From assembly GCA_921293015.1 (NCBI GenBank), contig OV121087.1:39852630-39916629 (forward strand): a stretch of DNA of 64,000 nt, written 5' to 3'. The translations under genes were made by a program, and so were the position numbers. Below the pieces are notes generated by a model, which was not told the origin of the DNA, made no database searches, and saw only the letters and a program-made list of their open reading frames with translations. Source of the stretch: Phorcus lineatus (Eukaryota > Mollusca > Gastropoda > Trochida > Trochidae). Positions within the stretch are counted from its first letter, which is position 1. Each line of letters opens with the position of its first letter. Of the stretch, positions 1 through 64,000 are shown piece after piece.

Positions 1-1885
1 CTGCCAAAACCAGTATGTCTCCTGATCTTTCGGGGAGGGGAGACATAATTCACACATTTCTTTTGAGCTTTTCTATGAGTTCATCTTGTAACATAATATT
101 CTTGCAGACCTGTTTTTTAACAACTTAAGTAAGGTCAAAGACAACAAAAAGGGTGACTTTTCTTAAAATTTATTTCAAAACAGGACAATGGCTAACACAA
201 ACAAAATCACAAAATTCATTCAGCATGAAAATCTAGAAAACTGAATTAGAAATATTCTGCCAAAAAACATGAAGATTCATAGTTGGAATGAAAGCCAATG
301 AAAATAAAACCTGATTCTTTCTTTCATAAATTGTCATACCTAGTCTCAGTAAAAATATTAATATCTGATAATTTTGGGAATATTTGAAAATATTGAATAA
401 TCTCAAAGGACATCGATTGAATCTCTATATCAGCATAAACAGCAGTGAAAAAATAAAGCACCACATCACAATATATATATATCTCGCGCTAGGGACAAAT
501 CTTAATTGATGACTAGAAAATAGTCTATCAAATCACAGAGGAGAAGGATCACAGACATTATCACCAAGACAAGTTCTACTCAGAGAAACCCACTTCTTTT
601 AAACTTAATCAACGTTACATCTTTAGATGCTGAATCAATTTGTGCAAAATGTATGGCCAATTTACAGTTACCCTATTTGACGTATCAAGCACCATGGGAG
701 CTCGGAAAATTGATAAGAGGGGTTTAAGACGTAAGGATTAATATGAATATCTCGATATTCTAGTTTCTTTTTATTTCTATCAAAAATATTCAATAAGTAT
801 TTTTAAGTTTTGCTTGCAACCGTATGTTTTGGAAAGGATAATTGTGTACATACTTAAAATGTAGACTTGTGGAAAACAAGTTAAAAGCAAGGCTCAAAGT
901 ATTTTTTCAGAGAATCTGTCTAGGTTGATCCACATGGTAAGGAACGGGAAGGGAGTTGAAAACTTGTTAGGCGACACATAAGACGGGGCGCTTAAATCGT
1001 CAAATACTGTATCACAATCGGTTTTAAGAGGATATGGCTTTGAGATATTGTGGCTTTCTACTGAACTATCAGTAAAAGTTGACACAATCAAACGCCTACC
1101 AAACATGGGTGGCAAGGCCCAGTCCTTTGATTGGTAAATAGTATGATTGTACACCCAATTCTTACCCAAAAAAAATTGTAACGAGGCAATATATATTCTT
1201 AACACACTAAATAACATGGCTTGTTTCTTAAAAATATATTTTACACTTAAATCTTGATCTAGAAGCCACGATAAGAGAAAGGCAAATATTCAATAGAAGG
1301 CAATGATAGAAAGATCAACTGTTTAGTAAGAAGACACATGGGCAACAAAATCAGTTGCAATAATACACATTTGGTATGACATCTTGGAGAGAGAGCAAGG
1401 AAAAGTCTCCAATCTCTAACACGATACCATGTGATGTTGAACTTTCTACATCAATTGTGCTTTTAACAATTATGCACCAAAGGAGAGAATATTTGCCGTC
1501 TTAATGGCAATCATGAAGTTTGACACAAATCCATGGTCTTGTAGAAGGAAGAGGTACATACGTGTGAACATTTGAAAGATAGCACCAGAAAAACACATAA
1601 CATACACAGGTAAACTCATTATTTACCCAGTTACGCTGGAGCAATATGTCACTTCCCTCGGAGAGCAAGGCTTATTTTCTTGTGTGTTCCAATTACCTCC
1701 CTTGAATCAGTGTAAGGTCTGGCGGACAGCTTGTAACTGAGCTCCTTTTGTCTCGGCTAAAATCATTTTCAGGTTATTGTTGATATGAAATGATTTGGGG
1801 TTAAATGCCTCTTTCAAGAGTATTTCATTTATATCATTGCTGCTAGTAATATTGCAGGGAGAAAGCCTGCAACCTCATTGTGACT
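1..1885. other. non-coding A+T-rich stretch
   Basis: I see no supportable gene here. The longest open frames are about 100 codons, lack recognisable domains, and have the composition expected of A+T-rich intergenic or intronic DNA. There is no clear splice-framed exon. It could be an intron or 3' region of a gene lying to the left. Confidence 0.5.
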
Positions 1886-2094
1886 ATGCATTGTGATGAA
1901 ACCTGCGAGCATTGGCTAGAACTAGTGAATAATGGTTGGTACTATGCTGAACTTCAGTATAGCATTCCACCAAAACCTTACTGCTTGTAGAACAGTTCTC
2001 TACTGCAGACAAAGTTGTCTAGCCCCTGGAAGGATTCGAACTCGGGACCTCTTGATCTGAAGCCGAATCCACTAACCACTGCACTAAACCTCCC
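1886..2094 (-). repeat. tRNA-derived SINE, copy 1
   Basis: On the minus strand this begins with a tRNA-like head. A-box-like TGCAGTGGTTAG lies at 2072-2083 and a B-box-like AGTTCGAATCC at 2032-2042. An unrelated ~130-base body follows. The same head and body recur at 25530-25711, also on the minus strand, so this is a dispersed family and not a tRNA gene. Pol III internal promoter boxes are inferred from the motif match. The boundaries come from the extent of similarity between the two copies and are approximate. Confidence 0.75.
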
Positions 2095-5000
2095 TTGGGT
2101 TTTTTATCATCATCACATATCAACTGATAAGACTGCTTTTATGAGTTTCCTAAATTTCCCCGCAATATCTGCTATAGGTGAAACAACCTAAATTTTAACT
2201 GTGTAATGAAAGAAATCAATGTCATTACTTGCCCGTGAAAGCAGCCGCAGTGAAATATTACTATGTTTTATATTTATCATATAATTATATTCTATTTATG
2301 TTGGCAAGTAATAAACAGAATAATAAACTTCCTTCAATTTAATACTATTTTCATTAAGCTCGTTAATGATTTGGTATCAAACTCGCCTTTGCTCGTTTCA
2401 TTCTTAATTAACTTGTTTAATAAACATAGTATTAAATGGAAGGTCGTTTAGTATCCTCTATATATCCGACAATTGTTGTAAGTTTAATCAAACAATGAAA
2501 AATTGGTAGTTGAAAAATTGCTCGATTAAGCATCATATCATACTTAATAGGGAGATAACTCATAACAACTCCCTCCTACCCCCAAGAAATTTAGTGTAAT
2601 AAAAAATTACAAAGCTCAATCTGTCCATTACTACAGAATTTTACTATTCTGCAAAGATTTCAAATCAAAACCAATCAAAAAAGATTGTATGCTACACATT
2701 GCAACCAATCATATTTGTTCAATCGGAGGTAATTAAAATCACTCCGAAATATGGACCTTGCCTCCTGGCTAAGTTATAAAGACAGATACAGGGAATGGAA
2801 AAGAATGGCATATGACAAGAAGAACATTTGACAAAATATGGGTTTTAAAAACTCAACCGATGTAGAGACAATTGTAAGAGATATTGCACAGGTACCCATG
2901 ACTTGAATGGAAATGTAAATATGTGATTTTGCAGGTACATAAGATTCCACTGCTTCTAGGCAAAAATAAAATATGTTTAATGATTCGGAAACTAAGCAAC
3001 TAATGCTAATTAATCGGATCAATAGTTCACTTCTATTCATAATGATTACTTGAATTTGATTAAAAGTCCAATTTGCTGACCATAAATATTGGATGACAAA
3101 AATTATGAGGCCTGCAAAAAGTTGAATATCATTTTACAAATCAAGTGCCTGTTGCTATGGTAACTTGACATGCTATCAATATAACATGACATTTGTGTAG
3201 ATAGAAAGCACTTATGTCAATATATAGTGTTGGCAGAAAACTAATTAAACCTCGATGGTGTCAAGTGCAAGGCTGGAGAGTTAATGGTTAATAAATATGC
3301 CGTACGTCACATATTGGACACATAATGAGCTCTTGTCGTACGTTTCACGTAGAACGTACCGTTTAGATATCTTGGGAAGATTTCATTCAACTTTGATAAA
3401 CATATTCTTCAAAGTTAAAACAATTTTAACATTCAGCATCTAAAGGAATTATTCACACCTGAACCAAGTGTCAAATACTCATGACGTGTTAATGAATGGT
3501 CTACGTGTCATTCATCAAGTAGTGAACACACTATGCTGTCTCTGTTGTTGAAATATCCTTTGATAAACATTTTCTTTCATGTCAAAACCACTTAGAAACT
3601 GACCAAACCTGGACAAAATCTTAAATACAATGGTTCAAAATGTGTGGTATTCATCAAGAACAGCCTTCCCTCCCAAAAGAATTATCTTATGTCACATCTT
3701 TCAACGCCAACTTAAATTTTAACTCTTGAACTTTCTGAGCTTCAGGTAAATTGCTCTAGTGGCAAAATATTGCAACACTTGGCTTATTTCAGCCAATGAA
3801 AATGCTTTGCACGGACAGCTTTCTTGCTTCTTGTTACGGAGGCGTATGCCATGATTCAGATCATCAGCGGACAGTCTGTCACGCTTGAATGATTAGTTTT
3901 GAAATGATGTTGATTTCAAAATCAACTCTGACTGTATCCAATCAGGCCTATTTGTAACCCCAAAAGTGCTAAAGTAGGAACAGAGGCTAACATGGGAAAG
4001 TATGACTTGAACTACCTACGCCCAGGTACATTGGCTTACAACAATCTTTGTGGTAAGAGAACTATGAAATTCTAGGTCCAGGTCTTCATATTTGACTGAA
4101 CTTTATTAATATACATTTTCTTTCATTTTGCTCAACTGTAGACACAAAATAATCTATTAAGAGGTTCTTGAAGTCTTTAGATGTTCCTTTGGTTGCTTTT
4201 CATGGACTGGAGCTTGAAAATTTTAAATCTTCATAAATACGAAATGTGCAAAATTTTACTCTAAGACAATAAAATTGAAATAGCTTTTTACGTTTGAGTA
4301 TCAACCCATTTCAATGCGTAATACAAGATAATATATGGTAAACAATGACCATTCTTGCAAAATCTATTTGTTGTGGTAATACACAGAGTAACCTGTTGAC
4401 AGTGACATGAAGATTGTAGAAAATCACATAAATGCTGAAAGTGCCATTAACATTAAATGTGAATGAAAAAGATGAAATTGACATAATGTTGAAATGTACA
4501 CCAAAGTTGAAATTGACGTGTTGAAATTGACGAATCAGTTAAAATCGAAACGAGCATAACAATATAAGTAACACATCTATCTAAAAATCAGAAACACACA
4601 TTCAGCAGTGAGCTTATGTTCTATCGATGTAAAACCCATAAAACATTAGGGTCGTGAAAACACTCGGGCAATGTGGCAATAAATTGAGTATGAAAGGTCA
4701 CTCCTACGACTTAGTTGTTCGGAAATGTCAACAGTGTGTAAAACAACATTTATAAAATTGGAATCCAGTCGGATAAATGCTTCCAAAACAATGACACAGC
4801 ATCTTACTCCACAAATACATCGTGACGTTCAAATCATTCGCAAATTTATTCGTCACATTAATCTTAAAAGATATTAAATGGAAAACCATCAAAGTACAAA
4901 ATATCAAATGGTCAGTGCAAATACAAAGTGATATAAAAGTACCGGTAACCTTGGCAACAGTGTAAACAACAATAGGCATAAGGCCACAGGTGCAAACGAT

Positions 5001-6616
5001 ATAAAACATTTATACAATGTCTTCTGATTTTGTAAATTCATGCACGCTAACTTGAAATTTAGTCAAGAAAAACAGAATCTTTTCAGAGATTTCATGAAAA
5101 AGATTACTTTTTAATAGCAAATGGAATAAAACCATAAAATCTTTGGTAAACAAGAAGATTGAAAATATTTAGTTTCAATCATTAAATATTAATCCTATGT
5201 TGAAGCTCCTTTTAGCCTATAAGCAGTTCTCTTAATTTAGCACCATCATATCATAAAAGAAATATTTCTGAAAATATCTTAAATCATATTCTTGAATTCA
5301 ATATTTCTAAAATTCAAAGTTTTAATTTCTTCATCTGAAGTTGTTGACACAAACACATATACAAATTTGTTTCATTTCTCTTTCAGTCGACCAGAATATT
5401 TGATCTAAACATACAATTCTTTCAAAAATGATCCATTTGAGGAAATTCAACTTTGGTTCCCAATATTTGAGAATTCATGTTTCTTTTCTTGGAAATTTTG
5501 AAAAATAAGTAAAGGTTTTCTTGACATCACAAAATAGATGATAAAACATGATAAACTGACCAGATGAATTTTTTTCAAAATTGCGACAAAGAAAAACAAT
5601 TTTTAAGCGGCTAACAAAGATCAACTTCATAGAGCCTCACAGGCAAATATTTATAAACTTTGAAAGGAAAAATTTAAAAGTCATAACATCCATAATTTAT
5701 TAGCACCTTGATAAGGATAGAAACCCCAGCAATAAATATTTCTGTTTTCTATGGTATAAAACACTGAAGAAAAGGCATACTCAGTCAACATGTACAAAGG
5801 TATAAAATGAATACAAATTATGGTAAAGCTACCATACATCATATAAAACTTCACAGCACCAAGATTTCACAGTTTCTGACTCAGGGTGAAAACATTAAAT
5901 GTGCTTTTCCTGCCTTGTAGAAATTCTGCAATTTTTAAAAAAAATTATCTTTGGGCCTTAATATGAAAAAAATTCTAAAATAATTAAGCAATAGCAACTC
6001 TGGCTTCGCCAATTTGTCTATCTATTGGGTGTGCCAGTTCATTGATTTCAGTTGTGGATTTTGAAAAAGGGCTTAGTTGGACTATCACTTTCTGTGATAG
6101 TAAACTCACTTGCAGGCATGGAAAAATAGCAAACCATCCTCAAGGCAAAAATTGAACTTTTCACTGACACAGGACAATCATGAATACCTCTTATACAGAG
6201 AGTTGGATCAACATTGGATATCATATCCATTTTAACTTTCTACATGAATTTCATTGGAATGAGCAATATATAGAATATTCTTAATTTTTTACTGTCTTAC
6301 TAAATTCTAATTGAAAAAGGAAGAACGATTCATTGTTTTTTAAGAACAAATGAAAACGCCACATGAATACATCATAGGAATGGGTTAACATGTATCTAGA
6401 ATCTCGCAAGTTTTTGGTCTTAGTATGCTGATAAATAATTCAATACAGAATTCATTTCTTGTAATGATGATTCATTGACATACTTATAAATGGTAAATAT
6501 TTACTCTGAAAGCATATTCTTGCTATCATGTAGCTGATAAATAACAAATATATATTTTTAAATTAGACTTTGCTATAATTACAAACATCAATGTCATATA
6601 ATCTAACAATTTGGTG
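2095..6616. other. non-coding stretch without recognised features
   Basis: About 4.5 kb of A+T-rich DNA. Open frames stay below 95 codons and show no domain signature. I see no convincing exon, tRNA or long repeat. This could be intergenic or intronic. Confidence 0.45.
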
Positions 6617-6775
6617 ATAGGAAGACAAGGAATTTTTTTTATGGATTATCAACTTCTTTATTGTACTGAAAGCGACGTTTTGGTATAGCTTCTTATACCA
6701 TTTTCAAGCAATATTGAAACGCTGCTTTCAGTACAATAAAGAAGTTGATAATCCATAAAAATCCCCTGTCTTCCT
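6617..6775. repeat. foldback (hairpin) MITE-like element
   Basis: A perfect 33-base inverted repeat pairs 6641-6673 with 6724-6756 (ATGGATTATCAACTTC... against its reverse complement). Imperfect pairing extends outward through GGAAGACA... on the left and ...TGTCTTCC on the right. The loop contains a second small hairpin, TGGTATA/TATACCA, at 6681-6700. No coding capacity. A short non-autonomous DNA transposon is the simplest reading; the superfamily cannot be told from this copy. Confidence 0.7.
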
Positions 6776-6879
6776 TATACTGACAACTTCTAGAATGCCA
6801 CTCAAACAGTTAATTTGGTGATAGTAACCAAAATTATGTAGAGATGACGACAGCTTCTGTTAATAAAATTAATATAGTT

Positions 6880-7097
6880 CAGTGGCGGATCCAGGATTTT
6901 TTAAAGGGGGGGTTTGGATACAGAAATTGTCAAACGGGGGTGGGGGCGCTATCGTTCCGTTATATATGATTTACTATAAAACCATTAATATTTTCAAACT
7001 ATTTTTTATTGACTTTAATCTATAATTGATTTTCAAAAGGGAGGAGGGGGGGGGGGGGGTCCGGACCCCCTGAACCCCCCCATTGGATCCGCCACTG
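6880..7097. mobile_element. short inverted-repeat element with CAGTGGCGGATCCA ends (hAT-like MITE)
   Basis: The two ends are inverted copies: CAGTGGCGGATCCAGG at 6880-6895 and ...TGGATCCGCCACTG at 7084-7097. The subterminal parts are G-rich on the left and C-rich on the right, so they also pair. Length is 218 bp with no coding capacity. The CAGTGGCGGATCC end is, to my knowledge, typical of widespread hAT-type MITEs. A clean 8-bp target-site duplication is not visible, so the superfamily is inferred from the ends only. Confidence 0.65.
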
Positions 7098-10000
7098 TTG
7101 TTTATATTCTAGTGATGATAGATAACATTGATATCCCTTCAATTTAATGATGACTTGATAACTTCGTGTCATATTAAATCATCATCACACAATGATTTGA
7201 TTTACTAATGATAAACATCTTGAACATTGAGGGATCATATATACTAGTCATATAAAGAAAATGATACATTTAAAATATTTAAAATTCAACTTATGAGAAA
7301 TATCACTGACACCTTATAAATGCAATATGACTATTTGTAAATAACATTCATAATACATATATGAGCGTGATCATAAATAACAAGATATATAATCTATTTG
7401 ACAAACAATAGATTGAAAAGGGTAAACATCAGTTCCCTTTTCTCTATCATAACAATAAATAACATCGATATTCAAAATAATTAAGATCATAAATAACATT
7501 GACATTTAATTTATGACTAACGACGATAACATATTTCAATGACACTTCATTGACGATGTACACAGGGAAGAAGCCAGCGATCAGTAACATGGAAACAAAA
7601 CCACCTGAAAGTTGTGCATGGTGAATAAGAAAGAAGGATATAAATATACTCCCTGTCTGACGGCAAAGGCAATGCTATATAAGTAATATCAGTCCAGGTG
7701 TAAATGTACCATATTTCCCTCATTTGATTTCAGATGTGTGATAATATTTAATATTTTTGGTAAATTTCATAGAGACATGAATGTGAGTTTTTAGAAAGGA
7801 GAAAGTATACAAATTATTATGACTCCATTTTAACTAAACCTGGATCACTGATTATAAAAGTTGAAGATGATAAATACTATATTTATACCATTTGGCTTTC
7901 AGTATACTTAGAAATACTGTGAAATATAGATCTAATGAAACATTAACAAAGGCCAAATAACAATACATGTACTCAGTTCAGTAAAATTGGGCTTTAAGCA
8001 ATCTTTGATTGATAATTTGATAGTATTATTGATTGCTGATATAGACAATGATGAAGGCAAAATATTGAAATAACAATATTCCATCAATAATACCTGCTCG
8101 AAATTCAAATACATTTCCAATACTTATGAAAATCTGGATTCCAAATTCATTTTAGGCACATTCAATGGTTATGTGACCTTCAATGGCTCTTTAACAGGTC
8201 ATCATTGCAAAGCTGTTTAAAACTCAATAGAGTTTGCAGCGTTATATTTACAAATTTACAGTAACCTTTGGTCTAAATAATGCCTTAATGGTCTCTTGTG
8301 GAGCCATAATGGTGTTTGAAACATTATGAAATTACCTCTCAAACTTAAATCAAAGCACAATGTTAAATCTTTTCCCTTCTTTCTTAAGATACACTATTCC
8401 CTTCCAATCTTGTCTTTTCATGTTAAACTTATCTTTTTCAATGGTGAAGAAATACCTCCTAAAACTTTCATTCCAGACATTTTACTATAGCTGTCTCTTC
8501 CTGGTAAAAATCATAACATCATTTGGACTTATTGTGCAAGAGAATGCCATTGTCACTGGACTTTCATTTTTTAATTTGTTTTAGTTCAAATATTCAAAAC
8601 TTCCAAAAAAAGAAATCCATCAAACGAAGGAAATATGGTCTTCAAAATTTGAGTCATGATCATTCAACAGTGTGCACCATAGAAAAGTCAACATTTGTAA
8701 ACAGCAGATTAGAAGGCCACAAGAATGTGTCGGAATGTTTTACAACATCAACGAGGAATCCAACAATGCTTCAGTACACATGTGTGTACCTCAATATAGG
8801 CTATCCTTGAAATCCATGGTTTCTTTTGCAATCGCTTTCATAAGAACCCGGAATATTTTACCACAAAATTTCTTATTCAAAATATTTGGGTTGCTGAATT
8901 TGTTGCGATGATGATCCAAAATACGAGCCATAAGAGGCTATAATGCTGTAATTATGGGTTTGATTTTATTTGAAGATGGAACAGGAAGATGTCTTGAAAA
9001 ATGCTTAGAAACAGATTTGAATAAATCAAACACAATAAATAAACCAATCAAAACCCAATGAAATCAACCCATCATGCTCTGTCAATGAAATTTTTCATGC
9101 AGATTTTCGTAGGCTTGACTCAGTATTTACATTTGTTTTTGTCTCAATATTATTTTGGATATGGCCAATGTTACATTGATAACCTCTAAGTCAAGGTCAC
9201 TCAAACAATTTAAACTATGTACCAGTCTTCTCATTGTTCATACACAAATATTTGAAAGTAAGAGTAAATTGAAAACTGTCTTCAAAATATTCCAGCATTG
9301 TCCTTAAATGACATGCTTAAAGGGTCATCTTGGCATATTCCAAGCATTTGATCTTTAGCAATGGTCAAATTATCTAATTTTACAAATTTTAAGGCAACCA
9401 AGCCAAAAGGGGGAGGGAGATTGATTTTTAAAAAGCCAAAATGAAGGGCATTTTGCCATGAGCCCCTCAATGATATGAAGTTGATTGCAACTGAAACCCA
9501 AGATTATTCAGGATGTTATTCATAAAGGCATCTAAACATCATACACAGTCAACAACATTATCACTTGACTCACCATGAAACAATCTCATACATCAATATC
9601 TAAAGATCCAGAGATCCTTTTTTCGTATTTTAACAGCAGCTGAATGAGGTAAACAATAACTATATTTATAATTTTACAGGAACTTAACTCAATCATGGAT
9701 TTGATACGTGCCCTTGGATGGTTCTGTGGGAAATTTTCACAGGGCTTGTGGTTTAAAAACAAACTCTCGTCAAAATTGACAAGCCCTGGAAATGTTAACA
9801 CTTGCCATATCTTGAATCACACAATTCGCTGACCCCTTTCCCAACATATTTTCCAACATGAAATTAACAAGCCAACAGCTGCAGGAAAGTAGCTTTTTTT
9901 TTTACACTGCTCGCAGGTAAAAGGTTTTACAATTTCATACATCTTCAATATATCTAAACCTTCCGGTAAAGGTATCAAAATAGTCTTGATAAAAAATTAA

Positions 10001-11073
10001 ACATATATGTGTCTTATTGCATGTTTGGTAAAGCAAACATGCTCTTTCTAGACATTTGGCAATGAATATTTTTGGTTTTATATCTAAGATCAGGTAGTCC
10101 ACAACAATAAACAACTTTGGCAGTTAACTGTAGTCTTTTAGTGCAAAACAAACAGCTATAAAGTTTAGATATCAAATGTTGGTTTTGACAAAAAAACACA
10201 AGTTCCGATTTGTAAACATATGAAAATTCTCACAATCAGTTAACCTCAGTTAATGTGTTATAAACATAACTCACAAATGACAGGGGGTCCTTTTTCAAAG
10301 AATAAATATCTACTAATTATCAATGCCAGTGTTACCAGAGATAAACAGTTCAGGGTAAAGTTTTGCTGATGCTATTCAAATTGCACCTCCCGTAATTGCA
10401 AAATAATCTCAACATGAAATCTAAAATGTGCATGACCATGACAGAAAGGGCGGTAAAATTACCCAGGGAACATTTTGTCATATCTCATGGTAATTCCTCC
10501 TCAGATCAATGATAACTCTGTTAGGTCCCTAATTGATGATCAAGTTATTCCTGGAATATTATATGATCCTCTGGAATCTGTAAAGCATCAGGTCAATCAG
10601 GAAAATGCTTCAGCCAGGTTTTCTGGAACGGTTCCTGATACACAAAGGAACATATCATACCTGACATTTCAGGCTTGACAATGATGGAAAAGTCGCAAAA
10701 AGAAAAATTGAGTAATATAGTTCCTACCTTCACCGCTTCTGAATAGGCAATCAAGTCTTTGGAAAATGTTCTTTGGAATCCTTTTCTATGAACTTTGAAA
10801 TTTGGAAAAATTCCCTGGGCTTGCATTGTCAAGAATCAATTAATCATATCATGCTGACAAAATGCTGTACCCATAAATAAATATCTCATTTAAGGGAATA
10901 TATCAATACTTACTACTTTTTACATACCAGCCTTGAAGTTCTCATTAACTCAGGAACTTTCACAGCATGACACAAACTTGAAATAACAATCCTGAAATGG
11001 CGCCACAGGAGTACAAATACTTTACCTCCATTGAAATGTCATCGCCATTTTCAATCTGGCATCAGTTAAAGAG
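7098..11073. other. non-coding stretch upstream of the zinc-finger stop codon
   Basis: No supportable coding region. Several 60-95 codon open frames occur on both strands but show no domain and no conserved splice framing. The part nearest 11073 presumably includes the 3' UTR of the minus-strand zinc-finger gene. I did not find a convincing polyadenylation signal close to its stop. Confidence 0.4.
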
Positions 11074-12438
11074 TTACGCTGACGAAACGATCTGATAATC
11101 CTGATCAAAGACTGTTCCAATTGAGCTGAGTTCATCAAACAGGTCAAGAAGACTCTGACTTGAGTCTTGAGACTGGAGGATATCAAACATGGACTCTTCC
11201 ACCGTGACTTGAACTTTGACCTCTGTCTGAGGTTGGGATGGCTCGGGAGGTGATTGGCTGGTCTCAGGGATGTTTTTGACAGCTTCTGCCTCTTCATGGA
11301 CTTGTTTCCCATGCTGGATGCGGATATGTTTCCTTAGGTTGCTGGTACTGCTGTAAGTCTTCCTGCAGAGGTCGCACTCATAGCCCTCGGTGTTGTGGAT
11401 TCTTAGGTGATCCTTCAGGTTCTTTTTACCTATGAATCCCTTTCCGCAAACGTCACAACGGAAAGGTTTTTCTCCGGTGTGGACTCTCATGTGCTTGTCA
11501 AGCTCTTCAGCTTTGGAGAAAGATTTTGAGCACTTTGAGCAGCTATGATTCTTTTCTCCATGGAAAACTCTCTTGTGTTTGAGAAGAGCGCTTGAGCTGC
11601 TATAAACCTTGTTACAAACTTCACATTTGTAGAGACGCTCTCCAGTGTGAGTTCTCATGTGTTCCTTAAGGTGAGATTTACCAACAAAACCCTTCTGGCA
11701 GACACTGCACTGGAATGGCATGTCGCCTGTGTGCTTCCTGACATGTTGACGGTAGAATTCAGCCTGGATGAATGTTTTTCCGCAGAGTTCGCACTGATGA
11801 GGCCTCTCTCCTGTGTGAAGTTTTACATGTCGCATAAGATGGGATGACGTGAAAAATGACTTGTCACAAAGATCGCATCGATAGGGCCGTTCTCCGTTGT
11901 GGCTTCTCATATGATATTTCAACGATGCCGGTTGTGCAAAACATTTTGCACACAACTCACATTGGTAGGATTGTTTCCCGACATGTTGAAGAACATGTTC
12001 TTTCAGTTTTATCGAGGTTGCAAATTTTTCTTCACATAGGAAGCACTGGTATGGAGATTTCCCAACATGAATTTTCATATGACGTTGCAGGCTTGCAGAA
12101 TGAGAGAAGCATTTTTCGCAAACGTTACAGCTAAAAGGTCTCTCTCCAGTATGGACTCTCATGTGTTCCACCAGGTGGACATGTTCTTTGAAAGTTTTTT
12201 CACAGATGTCACACTTCAAAGCTTCCTTGTTTTTGTGCTGTCGAATGATGTGCTTTGCCATTGATGTTTCATTCGGAAATATTTTGTCACACTTCGGACA
12301 TTGGTGGAGTTTGCTTTTTTGTTCTGCAGTAAGTTCAATGGTTTCTTCCTCTGGCAAAGGGAGATCATCGGTGTCAGATGCGTCCAGGATCTGGGTCAAT
12401 CCTTTCAAAAGTTCTTCGGCATCTAAATCGTCATCCAT
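11074..12438 (-). CDS. C2H2 zinc-finger protein, 12 fingers (454 aa)
   Basis: Uninterrupted 454-codon reading frame, ATG at 12438, TAA at 11074-11076. The protein opens with an acidic segment (residues 1-40, rich in Asp, Glu and Leu). Twelve C-x2-C...H-x3/4-H fingers follow from about residue 45 to 376, several joined by TGERP-type linkers (others use HVGKSPY or HNGERPY variants). It ends in a 78-residue Pro/Ser/Gln-rich then acidic tail with LLDLFDEL, which could be an activation-type segment. A nuclear DNA-binding transcription factor is expected for such proteins; the target cannot be inferred. Upstream on the same strand, a pyrimidine-rich TTATTATTTCAG acceptor at 12707-12708 suggests a spliced 5' UTR, with the whole coding region in the last exon. 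I recognise no specific orthologue and no KRAB, BTB or SCAN domain. Confidence 0.95.
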   Translation of the reverse strand: MDDDLDAEELLKGLTQILDASDTDDLPLPEEETIELTAEQKSKLHQCPKCDKIFPNETSMAKHIIRQHKNKEALKCDICEKTFKEHVHLVEHMRVHTGERPFSCNVCEKCFSHSASLQRHMKIHVGKSPYQCFLCEEKFATSIKLKEHVLQHVGKQSYQCELCAKCFAQPASLKYHMRSHNGERPYRCDLCDKSFFTSSHLMRHVKLHTGERPHQCELCGKTFIQAEFYRQHVRKHTGDMPFQCSVCQKGFVGKSHLKEHMRTHTGERLYKCEVCNKVYSSSSALLKHKRVFHGEKNHSCSKCSKSFSKAEELDKHMRVHTGEKPFRCDVCGKGFIGKKNLKDHLRIHNTEGYECDLCRKTYSSTSNLRKHIRIQHGKQVHEEAEAVKNIPETSQSPPEPSQPQTEVKVQVTVEESMFDILQSQDSSQSLLDLFDELSSIGTVFDQDYQIVSSA

Positions 12439-12708
12439 GTTAGAGTCAAATATTCAAGTATTTTTAGCAGGCTTCTTGGAGGCAGACAGTGTTTTCTTTA
12501 CTTAGATGTTGAACTTTAAAGTTTCAGTTTTTCCAATGCTTTTCTCTCACACATGTCTAGGTAACTTCAATCTTTTAATTCCTTAGCAAAATTATGATTT
12601 AGATTTTTTGTTTCAAACATCAGGTTGTGAATATGTTGTTAGCAAGTAATGAGGTCAATTCAAACTTGCTCATAATTTAGATTTTGTCTGCCTCAATCTC
12701 TTTCACCT
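12439..12708 (-). promoter_or_regulatory. probable 5' UTR exon part and splice acceptor of the 12-finger gene
   Basis: Read on the minus strand, TTATTATTTCAG (AG at 12708-12707) is a good 3' splice site. It lies 268 bases before the ATG at 12438. The stretch between has stops in the coding frame, consistent with leader sequence. The first exon and promoter were not located. Confidence 0.45.
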
Positions 12709-13875
12709 GAAATAATAATAATTAAATCCATAAGCAAAATAACTTTTAAGTTTGCAAAAACATCAGCTTTGTTATATTAAAGTAAGCTTTTTCAATAATT
12801 AACCCTGATGGTGGAAAGTCAGATTAGTGTTAATTGTAATTTGACTTCGATGTATTCACATTTCTGGTTGGTTGATTTGAAAAATTACCCTATGTTTAAT
12901 GGCAATGAATACCCACAAATTAGCTAAGGCGAAACACCATCATATTCACTAGTATTGGTACAACTAAAGATTTACTATTCCCGGTTCTTTAACAAAATTT
13001 CCCTCACTCCAATTTGACAGTTGTCATTGTCAATTTTTAGATTGTGTCTACCGGTAGATATCACAAATAATTTTTTTTTCAGAAATAAAATATATTCAAC
13101 AGGTTAAGTATTCCAAGTTTGACACTTTGTTTCATGTGACCACTTTTTTAGGAATGCTGTTACCATGGTATGACGTCACAAAGGCAACTGTTAGACATCA
13201 CAATGTTTGAGTCACTGTCACAATGGTTTTTGGCTAATTCAAAACTGCTGTTTTTGGGGTTTTACATTATCTATGAGCTTTATAAATGTACAATTCGTAC
13301 TAAAATTAAACAGGTATTTTGTAAGATCATTGTAAGAACGCCATTCTTTGGTATTATCTGCAAGGTGTCTTTTATGTGAATCATACATTTATAAATTCAA
13401 AATCAAAGTATTTTCCACACAGCTCTTAAGCTTTTAATAGCTAACAATCATTTTACAACATAGATAAACAGTTCTGAGTAAGTTTAAAACCAACGGCATT
13501 AGTCCTGCTTCATGATTGTGTATAAAAAAGAGCTTCTGATACAGTCTACAGGTTCTAATTCAGCAAGTCTGGATTTGAATAATACGTATGTGAAATTAAG
13601 AGCTTGAAGAAAGGAATATAATTGATGAAGGATAATTAAATTATTATAATATTTCAGGGACTAAATTTTAGTCTACAACTGCATAAGCCACAGGTTGTTC
13701 ATTCTTACATATGGCAGTCTTGAATAACAATGAAACCCCGAAATTTTACAGACACTTCTTTTTATCTTCTAAAGGGAAAATCATCTGGAATCCTATTGAT
13801 CCTCTAAAGATAGGAATGTGTCAACAACTTAGAGTTTCCAATCGTTAATCTGTGATTAAAATGACAAAAATGCAT

Positions 13876-13978
13876 CTTCACAAAGCAACCTTAACTAAGG
13901 TTAACCTTAACTCCCATTCTTTAACATGGCACTAAGGTTACCTTAAGGACTTACGATCACCTTAGGGCTTTGTGAAAG
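13876..13978. repeat. short palindromic MITE
   Basis: TTCACAAAGC at 13877-13886 pairs with GCTTTGTGAA at 13967-13976. The interior holds inverted AAGGTTAACCTTAA-type motifs, so most of the ~100 bases can fold back. No coding capacity. Interpreted as a small non-autonomous DNA transposon; superfamily undetermined. Confidence 0.55.
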
Positions 13979-14504
13979 GAGGCCCAGATATTTATAAATC
14001 AATAAATAAACATCTGCAATGAATTACTTATTTCTATAATTCGAAAAAACAAAAAAATAGTTGTAATACGAACAAAAGAAGCTTTTTTTAGATATTTCAT
14101 GCAAAGATTATTTTGGGTGCACGAGTCTTTCACTTTGTAAACAATCTGATGTTCTGTTAGTGTTACCACCTGCCGTCTCAGATCGATGCCATCAATCATA
14201 ATGCATAACAATTTACATGACAACAAAGCTCGATATATTCAATATGTTATTCTGAATATAAATTGGTGGCGTTCCTCTATGCATTTCGATTGTGAGATTT
14301 AAAATTTTCAAAAAAAATATTGAAAAATAGCTAAATATGGTCAAATGTTTCACATTACCTGATTAACATCTTTTTGACACTTCACGCCAACTTTTCAGAG
14401 TTACCTGCCCTTCATTACAACTTTTGACGCTTGGATAGGACCCGTGTTTTATTAACTCTACCTGGACGTAGGCCATTCTGTGATTGTCACATGACCAGCA
14501 CGAT

Positions 14505-14561
14505 CTAGTTAAAACTGGCTGTACGGATCCGTCATACCAGTATAACAGCTGGTTTTAACTA
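14505..14561. repeat. miniature inverted repeat, TAGTTAAAACTGGCTGTA family, copy 1
   Basis: TAGTTAAAACTGGCTGTA at the left is mirrored by TAACAGCTGGTTTTAACTA at the right. A related 74-base copy, with a GATCCGT... interior, lies at 52554-52627. Shared ends in two distant places mark a dispersed MITE family. Confidence 0.6.
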
Positions 14562-17265
14562 CATTGATGACTGGCCAAATTAAAAAAAATAACATTCGAA
14601 ATCATTTGGTAAATATCAAAATGTGAGTCAATGATTTAATGTTTCGCTAAATGGTTTCAATGTATCATTTTACATGTCCAACATAACTTAAATTAACATT
14701 TTAAAATGAATTTATACACATTATATCCCTAAAAATTAATATAATCTTTGACCTATTATTTATCGTTGATTTTTTTACATTTTATGTGTAGACCAATTCC
14801 AATTTTCTCATGAAGGAAATAGAAAGTGTAAAGAATGTCAAACATGATTTTTTGTCGAAGATGTCATTAAGGAAAACAATCAACCGATACTTTAAAACAT
14901 TTAAGGTATTTAAAATTCATGTTTCAAATTAAAAGGAAAATTAAAAGATTGATCATATGGTCAGGCTTTACGGTCGATGTTTAGAAAGAATTTTAAAAGG
15001 GGGTTTGGGCGCACCCCAGCGAAAGTAGCGTTACTTTGTGGAATATTAAAAAAAGTTAGAATCTGTTTCATTAATTGCATCTGTCCGCAATGTTCGTATA
15101 TCGTGGGAATTTATATTTTTTAAATCATTTCAATTTTTTAATTCAGTCCGTTTATTCGTAGCCATTAAAACTGAGTTCTTCACAAATTTAGTAGCTTTCA
15201 TTCATTTTTTTCATTGGAATCTGCATTGTCAAAAAATGAAGATCTGTATGATTAAAAGGCAAGTTATTTCAGATATGTATTCTTCATATATATTTGTGCA
15301 TGAAAATTAAAAAAAACATGCTTCATTCGGATAAATATGCGGGGAAAACACTGTAATCACAAATTCGGTAGCTCGCCAAAATTGTTCAAAAACCTTTTTG
15401 CTCAACTTCAAATACACTGTTGAAATGATGTCGCCCCTGTATAGAATGTTACATTTTAACTGCATGATTTTTTAAATTAATATTGTGTATGTATAAATTT
15501 ATTTTACCAGCGTGTGATCAATTACCGAAAGATGAATGATTCAATTAACATTTGTTATTTATAAATTCAAAAGACTAAATAATAATTGAAGTAATTCATG
15601 ATTTGTCGAGTTGTATTTTTCTCACAAGATACTTATTTATATTTAAATATAAAATAAATAATATCATGTTTCTGTTTAGTTCAGATAATCTAAACTTCGG
15701 TTCATGTGCGATGATTGCGTGGGAAGACGTCTAGCAAGATGGACTAGTTTCTGTTTTAGTTTACCCCCCGAACCGCCGTACAATACAAAGATGCTCGAAT
15801 AGTCGATATATTAGTAGATTATGTAGTTAACATTAACGCCAATTTACTGGAACCACATTCACCCATCGAAAAATGTATAATGCTCGTTCGAACACCTGTT
15901 TGAAACCAAAACTCTGAGGCCGCTGAGTAAGCCGTACGCCGCAGAAATATATATCATCTAATCAAATTTGATCCTGTTTGTATAGTTTATGACTGTGTGA
16001 ATTACACTGAACTAAAATATCAAAAGAACCGACTGAAGAAAACTTGCAAAGAATCAGAGGTTGAAGAGGTTAGATACGTATTGGAGATTACAAATATTTT
16101 GCATCGCTTATTTCAGTATTGGTAGAAAGAGTTTGATATGATAAGGAGTTTGTTCAATATATTAGACCGTTGATCGTATCATCATTAATGAAGGGCAGAC
16201 AACTCTAACTTATAGACTTCGCTGTCATCTACCCTTTATTTGAAAACGTAAATTTTCAAGTTTACTTACGTTGAATGAATACACAAAATTGTTTATTTTG
16301 ATTTCAATGTTTTCAAGATTTCAATGATTATGGTCATAACTTATAATTATAGAAATTTATTACAATTTCCGCAAACTGTCAAAGTTCTGTTTTGCTGCAT
16401 GCCAGACGTCTTCCTTCATCAACGTCTAGGATCTGAAGATTATTTTATCTGTAGCATCTTCCTGCCAAATTTGATCTTGAAGGATTTTGCCGTCTTAGTC
16501 AATAAAATCAAAACATCTAAGTTCAAGTGACACATGAATGGAAAGATAAACCCTTTTGCTTTGGCTTAATCTAATTGCTGTCACGTCTTCCAAAATTTTA
16601 ATAATTTTTTACAAAATTTAAATAACCCTTATATAATTTTTCAGTGCAAGCCAAGTTTCAAACAAGATTATAAATCAAGAATATCAGCGAGTGAACATAT
16701 TTTTAGTACCTTTCATAAATTTTGTATGTGGTCTCGATAAGATCCACAGTACCATATGACTTAGTTTTACTTTAAATCGCCTATCTAAAGTTACATCTTT
16801 CAACATCAATTAAATTGTAAATGAAAAACAGTCATATAAATGTTAAGACTTCCAAAATCTGTGTTCCATTTACTTGTATAATAGTTAGCACTATCAACCT
16901 AAATTTGTCGCTGTGTCTGCAGTAAATAAGTTTTCAAAATAAATTTCAGCCATTGGCATGCACCATTGTCCGGTTTTAGATAACAAATCTTGACTGTAAA
17001 ACCTTTCTTGTCACTGTATAAAATTGTTAAACATTGAGATATTGAATTTTAGAAACAACTACTAGTTCTCGATCAAATGACACCATTTATGCCCCTTTAA
17101 CCAAATTGTTGTTCAAAGCGCCACACAATATATATAGCTAGCTTTTGTTATGGGCTAGAATCAAATCATTCTTCTTTCAAGAATTATTATGTGACCTGAA
17201 ATGTAACAAAGTACATATATGTAATTTACATAAGAATAATGATTTAAAATCCAATTATTTTATTT
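14562..17265. other. non-coding stretch upstream of the five-finger gene
   Basis: A+T-rich, no supportable coding region. The last part is likely the intron in front of the exon that begins after 17270. A short segment near 17070-17085 (GATCAAATGACACCAT) recurs inside the inverted-repeat element at 21229-21673, so it may be a fragment of that family. Confidence 0.4.
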
Positions 17266-17270
17266 TGTAG
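17259..17270 (+). other. splice acceptor before the five-finger coding exon
   Basis: The T-rich TTTATTTTGTAG ends in AG at 17269-17270, 121 bases before the ATG at 17392. This indicates a non-coding first exon further left and the whole coding sequence in one exon, as in the other zinc-finger gene of the window. Confidence 0.5.
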
Positions 17271-17391
17271 AGAGGCTGAATACCAAAATGATGTGATCGA
17301 CTAACTTCCCCGCACTGCAGACACAAATCATAGGAGTAAACATAGAGGAACATCATAAACAATTATGAAGTTCTACTGAAATTCTTCAGCC

Positions 17392-18453
17392 ATGTTTTCA
17401 GGGATACCTCCTGTATTCGTGCCAGTTGTCACTAGGGAAGGAACGAATGATGCATTGAATATACAGAAACAATACGGAATGGATTCCCGGGATCTATCAG
17501 ATTTTCGAAATGAATATATGAGAAACATGTTTGGACTCGTCCCCAACAGCATTGATCAGAATCAACTAAATCACAAGTTTATCGGACCTCCGATATTTGA
17601 AAATAATCCATCAGCTAGAAATGGTGGACCTACGACTTCCAAATCCGATCCTTCACCAGGGGGAGACTGTGTGCCCCTGTTGAATGCTGCCGGACCCTCA
17701 AATAATGGTACCGAAGGGAATCGGGTCACAGAAAGTAGTAACTTTGGAAACAAGTCGACTTCCTGTGATGTCTGTGGAGAAATTCTTCATGAAAAAAATA
17801 CACCCCCTCATACTCGATGTAAAGATTGTCAAAAATATTTCAATCATATTACGACATGTTCACCCCCAAAGCCGATCAAATCAGTGGATAAGGTGTACCC
17901 CTGTACTGTATGCGATAAAAAGTTTATCTCTGTTGCAACTTTGAAAACTCATGCCATTATTCATAGTGGGGAAAGGCCCTTTCAGTGTAATTTTTGTGAC
18001 AAGACCTTTGTTTATGAAGGAAATATGAAAACGCACATGCGAACTCATACTGGTGAAAAACCTTTCAAGTGTGACCAATGCGGAAAAAGTTTCTCGCAAT
18101 CAGGCTCTCTGAAAAAACATATCCGCACACACACTGGTGAAAAACCTTTCAAGTGTGAATATTGTGATAAGACATTTGCCTACTCGGAAAATCTAATCCC
18201 GCATCGAAGAACACATACTGGTTTTAAACCTTTTCATTGTACCATTTGTAAAAAGTCTTTTTCGCAACCAGGTTCCTTGAAGTGTCATATTAAGACAATG
18301 CATGATGAGAAAGAAAAGAAAACTGAATCAGGTTTGCCTGAAATTGATCGAAATTTACTTGGAATGGAAAGGAATTTACCCGCAATAAACAATGGTTTGG
18401 ATGAAATGAACAATGAAATGGACACAAAAGATGACATAATTTTGCTGGAGTGA
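17392..18453 (+). CDS. C2H2 zinc-finger protein, 5 fingers (353 aa)
   Basis: Open frame of 353 codons, ATG at 17392 after CAGCC, stop TGA at 18451-18453. Residues 1-120 carry no domain I recognise. Residues 125-156 hold an unusual Cys/His cluster (C-x2-C, then C-x2-C and a further Cys) that is not a classical finger. Five C2H2 fingers lie at about 169-191, 197-219, 225-247, 253-275 and 281-304. They are joined by SGERPF, TGEKPF, TGEKPF and TGFKPF linkers, the arrangement of a sequence-specific nuclear DNA-binding protein. The C-terminal 50 residues are acidic and Asn/Met-rich. AATAAA at 18555-18560 is a plausible polyadenylation signal 100 bases after the stop. No orthologue is named with confidence. 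Confidence 0.93.
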   Translation: MFSGIPPVFVPVVTREGTNDALNIQKQYGMDSRDLSDFRNEYMRNMFGLVPNSIDQNQLNHKFIGPPIFENNPSARNGGPTTSKSDPSPGGDCVPLLNAAGPSNNGTEGNRVTESSNFGNKSTSCDVCGEILHEKNTPPHTRCKDCQKYFNHITTCSPPKPIKSVDKVYPCTVCDKKFISVATLKTHAIIHSGERPFQCNFCDKTFVYEGNMKTHMRTHTGEKPFKCDQCGKSFSQSGSLKKHIRTHTGEKPFKCEYCDKTFAYSENLIPHRRTHTGFKPFHCTICKKSFSQPGSLKCHIKTMHDEKEKKTESGLPEIDRNLLGMERNLPAINNGLDEMNNEMDTKDDIILLE

Positions 18454-18554
18454 GAGACTGACAATGGCAGTTTTAGAATATAATGAATGTAATATAAACA
18501 TGTTATTCTTCAAATGAACAATTAAAGACATTAAAATTGACATAGCTTCGCTTG

Positions 18555-18560
18555 AATAAA
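18555..18560 (+). terminator. polyadenylation signal AATAAA
   Basis: Canonical hexamer 102 bases after the stop codon of the five-finger gene. It is the first AATAAA downstream on the plus strand. Confidence 0.5.
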
Positions 18561-18599
18561 AATCAATTTGTGTAAATGAATAATGACAATACAAGTTGA

Positions 18600-21228
18600 A
18601 CAATATTGAAATTTTCTTTATTAGAAGAGCAGTAGCACATTTTTCAAAATTTTATTTTTTTGAATTTCCCCCAATAAAAGTAGTTTTTGCCAAATGCATA
18701 ATTTTCATAGGGTCAAACATCTCTTTACTCAACTCAGTCATCCATAGAATCCATAAAAGAATCATCAAATATAAAGCAAAAACCACTGGCGGCCATTTTT
18801 GTATGAACACCTTTTAATCTCTTGAGGTAGGGAAATGGATTCGCATAGCTTAAACGAACATGGTACATTTGTTTTAGAGCTGCTTCTTTTGATTAAAACA
18901 ACATTGTCTTTTCAATTTGTATCATTTATTTTTTCGATTTTGTGTTTTTATTTTTTCTAAAAATAAGCGTGCTAATGCCCCTTTAATAGATAAGATTAGA
19001 ACAAGTTCTTTCAAAACTATTTTTAATGTGTTCAGAGAGTTATCAAAATGTTTGGTCATTATTCTTTCTGGATTTTTATGTTAAAAGAATTGTTTCTTAA
19101 ATGATAAACATCTTAAAAGCATCTCATAATGAATTGTGACATCAATTTTCTGTCCAAATTAATGCAAATATTGATTTTGAAATAAAAATGAATGTTTTGA
19201 TTCATCAGAATTTGTAGCTTGTGTTGAAGTTAAAATATATACATTTTTAAATATATTTACAATGAAATTGTTATTTCTGCATTGCTGTTAATGTTTGAGA
19301 GTTCAAGTTTCACAGAAATTGATAAAAGAAAAATATTAAATTCTTAATTTGATTGTTTGAAAGTTCTCAGATATTGATGAAGTAGTACTGTTATTGTTTA
19401 TGATCACCCTATATACAAATATGGTATGAAAAAGTAACTGTGAATATCCTTTGTAAATTTCCACAGTTTGGGCATTGGTCTTAAAAAGTACTGATACACA
19501 CTAATATTTTGTGAACATGAATAATCCACAGTGTATCTCAGGATCTGATTGTCCTCAGATAGTCTAGATATGTCATTACAAAGGGATGTTAATCATAAAA
19601 ATGTATGTTTTGGAGTCTGTAGGTTCCTTTATCAGGCCTGCACCTGAAATGCCATATATATTTTTGCAGAAGTTATTTGAAAATATTTACATATTTAGCT
19701 TATAATTTTATTTCTTAAAGACCAGAATTAATTAAAGAAATAATGCATTGAGTCTGCTTGAATAATGGCAATAATCAAATTTTGCATACAGTCAAACAAC
19801 CAGAAACAGCTGATGTTCAGGTTTTTGCAACAACAATGCAATAAAAACTGTGCATTAAAAACCGGTAAAGTTAGAGATACCTTCATGAAGAAAATTTCAT
19901 CCTCTGTTCACATATAAGAGATAAAAATCATAGTGGTGCACCCAAACCTATTAGAATCCTTTTCCTAAATCCGTATTTTGCACAACTGACTCTTTTTAAC
20001 TATTGATTCCCCTTTTTTGGCCCCGGCCGTCAGACCTTTTTATTATTACTTGTTGGGCAATTTCAAAGAATAAGTATTTAATTAAATCCATAGAGTGTAA
20101 AATTTAATGCATATGTCATAGTGTCCTCAAAATGCCCAATAATAGCCAATTTGAGTTTAAATAGAAAAATTGTTTCCTAAGAGTCCTAACTGCTCAGAAT
20201 TTGTCAGTTGACCACCTCAAAACACACAGTGCTATCATACTAGTCTCATTCTATCTAAAGAAACTCCCAGCAACTGGTAGGAGTTTTGAACAAATATTGT
20301 GTGGATTTAAACTGTCTTATACATTTTGATTTTGCCAGCTACAACACAATATGAGCATTTTGTTTTTTTGCTATAACCAGAAAAGTTTAGGTTGAAGTTA
20401 CAATCCCTTGATTAAAATTAATATGGTATTTGTAATTACTACTGTCTATGCTCATTTAATTAACACTTTCAATTCAAAATGACTTAGTTTACATTCATGC
20501 ATTGAATTCATAGTTATGCAATCAGGAAAATCTTCTGCGTAAAAATATCCTCCTGTCCCTGATAAGTGATTATACAAAAATCATATTATATTTTGTGCAA
20601 AAATATTGTGCATGAATGATGTTTCAAGCGATATAAAAAATCCACATACATTAAACAGAAGTTTATTCATCTGTGCATGAAAAGATATATATATAAGTGT
20701 TAAAATATGATTGAATTTGTTTATTACAAATTGTATCACTGTTATTTCCTATGTATTTTAACATAGTTAGTAAAACTAGGCAGTTGATGTTGAATATGTA
20801 TAATATGGAGGTTCATGAGACTAATTCATAAAAAATATTTCCATAATTGGTATTGGTCATAAATATTCAGATTCTCATCTCAAATATTTTAACCCTTTCT
20901 GTACCATTATCTCCCCATTGGGAAGCTCAAATTTCAATACTTCTGTTTAAATTCAAGCTCTTCTCTTACTTCTGACAGAGTAACCGTATCACAGGAATCC
21001 CCAAGGATTTGCTATTGATTACTTTTGAACTGGTTACTGATAGAATTAAAAAAGAGGTTAGCATAGGATTTGATGACAGAAATTGTCCCCTTAATTTCCT
21101 TTGGAGACAAAGTTCAACAAAAAATTGCCATTTCCGTTTTCATCAGAATAGCAGTGGTTGGTTAAGTTTCAAATAAAATGTGTTTCTGTATGTACAATGA
21201 ACACCAAAATGTCATCAACAAATGTAAC
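18600..21228. other. non-coding stretch
   Basis: About 2.6 kb of A+T-rich sequence with no domain-bearing open frame, no exon and no long repeat that I can support. Confidence 0.4.
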
Positions 21229-21673
21229 TTATAGAGCCACTCCGTGAGTTGTTGGAGTCATATATGTCAAACTCAATCAATGGTGTCATTTGATCGCTGA
21301 GTATCTACTGTTACCAAAAAGACACATTTTAAAGCTTATTGGGTTTTTACAGTGACAATATGAAGGTATAACGTTGCAATTATGATCAAAAACAGGACAG
21401 TGGCACATGTAAAATAGTTAAAGGTAATTCTGGAGGCTTATCTAAAACAGCCAGGAGGGAAGTTAGGAGTTGATAGTGTTTGTTAGGTTTAATAACTCCT
21501 CTGCGTATATATAAGGCTGTTTTTAGATTTTCATGGAAAACCAGTATTTGTCATATATATTTCTTTTGGACATGAAAAATTAAGATGTTTTGATTTTATA
21601 TCACCACATGTGACATTTAGGTTCATATCAAAGGTAAATAATATGTTAAGAAAATCACTGAGTGGCTCTTTAA
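21229..21673. mobile_element. inverted-repeat element with TTATAGAGCCACTC / GAGTGGCTCTTTAA ends
   Basis: About 20 bases at the left (AGAGCCACTC-GTGA) are the inverse of the right end (TCACTGAGTGGCTCT), giving a 445-bp unit with no coding capacity. The right end is followed by TTAA and the left preceded by a TTAT. That hints at TTAA-targeted (piggyBac-type) insertion, but the left site is imperfect, so the superfamily stays open. Confidence 0.55.
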
Positions 21674-22248
21674 GTCGTTGATTTGTTGATCAAGAAGGTA
21701 AATAAAACTACATATATTTGATGCATCTGATGAAAAACTTTATTTTTATTGAAAATCAGTTATTGTTATCAAGGTTCCCTTTTCTCCTGTTATTTGTATC
21801 TGAATGACTATCTATTGTTTTTCTTGTAATTGTGTGTTTGTTTTGTTTGAAGTGAATGCAGTTACACAGTTGTATTACATTGTTTTGACTTTTAATGATA
21901 GAAATAAAAATGTGAACTTTAATTCTTTGATGTTTTATTATACAAACTTTATAGTGAGTAGCCTGACCACTAAACCATCAAGAACAAAAACATTTAGCTC
22001 ACAAAAATTCCATACCATGCTGACAGGTTTCACTGCAATGTATTGCCAGATGATGTTGCAGGCATTCTCCAAACAATGAGATACTAGTTGCTGTGTACCA
22101 AGGTTCACTGGCACTTGTTCCAATCTTTGCCTTTGCCACTAGGGGGCGTCAGACCTTCATATAAGCGGTTTTCATACAAGCTGAGACTCCTGGTGTTGTG
22201 TGTTAGGTAGGGTAGCGGACCAAGGCTCCAGTTGACACTTTAATAAAA

Positions 22249-22276
22249 TATTGTCTGTCTGTCTGTCTGTCTGTTA
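22249..22276. repeat. (TCTG)n microsatellite
   Basis: Seven or so tandem CTGT/TCTG units in a row, after an AATAAAATATTG stretch. The context (short repeat after an A-rich run) resembles the tail of a retroposed element. Confidence 0.7.
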
Positions 22277-22985
22277 GGGTGAGTCCATTAATCGAGATAG
22301 GTAACTGTCTGTGTTGTTTTAACAAGCTGTATTTAATGGGCTGTAGGAGTTTTGGGGTAAAGAGAGAGAAAACTGTATAACAAAACAGTTTGATTTTGTG
22401 ACCTGTTCAATTACAATCTGTTCTGTGTATAAAGTCGAGAAGCTTTAATCTTTCCATGAAAAATCTTGCTGAAATCCTGCCAAAGAAGAAGTCAGTCAGT
22501 CACTTTATGAATAACCATTAAAATCATACAATCCGTACATTGTTGGATTAGGCCAATAACTAATATTGATTTATTTTACAAATGACGAAGCGATTTTTAA
22601 CACTAAACATCCAAACACGAAGCCGATCACTTCATATAGATCTAGGGGGACACTCAGTCGATCACTTCACCTCTGCAGAACAGGGGTCTTTAATAATTTT
22701 CACAAAGACATTGCTAATTTGTCTTTTGCTGTAGAGAATCAGTGACCTGTCCTTGTTTTTAAATTGCAGCAAAATCTCTAAAGGTAATTGCATTAAAGCT
22801 CCAGTTCCAAAATGACTGCAAGATGAAAATACTTTCTTCATATAAAATCATATTTTCGTCCAGTCTAATTGAAAATATATCTGAATTGCTACATGCGTAA
22901 GGGAGAGTTGCAAATTGGATATTATTTCAATTTAAATTAATTTTGGTTTTAATCTACTCAATGTTTTCATACACATTTGCTGTGT

Positions 22986-23011
22986 TTATGACGTCATCGT
23001 CTATTACGTCA
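22986..23011 (+). promoter_or_regulatory. paired CRE-like motifs upstream of the first STMND1-like gene
   Basis: TGACGTCA at 22989-22996 and TTACGTCA at 23004-23011 lie 65-85 bases before the ATG at 23075. The same pair, with the same spacing and flanks (CATTGTC after the second motif), precedes the paralogue at 30413-30436. CREB/ATF-type factors bind TGACGTCA; actual binding here is inferred. Confidence 0.6.
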
Positions 23012-23074
23012 CGGCATTGTCTCCAGACTAAGTCGACATCAGCCGCATTCAGCGTATGCTTTGTATTTTTCATC

Positions 23075-24377
23075 ATGGGTTGTTTCGATTTTTGGCAAGC
23101 TAAGCTTGAGTTCTTTACGAGAAAGTTCACAAAAGGACCAAAAGCGCCTAAACCACCCAAACCACACCAGCCTAGTCTGAGTTTGAGTCCACAACCACGC
23201 CCTACTCTGACAGCAGATGAGATTCTGAGACAGTTACGCCAAGAAGGAATCGTTCCGGAAAACTCCGCCCGTGGGGGTGTGTGCTTCTCGGTCCCTGTGG
23301 TGGACGGCGTCACCCCGAAACGGAAACCACCCCGGCGCTTGTTGGAGGTGTACAATACAGGGGTGGGACAAAGTCGTCTTGCTGCTCTAGGTTTAAATCA
23401 GTACTCCTCGGAAGAGAGACAGATTATGGCTGATGTTTACAGATATGACAGGTGAGTTAAGTAAGCACGGCATTTTTGCACGGTGGTGTATATTCTAAAC
23501 AAAGAATATATTGAAACATTTCCTGTATCTTTTATTCTACTTTCCTATTTAAAAAGAAATTATTCTTACTGAGATTTCCAAACCAAAAGAGTAATAATTG
23601 GTATTTTACTTTAGCGGTTTTAGTAATTCATACTCTTAACTTTTACATTTCAAGTTTTATTTTTCAAAATATAAGTCTCATCTTAGTTTTGTTAAGTAAT
23701 CCATAGTTATAGGATGGAACTATATTACTAAAAATAAGTTCGGCATTACGAAATACTAGGCCTGGGACCAGTGCTTTAAAACGCTTTAAGGCTTAAGCTT
23801 CATGTGAGTGTCAACAAGTGAAAACTCATGCGGCAGTTTATATGAATGAATGAATGAATGAATAAATGAATGCAAAGTAGCATACGTTCATTGCTTATCA
23901 CATTTGTTGGGTTAACAACAGATGATTAGAAAATCTATGCTTCAAAGAGACATCCGTCTTATATTTCGCCCTTCGTTTTTTCCAAATCATTTTTATTTTT
24001 TGTCAGTTTCCTTTTGTGATTTGTAAATGATTTAGAGTTGAATTTTTCTTTTTTGTTTTAATTGAACAACTATCTACCAATGGTGAAAACGCAAGTTTGG
24101 TTCTTTCGTTATAAAATGAATGCAAGAAAATAAAAAATATATATAATTGCCATTAAACTATTGAAAATATTCTAGATACGTGGAGCAGGCCCAGAAGAAA
24201 GGCCTGGAGAGAGAGTACAAGAGATATGATGCGAAGAAGGAGAGGGAGAGACGTCAGTTCATGAAGAAGATGTTCACACAGCAGAAACTGCAGGAGAGAG
24301 AAGAGAAGTTGAGACGCTTGGAGGAAGAGAGGGCGGCGAAGAAGGGGAAGAAGGAGAAGAAGACCGCCAAGAAGTAG
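23075..24377 (+). CDS. STMND1-like small helical protein, copy 1 (2 exons, 192 aa)
   Basis: Exon 1 is 23075-23451 (donor GTGAGT), intron 23452-24175 (acceptor TATTCTAG), exon 2 is 24176-24377 with stop TAG. The joined frame gives 192 aa. The start at MGCFDFW is chosen because it is shared with the paralogue, while the longer upstream frame is not. Gly2 and Cys3 suggest N-myristoylation and palmitoylation, so membrane attachment. Residues 20-45 are Pro/Lys-rich. Residues 47-90 (DEILRQLRQEGI ... KRKPPRRL) resemble my recollection of the conserved region of stathmin-domain-containing protein 1, a possible tubulin/microtubule regulator. Residues 110-192 are a long charged helix rich in Lys, Arg and Glu ending in KKTAKK. 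The family assignment needs a profile search; the gene model itself is strong. Confidence 0.85.
23843..23873. repeat. (GAAT)n microsatellite in intron 1
   Basis: About seven GAAT/AATG units, one changed to AATA, inside the intron of the first STMND1-like gene. Confidence 0.7.
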
Positions 24378-24570
24378 AGAGGAGAGAGGGAGATAGAAAG
24401 AGGGGGTGGGGGAAGGATGGAGGCGGGGGAGAGAGGGTTGCGAGGAGGGGGGCGGGGGAGAAAGCTGCCAATGAGAAGAGAAAAGGATGAGATCGAGGGG
24501 AAAAGAGGAAAGAGAGATAAGAAAGAAGAGAGATAAAGCGGTAGAAAGACAGTGAGATGGAAAACGTATT
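24378..24570 (+). repeat. purine-rich tract in the 3' UTR of copy 1
   Basis: Nearly continuous A/G on the plus strand directly after the stop codon, with G runs up to six. A recognisable version follows the paralogue's stop (28570-28851 on the minus strand), so it was part of the duplicated unit. Such tracts can form triplex or G-rich structures. Confidence 0.7.
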
Positions 24571-25529
24571 TGGGATAATCAAACAATTATAACATCAAAA
24601 ACAAATTATTATTCATATATTATATATAAGTTCATGTATGCAAAACGTAGATTATATTGCATGTAAATTATGTATTATTCTTAAGTATTTACGTGTATCT
24701 TGTTCATGAATGCATTGCAGAATGGTTCTTTATTTCAAAATATAGTTCCTTCAAACGTTCATCAATATATTAAGATTTGGATAGGTTAAGTAACGTTGTA
24801 CTTTGTTTAGGGACACATTATGATTTACACACAAGATTGTCTTGTAATTGGTAACAAATGTGTCCTTTTACTGTAAGAAAACATTATACCCTTGAGGTGA
24901 CATGCTGTAGTGCCTGTTAATCAATGTTTTGAAACACTTGAACATTCCAACAATGTTGTATTCGTAACTTTGAAAATAAAAATATGTAATAACAAAATGA
25001 TTTATTTTAATAAACGTTATTCTCAAAACTATATTAACCAGACTACCGAGGTCATAGTAGATATTATCTCCCCACGGAGGTAGCTCCGTCATAAAATCCT
25101 ATACTAACCTCTATTTCAATTCGATCACTTCTCGGGCTTCCTTTAGATTCTACTAACGACCCTATGACCTAAGGTGAAAGGTGCACAGACAAAAATCAAT
25201 TTCTAGGATTCTCGAAGCATACGTAAATTTCTAAAGCTTTTCGAGTGATTACACTAAAAACGGAGTCGCTGACAGCACAACGAACTTTGATTGCATCCAA
25301 TCAAGCCTACATTTTTTTGCCCAAGAAACGCTCGTTTTCAAACAAAGGTAAGTATAGGATTTATGACGATGCTACCACTGTTTGGAGATTAGGTGTAGAT
25401 GTCAGCATTGTCACATCATTGAACATTATCCAACCAAAAACAGAGGGTACAGGTCCACCATAGAGAGGATACTCGGTGTAGGTTTCAGTGTCATTTATAT
25501 TCCAGTATATCTGTGAAATAGCTCAATGC
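24571..25529. other. non-coding stretch
   Basis: A+T-rich, with no gene or clear repeat that I can support. It belongs to the spacer between the two convergent STMND1-like genes. Confidence 0.4.
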
Positions 25530-25711
25530 AGACATTGACAAGACATGAGATGCGAGCATCGGCTGGAACTAGCGAACCATGAGTGGTCCTGCGCTGAAAC
25601 TCATTGCATCCAAACCCGCTGCTGGCAAAGTTGCCGAGCCCCTGGCGGAATTCGAACCACGGACCTCTTGATCCGAAGCCGAACGCGCTAACCACTGCGC
25701 TATCCCGCACC
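25530..25711 (-). repeat. tRNA-derived SINE, copy 2
   Basis: Same family as 1886-2094 and better preserved. On the minus strand the head starts GGTGCGGGATAGCGCAGTGG, with A-box at 25687-25702 and B-box GGTTCGAATTCC at 25647-25658. A body of about 110 bases is shared with copy 1. The head looks tRNA-like but lacks a convincing full cloverleaf ending. Confidence 0.8.
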
Positions 25712-25861
25712 TATGTAAAAAATGTTTCATTGACGTGAAGATTTTCTATGATAGGCAGGTGACATGTGATGTGGCACAATTAAACATTGAACTTTCAGCT
25801 GCAAAAACCACAAAGACTATTGCTATATTTGCTCTTTCTCTAGTCATCACCATTATAATCA

Positions 25862-26173
25862 TTTTGTGAAAAAGAAGTAGAAACAATCAATCATATATTT
25901 TGGGAATGTGAACCTATCTTTAGACTATGGAATGAAATCGAATCATGGTTATATTACTCTGTACAGTTAGAATTGGAATTTACAAATAAAACAATCATTT
26001 TGGGAATGAAAGGAAAGAACAATAATCCTGTAAATGAAGTCATTTTACTAGTCAAACAGCATATTTACAGATGTAGCATAAATGGTTTTAGACTGAAGTT
26101 AGAGTATCTTAAAAGTGAAATTATACAATATAACGATTTGTCAAGATGTTTTTTTTTATCAAACAGAAACTGA
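25862..26173 (+). pseudogene. 3' end of a LINE (non-LTR retrotransposon) ORF2, 5'-truncated
   Basis: One reading frame from 25862 to the stop at 26171-26173. It contains FCEKEVETINHIFWEC, a Cys-x-Glu...His...Cys knuckle, then WNEIESWL, a hydrophobic ...IILGMKG segment and ILLVKQHIYRC. This order (C-E-T-H-W-C knuckle, then K-x-IYR near the end) is that of the C-terminus of L1/Tx1-type reverse transcriptase ORFs. No reverse transcriptase motifs precede it, so only the tail inserted, as is usual for target-primed retrotransposition. Confidence 0.75.
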
Positions 26174-26991
26174 AAAAATGTTTTTTTAAGTACTGCTCAA
26201 CTTTGCATTTACTACTTGGAAAATAATCCAGTCATTAAGTAAATTGAATTGTACTAATATATTTGGATGTATGTAACTATATTTATATGTTGAATGTCTT
26301 TGTTTTTGTCAAATGTGTCTTTGCCGGTACCACAAAATAAGGAAAATTATTTAAAAAATGATAATGTTTTTGAAGTAAAATATATGTAGCTTATTGATAG
26401 ACTATCGTCAGACTAACAAATAATAATGTACCTTAGCTATGTATCAGCAAGGATGCCAAAAATCATAACGCCGATGAATGGCTTATTCGCCGATTATTCA
26501 TTTTTAATTCTTTCTGGTCAAATTTTCAAATCTAAAGTGAGCAGAATTTAAACTGAAGTATGGTCTTAACATGTTTTAACTTGATAGAAAATAATCATGT
26601 TTTAATAGAAGAAAATGTGTAATTAGAGAAAAAAATGAACTGTAGTCTCTTCAACCGTTACTGGGACGGATCAAATTCTCCATTGAAACAATGACTGCGC
26701 AACTGATTTTGACTGCTTCAATTTATGTTGTTGGAGAATGGAAAGAGTAGAAGTCATGAGATATTCGCCTTACTTCAACATTGGCTGTTACAGCAAATAT
26801 GGAGATTCATTTATTTGCTGTAATAAAACATCGTTCCCTGCACACGTAATATATAGTTTTATTATGTGATCTTATTTTTCCGGCAATCCGATTGGTCGAG
26901 AAGCGGTCACGTGTCAGCGGTCGTATTTAATTCGAAACCTAATAAAACAATTATGGACTGGTGAATTCGGTCAATACCTGTTTTTATAGAT

Positions 26992-27048
26992 CCGAGGAAA
27001 GCAATATTGACCTCGGACTTCGTCCTCTGTCAATATTGCTTTCCTCGG
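26992..27048. repeat. 20-base perfect inverted repeat (hairpin)
   Basis: CCGAGGAAAGCAATATTGAC at 26992-27011 is the exact reverse complement of 27029-27048, with a 17-base spacer. It could be an element end or a stand-alone foldback repeat. Confidence 0.7.
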
Positions 27049-27492
27049 GAAATTTAACTTTTGGTGGTATGTTTGGTTGAAACAATATTTATTTCAAAAT
27101 GCGAAAGGCATTGGTAAAATATATCAAAACCCCATTCAGAAACTCGAATGATAAAATTGGCGATTTTTCATTCACAACAAATCTTTTGATGCCCTGCCAA
27201 AAAGTTTGTCCCACTCGGTAAACATGCTTCGTCACCCTTTCCGAGCGAAAACCGAAAAATAAATACATTAATGAACGCATGAACTATTATGACGTAATAG
27301 TGGTAGACGAACCCGGAAGTGTGCAGTGTGCTTCTATTCGATGTCACTTTGAACATCAACACTCTTCTTCAAGGGTGTTTACATGTGTTTTGCAATGTCG
27401 CAATCACGAAGATAGAATATATAGGATATACTACGTGAAAATCTCATGAAAATATTATTGATTCAGTATCAATTAATAGGTCATTTGGTGGT

Positions 27493-27602
27493 TTGCCTTC
27501 ATTTCGCCTACACTTCAGTTCGCCTACACCTGAAACACCCCCATGTGCATCCACCCCTAACTGTGTCGTATAAAACAGTGTAGGCGAAATGAGGAAAGGC
27601 CC
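27493..27602. repeat. short MITE with CATTTCGCCTACACT ends
   Basis: CATTTCGCCTACACT near 27500 is inverted at 27577-27592 (AGTGTAGGCGAAATG). The outer GGGCCTTTCC/TTTGCC-type flanks are also partly symmetric. About 110 bases, no coding capacity. Confidence 0.6.
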
Positions 27603-28569
27603 ATGTGGTCACTGATTACTACATTCTGCAAGTTAAGATTAACATGTTATGCTACGGAGGGTGTCTCATAAGTAGTCAGCTTCACTGTTCTTTTTGTCAA
27701 ATGATTGATTTTTTTTCTTTTAAACGACTCATTAGGACTCATTTTAACATATCTGGTTAATATACTCTTGGAAAGAGTTGTCACACTGACACATTGGTAT
27801 ATACTTACTATCTGTAAATAAAGCATCACACGATAATTATCATTTCCTTTGAACCTCTTAGAATTGTATGACCTGCAGTTTAAATTATAGTCATAGAAGT
27901 ATACCAAATTTAAATTCAAAAGCATGTGGAACGCGTGATTAAGATTTTGATTGGTTTTGTAATAAAGACCACATCCATTTTAGTAATAATCAACGTGTCA
28001 AGACCTTTAAGACCATTCAGTGTTGACTGTGAATCTTTGGTATCGTGTTTCAGAAAACATGCATTGAATTGCTTCAAGTTCGTTCTTAGTTAACTATAAT
28101 AGGATAAACTTACATAATTGTGTTTGTGTGACAGTTTGGCTTTGGCAAGTGATTGGAACTCCGAAAAGGTTTGACACACTGATTGGATACTAACTTTAAA
28201 ATTGCCATATGGAAAACATAGGTTGTGTGTTTCTTTCTTATTAGTGGATATCTTATCTCCATTTCATATATGGAAAAACACAAAAAAGAATAACGAAGCG
28301 AATGTTTTACCATACATTTATCATCAAAAAGAAAACAAGAAAAAAATTGCAAATATTTCAAGGTCTAAGTGCGATCGATGACTATACATAGATTCATAAG
28401 TATAGGTATAGATAAAATCGACAAAAACAGACTCTTTTAAAATTCTTTTCAAAGAAACATAAACGCAAAACAAGAAAGAAATGTTTCTTTTAAACATGAT
28501 TTATAAAATATTTTTTTTATTATCATAATTTTTTCTTTATCATCACATTGCTAGAGAATTTTTTTCCAT
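27603..28569. other. non-coding stretch
   Basis: A+T-rich spacer, nothing supportable beyond short chance frames. The polypyrimidine block from about 28570 belongs to the 3' UTR of copy 2 (purine-rich on the minus strand). Confidence 0.4.
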
Positions 28570-28851
28570 TCATTTCTCCCCTCCGTCTTCCTAACTCACG
28601 CCTTCGCCTTGCTCATAGCCACCTGCACTCTTATCCCTCACCCCACTTTCCTTATTACCATACCCTCCCTTCTACTCGTTGGCAGCGTTCGTCCCCTTTA
28701 TTTACAACCCTCTATCCCTCTACGTCTTAGCGGTCTTCTTTTCCATCTTCCCCTTCCACATCGCCTCCCTTTCTTCCTTATCACCCCTCAACCGTCTTTC
28801 CCCCGCCTCCATCCTTCCCGCACCCGCCTCTTTCTTTCTCCCCCTCCCCCT

Positions 28852-30351
28852 CTACTTCTTGGCGGTCTTCTTCTCCATCTTCCCCTCCTTCTTCGCCGCC
28901 CTCTCTTCCTCAAAGCGTTTCAACTTCTCTTCTCTCTCCTGCAGTTTCTGCTGTGTGAACATCTTCTTCATGAACTGACGTCTCTCCCTCTCCTTCTTCG
29001 CATCATATCTCTTGTACTCTCTCTCCAGGGCTTTCTTCTGGGCCTGCTCCACGTATCTGGAAGACGTTCAATAGCTTAATGGCAATTTTATCATTTTGAA
29101 TTTTGTCCGATTAATTAGAAATTAATAATTCAACCGTTACCATTTACAAAAATAAAAGAAAAAAAGTGAAACGACTGGTATGAAAAGCGGAGAGCGAAAT
29201 AGGATGTTGTAAAGAGTAACACATACTATCAACAAAAAAGTGAAAATATAAGCTTGTACGCTCATGGTTTGTAAATCTCAGATAGAAAGTTTCTTTTAAA
29301 TTCTAATTAGGAAAGTTCAAATAAACGACCAAGGAAATGTTTTTATAAGTCGCATATTGATAGTATAGATCCAGCTAATGTTTTTTTCTTATAAAATTCA
29401 AATTAAGAAAATAGATCCAGATTTGATATATTACATATTCAGAGCATAGATCTAGGTTATGATTTTATATATTACATATTCAGAGCATAGATCTGGGTTA
29501 TGATTTTATAAATTACATATTCAAAGTATAGATTCAGGTTATGATTTTATAAATACATATTCAGAGTATAGATCCAGGTCATGATTTCATAAACGACATA
29601 TCTAAAACAACGCTCAAGGTAAAGGTTCCTTTCAAATGAAAACGTGTTTTGAATTATGTTATTATTCAACTGCAATATTGTTGAATGGCCATTATGTAAA
29701 GATAAGAAAAAGAGATGTATTCAACCTAAACCTTATTTAAATGTTTTGTTGATTTGTGTGTATACATTATCTTAAACAATAAATAAACGCTCACAGAGAG
29801 CCCAATTAATGAATACATTTGCTTTACAAATACTGAAAATCTGAAGTCTTCGTAATGTGGAGGCTATTTTTAAGACGAACTTTTGAAAATACTGGTAATA
29901 TTTCTACCTATTAACAATTTAGTGTTTAAAATATGAATAGTTTACAAAACAATTTAACAATTTATTTAACTCACCTATCATATTTGTAAACATCGGCCAT
30001 AATCTGTCTCTCTTCCGCCGAGTACTGATTTAGACCTAGAGCAGCAAGACGACTTTGTCCTACCCCTGTATTGTACACCTCCAACAAGCGCCGGGGTGGT
30101 TTCCGTTTCGGGGTGACGCCGTCCACCACAGGGACCGAGAAGCACACACCCCCACGGGCGGAGTTTTCCGGAACGATTCCTTCTTGGCGTAACTGTCTCA
30201 GAATCTCATCCCCCGTCAGAGTAGGGCGTGGTTGTGGACTCAAACTCAGACAAGGCTGGTGTGGTTTGGGTGGTTTAGGCGCCTTAGGTGCCTTTGAAAA
30301 CTTTCTCGTAAAGAACTCAAGCTTAGCTTGCCAAAAATCGAAACAACCCAT
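28852..30351 (-). CDS. STMND1-like small helical protein, copy 2 (2 exons, 193 aa)
   Basis: Exon 1 is 30351-29975 (donor GTGAGT), exon 2 is 29056-28852 (acceptor ..CCAG, stop TAG). The joined frame gives 193 aa. It matches copy 1 with about a dozen substitutions (for example FSKAPK for FTKGPK, QPCL for QPSL, YKYD for YRYD) and one extra residue in the C-terminal basic tail. It has the same MGC start, Pro/Lys-rich segment, DEILRQLRQEGI/KRKPPRRL core and charged C-terminal helix. Exons are nearly identical even at silent sites, while the introns do not align. The gene faces copy 1 (convergent). Function is inferred as for copy 1: possibly membrane-anchored and microtubule-related. Confidence 0.85.
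29430..29600. repeat. ~41-base tandem repeat in intron of copy 2
   Basis: About four imperfect units built on AGAGCATAGATCTAGGTTAT followed by GATTTTATAAATTACATATTC. It lies inside the intron of the minus-strand STMND1-like gene and is absent from the intron of copy 1. Confidence 0.75.
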
Positions 30352-30407
30352 GATGTAGAATAAAGAGCACACGCATACGACTGATGCTGATTTTGTCTCT
30401 GGGACAA

Positions 30408-30440
30408 TGACGTGACGTCACAGATGAAGACGTCATAATC
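30408..30440 (-). promoter_or_regulatory. paired CRE-like motifs upstream of the second STMND1-like gene
   Basis: TGACGTCA at 30413-30420 and ATGACGTC (minus-strand reading) at 30429-30436 lie 60-85 bases before the ATG at 30351. They match the copy 1 pair in order, spacing and flanks, so the proximal promoter was duplicated with the gene and kept. Confidence 0.6.
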
Positions 30441-30579
30441 AATTTGCTGTTCCGTGTGTAACTCTTCTAAAGGATATAAATTGGCGCCAAAGACTATTAG
30501 GAAAAAATTGTGAAAATATATTTTTCTGCATTTTTCTCTTAAAGCTCTATGTGAAAGAACCCGAAGGCCGGTTAACATA

Positions 30580-31023
30580 AACGTGCTTGGTAGGATTTCA
30601 AAAGATATTCCCTAACCGAATTTACCAGATCAAATCGTTTTAATTGTTGCCAAATTTGATTAACTTAGCTTCCTTCCGGTTCATTTGGGGTAATTTCAGT
30701 ATAATTGTTCCTGCTGAGAAGTTCTAGGGGTGATTATATAGAGAATGGGAACATTCAGCACTTGTGCTTTCTTCAATATCATGCCAATCGAGACAGCAGA
30801 ATTAATTGTTATGCGAGTAAGTGAATATCATATATAACAATTTTATACAGAAAGCAATTTACTACTCACTTTCAGATAGAGAAAATAACAGTATAAACAG
30901 TACATAAAATAATATGTAGAAAAGACAATAAACACACAACAGCTTAAATTATATGTCCAATCTAATCAAACATATAATGCATGAGTTTTATTCGTTCAAT
31001 CGGTATAGGTTCAAAGCAAGTTT
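30580..31023. other. non-coding stretch
   Basis: Nothing supportable between the copy 2 promoter and the first 9-bp-duplication MITE. Confidence 0.4.
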
Positions 31024-31032
31024 ATCTTATAC

Positions 31033-31105
31033 CATCCTGCTACATCAGCGTATTTGTCTCCGTCCACCTCCTAGGCGGAGACAAATACTCTAAAGTGGCA
31101 GGATG
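31033..31105. mobile_element. MITE with 9-bp target duplication (Mutator-like), copy A
   Basis: 73-bp hairpin, CATCCTGCTACATCAGCG... to ...GTGGCAGGATG. It is flanked by ATCTTATAC (31024-31032) and ATATTATAC (31106-31114), an 8/9 direct repeat. Copy B at 31396 has the same ends and its own exact 9-bp duplication. Nine-base duplications with long inverted ends point to the Mutator superfamily. Confidence 0.75.
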
Positions 31106-31395
31106 ATATTATACTGAATAAAATTACATATCAAATAAGCGCACTTGTACTGCTGAGGTTAGTGTCTACGGGCCAGGTACGTTCGTACAAGCTACGTTGC
31201 TCTATATTGCCTGATAATCCAACCACAAATACTTTCCGAGGGACCACGAAGGGGTCAACTAATGATCATTCACAAATTTGAACACCTGAGAATAGAACTG
31301 AAGTAACAAAAAGAAATATTGGACACCGAAAGTCGGCAAATGAGAAGTCATTCACGAATAAACTTTGATTTGCAGTTCTATTAGACAGAATGGTT

Positions 31396-31672
31396 CATCC
31401 TGCTACATCAGCGTATTTGTCTCCGCCTAGCTCCATCATATACCCAGATAGCCTTCGCCTAAAACGCTCGTATCGCTATATATAGCAAGCCAATGAAATG
31501 ACTGGCATTCAGCAATAGCGGCACAACCCGGATGATAATTCAAACAAATGTCAATGTAGGCTATAAATAGCCATGATTAACCAGCCGTAAGCAATACGAG
31601 CGTTTTAGGCCAAAGGATATCAGGGTATATGATTGAGCTGGGCGGAGACAAATACGCTGATGTAGCAGTATG
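31396..31672. mobile_element. MITE with 9-bp target duplication (Mutator-like), copy B
   Basis: 277-bp element with inverted ends of about 80 bases (CATCCTGCTACATCAGCG... mirrored by ...GCTGATGTAGCAGTATG, and inside that CCTAAAACGCTCGTAT mirrored by ATACGAGCGTTTTAGG). It is flanked on both sides by AGAATGGTT (31387-31395 and 31673-31681), an exact 9-bp duplication. No open frame of note. Confidence 0.85.
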
Positions 31673-31679
31673 AGAATGG

Positions 31680-32198
31680 TTGTGCTTACATGTACATGAA
31701 TATACACTAGGAAGAAAGTATTGCAACACCAACTCTACCTTGATTTCTGTCAATGTTCTGCAAAGCATATTGACTAATACGGGTCCCGTTCAGTCGATGG
31801 GTGACGTTCTGTATCCATCATTTGAGTTCATGAACGTTCTTTCTCGTTTCTGTGTCTCCGGTGTTCGGGCGAAGCCGCTCAATGTCGACACCCACTTCTC
31901 ATTGTCGAACATCGTCGTTACGATGATGAAAAACTTCGGCTGTGAAATTCGTCTGTTTAATAAGGTTTACTATTTTGAAATGATATACTGGGTAATTATT
32001 GAAGATTTTGTTGATTTCCATATCTTTAGACTTGGCATACCCTCTTCCAGAAAGTACATGAATCCATTTCGATCAATTATCATCATTCACATCACGGCAG
32101 TAATTACAAAATCAGGCGTTAAAAAACGCCATATAGTACTTAAATGTCAAACCTTCTATGATGTGTTCTGTTATCGAAGAACTAATGTCAGTTGCTAA
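31680..32198 (+). other. unassigned 172-codon open frame, probably not a gene
   Basis: Open from 31680 to 32198, unusually long for this composition. The 5' part (31770-31930) is more G+C-rich than its surroundings, which could mean remnant coding sequence on either strand. I recognise no domain, no splice framing and no plausible promoter. The sequence CACTAGGAAGAAAGTATTGC at about 31707 resembles a transposon terminal repeat, so a degraded DNA transposon is one possibility. Confidence 0.15.
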
Positions 32199-34110
32199 TA
32201 TAAATTTTAATGTTAATCGGTTTAGTGTACCTCGTGACTGTTGTATGAAAGAAGAGTCAGATTTTGGTAAAAAAAAACGATTAATGCACAGCGGATGCAT
32301 AACTTGCGCAAAATATCAAACCTTAATTTGATTCTGATTCATTCCAAAGCAGAGTTAACAACAGATTTGGGTTGGAATTATTATATAGGTAATAGTACAA
32401 GTATATATGTCAGCTGGTTGTTGATTTCGGCTCCTATACATTTAAACGGCAGTAATGTTTCTCGATTCTAACCTGTATATGTCATGTTCGAACAGCTTTT
32501 AATGAGATTGTATACCAATAAGATTGATATCTTGCCAAAATTCTAGAATACTAAGCAGAGGTGGTATCAAGATAAATATAATTATTTACAGCTGTCCGTA
32601 AGATAAATTAAGTATCCCACAACACAAAAGTTATCACCTTGTTTAGATCGAGTATCTTTACATTTGAGCATAATTTACAGAGATTAAATTGTTTTCTGGC
32701 ACAATTCTACAACAACAAAAATCCATAAGAATGATTGAAACAATAGATTTTTATTTACTTCCCGCAAGCAGATCATTAGGCGGTTGACTCATTTACCTAT
32801 TGTCTTTGGTAAATTATATGTGAAGGATATCTGTAGCCAAACGGAATTAATTTTCTATCGTTACATGATAATGTGCATTTAGCAAGCTTCGATCGTCTTC
32901 AAAGCCTCATCTAATACAATAAGCTATTACGTTAGACCTTCTCTTAAACAAATTGTAATATACTTGTTATGTAAATACCTTTTATTTTAACTGCTAAAAG
33001 ACATATTTTCTCTCTCATTCAAGAAACATTTTCTCATAAAACATCAATCCTGCCATTCATAAGCTCGATATGACATTTTACGTTGAACTATCAGTGTCGA
33101 ACAATAAGATCTAATTGATAGAGTGCACCAAGATGAAAAAATATTGTAATTTTGAAAATAATAAATGTTAGGTTTATGAACGTTACTTTCTCTCATTTTG
33201 TGTAAGAATTAATGACAGACCTACCTCTGTAGGGAGAGAATGTAAACGTTATGGAATTATCGTTTTTGATTTTTAAATTATCACAAAATATGGTTTGATA
33301 AGAGGTAGATTTTTGCTGTATAATTCCTTTTCCGATTCCCCCCCCCCCCCTAATGTTTTAGTTTTCTGAAAAATATCTGTTGATAAGAATTAATTCGTAA
33401 CTTGAATAGAAATATTACACCAATATTAAACGCCTTTTACTTTAAATATTGTGGTAGCAAGTCCTACTCTGGACAGCAACTAGTGCCAGTTTGAGAGCAT
33501 AGGTTGTCAGTCAAATGGTCGGCTTGCGGGAATCAAACGAAGCGAAAGGTTTTGGATTGAAAGACAAAATGCACGTCCAAATCGTGCACACCATATCGCC
33601 GTGAAATGTACAAGGCAAAGTTTTACGGGTAGCTCGTGCAGTCACCGACGTTTTTATGAAGAAGGCATGTCAAAATTTTATCAAGAATGGGATAGAAATA
33701 AAACACATATAATGAACTTTAAAGTTTTGACAATACCTAACAAAAGCTTATTATCTAAAATGAGACTTGAAAGAAATGACATCGCATACAGTTTTTAGAT
33801 TGTTAATGAATAACTCCCTCAATCAATTGTTAATATTCGAAATATGGCATGTATTGTTTGCCATAAATGTTTGTCTGTGTATGAGGTTTTTTAACAAACT
33901 ACCGAAATACAAGTAGACGGTTTTATATTCAATTTTCAAATCGCGCGCTCGATTTTGTCAAATGGTTGACGATATACTTTCGGTTTCTCTTTCGTGGAAA
34001 TCCCGTTAAGGAGCAGGATTTCCCATAATTCAAAAGTCTTCTGTTTTCTCTGCAACTTTTGCTTACTGGTACATCTAATCAGGCAAACAAGGCTCAACAG
34101 AATTGACGAA
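32199..34110. other. non-coding stretch including a poly-C run
   Basis: No supportable gene. A C homopolymer of about 11 lies at 33339-33350. The segment from about 33900 may hold the promoter and leader of the BTB gene. Confidence 0.4.
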
Positions 34111-34742
34111 ATGTCGAAAGACCTGTTTGACCAACCATCCCACCTCTCTGACGCAATATTGATCGTTCAAGGGAAGCGACTCCATGTTAGCAAGACTGTG
34201 CTTTCTTTAGCCTCGCCAGTCTTCGACCGAATGTTCCATGGCGACTTCAAGGAAGGTTCAACCAGCAAAATACCCCTTCCTGGTAAGAAGTACGATGCAG
34301 TTGTGGAGTTTCTGTCCTGCATTTACCCCACTTCAGGTACAACTGTCACTCGGGAGAATATGGACATTGTCTTGCCTCTTGCTGACGAGTACCAAGTGTC
34401 CAGTATTAAAGAGGCTTGTGACACGCTAATAGAAAACCAACAACACCTGAGCTTGTTCATTTCATGCTGGTTGCTGGAAAATATGGACTTCCTAAGTCCT
34501 CGTCGAAATGTTGTGACGTGGCATCCAAAAAAAAGTACAGCGATCTGAACACGGTGAAAGACTTTGAAAGGGTTGACCTAGAGTTGAAGTTTATGGTTGC
34601 GTCCAGCCGTATACAAAGCTATGAGGTCGGTTTAGAAAGACTGGAGTGGCTTCTTTATCAATACGGATATTCGTCTTGTTCAGTTCCGTCAAAGAAAATT
34701 GTCAATGATATAAGGACAAAACTGAACAGTTTCTATAATTAG
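34111..34742 (+). pseudogene. BTB/POZ-domain protein, intronless, frameshifted
   Basis: The ATG at 34111 starts MSKDLFDQ. A BTB fold follows at residues 11 to about 110: LSDAILIV, GKRLHVSKTVLSLASPVF and LPGKKYDAVVEFLSCIYP, the usual order of the protein-interaction BTB domain of Cul3 adaptors and BATH-type proteins. At about 34455-34463 the frame breaks. The first frame runs on to a stop at 34546-34548, while the family-like continuation (MLVAGKYGLP...) is in the next frame from 34464 to the stop at 34740-34742. One indel, real or a sequencing error, explains this. There is no intron; AATAAA occurs at 34781-34786. It could be a retrocopy. The longer upstream frame from 33994 lacks support. 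Confidence 0.75.
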
Positions 34743-35743
34743 GAGATAACGGGTGAAAAATGCACGACATACAACCCCAAAATAAAAAACAGAAGGGATT
34801 TATCTCCATTCTAACATGACTAATTAGAAATATAAAGAGGAACTAATTTGCCTTGCGCAACAACAATGTGATTAGGTCGAACCAGTACAGACCGGCTCCA
34901 CTTGCTTTCGAAACTACGGTACAGTTCATTTTCAAAGAACACACGTATGCTTCAATAATAATAAAAAATATCAAAACATAAACCAACAGGTTTAAATAAA
35001 ACCCTTAAGTATTTATATCATTGAGGATAAAATCAACTAAAGAGAGATTTTTTTTTATCCCGTCAGAGTTTTTCACGTAAATACATAGGACACCTATCAC
35101 CCCTACAATACCGACAAGGACTGACCAAATCAAGGGACGTTACTCTAGAGTTGTAGTTGTTTACTGCTAGCGCTAACTTCACGCAAGATGTGAACTGATT
35201 GAATAAACGATCAAGAAAGCTTTATAGTTCAGTGTTTGTCATGGTTGAATACACTGTCTGGAAATGTGGTCACTTATGAATGAGAGGGGGGAAAGGGAAG
35301 GAAAGTTGAAGAATAACGCACGTCCCATCTGTTCACTTGACGAATCGCTATTACCGCACGTTACGGTAAGAAGCGAGCTCGGTTTGAAATTTCACATCAT
35401 AAACATGGTAGATGTATGGAAGGGGATGTGTGCCAAAAATGAAATCCTGTAAACTCGTAATTCGCAAGTTGTAACATGTCGTTCTCAACCATGCAATTCT
35501 CGAAAAGACAAGTCCAAGTATGCAAACCTAACATTTCAATCCTGTAAAACTCAACTTTCTGTTCTCAACTTTACAAAGTTCAAATGTAATTCTAGAAATG
35601 TCAAAGTCGAAACTCATTTTTGTATTTCAAATAAGAGGGGTATACACATTTAGCAATGCTACAAATTACGTTTTACAATTGATGAATGAAAAATGAAGTG
35701 TTGTAAAATCAGCCTTTGGAAACAGACTTTTGCATCTGGAGTT

Positions 35744-35965
35744 TTACATGATTTGCATGGTTATGATTGCAATGTTCCGAAATACATCTGTACACGATTT
35801 CGCATTGACCATATTTGGAAGTTTAACGAAGACTGCCGATGATTTCCGAAGATGATCGGTATTTGACAACAACGAGACCTCCCTGATCCAAGCTCCATGC
35901 AACGCTATGCAAGCTTTCCGTATAGCGTTGAGTTGAGTCCACCGCAATGCGCGGAGCTTGGGCAT
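35744..35965 (-). other. 73-codon open frame in left arm of the foldback element
   Basis: It begins MPKLRALRWTQLNAIRK and has a counterpart at 37170-37412 (+) that differs at a handful of residues. No known domain. Both being open may simply follow from the near-identity of the arms, so protein coding is not established. Confidence 0.2.
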
Positions 35966-37169
35966 GCGACCTTCAACTTTTGTGAAAGTTCTTAGTAACT
36001 CGCGTACGGTGTTTTCGGACCCCTAAGGCAAATAGCAAGAAATTGTAATAGAACGAATATCATTTGCAATTAATTGCTGAAATTAGGGGTTTGCTAGCTC
36101 ACCCCTAAGTTATACGTATGGAAATGTATAATCTAATATTTCAAATAATTGTTAGAATTTTTACATTTTGATGATAACAAAGGTATTTTGATTTAAATTG
36201 TTGATGATATCTGAATTTGCAAGAGCTTTTCGACTTTAAAATGGGCAAAATAGACTATGTATCGAACAATGACCCGATGTTCTCTGGCGGCCTGCCAGAC
36301 CGGGCAAAAATTTATAGACCGTTCGCTTATAAGACGACCTAGTCTGTAGGCCAGACCCTGAAATAAGTAAGAAGCCTAAGCAAGTCTATGAAAGACTCAA
36401 GAGCTTAATTTGAAATTTAAAATGAAGAAATTTCAGTCTCCTTTTCATTTCATTTAATATTTTTTTTAAATTTTCATTAACTGATACATTTTCATTTCAG
36501 AGTCTAATTGTTAGACTAAAGACGACCCTATAATAACTGTTGATCGGGCGGAGAGTTAAAAATAACATGTCACATGATATGCCAGTCATGTGATTTTGAC
36601 ATGTTCTTCAATCAAATTTGTTCTAACTGTTTAAAAAACGTCTGGTTTAGAACGTTCATAGCTTTAAAACACGACTTTAAACGGTATTAAATAAATGTTT
36701 CTTTAAACGGAATAATATTTATTGGTTAAACGACCGAATGAAAGACTAACAAAAGAAAAAAATATTCTTTTCAATGATTTTGGAACTTTCCCCTTACTTT
36801 ACGTTGCGTAGTTATTTTTCTAACTATTAATTTGAAAGAATTACATGCCCGTGTTTTAAGCGTAACGTGGGTGTACAATATATATATTTTTTCTCTACCG
36901 CTATTTGTCTTTGCGAGACAAGTATGCCGTTGTTTCATTATTCTAAATCCAGTCTCGTAATTTGGTGAGTTTTTTAAATCCTACGTACTTAATATTTAAA
37001 TTTTTTTTAAATGAATCATCTCGATGCAGTAAGTTGTGCAGAGATTTAGTGTCCAGTAAAGTCTAACCCAGAATTAAAGTTCATAATATTCTTTCGTGAG
37101 ATAAACCTCGTGTAACCCTTACGAAAACAGTAGAAAAAAATTATCTAGATCAATAATTGACTAAGAACA

Positions 37170-37412
37170 TTGACAAAAGGTGAAGGTCGCATGCCCAAGC
37201 TCCGCGCATTGTGGCGGACTCAGCTCAATACTATACGGAAAGCTTGCATAGCGTTGCATGGAGCTTGGATCAGGGAGGTCTCGTTGTTGTCAAATACCGA
37301 TCATCTTCGGAAATCATCGGCAGTCTTCGTTAAACTTCCAAATATGGTCAATGCGAAATCGTGTACAGATGTATTTCGGAACATTGCAATCATAACCATG
37401 CAACTCATGTAA
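37170..37412 (+). other. 80-codon open frame in right arm of the foldback element
   Basis: Right-arm counterpart of the frame at 35744-35965, with a seven-residue N-terminal extension (MTKGEGR). Substitutions between the arms include both silent and amino-acid-changing ones, so there is no clear sign of purifying selection. Confidence 0.2.
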
Positions 37413-38056
37413 AACTCCAGATGCAAAAGTCTGTTTCCAAAGGCTGATTTTACAACACTTCATTTTTCATTCACCAATTGTAAAACGTAATTTATAGCAT
37501 TGCTAAATGTGTATATCCCTCGTATTTGAAATACAAAAATGAGTTTCGACTTTGACATTTCTAGAATTACATTTGAACTTTGTAAAGTTGAGAACAGAAA
37601 GTTGAGTTTTACAGGATTGAAATGTTAGGTTTGCATACTTGGACTTGTCTTTTCGAGAATTGCATGGTTGAGAACAACATGTTACAACTTGCGAATTACG
37701 AGTTTACATGATTTCATTTTTGGCACACATCCCCTTCCATACAGATGTGATATGGTATCTTCATCATGAATATGCCGGAATATTTTAAGAGGAGCGAATA
37801 ATTTTTCAGTTGAGGCACATAGTGAGATTTCCAAAATGAAAATAACAGTGACGACTTCAAATCAGTGAACATTGGAAGAAAATATTTATAACTTGATATT
37901 GTAATATTTTTCCTTATCTAGATACCTCTGCTTTTGGTTTATCATTTATCACGCCTTTTGCATATAATGCAATATTCATAGTCAGCGCTGGATAATGAAA
38001 TAAATTTGCCATGATAATACATATAATGTTAACTCAGTCACTATTTGCCCACTTAC

Positions 38057-38230
38057 GAGTTGACAAATTGATGAGATCTCCTCCCAGGCGCTGATCTTCT
38101 TTTTGTTAGTCCTCTGGCAACCGTCGAGCTTGCCGAAGAGGAGGGTCTCACGCTTGTTGACTTCCTCAACTAAGATCACCTCCTCTTCGCGGGTCCAATT
38201 TGATCTTCTTTTTTTCTCGTCATTTGCCAT
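38057..38230 (-). CDS. Myb/SANT-like DNA-binding domain, first exon only
   Basis: The ATG at 38230 opens 58 codons ending at a strong donor (CTC|GTAAGT, exon end 38057). The peptide (NWTREEEVILVEEVNKR ... LLFGKLDG ... SAWEEIS) has the spaced tryptophans W12 and W49 and the acidic first helix of the Myb/SANT-like domain. That domain is found in NAIF1-type proteins and in the partner protein of Harbinger transposons. No following exon is recognisable between here and the foldback element, so the gene is either split by insertions, continues far to the left, or is a fragment. A G+C-richer stretch upstream (38240-38330) could be its promoter. Confidence 0.6.
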
Positions 38231-38622
38231 TTTTACTCGTATCAAGCAGACGACAGCCGAGCGCGTGCCGTGTTGACAAACAAACCAACATTTCTGTTTC
38301 CGTCGACAGGAGAGTTCCATTCCTACCGTAAGGACTCTAAAATTCGCCGTGACTTGTTTTAAGCATCAATTTCTCGTGTTTGCAACAGCTTAGCAGGTGC
38401 TTGTAGGTAAATATTCGACTCAAATACTGAAGAGTTACAGGACATGATTACTTCGTTCTGAAATCACTATGGTAACTGTCTTAGTCTCAGTCTTAGCTAA
38501 GATTTTGCTTAAACAGTTTCGTGATCCAGTCTTATCTAAAGTCTTAGCTAAGTAAATTTTGTAGACTTAAGATTTTTTTTGCTTAGCAAATTTTAGACTT
38601 AAGATTTTTCATGATCCCGGGG

Positions 38623-38669
38623 CCAGAAGCCCTTCTTCATCATGGCCTCCATGTAACAACACGTGTTTT
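38623..38669 (+). repeat. left inverted terminal repeat of the DIRS-like element
   Basis: CCAGAAGCCCTTCTTCATCA at 38623-38642 followed by GGCC and AACAACACGTGTTTT. It is the inverse of 43418-43462 with few mismatches and small gaps. Confidence 0.8.
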
Positions 38670-38706
38670 TGCCACAGTAAGTTTTGTCGCATTTTTAGCA
38701 TCTATA

Positions 38707-40089
38707 ATGAACCCTGAGGGGATTTCTAAGGGGCACAAAGGGTCAAACAATGACCTTGTACCCAAGCAGAGAAACTTGCCCGTAGAGGCAAGTACGTCTA
38801 GCGCTTCTAAAGTGCCGAACGATCACGTAGATGATCCGGGCATTCCTGACCCTCTAAACAATCAAAGATCGGATCCAGGTAAAAGTAAGAGTAAAGGTGA
38901 TTACAAAATACCTAAGCCCAAACGTGTCAGAAAGAATGCACGTAGATAGCGAATCTACAGATTCGGATTCAAGTTTAGAGTCCCACAGTGATTCTGACGA
39001 CTCTCACGATTCAGATTGGTAAGATATTGAACCGTCTCAAAACAATGATAAAGTTAAGAATCCTCTGACTGAGAGAGATTTAGATGAAAATCAAAAATCA
39101 AATTTCAACAATTATGTCCCGTTTTCTCTGGCAGACTCGCATGACCCCACAGCATGGTCTTTGCCTGTTCATCTAGCCAATCAGGTGTCCACTAACTTCA
39201 CTCAATTTTGCTCTGATAAGAAGTTAGATGAGGGAATTCTTGAGGATTTCCCAGTTCCGGACGAACCTTCTCTCCATACCCTGCTATCGATCCATATGTT
39301 GACGATCTTTTCGCTGCTAAAGGGAAAACTCTTGAGAAAAAGTATGACTATGCACAACAATTCATACAAAATCCCATTTTGAATGCTATGGGACCCCTCT
39401 GTAACATGTGGCATAACCTTGACAATATTCGTTGGGGTGTCTGCCCACCCGACATTGATATTTTTGAGCTCTTGAGTCTGTTTGAAAAGACAGTTTGTCT
39501 GCTTGGGCAAGCCAATGTCTCCAATAATTACAACAGGAGGTTAAGCTTTCTGACAAAATTGACCAAAGATGCTAAGCAGGCTAAACGTCTAGTTCTCAAA
39601 CATGAAAAGAGTTTTTCTCATTCAGAGGGTAAACTTTTCGGTGAGAAATTTTATGACACCCTACTGAACGAGTCTAAGCATAAGTCAAAGGCTCGGGACA
39701 TTTTTTATGCCGAAAGACGTTCAACCAAGAAGACGTTAAAAAAGAAACCCACTTTCACTGTTTCTAGACCTGATGAGCAGCCTTTTCCGCAGGGGCCCTC
39801 GGAATCAAGGAAACTTGTGGGGGCAGGTTCAACATCAAGGCTTCCTTTGGAAGAGGTGGTTTCCGTGGCAACTCTTCCAGAGGCAGAGGTCAAACCAGAC
39901 ACAACAGGAAAAACAGCTACTCTAGGTGGGTCAAATGCAGTCTTAGACTTTTCCCACACAATACCTCAACCTCCTCGGTCACTGCTATCACTCCAAATTT
40001 TGCCAGAAATTCAAGAGCTAGATCTAGAACATATATTGGTGAAAAAAACGTTTGTGGGAGGAAGAATAAGTATGTTCAGTCAAAATTAG
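38707..40089 (+). pseudogene. gag-like region of the DIRS-like element (broken)
   Basis: Pieces in shifting frames. First comes an 81-codon frame from 38707 with basic KPKRVRKNARR ending in TAG at 38947. Then an Asp/Ser-rich stretch with a TAA at 39020, a segment with WSLPVHLANQV, and a longer open piece 39379-40089 carrying GPLCNMWHNLDNI and an NNYNRRLSFL-like helix. These match the general layout of DIRS gag proteins: acidic-Ser stretch, then a helical region with an L-G-x-A motif, then an Arg/Gly-rich tail, here in another frame around 39850-39920. At least three frame changes separate the parts. Confidence 0.7.
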
Positions 40090-40167
40090 CAAAAGATCAG
40101 TTCAGATCCTTGGATCTTACAAACAGTAACATGTTTCGATTTCAAGTTTCTCAGAAAACCTCCCTCA

Positions 40168-41961
40168 ATGAAATACCATCAACCCAAATTGTCAAGAGCA
40201 GATCAGTTAGTATTAAACGAGGAAGTTCAGGCAATGTTCCAGAAACAAGTGATAGAACTTGTTCCTCCTTCTCAGTTACAAGACCAGGACCAGTTCCTAA
40301 GCCCTCTGTTTGTAGTCCCCAAAAAGGGGGGAGGGCAAAGACCTATCATAAATCTGAAAACATTGAATGTACACATACCCTACGAGCATTTCAAGATGGA
40401 GGGCCTTTACCTGCTGAGGGATCTCCTTCACAAAGGCGATTTCATGATCAAACTGGATCTTTCAGAAGCGTACTTCAGCGTTCCGGTAGCCTCATATCTG
40501 AGGAAGTTTCTCCGTTTCAAGTGGAAGGGTACTATGTACCAGTTCAGATGTTTGCCCTTCGGTCTTGCCCCAGCCCCAAGAGCCTTCACAAAACTGCTCT
40601 GATTAGTGGTGAGTCTAGCTCGTCGGGCTGGAATTCGTCTGATCATATACTTGGACGACATTATTTGCTTCACAGAATCCCTAGAACTTCTTGTTCAACA
40701 CAGGGACACACTGCTCTTTCTCCTCCAAGTTTTGGGCTTTGTGATCATTTGGAAGAAATCAGTTCTGTCTCCAACACAGTCAATTACTTTCCTGGGGTTT
40801 CTAGTGGATTCGAACTCTCTTACACTGACCCTACCACAAGACAAAGTGGACAACATTATCTCAATATGCCGTCTTTTCCTGAAGAAAAGACAAGTAAAGA
40901 TCAGACACTTAGCAAGTCTGATAGGCAAACTGACAGCTTCCATGCGGGCAGTCATCCCAGCCCAGTTACATTGTCGTTACCTACAGATGCAATCAAGCCG
41001 AGAGCTGATGAGATCACAAAGTTATGGAGCAAAGATAATGCTACCAACCCCTTGTCAAAAGGAGCTGGAATGGTGGGTGAACAACCTGTCCAATTTCAAT
41101 GGGAAACCAATCTTTGTTACTCACCCGGACTTAACGTTACAGACAGATGCGTCAAAGATGGGGTGGGATGCAATCTGCGGAACATCATCAACAGGCGGAC
41201 GATGGTCAGAAGAGGAGCAGACCATGCATATAAACGCACTGGAATTGAAGGCAGTGTTCTTAGCCCTTCTAAACTTTTGCAAAGACAGGAAGAACAAAGC
41301 GATACTTGTTCAGGTAGACAATATAACAGCAATGTCATACATAAATCGCCTGGGCGGCACCAAATCACAAACCCTGATTCAGATCACCAAGCAGATCTGG
41401 GAGTTCTGTTTCCTGAACAAACTTTCTCTCACAGCTGTGTACCTGCCAGGGATAGAGAACAATCATGCAGACTGGGAGTCTCGCCACTTTCTGGATTCAA
41501 GCGATTGGAAAACTGAACCAAGTCATGTTCTCACAGTGCAACAAGACGCTAGGTCCATTCACAATAGATCTATTTGCGTCGAGACTGAGCTTCCAGCTGA
41601 AACCATTTTGCAGCTGGGAACCAAACCCCCTTGTAATCTGGACAGATGCATTCCAAATTCTTTGGAACAAGGGGATACCTTATGCCTTTCCCCCTTTCTC
41701 ACTGTTAGGCAGATGCCTCTGGAAGGTAAGGAGGGAGAGGGCCGAGTTAGTGCTGGTAGCACCAGTCTGGCAAAGCCAAGCCTGTGACTTACTGTGACTG
41801 TGACTGTGGCGGTGACTTACCCAATCCTCCTGCCTCAGACAGACAACTTGCTGAGTTCCCCTCAGAACCTCCTGCACCCACTAGTAGAAAACAAAAGTCA
41901 TCTTCTAGCGGTCTGTAGGGCTTCAGGGAAGGAGTCAAGACAAGAGGAGTTTCGAATGTAA
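40168..41961 (+). pseudogene. reverse transcriptase-RNase H of the DIRS-like element (broken)
   Basis: RT motifs in one frame: LSPLFVVPKKGGGQRPI, then DLSEAYF, then LPFGLAPAPRAFTKL. A TGA stop follows at 40600-40602. The same frame then continues with IRLIIYLDDII (the YLDD catalytic pair) and FLGFLVD. RNase H motifs follow: TDASKMGWDA, HINALELKAV, LVQVDNITAMSYINR and NNHADWESR (D, E, D and D positions present). At about 41505 an extra A in a run shifts the frame; the continuation (IDLFASRL, YAFPPFSLLGRCL, LVLVAPVW) lies in the next frame to about 41797. A short TGACTG repeat (about 41790-41812) interrupts again. The C-terminus (PILLPQTDNLL...) returns to the first frame and ends with TAA at 41959-41961. 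Confidence 0.88.
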
Positions 41962-42869
41962 CAGCTAAACTCCTCACCAATCAATGGGGACCAGGTACAC
42001 AAGGCGCTTACAATGCTTCCTGGAACAGGTGGACTAGCTGGTGCGATGAAAGGGGTATTAATTCCTTTTCAGCACCTTTGGAGTCTATCCTAGATTTCCT
42101 CTCCTTCCTGTACAGCAATAATTTTAAGTACAGGACTATCAAGACAGCCAGGTCAGCACTTTCTGCCTTTCACCCTTCAGTTGAAGGTTTTACCGTGGGT
42201 CAACATCCTTTGATTAAGAAACTGATGACAGGAATCTTCAATCAGATTCCCCCTCAACCAAGGTATACTTCTATATGGGAGGTAGACAAAGTCCTGAACT
42301 ACCTAAAAACCCTACCTCCAAATACACTGCTTTCGGACAAGATTTTGTCTGAGAAACTAGCCATGCTACTCATGCTAACATCAGCTAGTCGCTCTTCAGA
42401 ACTGACGTCTCTAGACACGGGTCACATGCTGGACATGGGTGAGGAGATAGTGTTCAATCTTGTCAAACCTACCAAGGTGACAAAGAGTGGGTTCAAACCC
42501 CCTTCACTATCTTTCAGAACCAACAACCACGACCAAACAATTTGTGTGGTAAATTGTCTTCGAGTTTATCTAAAGAGGACAACCCCTTTGAGAGACTTAA
42601 ACAGATCAAGACTTCTTTTGAGTTTTGTCAATCCTCATAAACCTGTTGCACCAGCGACAGTTGCTAGATGGGTAACTGATGTCATGAGTGCAGCAGGAAT
42701 TGACACATCTCTCTACAAAGCCCACTCGGTTCGAGGCGCTGGTACCTCAAAGGCTTTCTCAAAAGGAGCTTCTGTAGCAGAAATTCTGAAGCTGTGAAAT
42801 TGGACCAATGCACCCACGTTCAGGAAATTCTATTTAAGAACTACTACAGACAGCAATCATTGTATCTAA
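41919..42869 (+). pseudogene. tyrosine recombinase of the DIRS-like element (broken)
   Basis: Open after a TAG at 41916-41918, overlapping the RT end by about 40 bases in another frame. The N-terminal core-binding part has ASWNRWTSWCDERG. The catalytic part has the first Arg in LTSASRSSEL, then HSVRGAGTS (the H-x2-R box). A TGA at 42795-42797 cuts the frame just before NWTNAPTFRKFYLR, which contains the expected nucleophilic Tyr (codon 42831-42833). The frame then ends at TAA 42867-42869. So all catalytic positions are recognisable, but the copy is truncated by one nonsense change. The first ATG is at 42078; the true start in an intact relative is probably further upstream. Confidence 0.85.
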
Positions 42870-42894
42870 AAAATTCTTGAAATTTGAGAAGCTT

Positions 42895-43010
42895 TAAACT
42901 ACCATGTCACATCTACCACGTTTATGATGTAAAATATAGAATTTCACAAGCACACGTAGTTTGCGAAGTGAAGTTATAATTTCATTAGTAAACATGGTAG
43001 ATGTGATATC
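42895..43010 (+). repeat. palindromic repeat in the DIRS 3' region (ACATGGTAGATGTGA motif)
   Basis: TCACATCTACCACGTTTATGA near 42907 pairs with the later TTAGTAAACATGGTAGATGTGA ending about 43006. The segment 42940-43010 recurs inverted at 43543-43622, and its core recurs around the foldback insertion site (35395-35413 plus 37743-37770). Confidence 0.7.
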
Positions 43011-43417
43011 CCACCCAGTGAGATAACCCACCCAGTTGTTTTTTACCATAAGCTGTCTGTAATGAATTATGTTCTGAATGATTTACAAATGTTCCTGATA
43101 ATATGTTAAACAATTAAGTGACATATCTTTGTTGAAATGGATGAAAGAGATGTTTAATTGGTGAATCAATACATTCCATTGGTACCAACAGAGAGCTTAT
43201 TGACACTTTATTGTATTTCCGTGAAACCAGTAGCTGTCTGATGCTGAAGTTCGGGTGCTGAATTTTGCCCTTCACCTGAGGATTACTCTTGAAGTTTTCG
43301 TCGTTGCCGTCCAAGGCTTTATCCCAGTTTTGTTATTTCGCGTTTTTATTCCGTCCAATGACTTGTCGCATTCCTCTTGTCACTACCTAGATCTGAAAGA
43401 TTAAACTATGATCAGAT

Positions 43418-43462
43418 AAAACACTTGTTATCATTTCGGCCCTGATGAAGAAGGGCTTCTGG
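43418..43462 (+). repeat. right inverted terminal repeat of the DIRS-like element
   Basis: AAAACACTTGTTATCATTTC followed by GGCCCTGATGAAGAAGGGCT and TCTGG, the inverse of 38623-38669. Confidence 0.8.
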
Positions 43463-43519
43463 GTACGGTGTTTTGCGAGATCTCGCATTGCGAGATTTCG
43501 AGCTTTTAAAGATGGCCCA

Positions 43520-43622
43520 CTTCCGGCATATTCATGATGAAGATACCATATCACATCTACTATGTTTACTAATGAAATTATAACTTCACTTCGCACACTA
43601 CGTGTGCTTGTGAAATTCTTAA
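43520..43622 (-). repeat. inverted copy of the ACATGGTAGATGTGA repeat flanking the DIRS end
   Basis: Read on the minus strand it gives GAATTTCACAAGCACACGTA... then AACATAGTAGATGTGATATG and GTATCTTCATCATGAATATG. It matches 42940-43010 in its first 70 bases and the flank of the foldback element (37743-37785) in its last 45. Confidence 0.7.
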
Positions 43623-44005
43623 TTAAATTTAGTGATAAAAAATAAACTACTTCGACAAAAAATATACCACAGAATGGATTTATCTTTTACATTTCATTTT
43701 AAAAATACGGTATTCTCAATGTCTGTATAGAATTGATTTAAAATTCATTTTGCTGTTGTCTGTAAGGCGATGAAAACAGTTCATTCAGCGAATGGAGTTT
43801 GTAAACGTTCGCGTATGAATGTGAATCGGTCGTAAATATTTAGAGGTGATTATTAGCGAAATAATCACTCCAAAATTGATTGTGGTAACCAATCAAAAAG
43901 CAGTATTTTCATTCTAGTTTTCGTGTCATGTTAGAATATCGATGTAGACCAGCTCCGATTAGGGGAGACCAGGGCATGTCATTTCTGGGCATCTTAACAT
44001 GTCAT

Positions 44006-44136
44006 AGATACATGATGACACAAGGGGTGTATACGAAATATCAGCTTGCTATCACTCACTCTGGAGCTCCTCCCCCTTGTGAGATGATAGCAAGCTGATA
44101 TTTTGTATGCACCCACTTGTGTCAATCATGTATCTG
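44006..44136. repeat. foldback MITE with ~55-base arms
   Basis: AGATACATGATGACACAAG... through AAATATCAGCTTGCTATCA on the left is mirrored by TGATAGCAAGCTGATATTTT... through TTGTGTCAATCATGTATCTG on the right, with few mismatches. The loop is CTCACTCTGGAGCTCCTCCC. No coding capacity. Confidence 0.75.
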
Positions 44137-46689
44137 TTTTATCCAATGGGTAACCTTTTAGTCTATGCGACCTTTCACCTGACATCATTTCTCTAAGTGA
44201 TTATCGACTATTGAATCAGTCGGAAGAAGTAGCGCAAAGAATGCTGACCCTTAAAGTTCTTCCTGGCGCCAAATTTGAACTGATAAATAATTGCGAAGGT
44301 TAGGATAACATGATCGACTTTCAACGGGCTTTCGTTTTCCCTTACCCAAACGGGCATGTATCTCAGTATCTTTATTAAATTAATATATTGCTGTCCTGTC
44401 TTTTACCGTTTTGTTGTTCATAAAGTGAGTGAGATGTTATTTAACGCGCCTGAGCTGTCCGCCATTCTCTGCGTATTTAATAGAGATATCTTAGTTTTTT
44501 AGTGAAATTTTGTTTGCTGTTTTGTCATCAGTGGTCTTTTCCTATTTCATGTATCAAAGGAAAAATCTATTACTTGAATATTTAGATTTCTTTAACAAAT
44601 AAATTGGTAGTTTTCCGGGACGCAAGTAAATTCCTATTATCAGTGATGACTTAAACCTGTTTGTTGCGTTTCACGATTAGCTCGATATTTATTTGTTGTT
44701 TCAAATAATTGAGAAAGACTGAAGTGTCAGGTAATGTTATTATTTTGATGTCTGTCGTCACCGAGCGACTTCCTTTCCTTTGATCTCTGGGTACATTCCT
44801 TAATGTGCAACAATGTTGGAATGGCTCAAGGTCGTCGGCATATGTTGCTAGCTCTGCCCTACAACTGCCCCTTTTCCTTCACGATTGCCGATTCAGAACG
44901 TCGGAAATAAGTGTTGGTGATAAATTCATGACGTAATAATTATAGGTTGAGTTTTATTGATAAATGATTTATCATTGCGTAAAGCTCAAAAGGAAATAAG
45001 CCGCCAATTGGATAAAGTTAGAATAAAACACTCAGAACACTTCCAATACAAGCCTGATCGACCATCGTATAGCACATGCATGTTGTTACAACATTCCATT
45101 ACTGCATAAATATATTTCGACAAAGCATGTGCACTTTGCCCTGGCGGTTCGGGCTAAATGCCATGTCCCCTGTCACTTTGCCCCATACTCTCAACAACAA
45201 AATGGAATCAGTTTGTGAAATTTTAAACTCCTTTCATTACATAACTTTGAATTAATCTGTAATAAACCAATGCACTTAGCGAACAATAAACAGTTTGAGC
45301 CCTTTTTACGGTTGCCGATTCTTTTCCCTTAACGACAAAGATCACAAATGTCCCCACAACCTGCATGAAACTATGCACCGAATACACTGCAACCAGTCCT
45401 CTGATAGGGATTCTTCATATTCCTCGTTACAGTACAAACAGTGCCACACCTTGGACTGGCCATTGTCTTCCTGCTGAGAAGAGTTACTGATGTTTCTAGT
45501 TTTCTACTGTTTTTTCCGTATCTGTGTTGTTTTCTTTCCCCCTTTCTTCCATTATCTTTTTGAAAGGCGAAGATGTCACCACTGCCTAGGAATCAGATTT
45601 TCTTATACGAGTGCGAGACTTTAGTTATAGCATATTATCTCATGAGGGCTTGCCCTAGATATTATTGGCAAGTTCATTTGATTCTGTAACATCGTAAACA
45701 ACCATGCATGGTGGTAATGGTGTGTAGAGTTTTTCCGTAGAATAAATAAAATCAATCTTTATTTTGAAATTGTAAATAACGATTTTATTATTCTTTGAAC
45801 TTCTTAAAAATATTAATCATGGAAAACCAATATCCCTTGAGCTTATAATTTACCCCATGTTCCCTTATCGGTACAATCTTTACTACTACGTATCATTTAC
45901 CAGTACATTAAAAATGAATCAAAACCTATGTATCAACAGCACTAGTTTTCCACGAAAAAGCCTTATTATAAGAAGGATATGGTCAATGTCAATATTTCCC
46001 AATCTCGTGGTCATGGCGCCCCATTGACTGCGTTGAGAATTTTGTTAACGTGTTATCTCATGAACTGGATCACCAATTGCCTCGAAATATGGTGACAGCT
46101 TACTCAGACAAAGCGGCATCCGTTCATCCGTCTGTCCAGGGCTCCAGATAAGATGCGTATCTGCGTAAAATACGCACGGGTAAATCACATGTAAGCATTC
46201 AAATAGGAAACCAATGAACGACAGATAGGCACAACTTTATCAGAATACGAGTCAAATATTTTATTTACAGGAGTGATCTTCACTTGTCAAAATAAAGTTT
46301 CATTTCTACATTGATCTTTACATTTCGAACAGTAACCAACTTCATGCCAAACTGTATGAAAACAAATGAATGAGAAATCATTCGCTTATTTACAGATTAA
46401 ACGTGTGGAAAATATAATCAACGACTAACATCAAAAAAGATGCTTACTCGGAATGTGGATATGATTACGTTTAACCTTGAAATTCTCCTAGCTGTTTTTA
46501 TGTGGTAATTTTACTCCTAAATTTTTATTTTGAGGGTTGAAATACCCCTGAGTCCAAATAATTATCTGGATCCCTGTCTGTCTATCCGTTGGTAAATTTT
46601 TCACTGTTTCATCCTCTCGTCCAGAACCATTGACTCAGGAAATCTAAACATCTTTTGTATAAACTCCTTGGCTAACGACTATTTATAGT

Positions 46690-46895
46690 CATGGTCAACC
46701 TGTGGGCCCTTGATAGATACTATTTTCATCTCCTTCTCGAGAAGCAAGAGGTCTAGGGAACTGAAACCTTGTGTGCCTACCCCTTAGCTGATGGATATTC
46801 TAATTTATAGATTTGGTGACCCTTGGCCCCTCTTAATGGCCACAGGGGCCACACTCTAAATACCTATTTTCATCTTCTCCTGAAAGTTGAATCTT
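46690..46895. repeat. diverged repeat unit with GGCCACAGGGGCCAC motif
   Basis: The order CTAGGGAACTGAAACCTTGTG, TTAGCTGATGGATATTCTAA, TTTATAGATTTGGTGACC, GGCCACAGGGGCCACAC, TATTTTCATCTTCTCC recurs several times at 57833-58420. It is part of a dispersed, locally tandem family with a period of roughly 130 bases. Confidence 0.6.
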
Positions 46896-47033
46896 ACGGT
46901 CGATGACGTCATAGCACATTGCAGTGCGCATGTGATGAGAGTAAACTTCAAAGGAGAGCATATTTCCTCCATGGCGATAATTCTCTGTTTGCTATTTAAC
47001 CTTGAAGTTCGTTATCTATATTGAAAAAGTAGC

Positions 47034-47662
47034 TTAAACGCACTAGTGCACACCAATATTTCTTTAACACAACGAATGCACAGATACTGCATATCTCTCG
47101 ATATTATTCAAGATCCTCACTCAAGTAATCTACCTCGTAAGTTATTTAACAAATATTTACGTATTCAGGTAGTAAAGTCGATTTTTAAAGACCGGAAGTA
47201 TTTAATGTTACGTTACAATAAATCCGCATGAACTACGATATCGGAAATATTAAGATTTTGCTTATAACCGAAAAGCGGAAACGGTAGCCGCTTTGGTCAA
47301 TCTAATAGCAATGCTAATGCTGTGTTATTAAATCGGTTTATTTACAACATTGCTTTCATAGAACATAATTCATTATTTGTTCTCAGTTCAGAGTTTAGGT
47401 AAATTCAACAACTGCACATAATAATAGTTCAGCCGCTTTCAACTGTCTATAATGTATCCGTTTTGTGCATAGCTAACCTTAGATTTGTTATATGTCCAAG
47501 CCGACAGCGGCTGTCTAATTTTTTTCATTGTTGATTGCAGGTCAATTTTAAAGAATTTTAAGTATTTCATTGCATCGATAGAAAGCTTAAGTGATTGCAT
47601 ATGTCCTCTTAAACCTTAAAATAGCCAATTTAAACCGTAAAAGCGTGCACTAGTGCCTTTAA
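47034..47662 (+). mobile_element. TTAA-bordered inverted-repeat element, left copy
   Basis: 629 bp from TTAAACGCACTAGTGCAC to GTGCACTAGTGCCTTTAA. The ends are inverted copies (about 18 of 20 positions) containing the palindrome GCACTAGTGC. TTAA stands at both borders, which suggests TTAA-targeted (piggyBac-type) insertion. No open frame above about 60 codons. A similar full-length copy in opposite orientation lies at 48476-49098. Confidence 0.7.
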
Positions 47663-48475
47663 GTTATCAAACATATTCCTGTGTGTTAAATAACAAGTGG
47701 TTGACGGAATTCTTTCTCATTTTGATTATAGAAGTTATCATGTGTCCGCGAGTTTGATAATAAAGAGATATCTCATGTGTTCGAGTTAAATATCAAACGA
47801 GAACTAAGTCGAGATAATATAGAAATGGGTTATTAAACGAATGTATAGATTGAAATAAGAAGAGATAATTGTTCTCCATTTTCACTTTTCCAATTCACTT
47901 TTAAAAAGGATTTATAAAATCTTAACCTCTGTTACTGATCAGAGACAAATTGCTCGGTTCTGGGTTCCTTTCCCAACGATCTTACGACGCTCCCCATACA
48001 CGCATGTTGCAGTATTTATGCGCATGCAAAACCAAGTCCTTCTTTACATGACAACCATTTTGAATGCATTAGGAATTTCTCGTTACAAATGTTACGATCA
48101 AGACAACTTTCTGCCCAAGCCGAATGGTAAGTTCACATCGTCAGTTGTCTCATTACAAGATGGCGGATGTATGATAACACAATATCTTTTATCGGTGTTC
48201 GTTATAAATCAGTCAATAACTCGATTACCATTTGCAAGCTCGAGGCTTACCTTCATTTCTATAGTGATGGCAAATACAAAATTCGTTTATGGGTTTTAAT
48301 CATGGACAGTCATAATTTCTCAATGAATCATGAAATATATTCAAAATTTGATAAACATACAAATTGGCAACTGAACTTATTGATTATGGTAATACTCGAC
48401 GATATAGATGAAAGTCCACATCGACATCCAAAATTGTGGATAACAATAGGGGTACCGGGTTCCTTTACTTTTTCG
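47663..48475. other. spacer between two inverted elements
   Basis: About 0.8 kb. Overlapping open frames of 93 and 113 codons (48018-48508) show no domain and partly run into the right-hand element. I do not call a gene. Confidence 0.35.
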
Positions 48476-49098
48476 TTAAAGGCACTAGTGCACGCTTTTA
48501 CGGTTTAAATTGGTTACTTTAAGGTTTACGAGGTCTTGTGCATTCACGTAAGCTTTCTATCGATATGCTTAACATTTTTTACAATTGACCTACAATCAAC
48601 AATGAAAACGTTAAGACAGCCGCTGTCGGCTTGGGCCTATAAAAAAATCTATGGTAAGCTATGCTCAAAACGGATAAATAATGGACAGTTGAAAACGGCT
48701 AATCTAGTATTCTGTGCAGCTATTGAAATTACCTAAATCCTGAACTGAGAACAAAGCATGAAGTATGTTTTATGAAAGAAAAGTTGTAAATTAACCGATT
48801 TAATAATACAGCATTAGCATTGTTATTAGATTGACCAAAGCGGCTACCGTTTCAGCTTTTCTGGTTATAAGCAAAATTTTAGAATTTCCGATATCGTTAT
48901 TCATGTGGATTTAATGCAACGTTGCATTAAATACTTCTGGCCTTTTAAAATCAACTTTACTACCCGAAAACGTAAATATTTGTTGGATAACATACGAGGT
49001 AGATTAATTGAGTGAGGATCGTGAGTAATATCGAGAGATATGCAGTTTCTGTGCATTCGTTGTGTTTACGAAATATTGGTGTGCACTAGTGCGTCTAA
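48476..49098 (-). mobile_element. TTAA-bordered inverted-repeat element, right copy (inverted)
   Basis: 623 bp from TTAAAGGCACTAGTGCACGC to GTGCACTAGTGCGTCTAA, the inverse of 47034-47662 over its whole length with scattered differences. The outer border is CTAA in place of TTAA, a one-base change. The two copies together can form a hairpin with 620-base arms. Confidence 0.7.
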
Positions 49099-49343
49099 TG
49101 ATTTTGTTAAAAAGGAGCGGAAATTTCTTCCAAGAAGTTTCATTTTCATAATCTTTTCAAAGATAACACCATGATCTTAAGTTTAATTTCGTTTTAAAAT
49201 TACATTTTTCAAAACAAGTGTGCTTAATAGACATTCAATAATTGAAACATGGGGCATTTCAATAGTACAATTGCAGAGAGGTATGAGCTACAAATTTCTA
49301 GCCTCTTTAAATGAGATTGTAAAGACTCGTTTGATCCCTTAAG

Positions 49344-52300
49344 TCAAGCGCTAGGCAAGTCCACTTCACAAATGTAGGGGTGTGGTTCGTCGCAGTCGAT
49401 ATCGCCCCATTCGTAGTTACTGTCGGAGTACTGCAGCAAGAGACAGTCTTGGTCGTCGCCCACGTTGTTTGGCTGACCTCTGTGCCAATCACTGTACGCG
49501 CTCACATAGGGCGTGCCTGAATCTGTCCAATCAAAATGATGCTCTGATCTTTCGTCATTTCCACTTGTAAACCAGCCATTTTCTCCGCTCGTTGAGAGTA
49601 CTGTTGAAGAAAGAAACGAACGAATTGACTTGAGGATTTAAGATGTTAATATGTATCGGTTGAGTAAGTGGTTCCTTGAATACGTCAATTTATAAAGTTG
49701 ATTTTTGTGCAGAAAAAATATTTAATTATATTAATAAAATCTAATGCATACCTCCCTTGTGCATTTCCGCCACATGTAAAATGTCTCAAATGCATTACGA
49801 CAAATGTCGCCTACAGTGGAAGCAAATTGGATGTACCTCATCTTCACAACGTCAAGGCCGAAACGAAAAGATTTCGAACTCTTTCCGCTTCTCCCTTGAC
49901 ATCACGGCCCACATTTTCTGTGCTTAGAGTTTAGTCTACAGCAGGCCTTTCTGATTGGCCAATCAGATGGCGGCTTTCAAAATGAACTTCAAATGTCAAC
50001 GGCAAAGAGCGGTAGAGACCTGTCGCTTTTGAAGAGGAGACTATTTTAAATATTAATTACAAATGTAATATCAGGCATATATTTAGATGGATACAGGGTA
50101 GATCTATAACACGTTTGAGGTCGATCGATATTTACCGTAGAGTTTGTAAAGTTTAAAAGTAACGTAAATACGAAATTATTGTACGAATGGAATTTTTAAA
50201 AATTCATTATGTCAAGTTTTGAATGTTTCTAATAGAAACAAAATTATCGCCAAATATTCGTTGTCAAACCTTATGTAATGGCGACATCGTTTTGTGCTAT
50301 GTTTGAGTAAAACGATGAGGTTTACTCATATTCTGAACACCGAAAGATGGGATGTGTGAAACTTGATAAAATATATATTGACTGCAAAACGGGGAATTAT
50401 TTGCATTTCAAGTGAGTGAATGAGCTGGAGTTTAACGTGCATAGAACAATATTTCAGTTATTAATGAAAATACGACCCCATGTGATTTAATGGTTAGAAA
50501 TTAATTCATGGTGCTGTCAGTGAATACCTGAAAATAATCCATCTGACTAAAGTATAATATGAAATTTTCGCTTGGATTTTCTTTATCATAAGGTCTCAAG
50601 GCTGGGCGTAGGTTTCGAATGTAAACGGTGATTTCATTGGCTGCAGGTTAGCAGCTAGTAAGGGCGGTAACTCTGTAATGACAATAGGTGTCGCTGCTTC
50701 GTATCACAGGTTTTGTCACCGATGAGGGCAAGGTAGAAAATGGATGGAGTCTATCTCGATACATTTTCAACTTGCCGTGGGAAGATGGATGTACCTATGC
50801 AATTGGTTAAAAGGGAAAATAAACCTTTTGAACCAGGTTAAAAAACACACACCTCAAACACACACCTGAGATGTGTGCTTTCCGATTGCGCTCACAATGA
50901 ACCTTTTTTCATTGAAGTTTCACGGTCGGATGTACCGATGCCAAATTCCAAAACAATTCCAGGAAACAAAACTTGATAGTCTTGACATCATCCACAAAGA
51001 AAGTTTAAAAGTTTGATTTATCAAAGCAAAACAGTCACAAGAAAAAAGGTCATGGAAACCATTCAAAGTGAGTTTCTACAAAGGATGTACTGATGCAAAA
51101 TTTTCCAAGGTAAATAAGTCTCCTGTGGCCAGGTAAAACACACCTATGTCCTTCTTGATTGCCTCTACAATGAAGTCTTGTTCTTCCTTAGAGTTGACCG
51201 ACACGAGGTGGGATGTAGATCCAGCTTTACGACACGCCAAACTGCTCTTGTACCAGTCCAGGGGCTTGGTGTGGAAGGTGTAACAAGACACGGACGAGTT
51301 GCTGTGTCTAGTTATGGCGTCTTGCGGACATGCCGGTATAGCTGCAAGAATTGGAATGATTGTTGAAACAGTCAGATAATTATTTGTTGACTTTGGCCAT
51401 TATTTACAATTTTTAAATCAATGCAAGGTGTCGCAAGAAAAGGACGAGTTGCTGCGTCTCATGATGGCATCTTGCTGACATGCCGGTATAGCTGCATGAA
51501 TTGGAATGATTGTTGAAATAGTCAGATATTCATTTGTTGACATTGGCCACTATTTACATCAGTTGAAGGTGTAGCAAGAAACGGACGAGGGGCTGTGTCT
51601 CATGATGGCGTCTTGCGGACATGTTGGTACAGCTGCAGGAATTAATGTATATTGTTTGAAACAGTCTTAAATATCTTGATGACATTGGCCTAGAGGCACT
51701 ATTGACAATGTTTGTGATACATGCAAGGCGTGGCAAGACTCTGACGTCTTGTGGTCTTGCACATTGTTGGTGCAGCTGCAAAAATTGAAATATATCTTTT
51801 GATAGATTCAGATATTCATTTGATGACATTCGCCGTAAGACACTGTTGAATGTTAATATCAATGGAGGGTGTAGCAAGACACAGGCGGTTTGCTGTTTTT
51901 AAAGATGGCGTCATGCGGACATGCTGATACAACTGCAAGAATTAACTATTAAATTGCACAAGTCTGATAATTATTATAATACATTGGCCTTTAAGACACA
52001 AATGACTTTTTTCATATCAATAGACGGAATAGAACGATACGGACGAGTTGATGTGTCAAATGCTGCTTACAGTATAGAAGTTCTGGTAATGTCTAATAGC
52101 GATCATGATGTCAAGATTTGCTATAGGGAAGCCATAGAAATACTACAGTACTGTAGCATTGTTCTCATAATATCATATGAGAAAGTATATTGGCCCAAAT
52201 TCATCTTTTGAAAAGAACGTTATAGTGCCTTTAAATCAGATCTGTTTGCTTTTTTCATAAGTTCAAATTTCTCTTTTAGAAATATTGATTTGTATTTTTC

Positions 52301-55300
52301 AAAATATGTTCTTACTTTTACAAGTTGTGTTGTAGAAGTATACATCGTCGATGGCCATGTCAGCATTGTAGTCGCGAGGTACATACAGCCGAGTTCTTGA
52401 ATCTCTGTAGGTATAAGCGTCGTGATTCCCTTCGAATACAATCTGTAAATTCAATAAGTTCAGGGTTCCGTTATATATTTAGGATTTCATATTGTTAATT
52501 TACAGCCAAGCTGGGTTTTGTTTTGCCTTCAAACTGTAAGGTGCTATTTCAATCTAGTTAAAACTAGCTGTAATGATCCGTAATAACGGACTTCGGGACG
52601 AATTATATTACAACTAGTTTTAACTAGATTTGGTGCTATTTCTTATGGTTTTTATCAACATCACACGTAACTATAAAATAAAAAATCAAATATCTTGTCA
52701 CAATCGATCTCACGTAACTGTTGAACAGAACGTTTATGCTGCAAACAATCTTTTGTCGGTTTTGATTTGTTTTTATCCGCTATCCATTTAATGACATGAA
52801 TCGTTTAATGTGTCTCATAGAAATTGCTTTCCCAAAAAATTTCTTTAAAAAACCCAGACAATTGAACACGACCGTAGTTACATCTTTAGCGACGGATGCA
52901 TGCCTTTGCTTCCCCATTGCATGTTTACTTTAAAGCGATATCGAGTTGCGCTAGCCTGCTTATGCTAAATTTTTTAATAATCTCTCTTTCAAAGGCGAAA
53001 TTTGTAACTCAAAATGCTAATTAAGATGGATAAGTCCAGGCAGCGTATATATCTCTACAATGGAAAAATAATTGGAAGAAAGCTCATATCAATCGTGGTT
53101 CAATTGAGAAGATAGTGAAAGGTACCAAATAATTACAACGATTTAAGAAAGGATTAAAAAGGAGAGTCCGACATTCCTGTTTTTCCATATATACTATTAT
53201 CATCAGTTTTAGAAGTTAGGGGGTCTAAAAAGAAATATACCACTGGCGCTTTAAATTAACGTCTAGCTACACACCGTAACCGCCCTTTTCAATATTGTCA
53301 ATGTGAATTCTTAGCAAAAGATCATTCACATCACCGGTCAAGAAAGGAACATATATCATCCAACTAAATCAGGCTTTTACTATCCGCAAAACAATGATTG
53401 CCTGTAGCTGATACATTATTGCTTATTACGGGCACTTAGATAGACAAAAGGTGGCGAGACAACTAAGGGTACTGTAGGTGCCTTTTGGTGTAAGAACTCT
53501 GATTTGAAAGGATTGAGCGGAATGATTACAAAATACAGGAATTTCAACGTTTAGTATACGAAATTCCATGATCATGGGTACAAGACTTACACGGAATTGT
53601 GACCCTGTGTACTCCGAGTCCAAACCTATCTCTGCAAGATGCCATTCTTCTTTCTGGTTGCCATGGGTACTCCAGACAGGGTAACCACGCCCAGAACCGA
53701 CCTACATGATAAGGAGCGTGTATAGAGCTGCATGCATACCGTAAGTTTGTTAACTTATCACTGAAGTGCAAATATAATGAAAATTGGGCTTAAGACGTCA
53801 ATAAAATAACTGACAAAGAACCACCTATTGTCCATGCGTGAAATAGCCATGCTCGAACTTATTTTAAGATCGTCTTTTCTCTCCCGCAAATATTAAAATT
53901 TTGGCATGCTGAAATAGACAGAAGGGCTCATATTTTCAAAATTTCGATTTCGTTAAATTTCATATGAATGTTCCATACCGACTATCAGAGAATAAAATCA
54001 GCTCATGCACATAAACGGTAGTGCAAAGGAAAAAACATGACTAATATCTTAAGCTTTTGATAACTTTTAAAGGATTTTGTAAAGAAAAATATAAATTATT
54101 GTTTTTGAAAATTTTAACCTCCGTCACATCAATGACCTGGCAAAATTGTTACGAGTAATTGTGTGATATAATAAACATTTGCGAAAAAAATGGATCGGCA
54201 TATCCGTATCAAAGCTTCAACTTTATAAGTCACTTTTTCGCAATCAATGCATCCAAAATTACATGATATTTGCACTAGTATATCAAGGTATGTGAACAAA
54301 CTTATGGTATGCAGCTGTACTAGACTGTAAATTTGTCACCAATTCAAACCTACCTTTATACAGTTACGAGCATATTTTTTTTTATAAATCCTACATACTC
54401 TCATATCTGCTATCGTCACCCCAAGGATAACCTATACTTGCGCCAGCTCAAATAATTTCCTAAGTTTCCTAACTTTTTCTGTGCTTGCCGTCCAGACTAC
54501 TGCAAAGGATCTCGATTATGCACTGAAAAATCGTTTGATAAAAATCATAGATACAGAAGTTTTATATTTTATGTTAATATAGTAAGCGTTATATTTTTCA
54601 GGTTATTTTGTATATCAAATCTTGTTTATAAAACCTTATAAACGCTTTGGAAGACATTAAAGAAATCCAGTAAGTCTACAAAAATATGCTAGTGTTTCTA
54701 CTATACAAATGAAATTTTTATATATGCTGAGAGGCTAATTCGTACTAGAAATACAATAAAACTAACATATAATTACTAACTCCAAAAAGATTATTCACTC
54801 AGTTTAATTCTACTTTTTTTCCTTCCTAATTTATGAAAACAAAATTATATCAAGAATTTTACTTAAGAACGAGAGTGATGTTTTGTTAAAGTCTGATAAT
54901 CAACGAGTCCTAGTTGACTCTTTTCATGGAAATTATCTTTTAACATTTCATTCCATTGAAATACACTAAAATAGTATTTTAGCATTTTCTGCTTTTGTGG
55001 TTTTCCTTAAGATATCACTGAAAAGTATTATAAAAATCAGATACCGTTTATTAAAAGAGAAATTATAAAATTGCAAATGTGCCCGTGATATTTATGACAC
55101 AGGTTATGTTTACCATTTGGGTAATGTGCATCAATATCAATTTACTTACCATCGCATAAACCTTTAAGGTCTTCATATTCACTCCGTTCATATTGTACCA
55201 GAACCGAATGCAATAATTAGGAGCCGGTTGCAATGCTAATGACGTCATTCTTGCAAAATGGCTTTCTTGCTGTTGGGTAGCCCCGGATTTTCCATTAAGA

Positions 55301-58300
55301 TACATATAGTGGCCTGCAAGAAAAATAGATATGAAATCGATATGAAAGTGGTAAATATAGAGAAAAACTTTCTTTTTGATCATAATCCCTCGATAACTGG
55401 TTGTGAATATCTTAATCTGATATTTTGAAGACAATACAACGGTTGTTGCCAAAAGGCGACCAAGGATAATGTTGTTTGCACAGCGTCACAACCAACCTTA
55501 GTCACAATCAACTTTAATCACATATGTCATCGCTACGAATTACAATTTCTATATTTTCCAAAGAAGGAGATTAGTTACTGATTATCCTGGTTTTGAATCA
55601 AACGCTGTTTCTAAAATTCGAGAAAAGAATGAAACTCTGAACACGTGCTGTACTCGATAAACCGCTTTTCAGAATTAAAATTGTCCACCTTTTTATCAGA
55701 TGTCAAATCAATAGAATTTACCCATTGCCATACAAGTTCTAGTTTTCATTATGAGTAACACCGTTACTGCCTTATTACAAAGTAAACCATGCATAGTAAT
55801 TGACAGCATGGCCTGCTAGGAATTATTTTGTTGCATTCCCAATATCTTACTAAATCAAGCTTTGTTGCTTATCGCAAAACTTCCATACACGTTCTTTAGC
55901 CTATTCTACCTGAGCTTGACAGTCCTATCATGAGGTTACTTTTTCTCGCAGATGATAAATGTTTGCGTCATGCAGTAAGGTTTTACTCAACAAGTGCTGG
56001 AGACTGGTGCGAGCTATGTCACACGGCGGAAGTTGTATAAACGACGGATGCTATTACCGGTAGGGGATCCATACGAGTGATCCTCCCTGGGTCCAGTAGT
56101 CGTTGATATGGATCCGTGTCCCTGGATCCAGTCAATGTCCTCTGTTCTATCCTGTACGAAGCCACACGTCATGTCAGGGGCCTCGAAGGAACAATAGATC
56201 AGCTTCACTGGGTCGTCTGGATCTAAAAATAGTAGGTGTTTAAATAGCTTTGTGAAAATAGTAATAACAGCCGTCTACTCTTGCAAAAGCATTCAACGGT
56301 TGGTCGCGATTGATTATTTTATTACGTCACCAGAATCAAGGACCGACACATGTCAAACATTCGAGCAACTCAACGATTCCCGAATGTCCTATAATAAAGT
56401 TAGACTTATCAAAATAGAACTTTAAACCATACACTTTCTAAAAGACGTTCATCTTAAACACGTAGATAACGTTTAAAATGCAGACTTTCAAAGCTTGATA
56501 CTGACTGGATTCTATATCGATATACTAGATCCAAGTTTATCATTATAGTTTTCGAAATATCGGAACACATGCCAAGACATTTAGAACGTCATTTAACAAG
56601 TTAACACAAGTGCACTTATGATATATACGAAACTATACAGACAAAAAAAATCACGTCACCGTCATCTGCATGACATCGACGTAGCATGAAATAACCAAGT
56701 GCCAATGTAGTGTACGGTTACTAATATTGCTTGGTAAACTTACTCTGCACGGGGTGGGTTAATCCTTGAAGCAGGCCTAGATTACCCTTACAGGTGTTGA
56801 CGTCACGTGTTCGGTTCGCCACTTCCTGTGCCAACACGTCCATGGTGTCCCTGCTCGCAACGGCTATGTGGTTCATCTCAGATTGAGATGTGTTGGTTTC
56901 CTCTGCAAGACGAGCCGAATAAGCATCAATGGCTTCTATTTCTGCTTTTACTTGTTCCAATTCTGAGTTTGTGGTATTTATTTCGGCTTCCTTGAGAGCA
57001 ATGGCTTTCAAAAGTTCCTTCTCGAAGTCCGTGGCATTTGAAAAGTCCATGCCACTAAGATCAATAGCCTGTGTGGTTATGTTAAGGTGATGTTCTATCC
57101 CGTCGATCTTTTTGCCTATTCCGTTTACGATCATTTTCATTTGGAGGTACTGCATCTGGAATGATTACCAAAGTACAGCTGCATACCGAAAGTTTGTTCA
57201 CTTACCACTGAATCGTAGTGTAAATATCATGTAATTTGGGTTTCGTTTAAACGTCAATAGAATAACTTCAGACTGACTATTTATCACCCACTGCCCATGT
57301 GTAAAATAGCCATTCTTGAACTCATTTTGAGATCGTCTGGTCTCTCGTGCAAAAATTCGAATTTTGGCATATTGATATAGACAGAAGGGGTCACATTTTC
57401 GAAATTTCGATTTCGTTAAATGTCAAATAAAATGCTCCATATATCGACTCTTTGAGATTAAAACCAACATAATCACATTGAATTTGTGCTGAGAAACAAA
57501 CGTGACTAACTTTTAAAGAAGTTGATAAATCATAAAGGATTTTATGGAGAAAAATAAAAATGAGTGTTCTCGACATTTTGACCCCTGGTCACTTCAATGA
57601 TCTGCCAAAACTGTTACGGGTAATTGTGGGGTACGTAAGACATTTGCCTTAAAGAAGAATAGATCTGCATATGTGTAATGAAAAATCAATTTTATACGTT
57701 TCTTTTTCGCAACGCTACGATACCTCAAAGGCATCTCAAATTACATGATATTTGCACTAGTATATACAGGTATGTGAACAAATTTTTGGCATGAAGCTGT
57801 ACGGAAAATGCTGGATGGTTGAATTTGTTCTCTAACAAGGGCCACAGAGGCCACATCCTAAAAACTTACTATCATCATCAAGAGGCCTTGAAACCTGAAT
57901 ATTTAGCTGACAGTGACCACACCCTAAAACATGTTTTCATCTTCTCCAGTGGCAAAAGGCCGAGAAAGTTGAAACTTTGTGTTCAGACTACTTAGCTGAC
58001 GGGGATTCTAATTTATAGATTAGGTGACTCTGTGGCCCCCAATAAGGGCCACCCGCTAAAATCTATTTTCATCTTCTTCTCCGGATGCAGGAGGCCTAGA
58101 AAGCTGAAACCATGTGTTAATTAAGACTCCTAAGCATACAGTTGCCACGCCCTTAAATCGTCTCAAAAAGCAAGAGGCCTAGAAAAATGTTAAGTTGTGT
58201 ACAGTCTTATTATAGTTATAGAATAGGTGACCCTGTGACCTCTTATAGGGACACCGAATCTAACAATTAGAATCCTCATCAACAGAGGAGTCTGTTTACA

Positions 58301-58726
58301 AGGTTTAAGTTTTCTTTCTCTTTTGCTTCTGGAGAGATTAATGAAACTTGGTTTTAAGGAAATGGTCTCTATGGCCCTTTTTAGTGGTCACAGGGTACCC
58401 AAATTTTTTTGACTTTCATATAAACTATCAAAAAGGTACAATGTTTACTCTTGTATAAAAACCGTGGTCACTACGTTCTGAAATATGATTGTGATGTTGA
58501 TGATTGTATAGTTCTCCAAGAAATGTATATAATTTACGAAAAATCTAAAACCTTGATCATATAATAAACTACACACCTCCATGTGGTCACAACAGGGCGT
58601 CACATCTTCAATAGCGTCATGTCCCCGGCATTGGTCAACCACGACATTGTACTCGCACTGACCATATGTGGACCCAATGCTGGACAGCGTTAAGAAAATG
58701 ATGATAGATGGAGCAAGTTTTTTCAT
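49344..58726 (-). CDS. secreted coiled-coil + MAM + C-type lectin protein (8 exons, ~527 aa)
   Basis: Exons (minus strand): 58726-58577, 57155-56744, 56222-56058, 55313-55150, 53701-53591, 52442-52316, 51341-51144, 49600-49344 (stop TGA). All borders are AG/GT, and the phases (0,1,1,0,0,1,1) join into one frame. Residues 1-22 are a signal peptide, followed by a Cys-rich segment with a CC pair. Residues 51-187 are a coiled coil with N-glycosylation sites. Residues ~190-375 are a MAM domain (IYCSFE, TGPREDHSYG, NYCIRFWYNM, EWHLAEI, MAIDDVYFYNTTC). Residues ~380-527 are a C-type lectin domain (CYTF, HLVSVNSKEEQDF, GWFTSGND, QPNN, DQDCLLLQYS, EWGDIDC, PYICE). Its QPN and WGD motifs differ from canonical EPN/QPD and WND, so calcium-dependent sugar binding is uncertain. 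An ATG six codons upstream (58744) is an alternative start. A role in extracellular recognition or adhesion is inferred. Confidence 0.88.
50000..51060. other. intron 7 interior of the MAM-lectin gene
   Basis: Between the two lectin exons (intron 49601-51143). No exon, repeat family or open frame that I can support. Confidence 0.45.
51418..51931 (-). repeat. four tandem partial copies of the first lectin exon's start
   Basis: Units begin (minus strand) at 51931, 51775, 51632 and 51491, then the real exon at 51341: spacing of 141-156 bases. Each repeats the intron end with its CAG acceptor and the first ~70 bases of the exon. Three of the four (51931-51859, 51632-51559, 51491-51418) stay in the frame of the real exon for about 24 codons (ACP..DAI...SCYT pattern) and stop at the same TGA. 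The unit at 51775 is degraded. They lack the rest of the lectin exon and its donor. Confidence 0.8.
52554..52627. repeat. miniature inverted repeat, TAGTTAAAACTGGCTGTA family, copy 2
   Basis: CTAGTTAAAACTAGCTGTAA at the left is mirrored by TTACAACTAGTTTTAACTAG at the right. It is related to 14505-14561. It lies in intron 5 of the MAM-lectin gene. An 11-base GGTGCTATTTC occurs on both sides a few bases away. Confidence 0.65.
53721..54319. mobile_element. mariner-like MITE, copy 1 (intron 4 of the minus gene)
   Basis: About 600 bp, similar over its length to 57174-57801. Ends are GAGCTGCATGCATACCGTAA... and ...CTTATGGTATGCAGCTGTA, inverted copies of each other. No coding capacity. Confidence 0.65.
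57174..57801. mobile_element. mariner-like MITE, copy 2 (intron 1 of the minus gene)
   Basis: 628 bp with inverted ends TACAGCTGCATACCGAAAGT and ...TTTTTGGCATGAAGCTGTA, about 30 bases each. TA at both borders fits TA-targeted (Tc1/mariner) insertion. It starts only 17 bases upstream of the splice acceptor of exon 2, so its end may contribute to that intron's branch region. Confidence 0.7.
57833..58420. repeat. diverged ~130-base tandem repeat (about four units)
   Basis: Recurring GAGGCCTAGAAAGCTGAAAC, TTAGCTGACGGGGATTCTAA, GGTGACTCTGTGGCC, AGGGCCACCCGCTAAAA and TTTTCATCTTCTCC motifs in the same order. The same unit occurs at 46690-46895. It lies in intron 1 of the minus gene. Confidence 0.65.
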
Positions 58727-58744
58727 CCTGTCCGTAAATATCAT

Positions 58745-59073
58745 CGCAAGGTTGATATTATTTCTTTGAGACTGTTTAGGAAAGTATTTTTCTGCATGCG
58801 TTGCTAAGTAGTGATAATTGGCTTAACTTTTGTCAAACCCGACCCACATTTACGAAAAGATCAAGTTGTGGATATCAATGAGGCAGACTGTCCTTCTTCG
58901 TGAAATATGCATTTACCCCGGAAACTAAAACATTTCCTTCCTAAATGGCGTCAATAAGAACACACAACGTATTTGTTTCATGATAACCTACGTACATATC
59001 TCCTGGCAGCCAAAACATCTCCGAAACCGACCCAGCTTCAGCAGACTCTGAGAAATATTATATTGTTGTCAAG
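58745..59073. promoter_or_regulatory. shared intergenic region of two divergent MAM genes
   Basis: Only about 330 bases separate the start codons of the minus gene (58726 or 58744) and the plus gene (59074). Both promoters must lie here or overlap the leaders, so bidirectional or coordinated transcription is likely. I see no clear TATA box or CpG-rich core. Confidence 0.55.
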
Positions 59074-62000
59074 ATGTTGCTCTTGCTTGGGTTATTGCTT
59101 CTCTTCAACCTGTATGTTTGCGACCCTAGTTGCAGCTTTAAGAACAAAAACTGCCTTTACAACGTCAAACTAGGGCCAGGAGATGGATGTGAAGCAAAAG
59201 TGGCGTCAGACACGGCGGATAGTTTGTCCTGTTGCGGAGACCTTGGTGTGAGTAATGATATTACCAAATAATTTTGTATAGTCATTTTTTGTATACCAAT
59301 AAGTTGGACATATATACTGTGAGGCTGTATATCATGATCAATCTCTTTTTAGGATGTATGTTTTTGCTATCTATGTACGGCTGCACTCCAAGAAGGTTTT
59401 AAACATATCTGTGTTTCTCGGCGAAATATTGTTTCGCACACTGGACAGCTGCATTTAGTGGGTATGTTCACATTAGTGCTTTCCATAGTGCAAATATTAT
59501 GTAGTTTTTTTATGTCTTTATTGCATCGTGACTAATCGAAAATGAAACTGATGATGTAGCGTTTTCGCTTCAGCAGTAACGATTCAATGAACCATGATAT
59601 AGTCCAATTCCAATTCTCATGATTGAATGTAATGCTTCTGACAACTCATTAAAGTGACCAGGGGTCAAAACCTATAGTTTTACTTGTCCTTTACTAAATT
59701 AAATTATCTACATCGTCAAACATAATCATATATTTTCTTAAAAGTTCAATCATATTCTGATGATAATTTAATAAATTTGGAAAGTTTTGATCCAAAATAA
59801 AGGAAAATGAAAATTGAAAAATTGGACCCTTTATGTGAAAAATACGAAAACTTGCACCGCTGACCTGACGATAATACGATTGGCCTGAGAATGATTAATG
59901 GTGATGGTCAAAGGATGATCTTAGGTTAGGCTATGAAATTGACGCAGAAAAAAATAAAATTTTCTGATATTTGCACTAAGATATACCAATTGGTGAACAA
60001 ACTTTCGGGATGCAACTGTAAATGACAATGTTAAGTGTCGTGCTTAAAACTTAACTTGTACATATATATATTTTTCGAACAAGGAGAGATGTAAGGTGAA
60101 ATAAGAAGATAATGTCAATTGATGTAGTGCGTTTTAATAATCTTTAAAATCTCCTTGGAAATACAACGTTTATCCAACAGTAATAATGATTTATTTCTGG
60201 CTCTCGTCCCACTTAATTGCTTAATTTGACAACTCAAATTTCATTTAAAAAAATTTTAAAAACTAAAATTTCGAAATGTGATTTTCTTGTTCCTCAATTA
60301 TGCTAAATTCTATTAAAGATCACATGCTATAATGTTCAATCAGTAATTTACTGAAAGAATTTCCTTGATCTGTTGAAAGTGAACACCGAACAGTGAAGCT
60401 GGCATCCAAAATACCTTTCTGTAATATATTGAAGTTATTTGGACAAACTTCTTGGATGCAGTTATAGAATCTCAATACATCAGTATCTGATTATATCATC
60501 GTCTATAGGCAGACCCAACTTGAAATAACTGTTTAGAATAAAATCAAGTATTACTGCACTCCATTACGCAGATTATACACGCGTTATGTGGCGGAGCATT
60601 TCATTTTAATGAGATTGCCATCGATGCAATTTGACATTTTAGCGGGCTTCCTTTTGTTAGAAGTTATGGAAGGTGAAAGGTCAAGAAAGCCACCAGACGC
60701 GATCGCTATCGAGCAGTTCAGATCTTAAACGCATCGACGAAAGAGTGAGAGAATGTCCTTCTGGTTTCAATGAGATTGATTGTCATCAGACGAAAAAGAT
60801 TATTCAACATACAAACTGAAAAAAATTACAGCCACAGTGCTATCAAACTGGGCATATTAGACATGTTATTTTCATATTTCCAGTGTCGAACCATTGGTTA
60901 AGATAACCAATTTTCATTTCAGGCCAACGTTCAAGATCTTCAAAACAAAATCAATCAATATGCAAGTAAAGTGTCTGCAATGCATGATGATACAAAGGAT
61001 AAACCAATTGGACATCAGTCAACATCTCCTCCGACAGCCAATGAACAACGCCTCATGGACATCCTGGCTCAGAAAGAGGCTGAGTTAAAAACCAGCCAAT
61101 CACTTCTCGCCCAGAAGAAACTTGTTTTGGTCTCGGTGACATCTAACCTCTTAGAAAAACAGAGAATCGCAAACCGAACAAAGGAAATTCTTGCCCAGAT
61201 TGCTTCACATTCACAGGAGGAGATCCGGCAAATGAAGGACAAACTAGCTAACGTGACCAGAGACTTGGACAACTGCAACGGTGTATTGGCTCTCAAACAG
61301 GGAAAGATAAACTTCACCCATGGTAAGGACTTAAACTTTATAATACAATAGTGATAGTTACTTTATTTATCAATGCCAGTCAAGAACTTAGATAAAAGTG
61401 ATAAAGATTTTTCACCTCCTCGCATTATTTACAATACATTTGAGACGTAATATAAACAAAGACATCAACCATGTGTTATTTAAAGCCCAAGCAAAGGCTT
61501 CTCTTATTCAAATTAAACGATACAGTGTGTAGTACATGACCTATCTGTTAGTTGAATGGATAAACTACATCGTGCCCTTTATTTTGTAAGACAAGCGAGA
61601 CAGAGTGTTTCAAGGGTACATCTAGCAAAGGACAACATGGAGGTTAAAACGTTTTAAAAGATGTTATTTTAAAAACCATATCAGTTGTATTTTTGTAAAT
61701 ATTTGTTAAAATAATTTTTCGTGCGCTAATTGTAGACTTGCAGCTTTCACTTACAACAGAAGCTAGGCGTGAAGCAACATAATGCAGTTTTAGGCTCATT
61801 TACAGTCCATTCAAACTCATTGACTAGAATTAGAATTTGATTAGAATGAAAACTTAAACAAAAATCTACCCTAGGTAATCTAAAGGCATTTAGAAATAAT
61901 ATACATAAGGGAAACCAAATTAATGTAAATCATATATTTAAAATTAATCAATAAGTGATAATAAATTTTTTTCAACAAGGGACACAAGAAACCCCATTCA

Positions 62001-63540
62001 ACGTAACATACTGTCATTTCGAGGATCCCAAAGAGTCTTGTTTTAAGCAGGACACGAATGATGGGGCCGAGTGGTTCAAGATGGCGGGGGCTCCAAGTAC
62101 AAACACGGGGCCAAGGGAGGACCATACCTATGGCAGTCCAAAAGGTTAATAACTCTCATTTTCTTCTCATCCCGCTTCTGCGGAGCTTTCTTACAGCTTG
62201 TTGTTTATGGTCGAGAAAATATTGTAGTATGAACACACATGTGAATTGAGCCACACCAAATAGTTTGTTGTGTCAACAATTTGTTGTGACAAGTGTCACG
62301 TCTGATTGACACATTCTGCGTAAACATATTGTGAAAGTTGAAAATCTTACCGAACCCTTCTCGTGAGAATATCAACACATCCTAAAATGTTAAGCACCCA
62401 AAATTCAAATCGAATGTCTTCAATAGTCAAACGAATGGATGCTTTTATATCTTCATTGACGCCTTTTTTAAAAGTGATCTTTCGACAGGCCTTAAGTTAT
62501 TTCCGTATGCTTCCGGGAAAAAAACTAAACTGTATTCGATTGCGAAATATGCAATTTGAGTCTTCTTTATTGAACTGAACTGAACTGAACTGAACTGAAC
62601 CATTGCATAGGCCTCGGTGACAACAAAGTTATCCATGCATGCGGTGTTTCCATTGGCCGATTTATATTGCGAGATAGTTTTGGTTGGAATTTTATGCCAT
62701 TAGGGGAACCTACCGGAAGCCCGAGAAGAGCACGTATTACAACAGACCTTAGTTTAGGAATTAATAAAGCTGTGGAAAAAGAATGAATATATTGAAAGTT
62801 GTGTATTCTAATTGATCTTTGATATACTATTGTGGTAATAACGTTGTCAAGTGTTTGCATTGTAAAGCCAACGTGTCGAAAAGTAATTCTTCCAATAAGT
62901 ATCCCATAAACGAGATCACCTATTTTAGTTTATGGTCGTAATTAAACTGTACATATTTTTAAAAAATAGTCAAAAAGTAAACAGAATTCGTTTAACTGTA
63001 TATTTATTTTGTGAAGGTTTTTACATGGCTATCAACCCCTCACAATCAATAACCTCACGAGATCCGTCATCGAAACTTGCCCGGATGACGTCAGAGGTAT
63101 TTCCATTTGCTCCGAACTACTGCATCCGCTTTTGGTACAACATGTTTGGAACTGACATTAAGACAATGAACGTCTATGCAAAGGTTTGTGATATCCTTTC
63201 GTCATGCGTAATTATTCAAATGTACGACGTTACTGTCTTGTGCAGACAGCACCATAAGTTTTAATGGCCTCTACCTCCGCGTCAGAAAGGTACATGAACC
63301 ATTCACTTTTCAGTAGCTTTTTTACATAAAAAAACATATGGGCCAAGTATAAATCGTATTATTTAAAAGGATCTTTATCATTTATTATAACATGTCACAA
63401 TGTAACATATGCATCGTTAAATTTGGCAGGTCGGGAAAGGGTTTGGCTACCCTATATGGACAAATCAGCGCAACCATGGACAAGATTGGCACCTGGGAGA
63501 GGTCGAGATCGATTCTGAATATACAAGAAAAGGGTTTCAG
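59074..63540 (+). CDS. secreted coiled-coil + MAM protein, paralogue (5 exons visible, 3' end outside window)
   Basis: Exons: 59074-59247 (donor GTGAGT), 60923-61322, 61980-62144, 63017-63183, 63430-63540 (donor GTACAT). Phases 0,1,1,0,0 equal those of the divergent neighbour; exons 3 and 5 have identical lengths (165 and 111 nt). Residues 1-16 are a Leu-rich signal peptide. A Cys-rich segment follows with a CC pair (LSCCGDLG), then about 130 residues of coiled coil (QKEAELKTSQSLLAQKK). The MAM domain has TYCHFEDP, TGPREDHTYGSPKG, NYCIRFWYNMFG and DWHLGEVEIDSEYT. The last MAM exon (AIDDV...C) and any lectin domain would lie beyond 64000. The donor of exon 3 (GTTAAT) is weak. A role in extracellular recognition is inferred from the domains. 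Confidence 0.85.
59446..60020. mobile_element. mariner-like MITE, copy 3 (intron 1 of the plus gene, inverted or diverged)
   Basis: The left end CAGCTGCATTTAGTGGG, followed by TATGTTCAC, and the right end GGTGAACAAACTTTCGGGAT then GCAACTGTA match the family ends of 57174-57801. The interior GACCAGGGGTCAAAA at about 59657 matches its interior in inverse orientation. More diverged than the other two copies. A further short fragment of the same end occurs near 60440-60470. Confidence 0.5.
62571..62600. repeat. (TGAAC)n microsatellite
   Basis: Six tandem TGAAC units inside intron 3 of the plus MAM gene, directly after an A+T-rich stretch. Confidence 0.8.
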
Positions 63541-64000
63541 GTACATCTTTGATTAGCATCAACTTCCTGCGCAATGCATTACTGAACCTCAACTTCGCTG
63601 GGCCAGTTCTTTAGCCTACCGCAACTGAGCTTGCTACATATCGTCGAGGAGGACATTGCACTCAAATCAAGAATTAATGCAATGCTGCAATTATTAAATT
63701 AACAAACGAATGAAACTTGCGCAAAACATGCTTTGGCCTTGAAGAAAGAGGGAATAACTATATATCTGGTTAATCAGGAGCTAAATTCCTCTCTAAAAAT
63801 CGTAATCTTTGTGTCGAAAACATAATTTAATTTCTTCAATGCTATAGGTAGGAATCCTTTAGTATTTGTATTATTTAAACCTATGGTCATGGTCATACAG
63901 TTATAATCCTTACACAAAAATTCAATTCGTAGGTTCATCCGTTTAGAATTGGTTGCCCTATTGAATCGTAAAACCCGTACCGAAAACCATATATTTTGTT
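63541..64000 (+). other. start of intron 5 of the plus MAM gene
   Basis: Follows the donor at 63541. I looked for the last MAM exon (pattern A-I-D-D-V ... T-C) and did not find it, so it should lie beyond the window. Confidence 0.5.

Follow-up and report, generated by a model that had tools for sequence, protein, structure and literature searches.

Gene organisation of the locus

The window, by which we mean the whole 64,000-nucleotide stretch of DNA analysed here (C12:39852630-39916629, within a 957.8-Mb, 74-contig genome), contains two divergent genes whose start codons lie 329 bp apart, close to the spacing of about 330 bp given in an earlier sequence-only reading. The minus gene is complete, its eight coding exons joining into a single open frame of 533 aa, and all seven of its introns are GT-AG, with phases of 0,1,1,0,0,1,1 after exons 1-7. 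The plus gene is truncated by the window edge and continues in the genome to window-scale position 67481, which gives a full copy of 534 aa with a C-terminal C-type lectin-like domain (CTLD) and the same phases as the minus gene; its exons 6-8 were located by tblastn with the window proteins on the sequence to the right of the window. No base was altered in any gene model. The features are as follows.

58744-58577, minus strand: minus gene exon 1, signal-like N-terminus (from hydropathy) and Cys segment with a CC pair
57155-56744, minus strand: minus gene exon 2, long helix (coil) with a conserved Cys at its end
56222-56058, minus strand: minus gene exon 3, start of the MAM domain
55313-55150, minus strand: minus gene exon 4, MAM
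53701-53591, minus strand: minus gene exon 5, MAM
52442-52316, minus strand: minus gene exon 6, end of MAM
51341-51144, minus strand: minus gene exon 7, first part of the CTLD
49600-49344, minus strand: minus gene exon 8, second part of the CTLD with the QPN/Q/WGD loop, and the stop codon
58745-59073, no strand: intergenic gap between the start codons, 329 bp, candidate shared promoter
59074-59247, plus strand: plus gene exon 1, signal-like N-terminus and Cys segment with a CC pair
60923-61322, plus strand: plus gene exon 2, coil with a conserved Cys at its end
61980-62144, plus strand: plus gene exon 3, start of MAM
63017-63183, plus strand: plus gene exon 4, MAM
63430-63540, plus strand: plus gene exon 5, MAM, the last exon inside the window
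65479-65611 (window scale, past the window edge), plus strand: plus gene exon 6, end of MAM
65915-66112 (window scale, past the window edge), plus strand: plus gene exon 7, CTLD
67225-67481 (window scale, past the window edge), plus strand: plus gene exon 8, CTLD

The earlier reading had noted a common exon order, shared exon lengths of 165 and 111 nt and common splice phases; all seven phases are the same, and lengths of 198 and 257 nt are also shared by the two genes. It had ascribed a lectin domain to the minus gene, which does end in a CTLD, and had proposed a search past position 64000 for a lectin exon in the plus gene. That search returned CTLD exons at 65915-66112 and 67225-67481, and the domain is therefore a property of both genes. 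The 329 bp gap was scanned for six motif types against shuffled sequence and none stood out: counts on the plus/minus strands (shuffle mean for both strands in brackets) were 0/0 for TATA (1.02), 0/0 for kB (0.02), 0/0 for ISRE (0.02), 1/1 for STAT (0.62), 0/1 for C/EBP (0.52) and 2/0 for GATA (1.08), the STAT count probably representing one site since the pattern is palindromic. One dispersed repeat has copies in introns of both genes (53809-54321, 57272-57802 and 59947-60021, with pieces 68-88% alike). About six decayed tandem copies of the junction between intron 6 and exon 7 of the minus gene, spaced 141-159 bp apart and each carrying the first ~70 nt of the CTLD exon, lie at 51272-52057 and could possibly serve as decoy splice acceptors.

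The head-to-head pair is real, but it is more than a pair: it belongs to a cluster of three genes, with a fourth copy on contig C25. Gene3 lies on the minus strand tail-to-tail with the plus gene (window-scale 75626-69660, 506 aa) and has a GC-AG intron 2 and six GT-AG introns. Gene4, on its separate contig (C25:23295487-23302578), encodes 443 aa with the same phases as the cluster genes, and contains a short coil with Cys and a Thr/Ser-rich stretch, without the Cys segment; its intron 4 is GC-AG, and its exons 1 and 2, chosen by frame, splice signals and phase rather than similarity, are its least certain. All four genes have eight coding exons and identical phases at the seven introns (26 of 28 introns GT-AG, 2 of 28 GC-AG), and matches between the four genes coincide with exons. 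Since four genes at two places share the same seven phases, and matches fall on exons, we regard the observation as more than chance.

A genome search with the minus protein gave one further place with both MAM and CTLD, that on C25 (81 of 241 candidates scored). Among the matches listed, MAM and CTLD occur within 50 kb of each other only at the C12 cluster and the C25 place, and the closest pair elsewhere is separated by 296,792 bp, the lists being lower bounds (150 of 243 MAM candidates scored, plus the C25 MAM match, and 150 of 591 CTLD candidates). These data bear on the explanation that exons of separate genes or of pseudogenes have been joined, making the architecture an artefact. The exons of a single gene are spread over 6.0-9.4 kb and the models are known from genomic sequence alone, as this explanation would have it; however, four genes at two places keep the exon order, the seven phases and open frames, and the next MAM-CTLD distance among the listed matches is far larger, which leaves it very improbable.

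Across 102,000 bases (the window and 38 kb rightward) there was no match to the four proteins at E <= 0.01 outside the three cluster genes. The N-terminal part of gene3, used as a genome query, gave six matches: five fall within the three cluster genes, and the sixth, a weak one on C13 (E 0.015), lies in a 694-codon open frame. Two head-to-head CTLD genes lie ~42-48 kb to the left of the window (stretch L046, 3447-3851 on the minus strand and 4738-5154 on the plus strand), with 25-32% identity to the family CTLD. Each has its CTLD in one unbroken frame, whereas that of the four-gene family is interrupted by a phase-1 intron, and L046 contains no MAM or coil match to the family.

Domain content and the lectin loop

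The Pfam check that had been proposed on the spliced proteins placed both domains above the curated cut-offs in all four genes: MAM (PF00629) scored 102.8, 100.7, 114.2 and 97.3 bits against a cut-off of 26.4, and Lectin_C (PF00059) 62, 64.2, 61.5 and 54.2 bits against 22.6. The MAM profile match ends at position 141 or 142 of 158 in the plus gene and gene4. In the minus protein, MAM occupies residues 204-381 (E 2.1e-29) and Lectin_C residues 410-527 (E 1e-16), with no other Pfam domain above cut-off and two NCBIfam matches that both fall far under theirs; the full plus protein gave E 9.8e-29 and 2.2e-17, respectively. The MAM pattern includes four conserved cysteines, and four are aligned in all four genes; six are aligned in the CTLD of all four, which fits the conserved cysteine pattern of the long form of this domain. 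The nearest solved domains by sequence are the CTLDs of CLEC4C (E 3.3e-16) and Mincle and the MAM of MDGA1 (E 1.8e-13), vertebrate proteins with other overall architectures, and among solved structures an SR-C-like MAM ranked second against the family profile.

A single-chain model of the minus gene exon 2 product, built on an alignment of two sequences, is helical at residues 43-129 (87 residues); its pLDDT averages 80.1, with blocks of 91-97 between residues 51 and 120. By a home-made score, the best heptad pattern was equalled by 8, 5, 0 and 39 of 300 shuffles in the minus gene, plus gene, gene3 and gene4, respectively, the last value leaving the pattern in gene4 without support. The Cys at the coil end is kept in all four genes and the N-terminal Cys segment in three. 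A PDB search with the N-terminal part of the plus gene gave two matches (E 0.45 and 0.96); the family N-terminus may resemble the clustering region of angiopoietin. N-terminal 10-residue hydropathy maxima are 2.48-3.28, consistent with a predicted signal peptide as judged by hydrophobicity, and later 19-residue maxima are 0.61-0.83. No membrane-like stretch occurs past residue 30, the 19-residue mean never exceeding 0.83, which speaks against a membrane receptor. Gene models, Pfam matches, the exon-2 helix model and N-terminal hydropathy are in agreement with the secreted coil/MAM/CTLD architecture previously predicted.

Textbook CTLDs hold calcium at five positions, which include an EPN or QPD motif, a following Glu and WND. 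CLEC4C has EPN/E/WND, whereas the family has QPN/Q/WGD: in the alignment the E of EPN is replaced by Q, the following E by Q and the N of WND by G, with the same letters in all four genes. None of the four genes carries the combination of EPN or QPD, following Glu and WND expected of a calcium-dependent C-type lectin, and we take three of the five calcium positions to be altered in every one. Since these three positions are changed throughout, classical calcium-dependent sugar binding by these CTLDs is doubtful, and they may still bind sugar. Of the stretches measured, the putative binding loop (QPN to CEV) is the most highly conserved: 22 of its 38 columns are invariant across the four genes, compared with 36 of 105 elsewhere in the CTLD and 44 of 184 in MAM. 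An identical QPN/Q/WGD loop suggests a fixed type of ligand, whose binding may not need calcium, and not a hypervariable repertoire.

The loop bears on two alternatives to a secreted binding protein. One is a structural or adhesive protein of matrix or mucus, in which the coil and MAM would build a polymer and the CTLD would contact another protein without affinity for calcium or sugar. Adhesion is an established function of MAM and the calcium positions are altered in all four genes, in accordance with a protein of this kind, but the strong conservation of the putative binding loop fits a ligand site, although a protein contact would fit it equally; we consider a matrix role possible, if on the unlikely side. 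The other is a recognition protein acting in reproduction or development, such as one of the egg coat or of gamete recognition. MAM and CTLD both occur in proteins of this type; however, their binding part is often fast-changing and here the loop is kept, making this an improbable alternative.

Divergence and history of the four copies

We counted divergence with our own Nei-Gojobori implementation over six gene pairs per domain. Synonymous differences (pS) were 0.63-0.89 over the coil, MAM and whole CTLD, with 15 of the 18 pairwise values beyond correction, whereas nonsynonymous differences were 0.35-0.44 for MAM, 0.23-0.37 for the CTLD and 0.44-0.61 for the coil, which is the fastest-changing part and also the one with the least certain alignment. 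Because synonymous sites are near saturation while nonsynonymous differences are lower, we infer that the four copies are old and that MAM and CTLD are constrained, as in old working genes.

The local inverted duplication previously proposed as the origin of the pair is not supported: the saturation of synonymous sites in coil, MAM and CTLD rules out a recent event, and an old inverted duplication is possible. Moreover, the trees disagree on which genes are sisters. The minus and plus genes group together with MAM alone (74/72) and the whole protein (68/76), and the minus gene groups with gene3 in the CTLD tree (61/59) and in the MAM tree with outgroups (65/81); no grouping among the three cluster genes is well supported. 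The domain slices were cut by position, and in a few of them the MAM/CTLD border is misplaced by some residues. With three MAM units from an array on contig C37 as outgroup, the four genes form one group in the MAM tree (97/94). Within this ~105-kb array of MAM exons lies a single open frame of 3563 codons (C37:11421676-11432364, minus strand, stretches L054 and L055). It accounts for 18 of the listed MAM matches, and the Cys-rich segments separating them resemble LDL-receptor class A repeats by eye.

Proposed function and related proteins

Recognition in molluscs depends on large sets of secreted lectins. We give an even chance to the reading that the four genes form a small family of old origin and encode secreted, lectin-like binding proteins made of several chains, and by analogy a role in innate recognition is probable. 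In favour of this reading are the gene models and phases, the Pfam domains, the helix at residues 43-129, hydropathy, the comparison of pS with pN and the conserved loop, with shrimp MjCC-CL and MjSRC as precedents; against it stand the three loop departures from the CLEC4C calcium site and the short coil of gene4. Chains would join via the coil and be locked by the kept coil-end Cys and the N-terminal Cys segment, MAM would add side-by-side contacts, and outward-facing CTLDs would attach with avidity to their target, a glycan or a protein, such that coating or clumping of particles in haemolymph or mucus could amount to innate recognition. A more specific proposal is that, in an unnamed molluscan family, the lectin head lost the classical calcium site, keeps its fixed QPN/Q/WGD loop through old duplications, binds one conserved ligand and acts as a disulfide-linked multivalent opsonin or agglutinin; we put this forward tentatively, as somewhat unlikely in full. 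A single chain that combines coil, MAM and lectin head is a clear, testable multivalent design, and a strictly kept loop off the calcium pattern would point to an unusual ligand.

The sequence-only reading knew no family name for this architecture, and the open-access papers examined, as far as their text was available, gave no description or name of the order signal, Cys segment, coil, MAM, CTLD. MAM and CTLD in one protein do not appear in the accessible text of PMC4769524, PMC5549309, PMC5460417, PMC12867482, PMC7006211, PMC12261956, PMC6733828 or PMC4053784, nor in that of PMC5222524, PMC5433772, PMC5645147, PMC9848320 or PMC10140915; the available part of an astacin review does list both among the extra domains of astacins as a group (PMC9848320). 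Unnamed predicted proteins of the same layout are likely to be present in mollusc databases.

Several described proteins share part of the design, as judged from the accessible portions of the papers. Shrimp MjCC-CL, a secreted invertebrate lectin with signal peptide, coiled coil and CTLD, offers a precedent for the combination of coil and CTLD, but is from an arthropod and is set apart by its description only, in which MAM is not named (PMC5645147). The Biomphalaria CREPs of the VIgL family are likewise molluscan, multi-domain proteins with a C-terminal CTLD, but are defined by an N-terminal Ig-fold domain (PMC5433772); Pfam scans of the four proteins gave no Ig domain, which rules out CREP membership. 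In the shrimp scavenger receptor C, MjSRC, a MAM domain serves recognition by binding the microbe, and trimers depend on MAM/CCP; unlike the family, it has CCP domains and a transmembrane region, and coil and CTLD are not named (PMC5222524). A bivalve survey describes lineage-specific CTLD combinations as common in these molluscs, a likeness to the present genes, and the partner domains named are WSC, sushi, scavenger receptor, apextrin, immunoglobulin and CUB, with MAM and coiled coil absent from the main text as available (PMC10140915). Since such lineage-specific lectin combinations are common in molluscs according to that survey (PMC10140915), the genes add a family rather than a new principle: no published name for this combination of known parts emerged from the papers examined, and the design is a variant of the secreted multi-domain lectin.

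Elsewhere in the window there are two C2H2 zinc-finger frames, a BTB exon and a Myb/SANT-like exon (11077-12453, minus strand; 17380-18450, plus; 33970-34545, plus; 37985-38365, minus). Overlapping long frames at 39244-42794, one of which has a weak phage-integrase-like match (E 7e-4) that falls short of the curated cut-off, are probably a retroelement with a tyrosine recombinase. The window's own contig also carries two haemocyanin loci (C12:7646582-7661095 and 16557773-16572398), which support a molluscan origin of the DNA. The haemocyanin domain PF14830, which we take to be molluscan, gave no match in 14 control genomes, which are not stated to be animals. Each locus has eight PF14830 matches (16 in total), and one haemocyanin unit matches solved haemocyanins, including keyhole-limpet KLH1.
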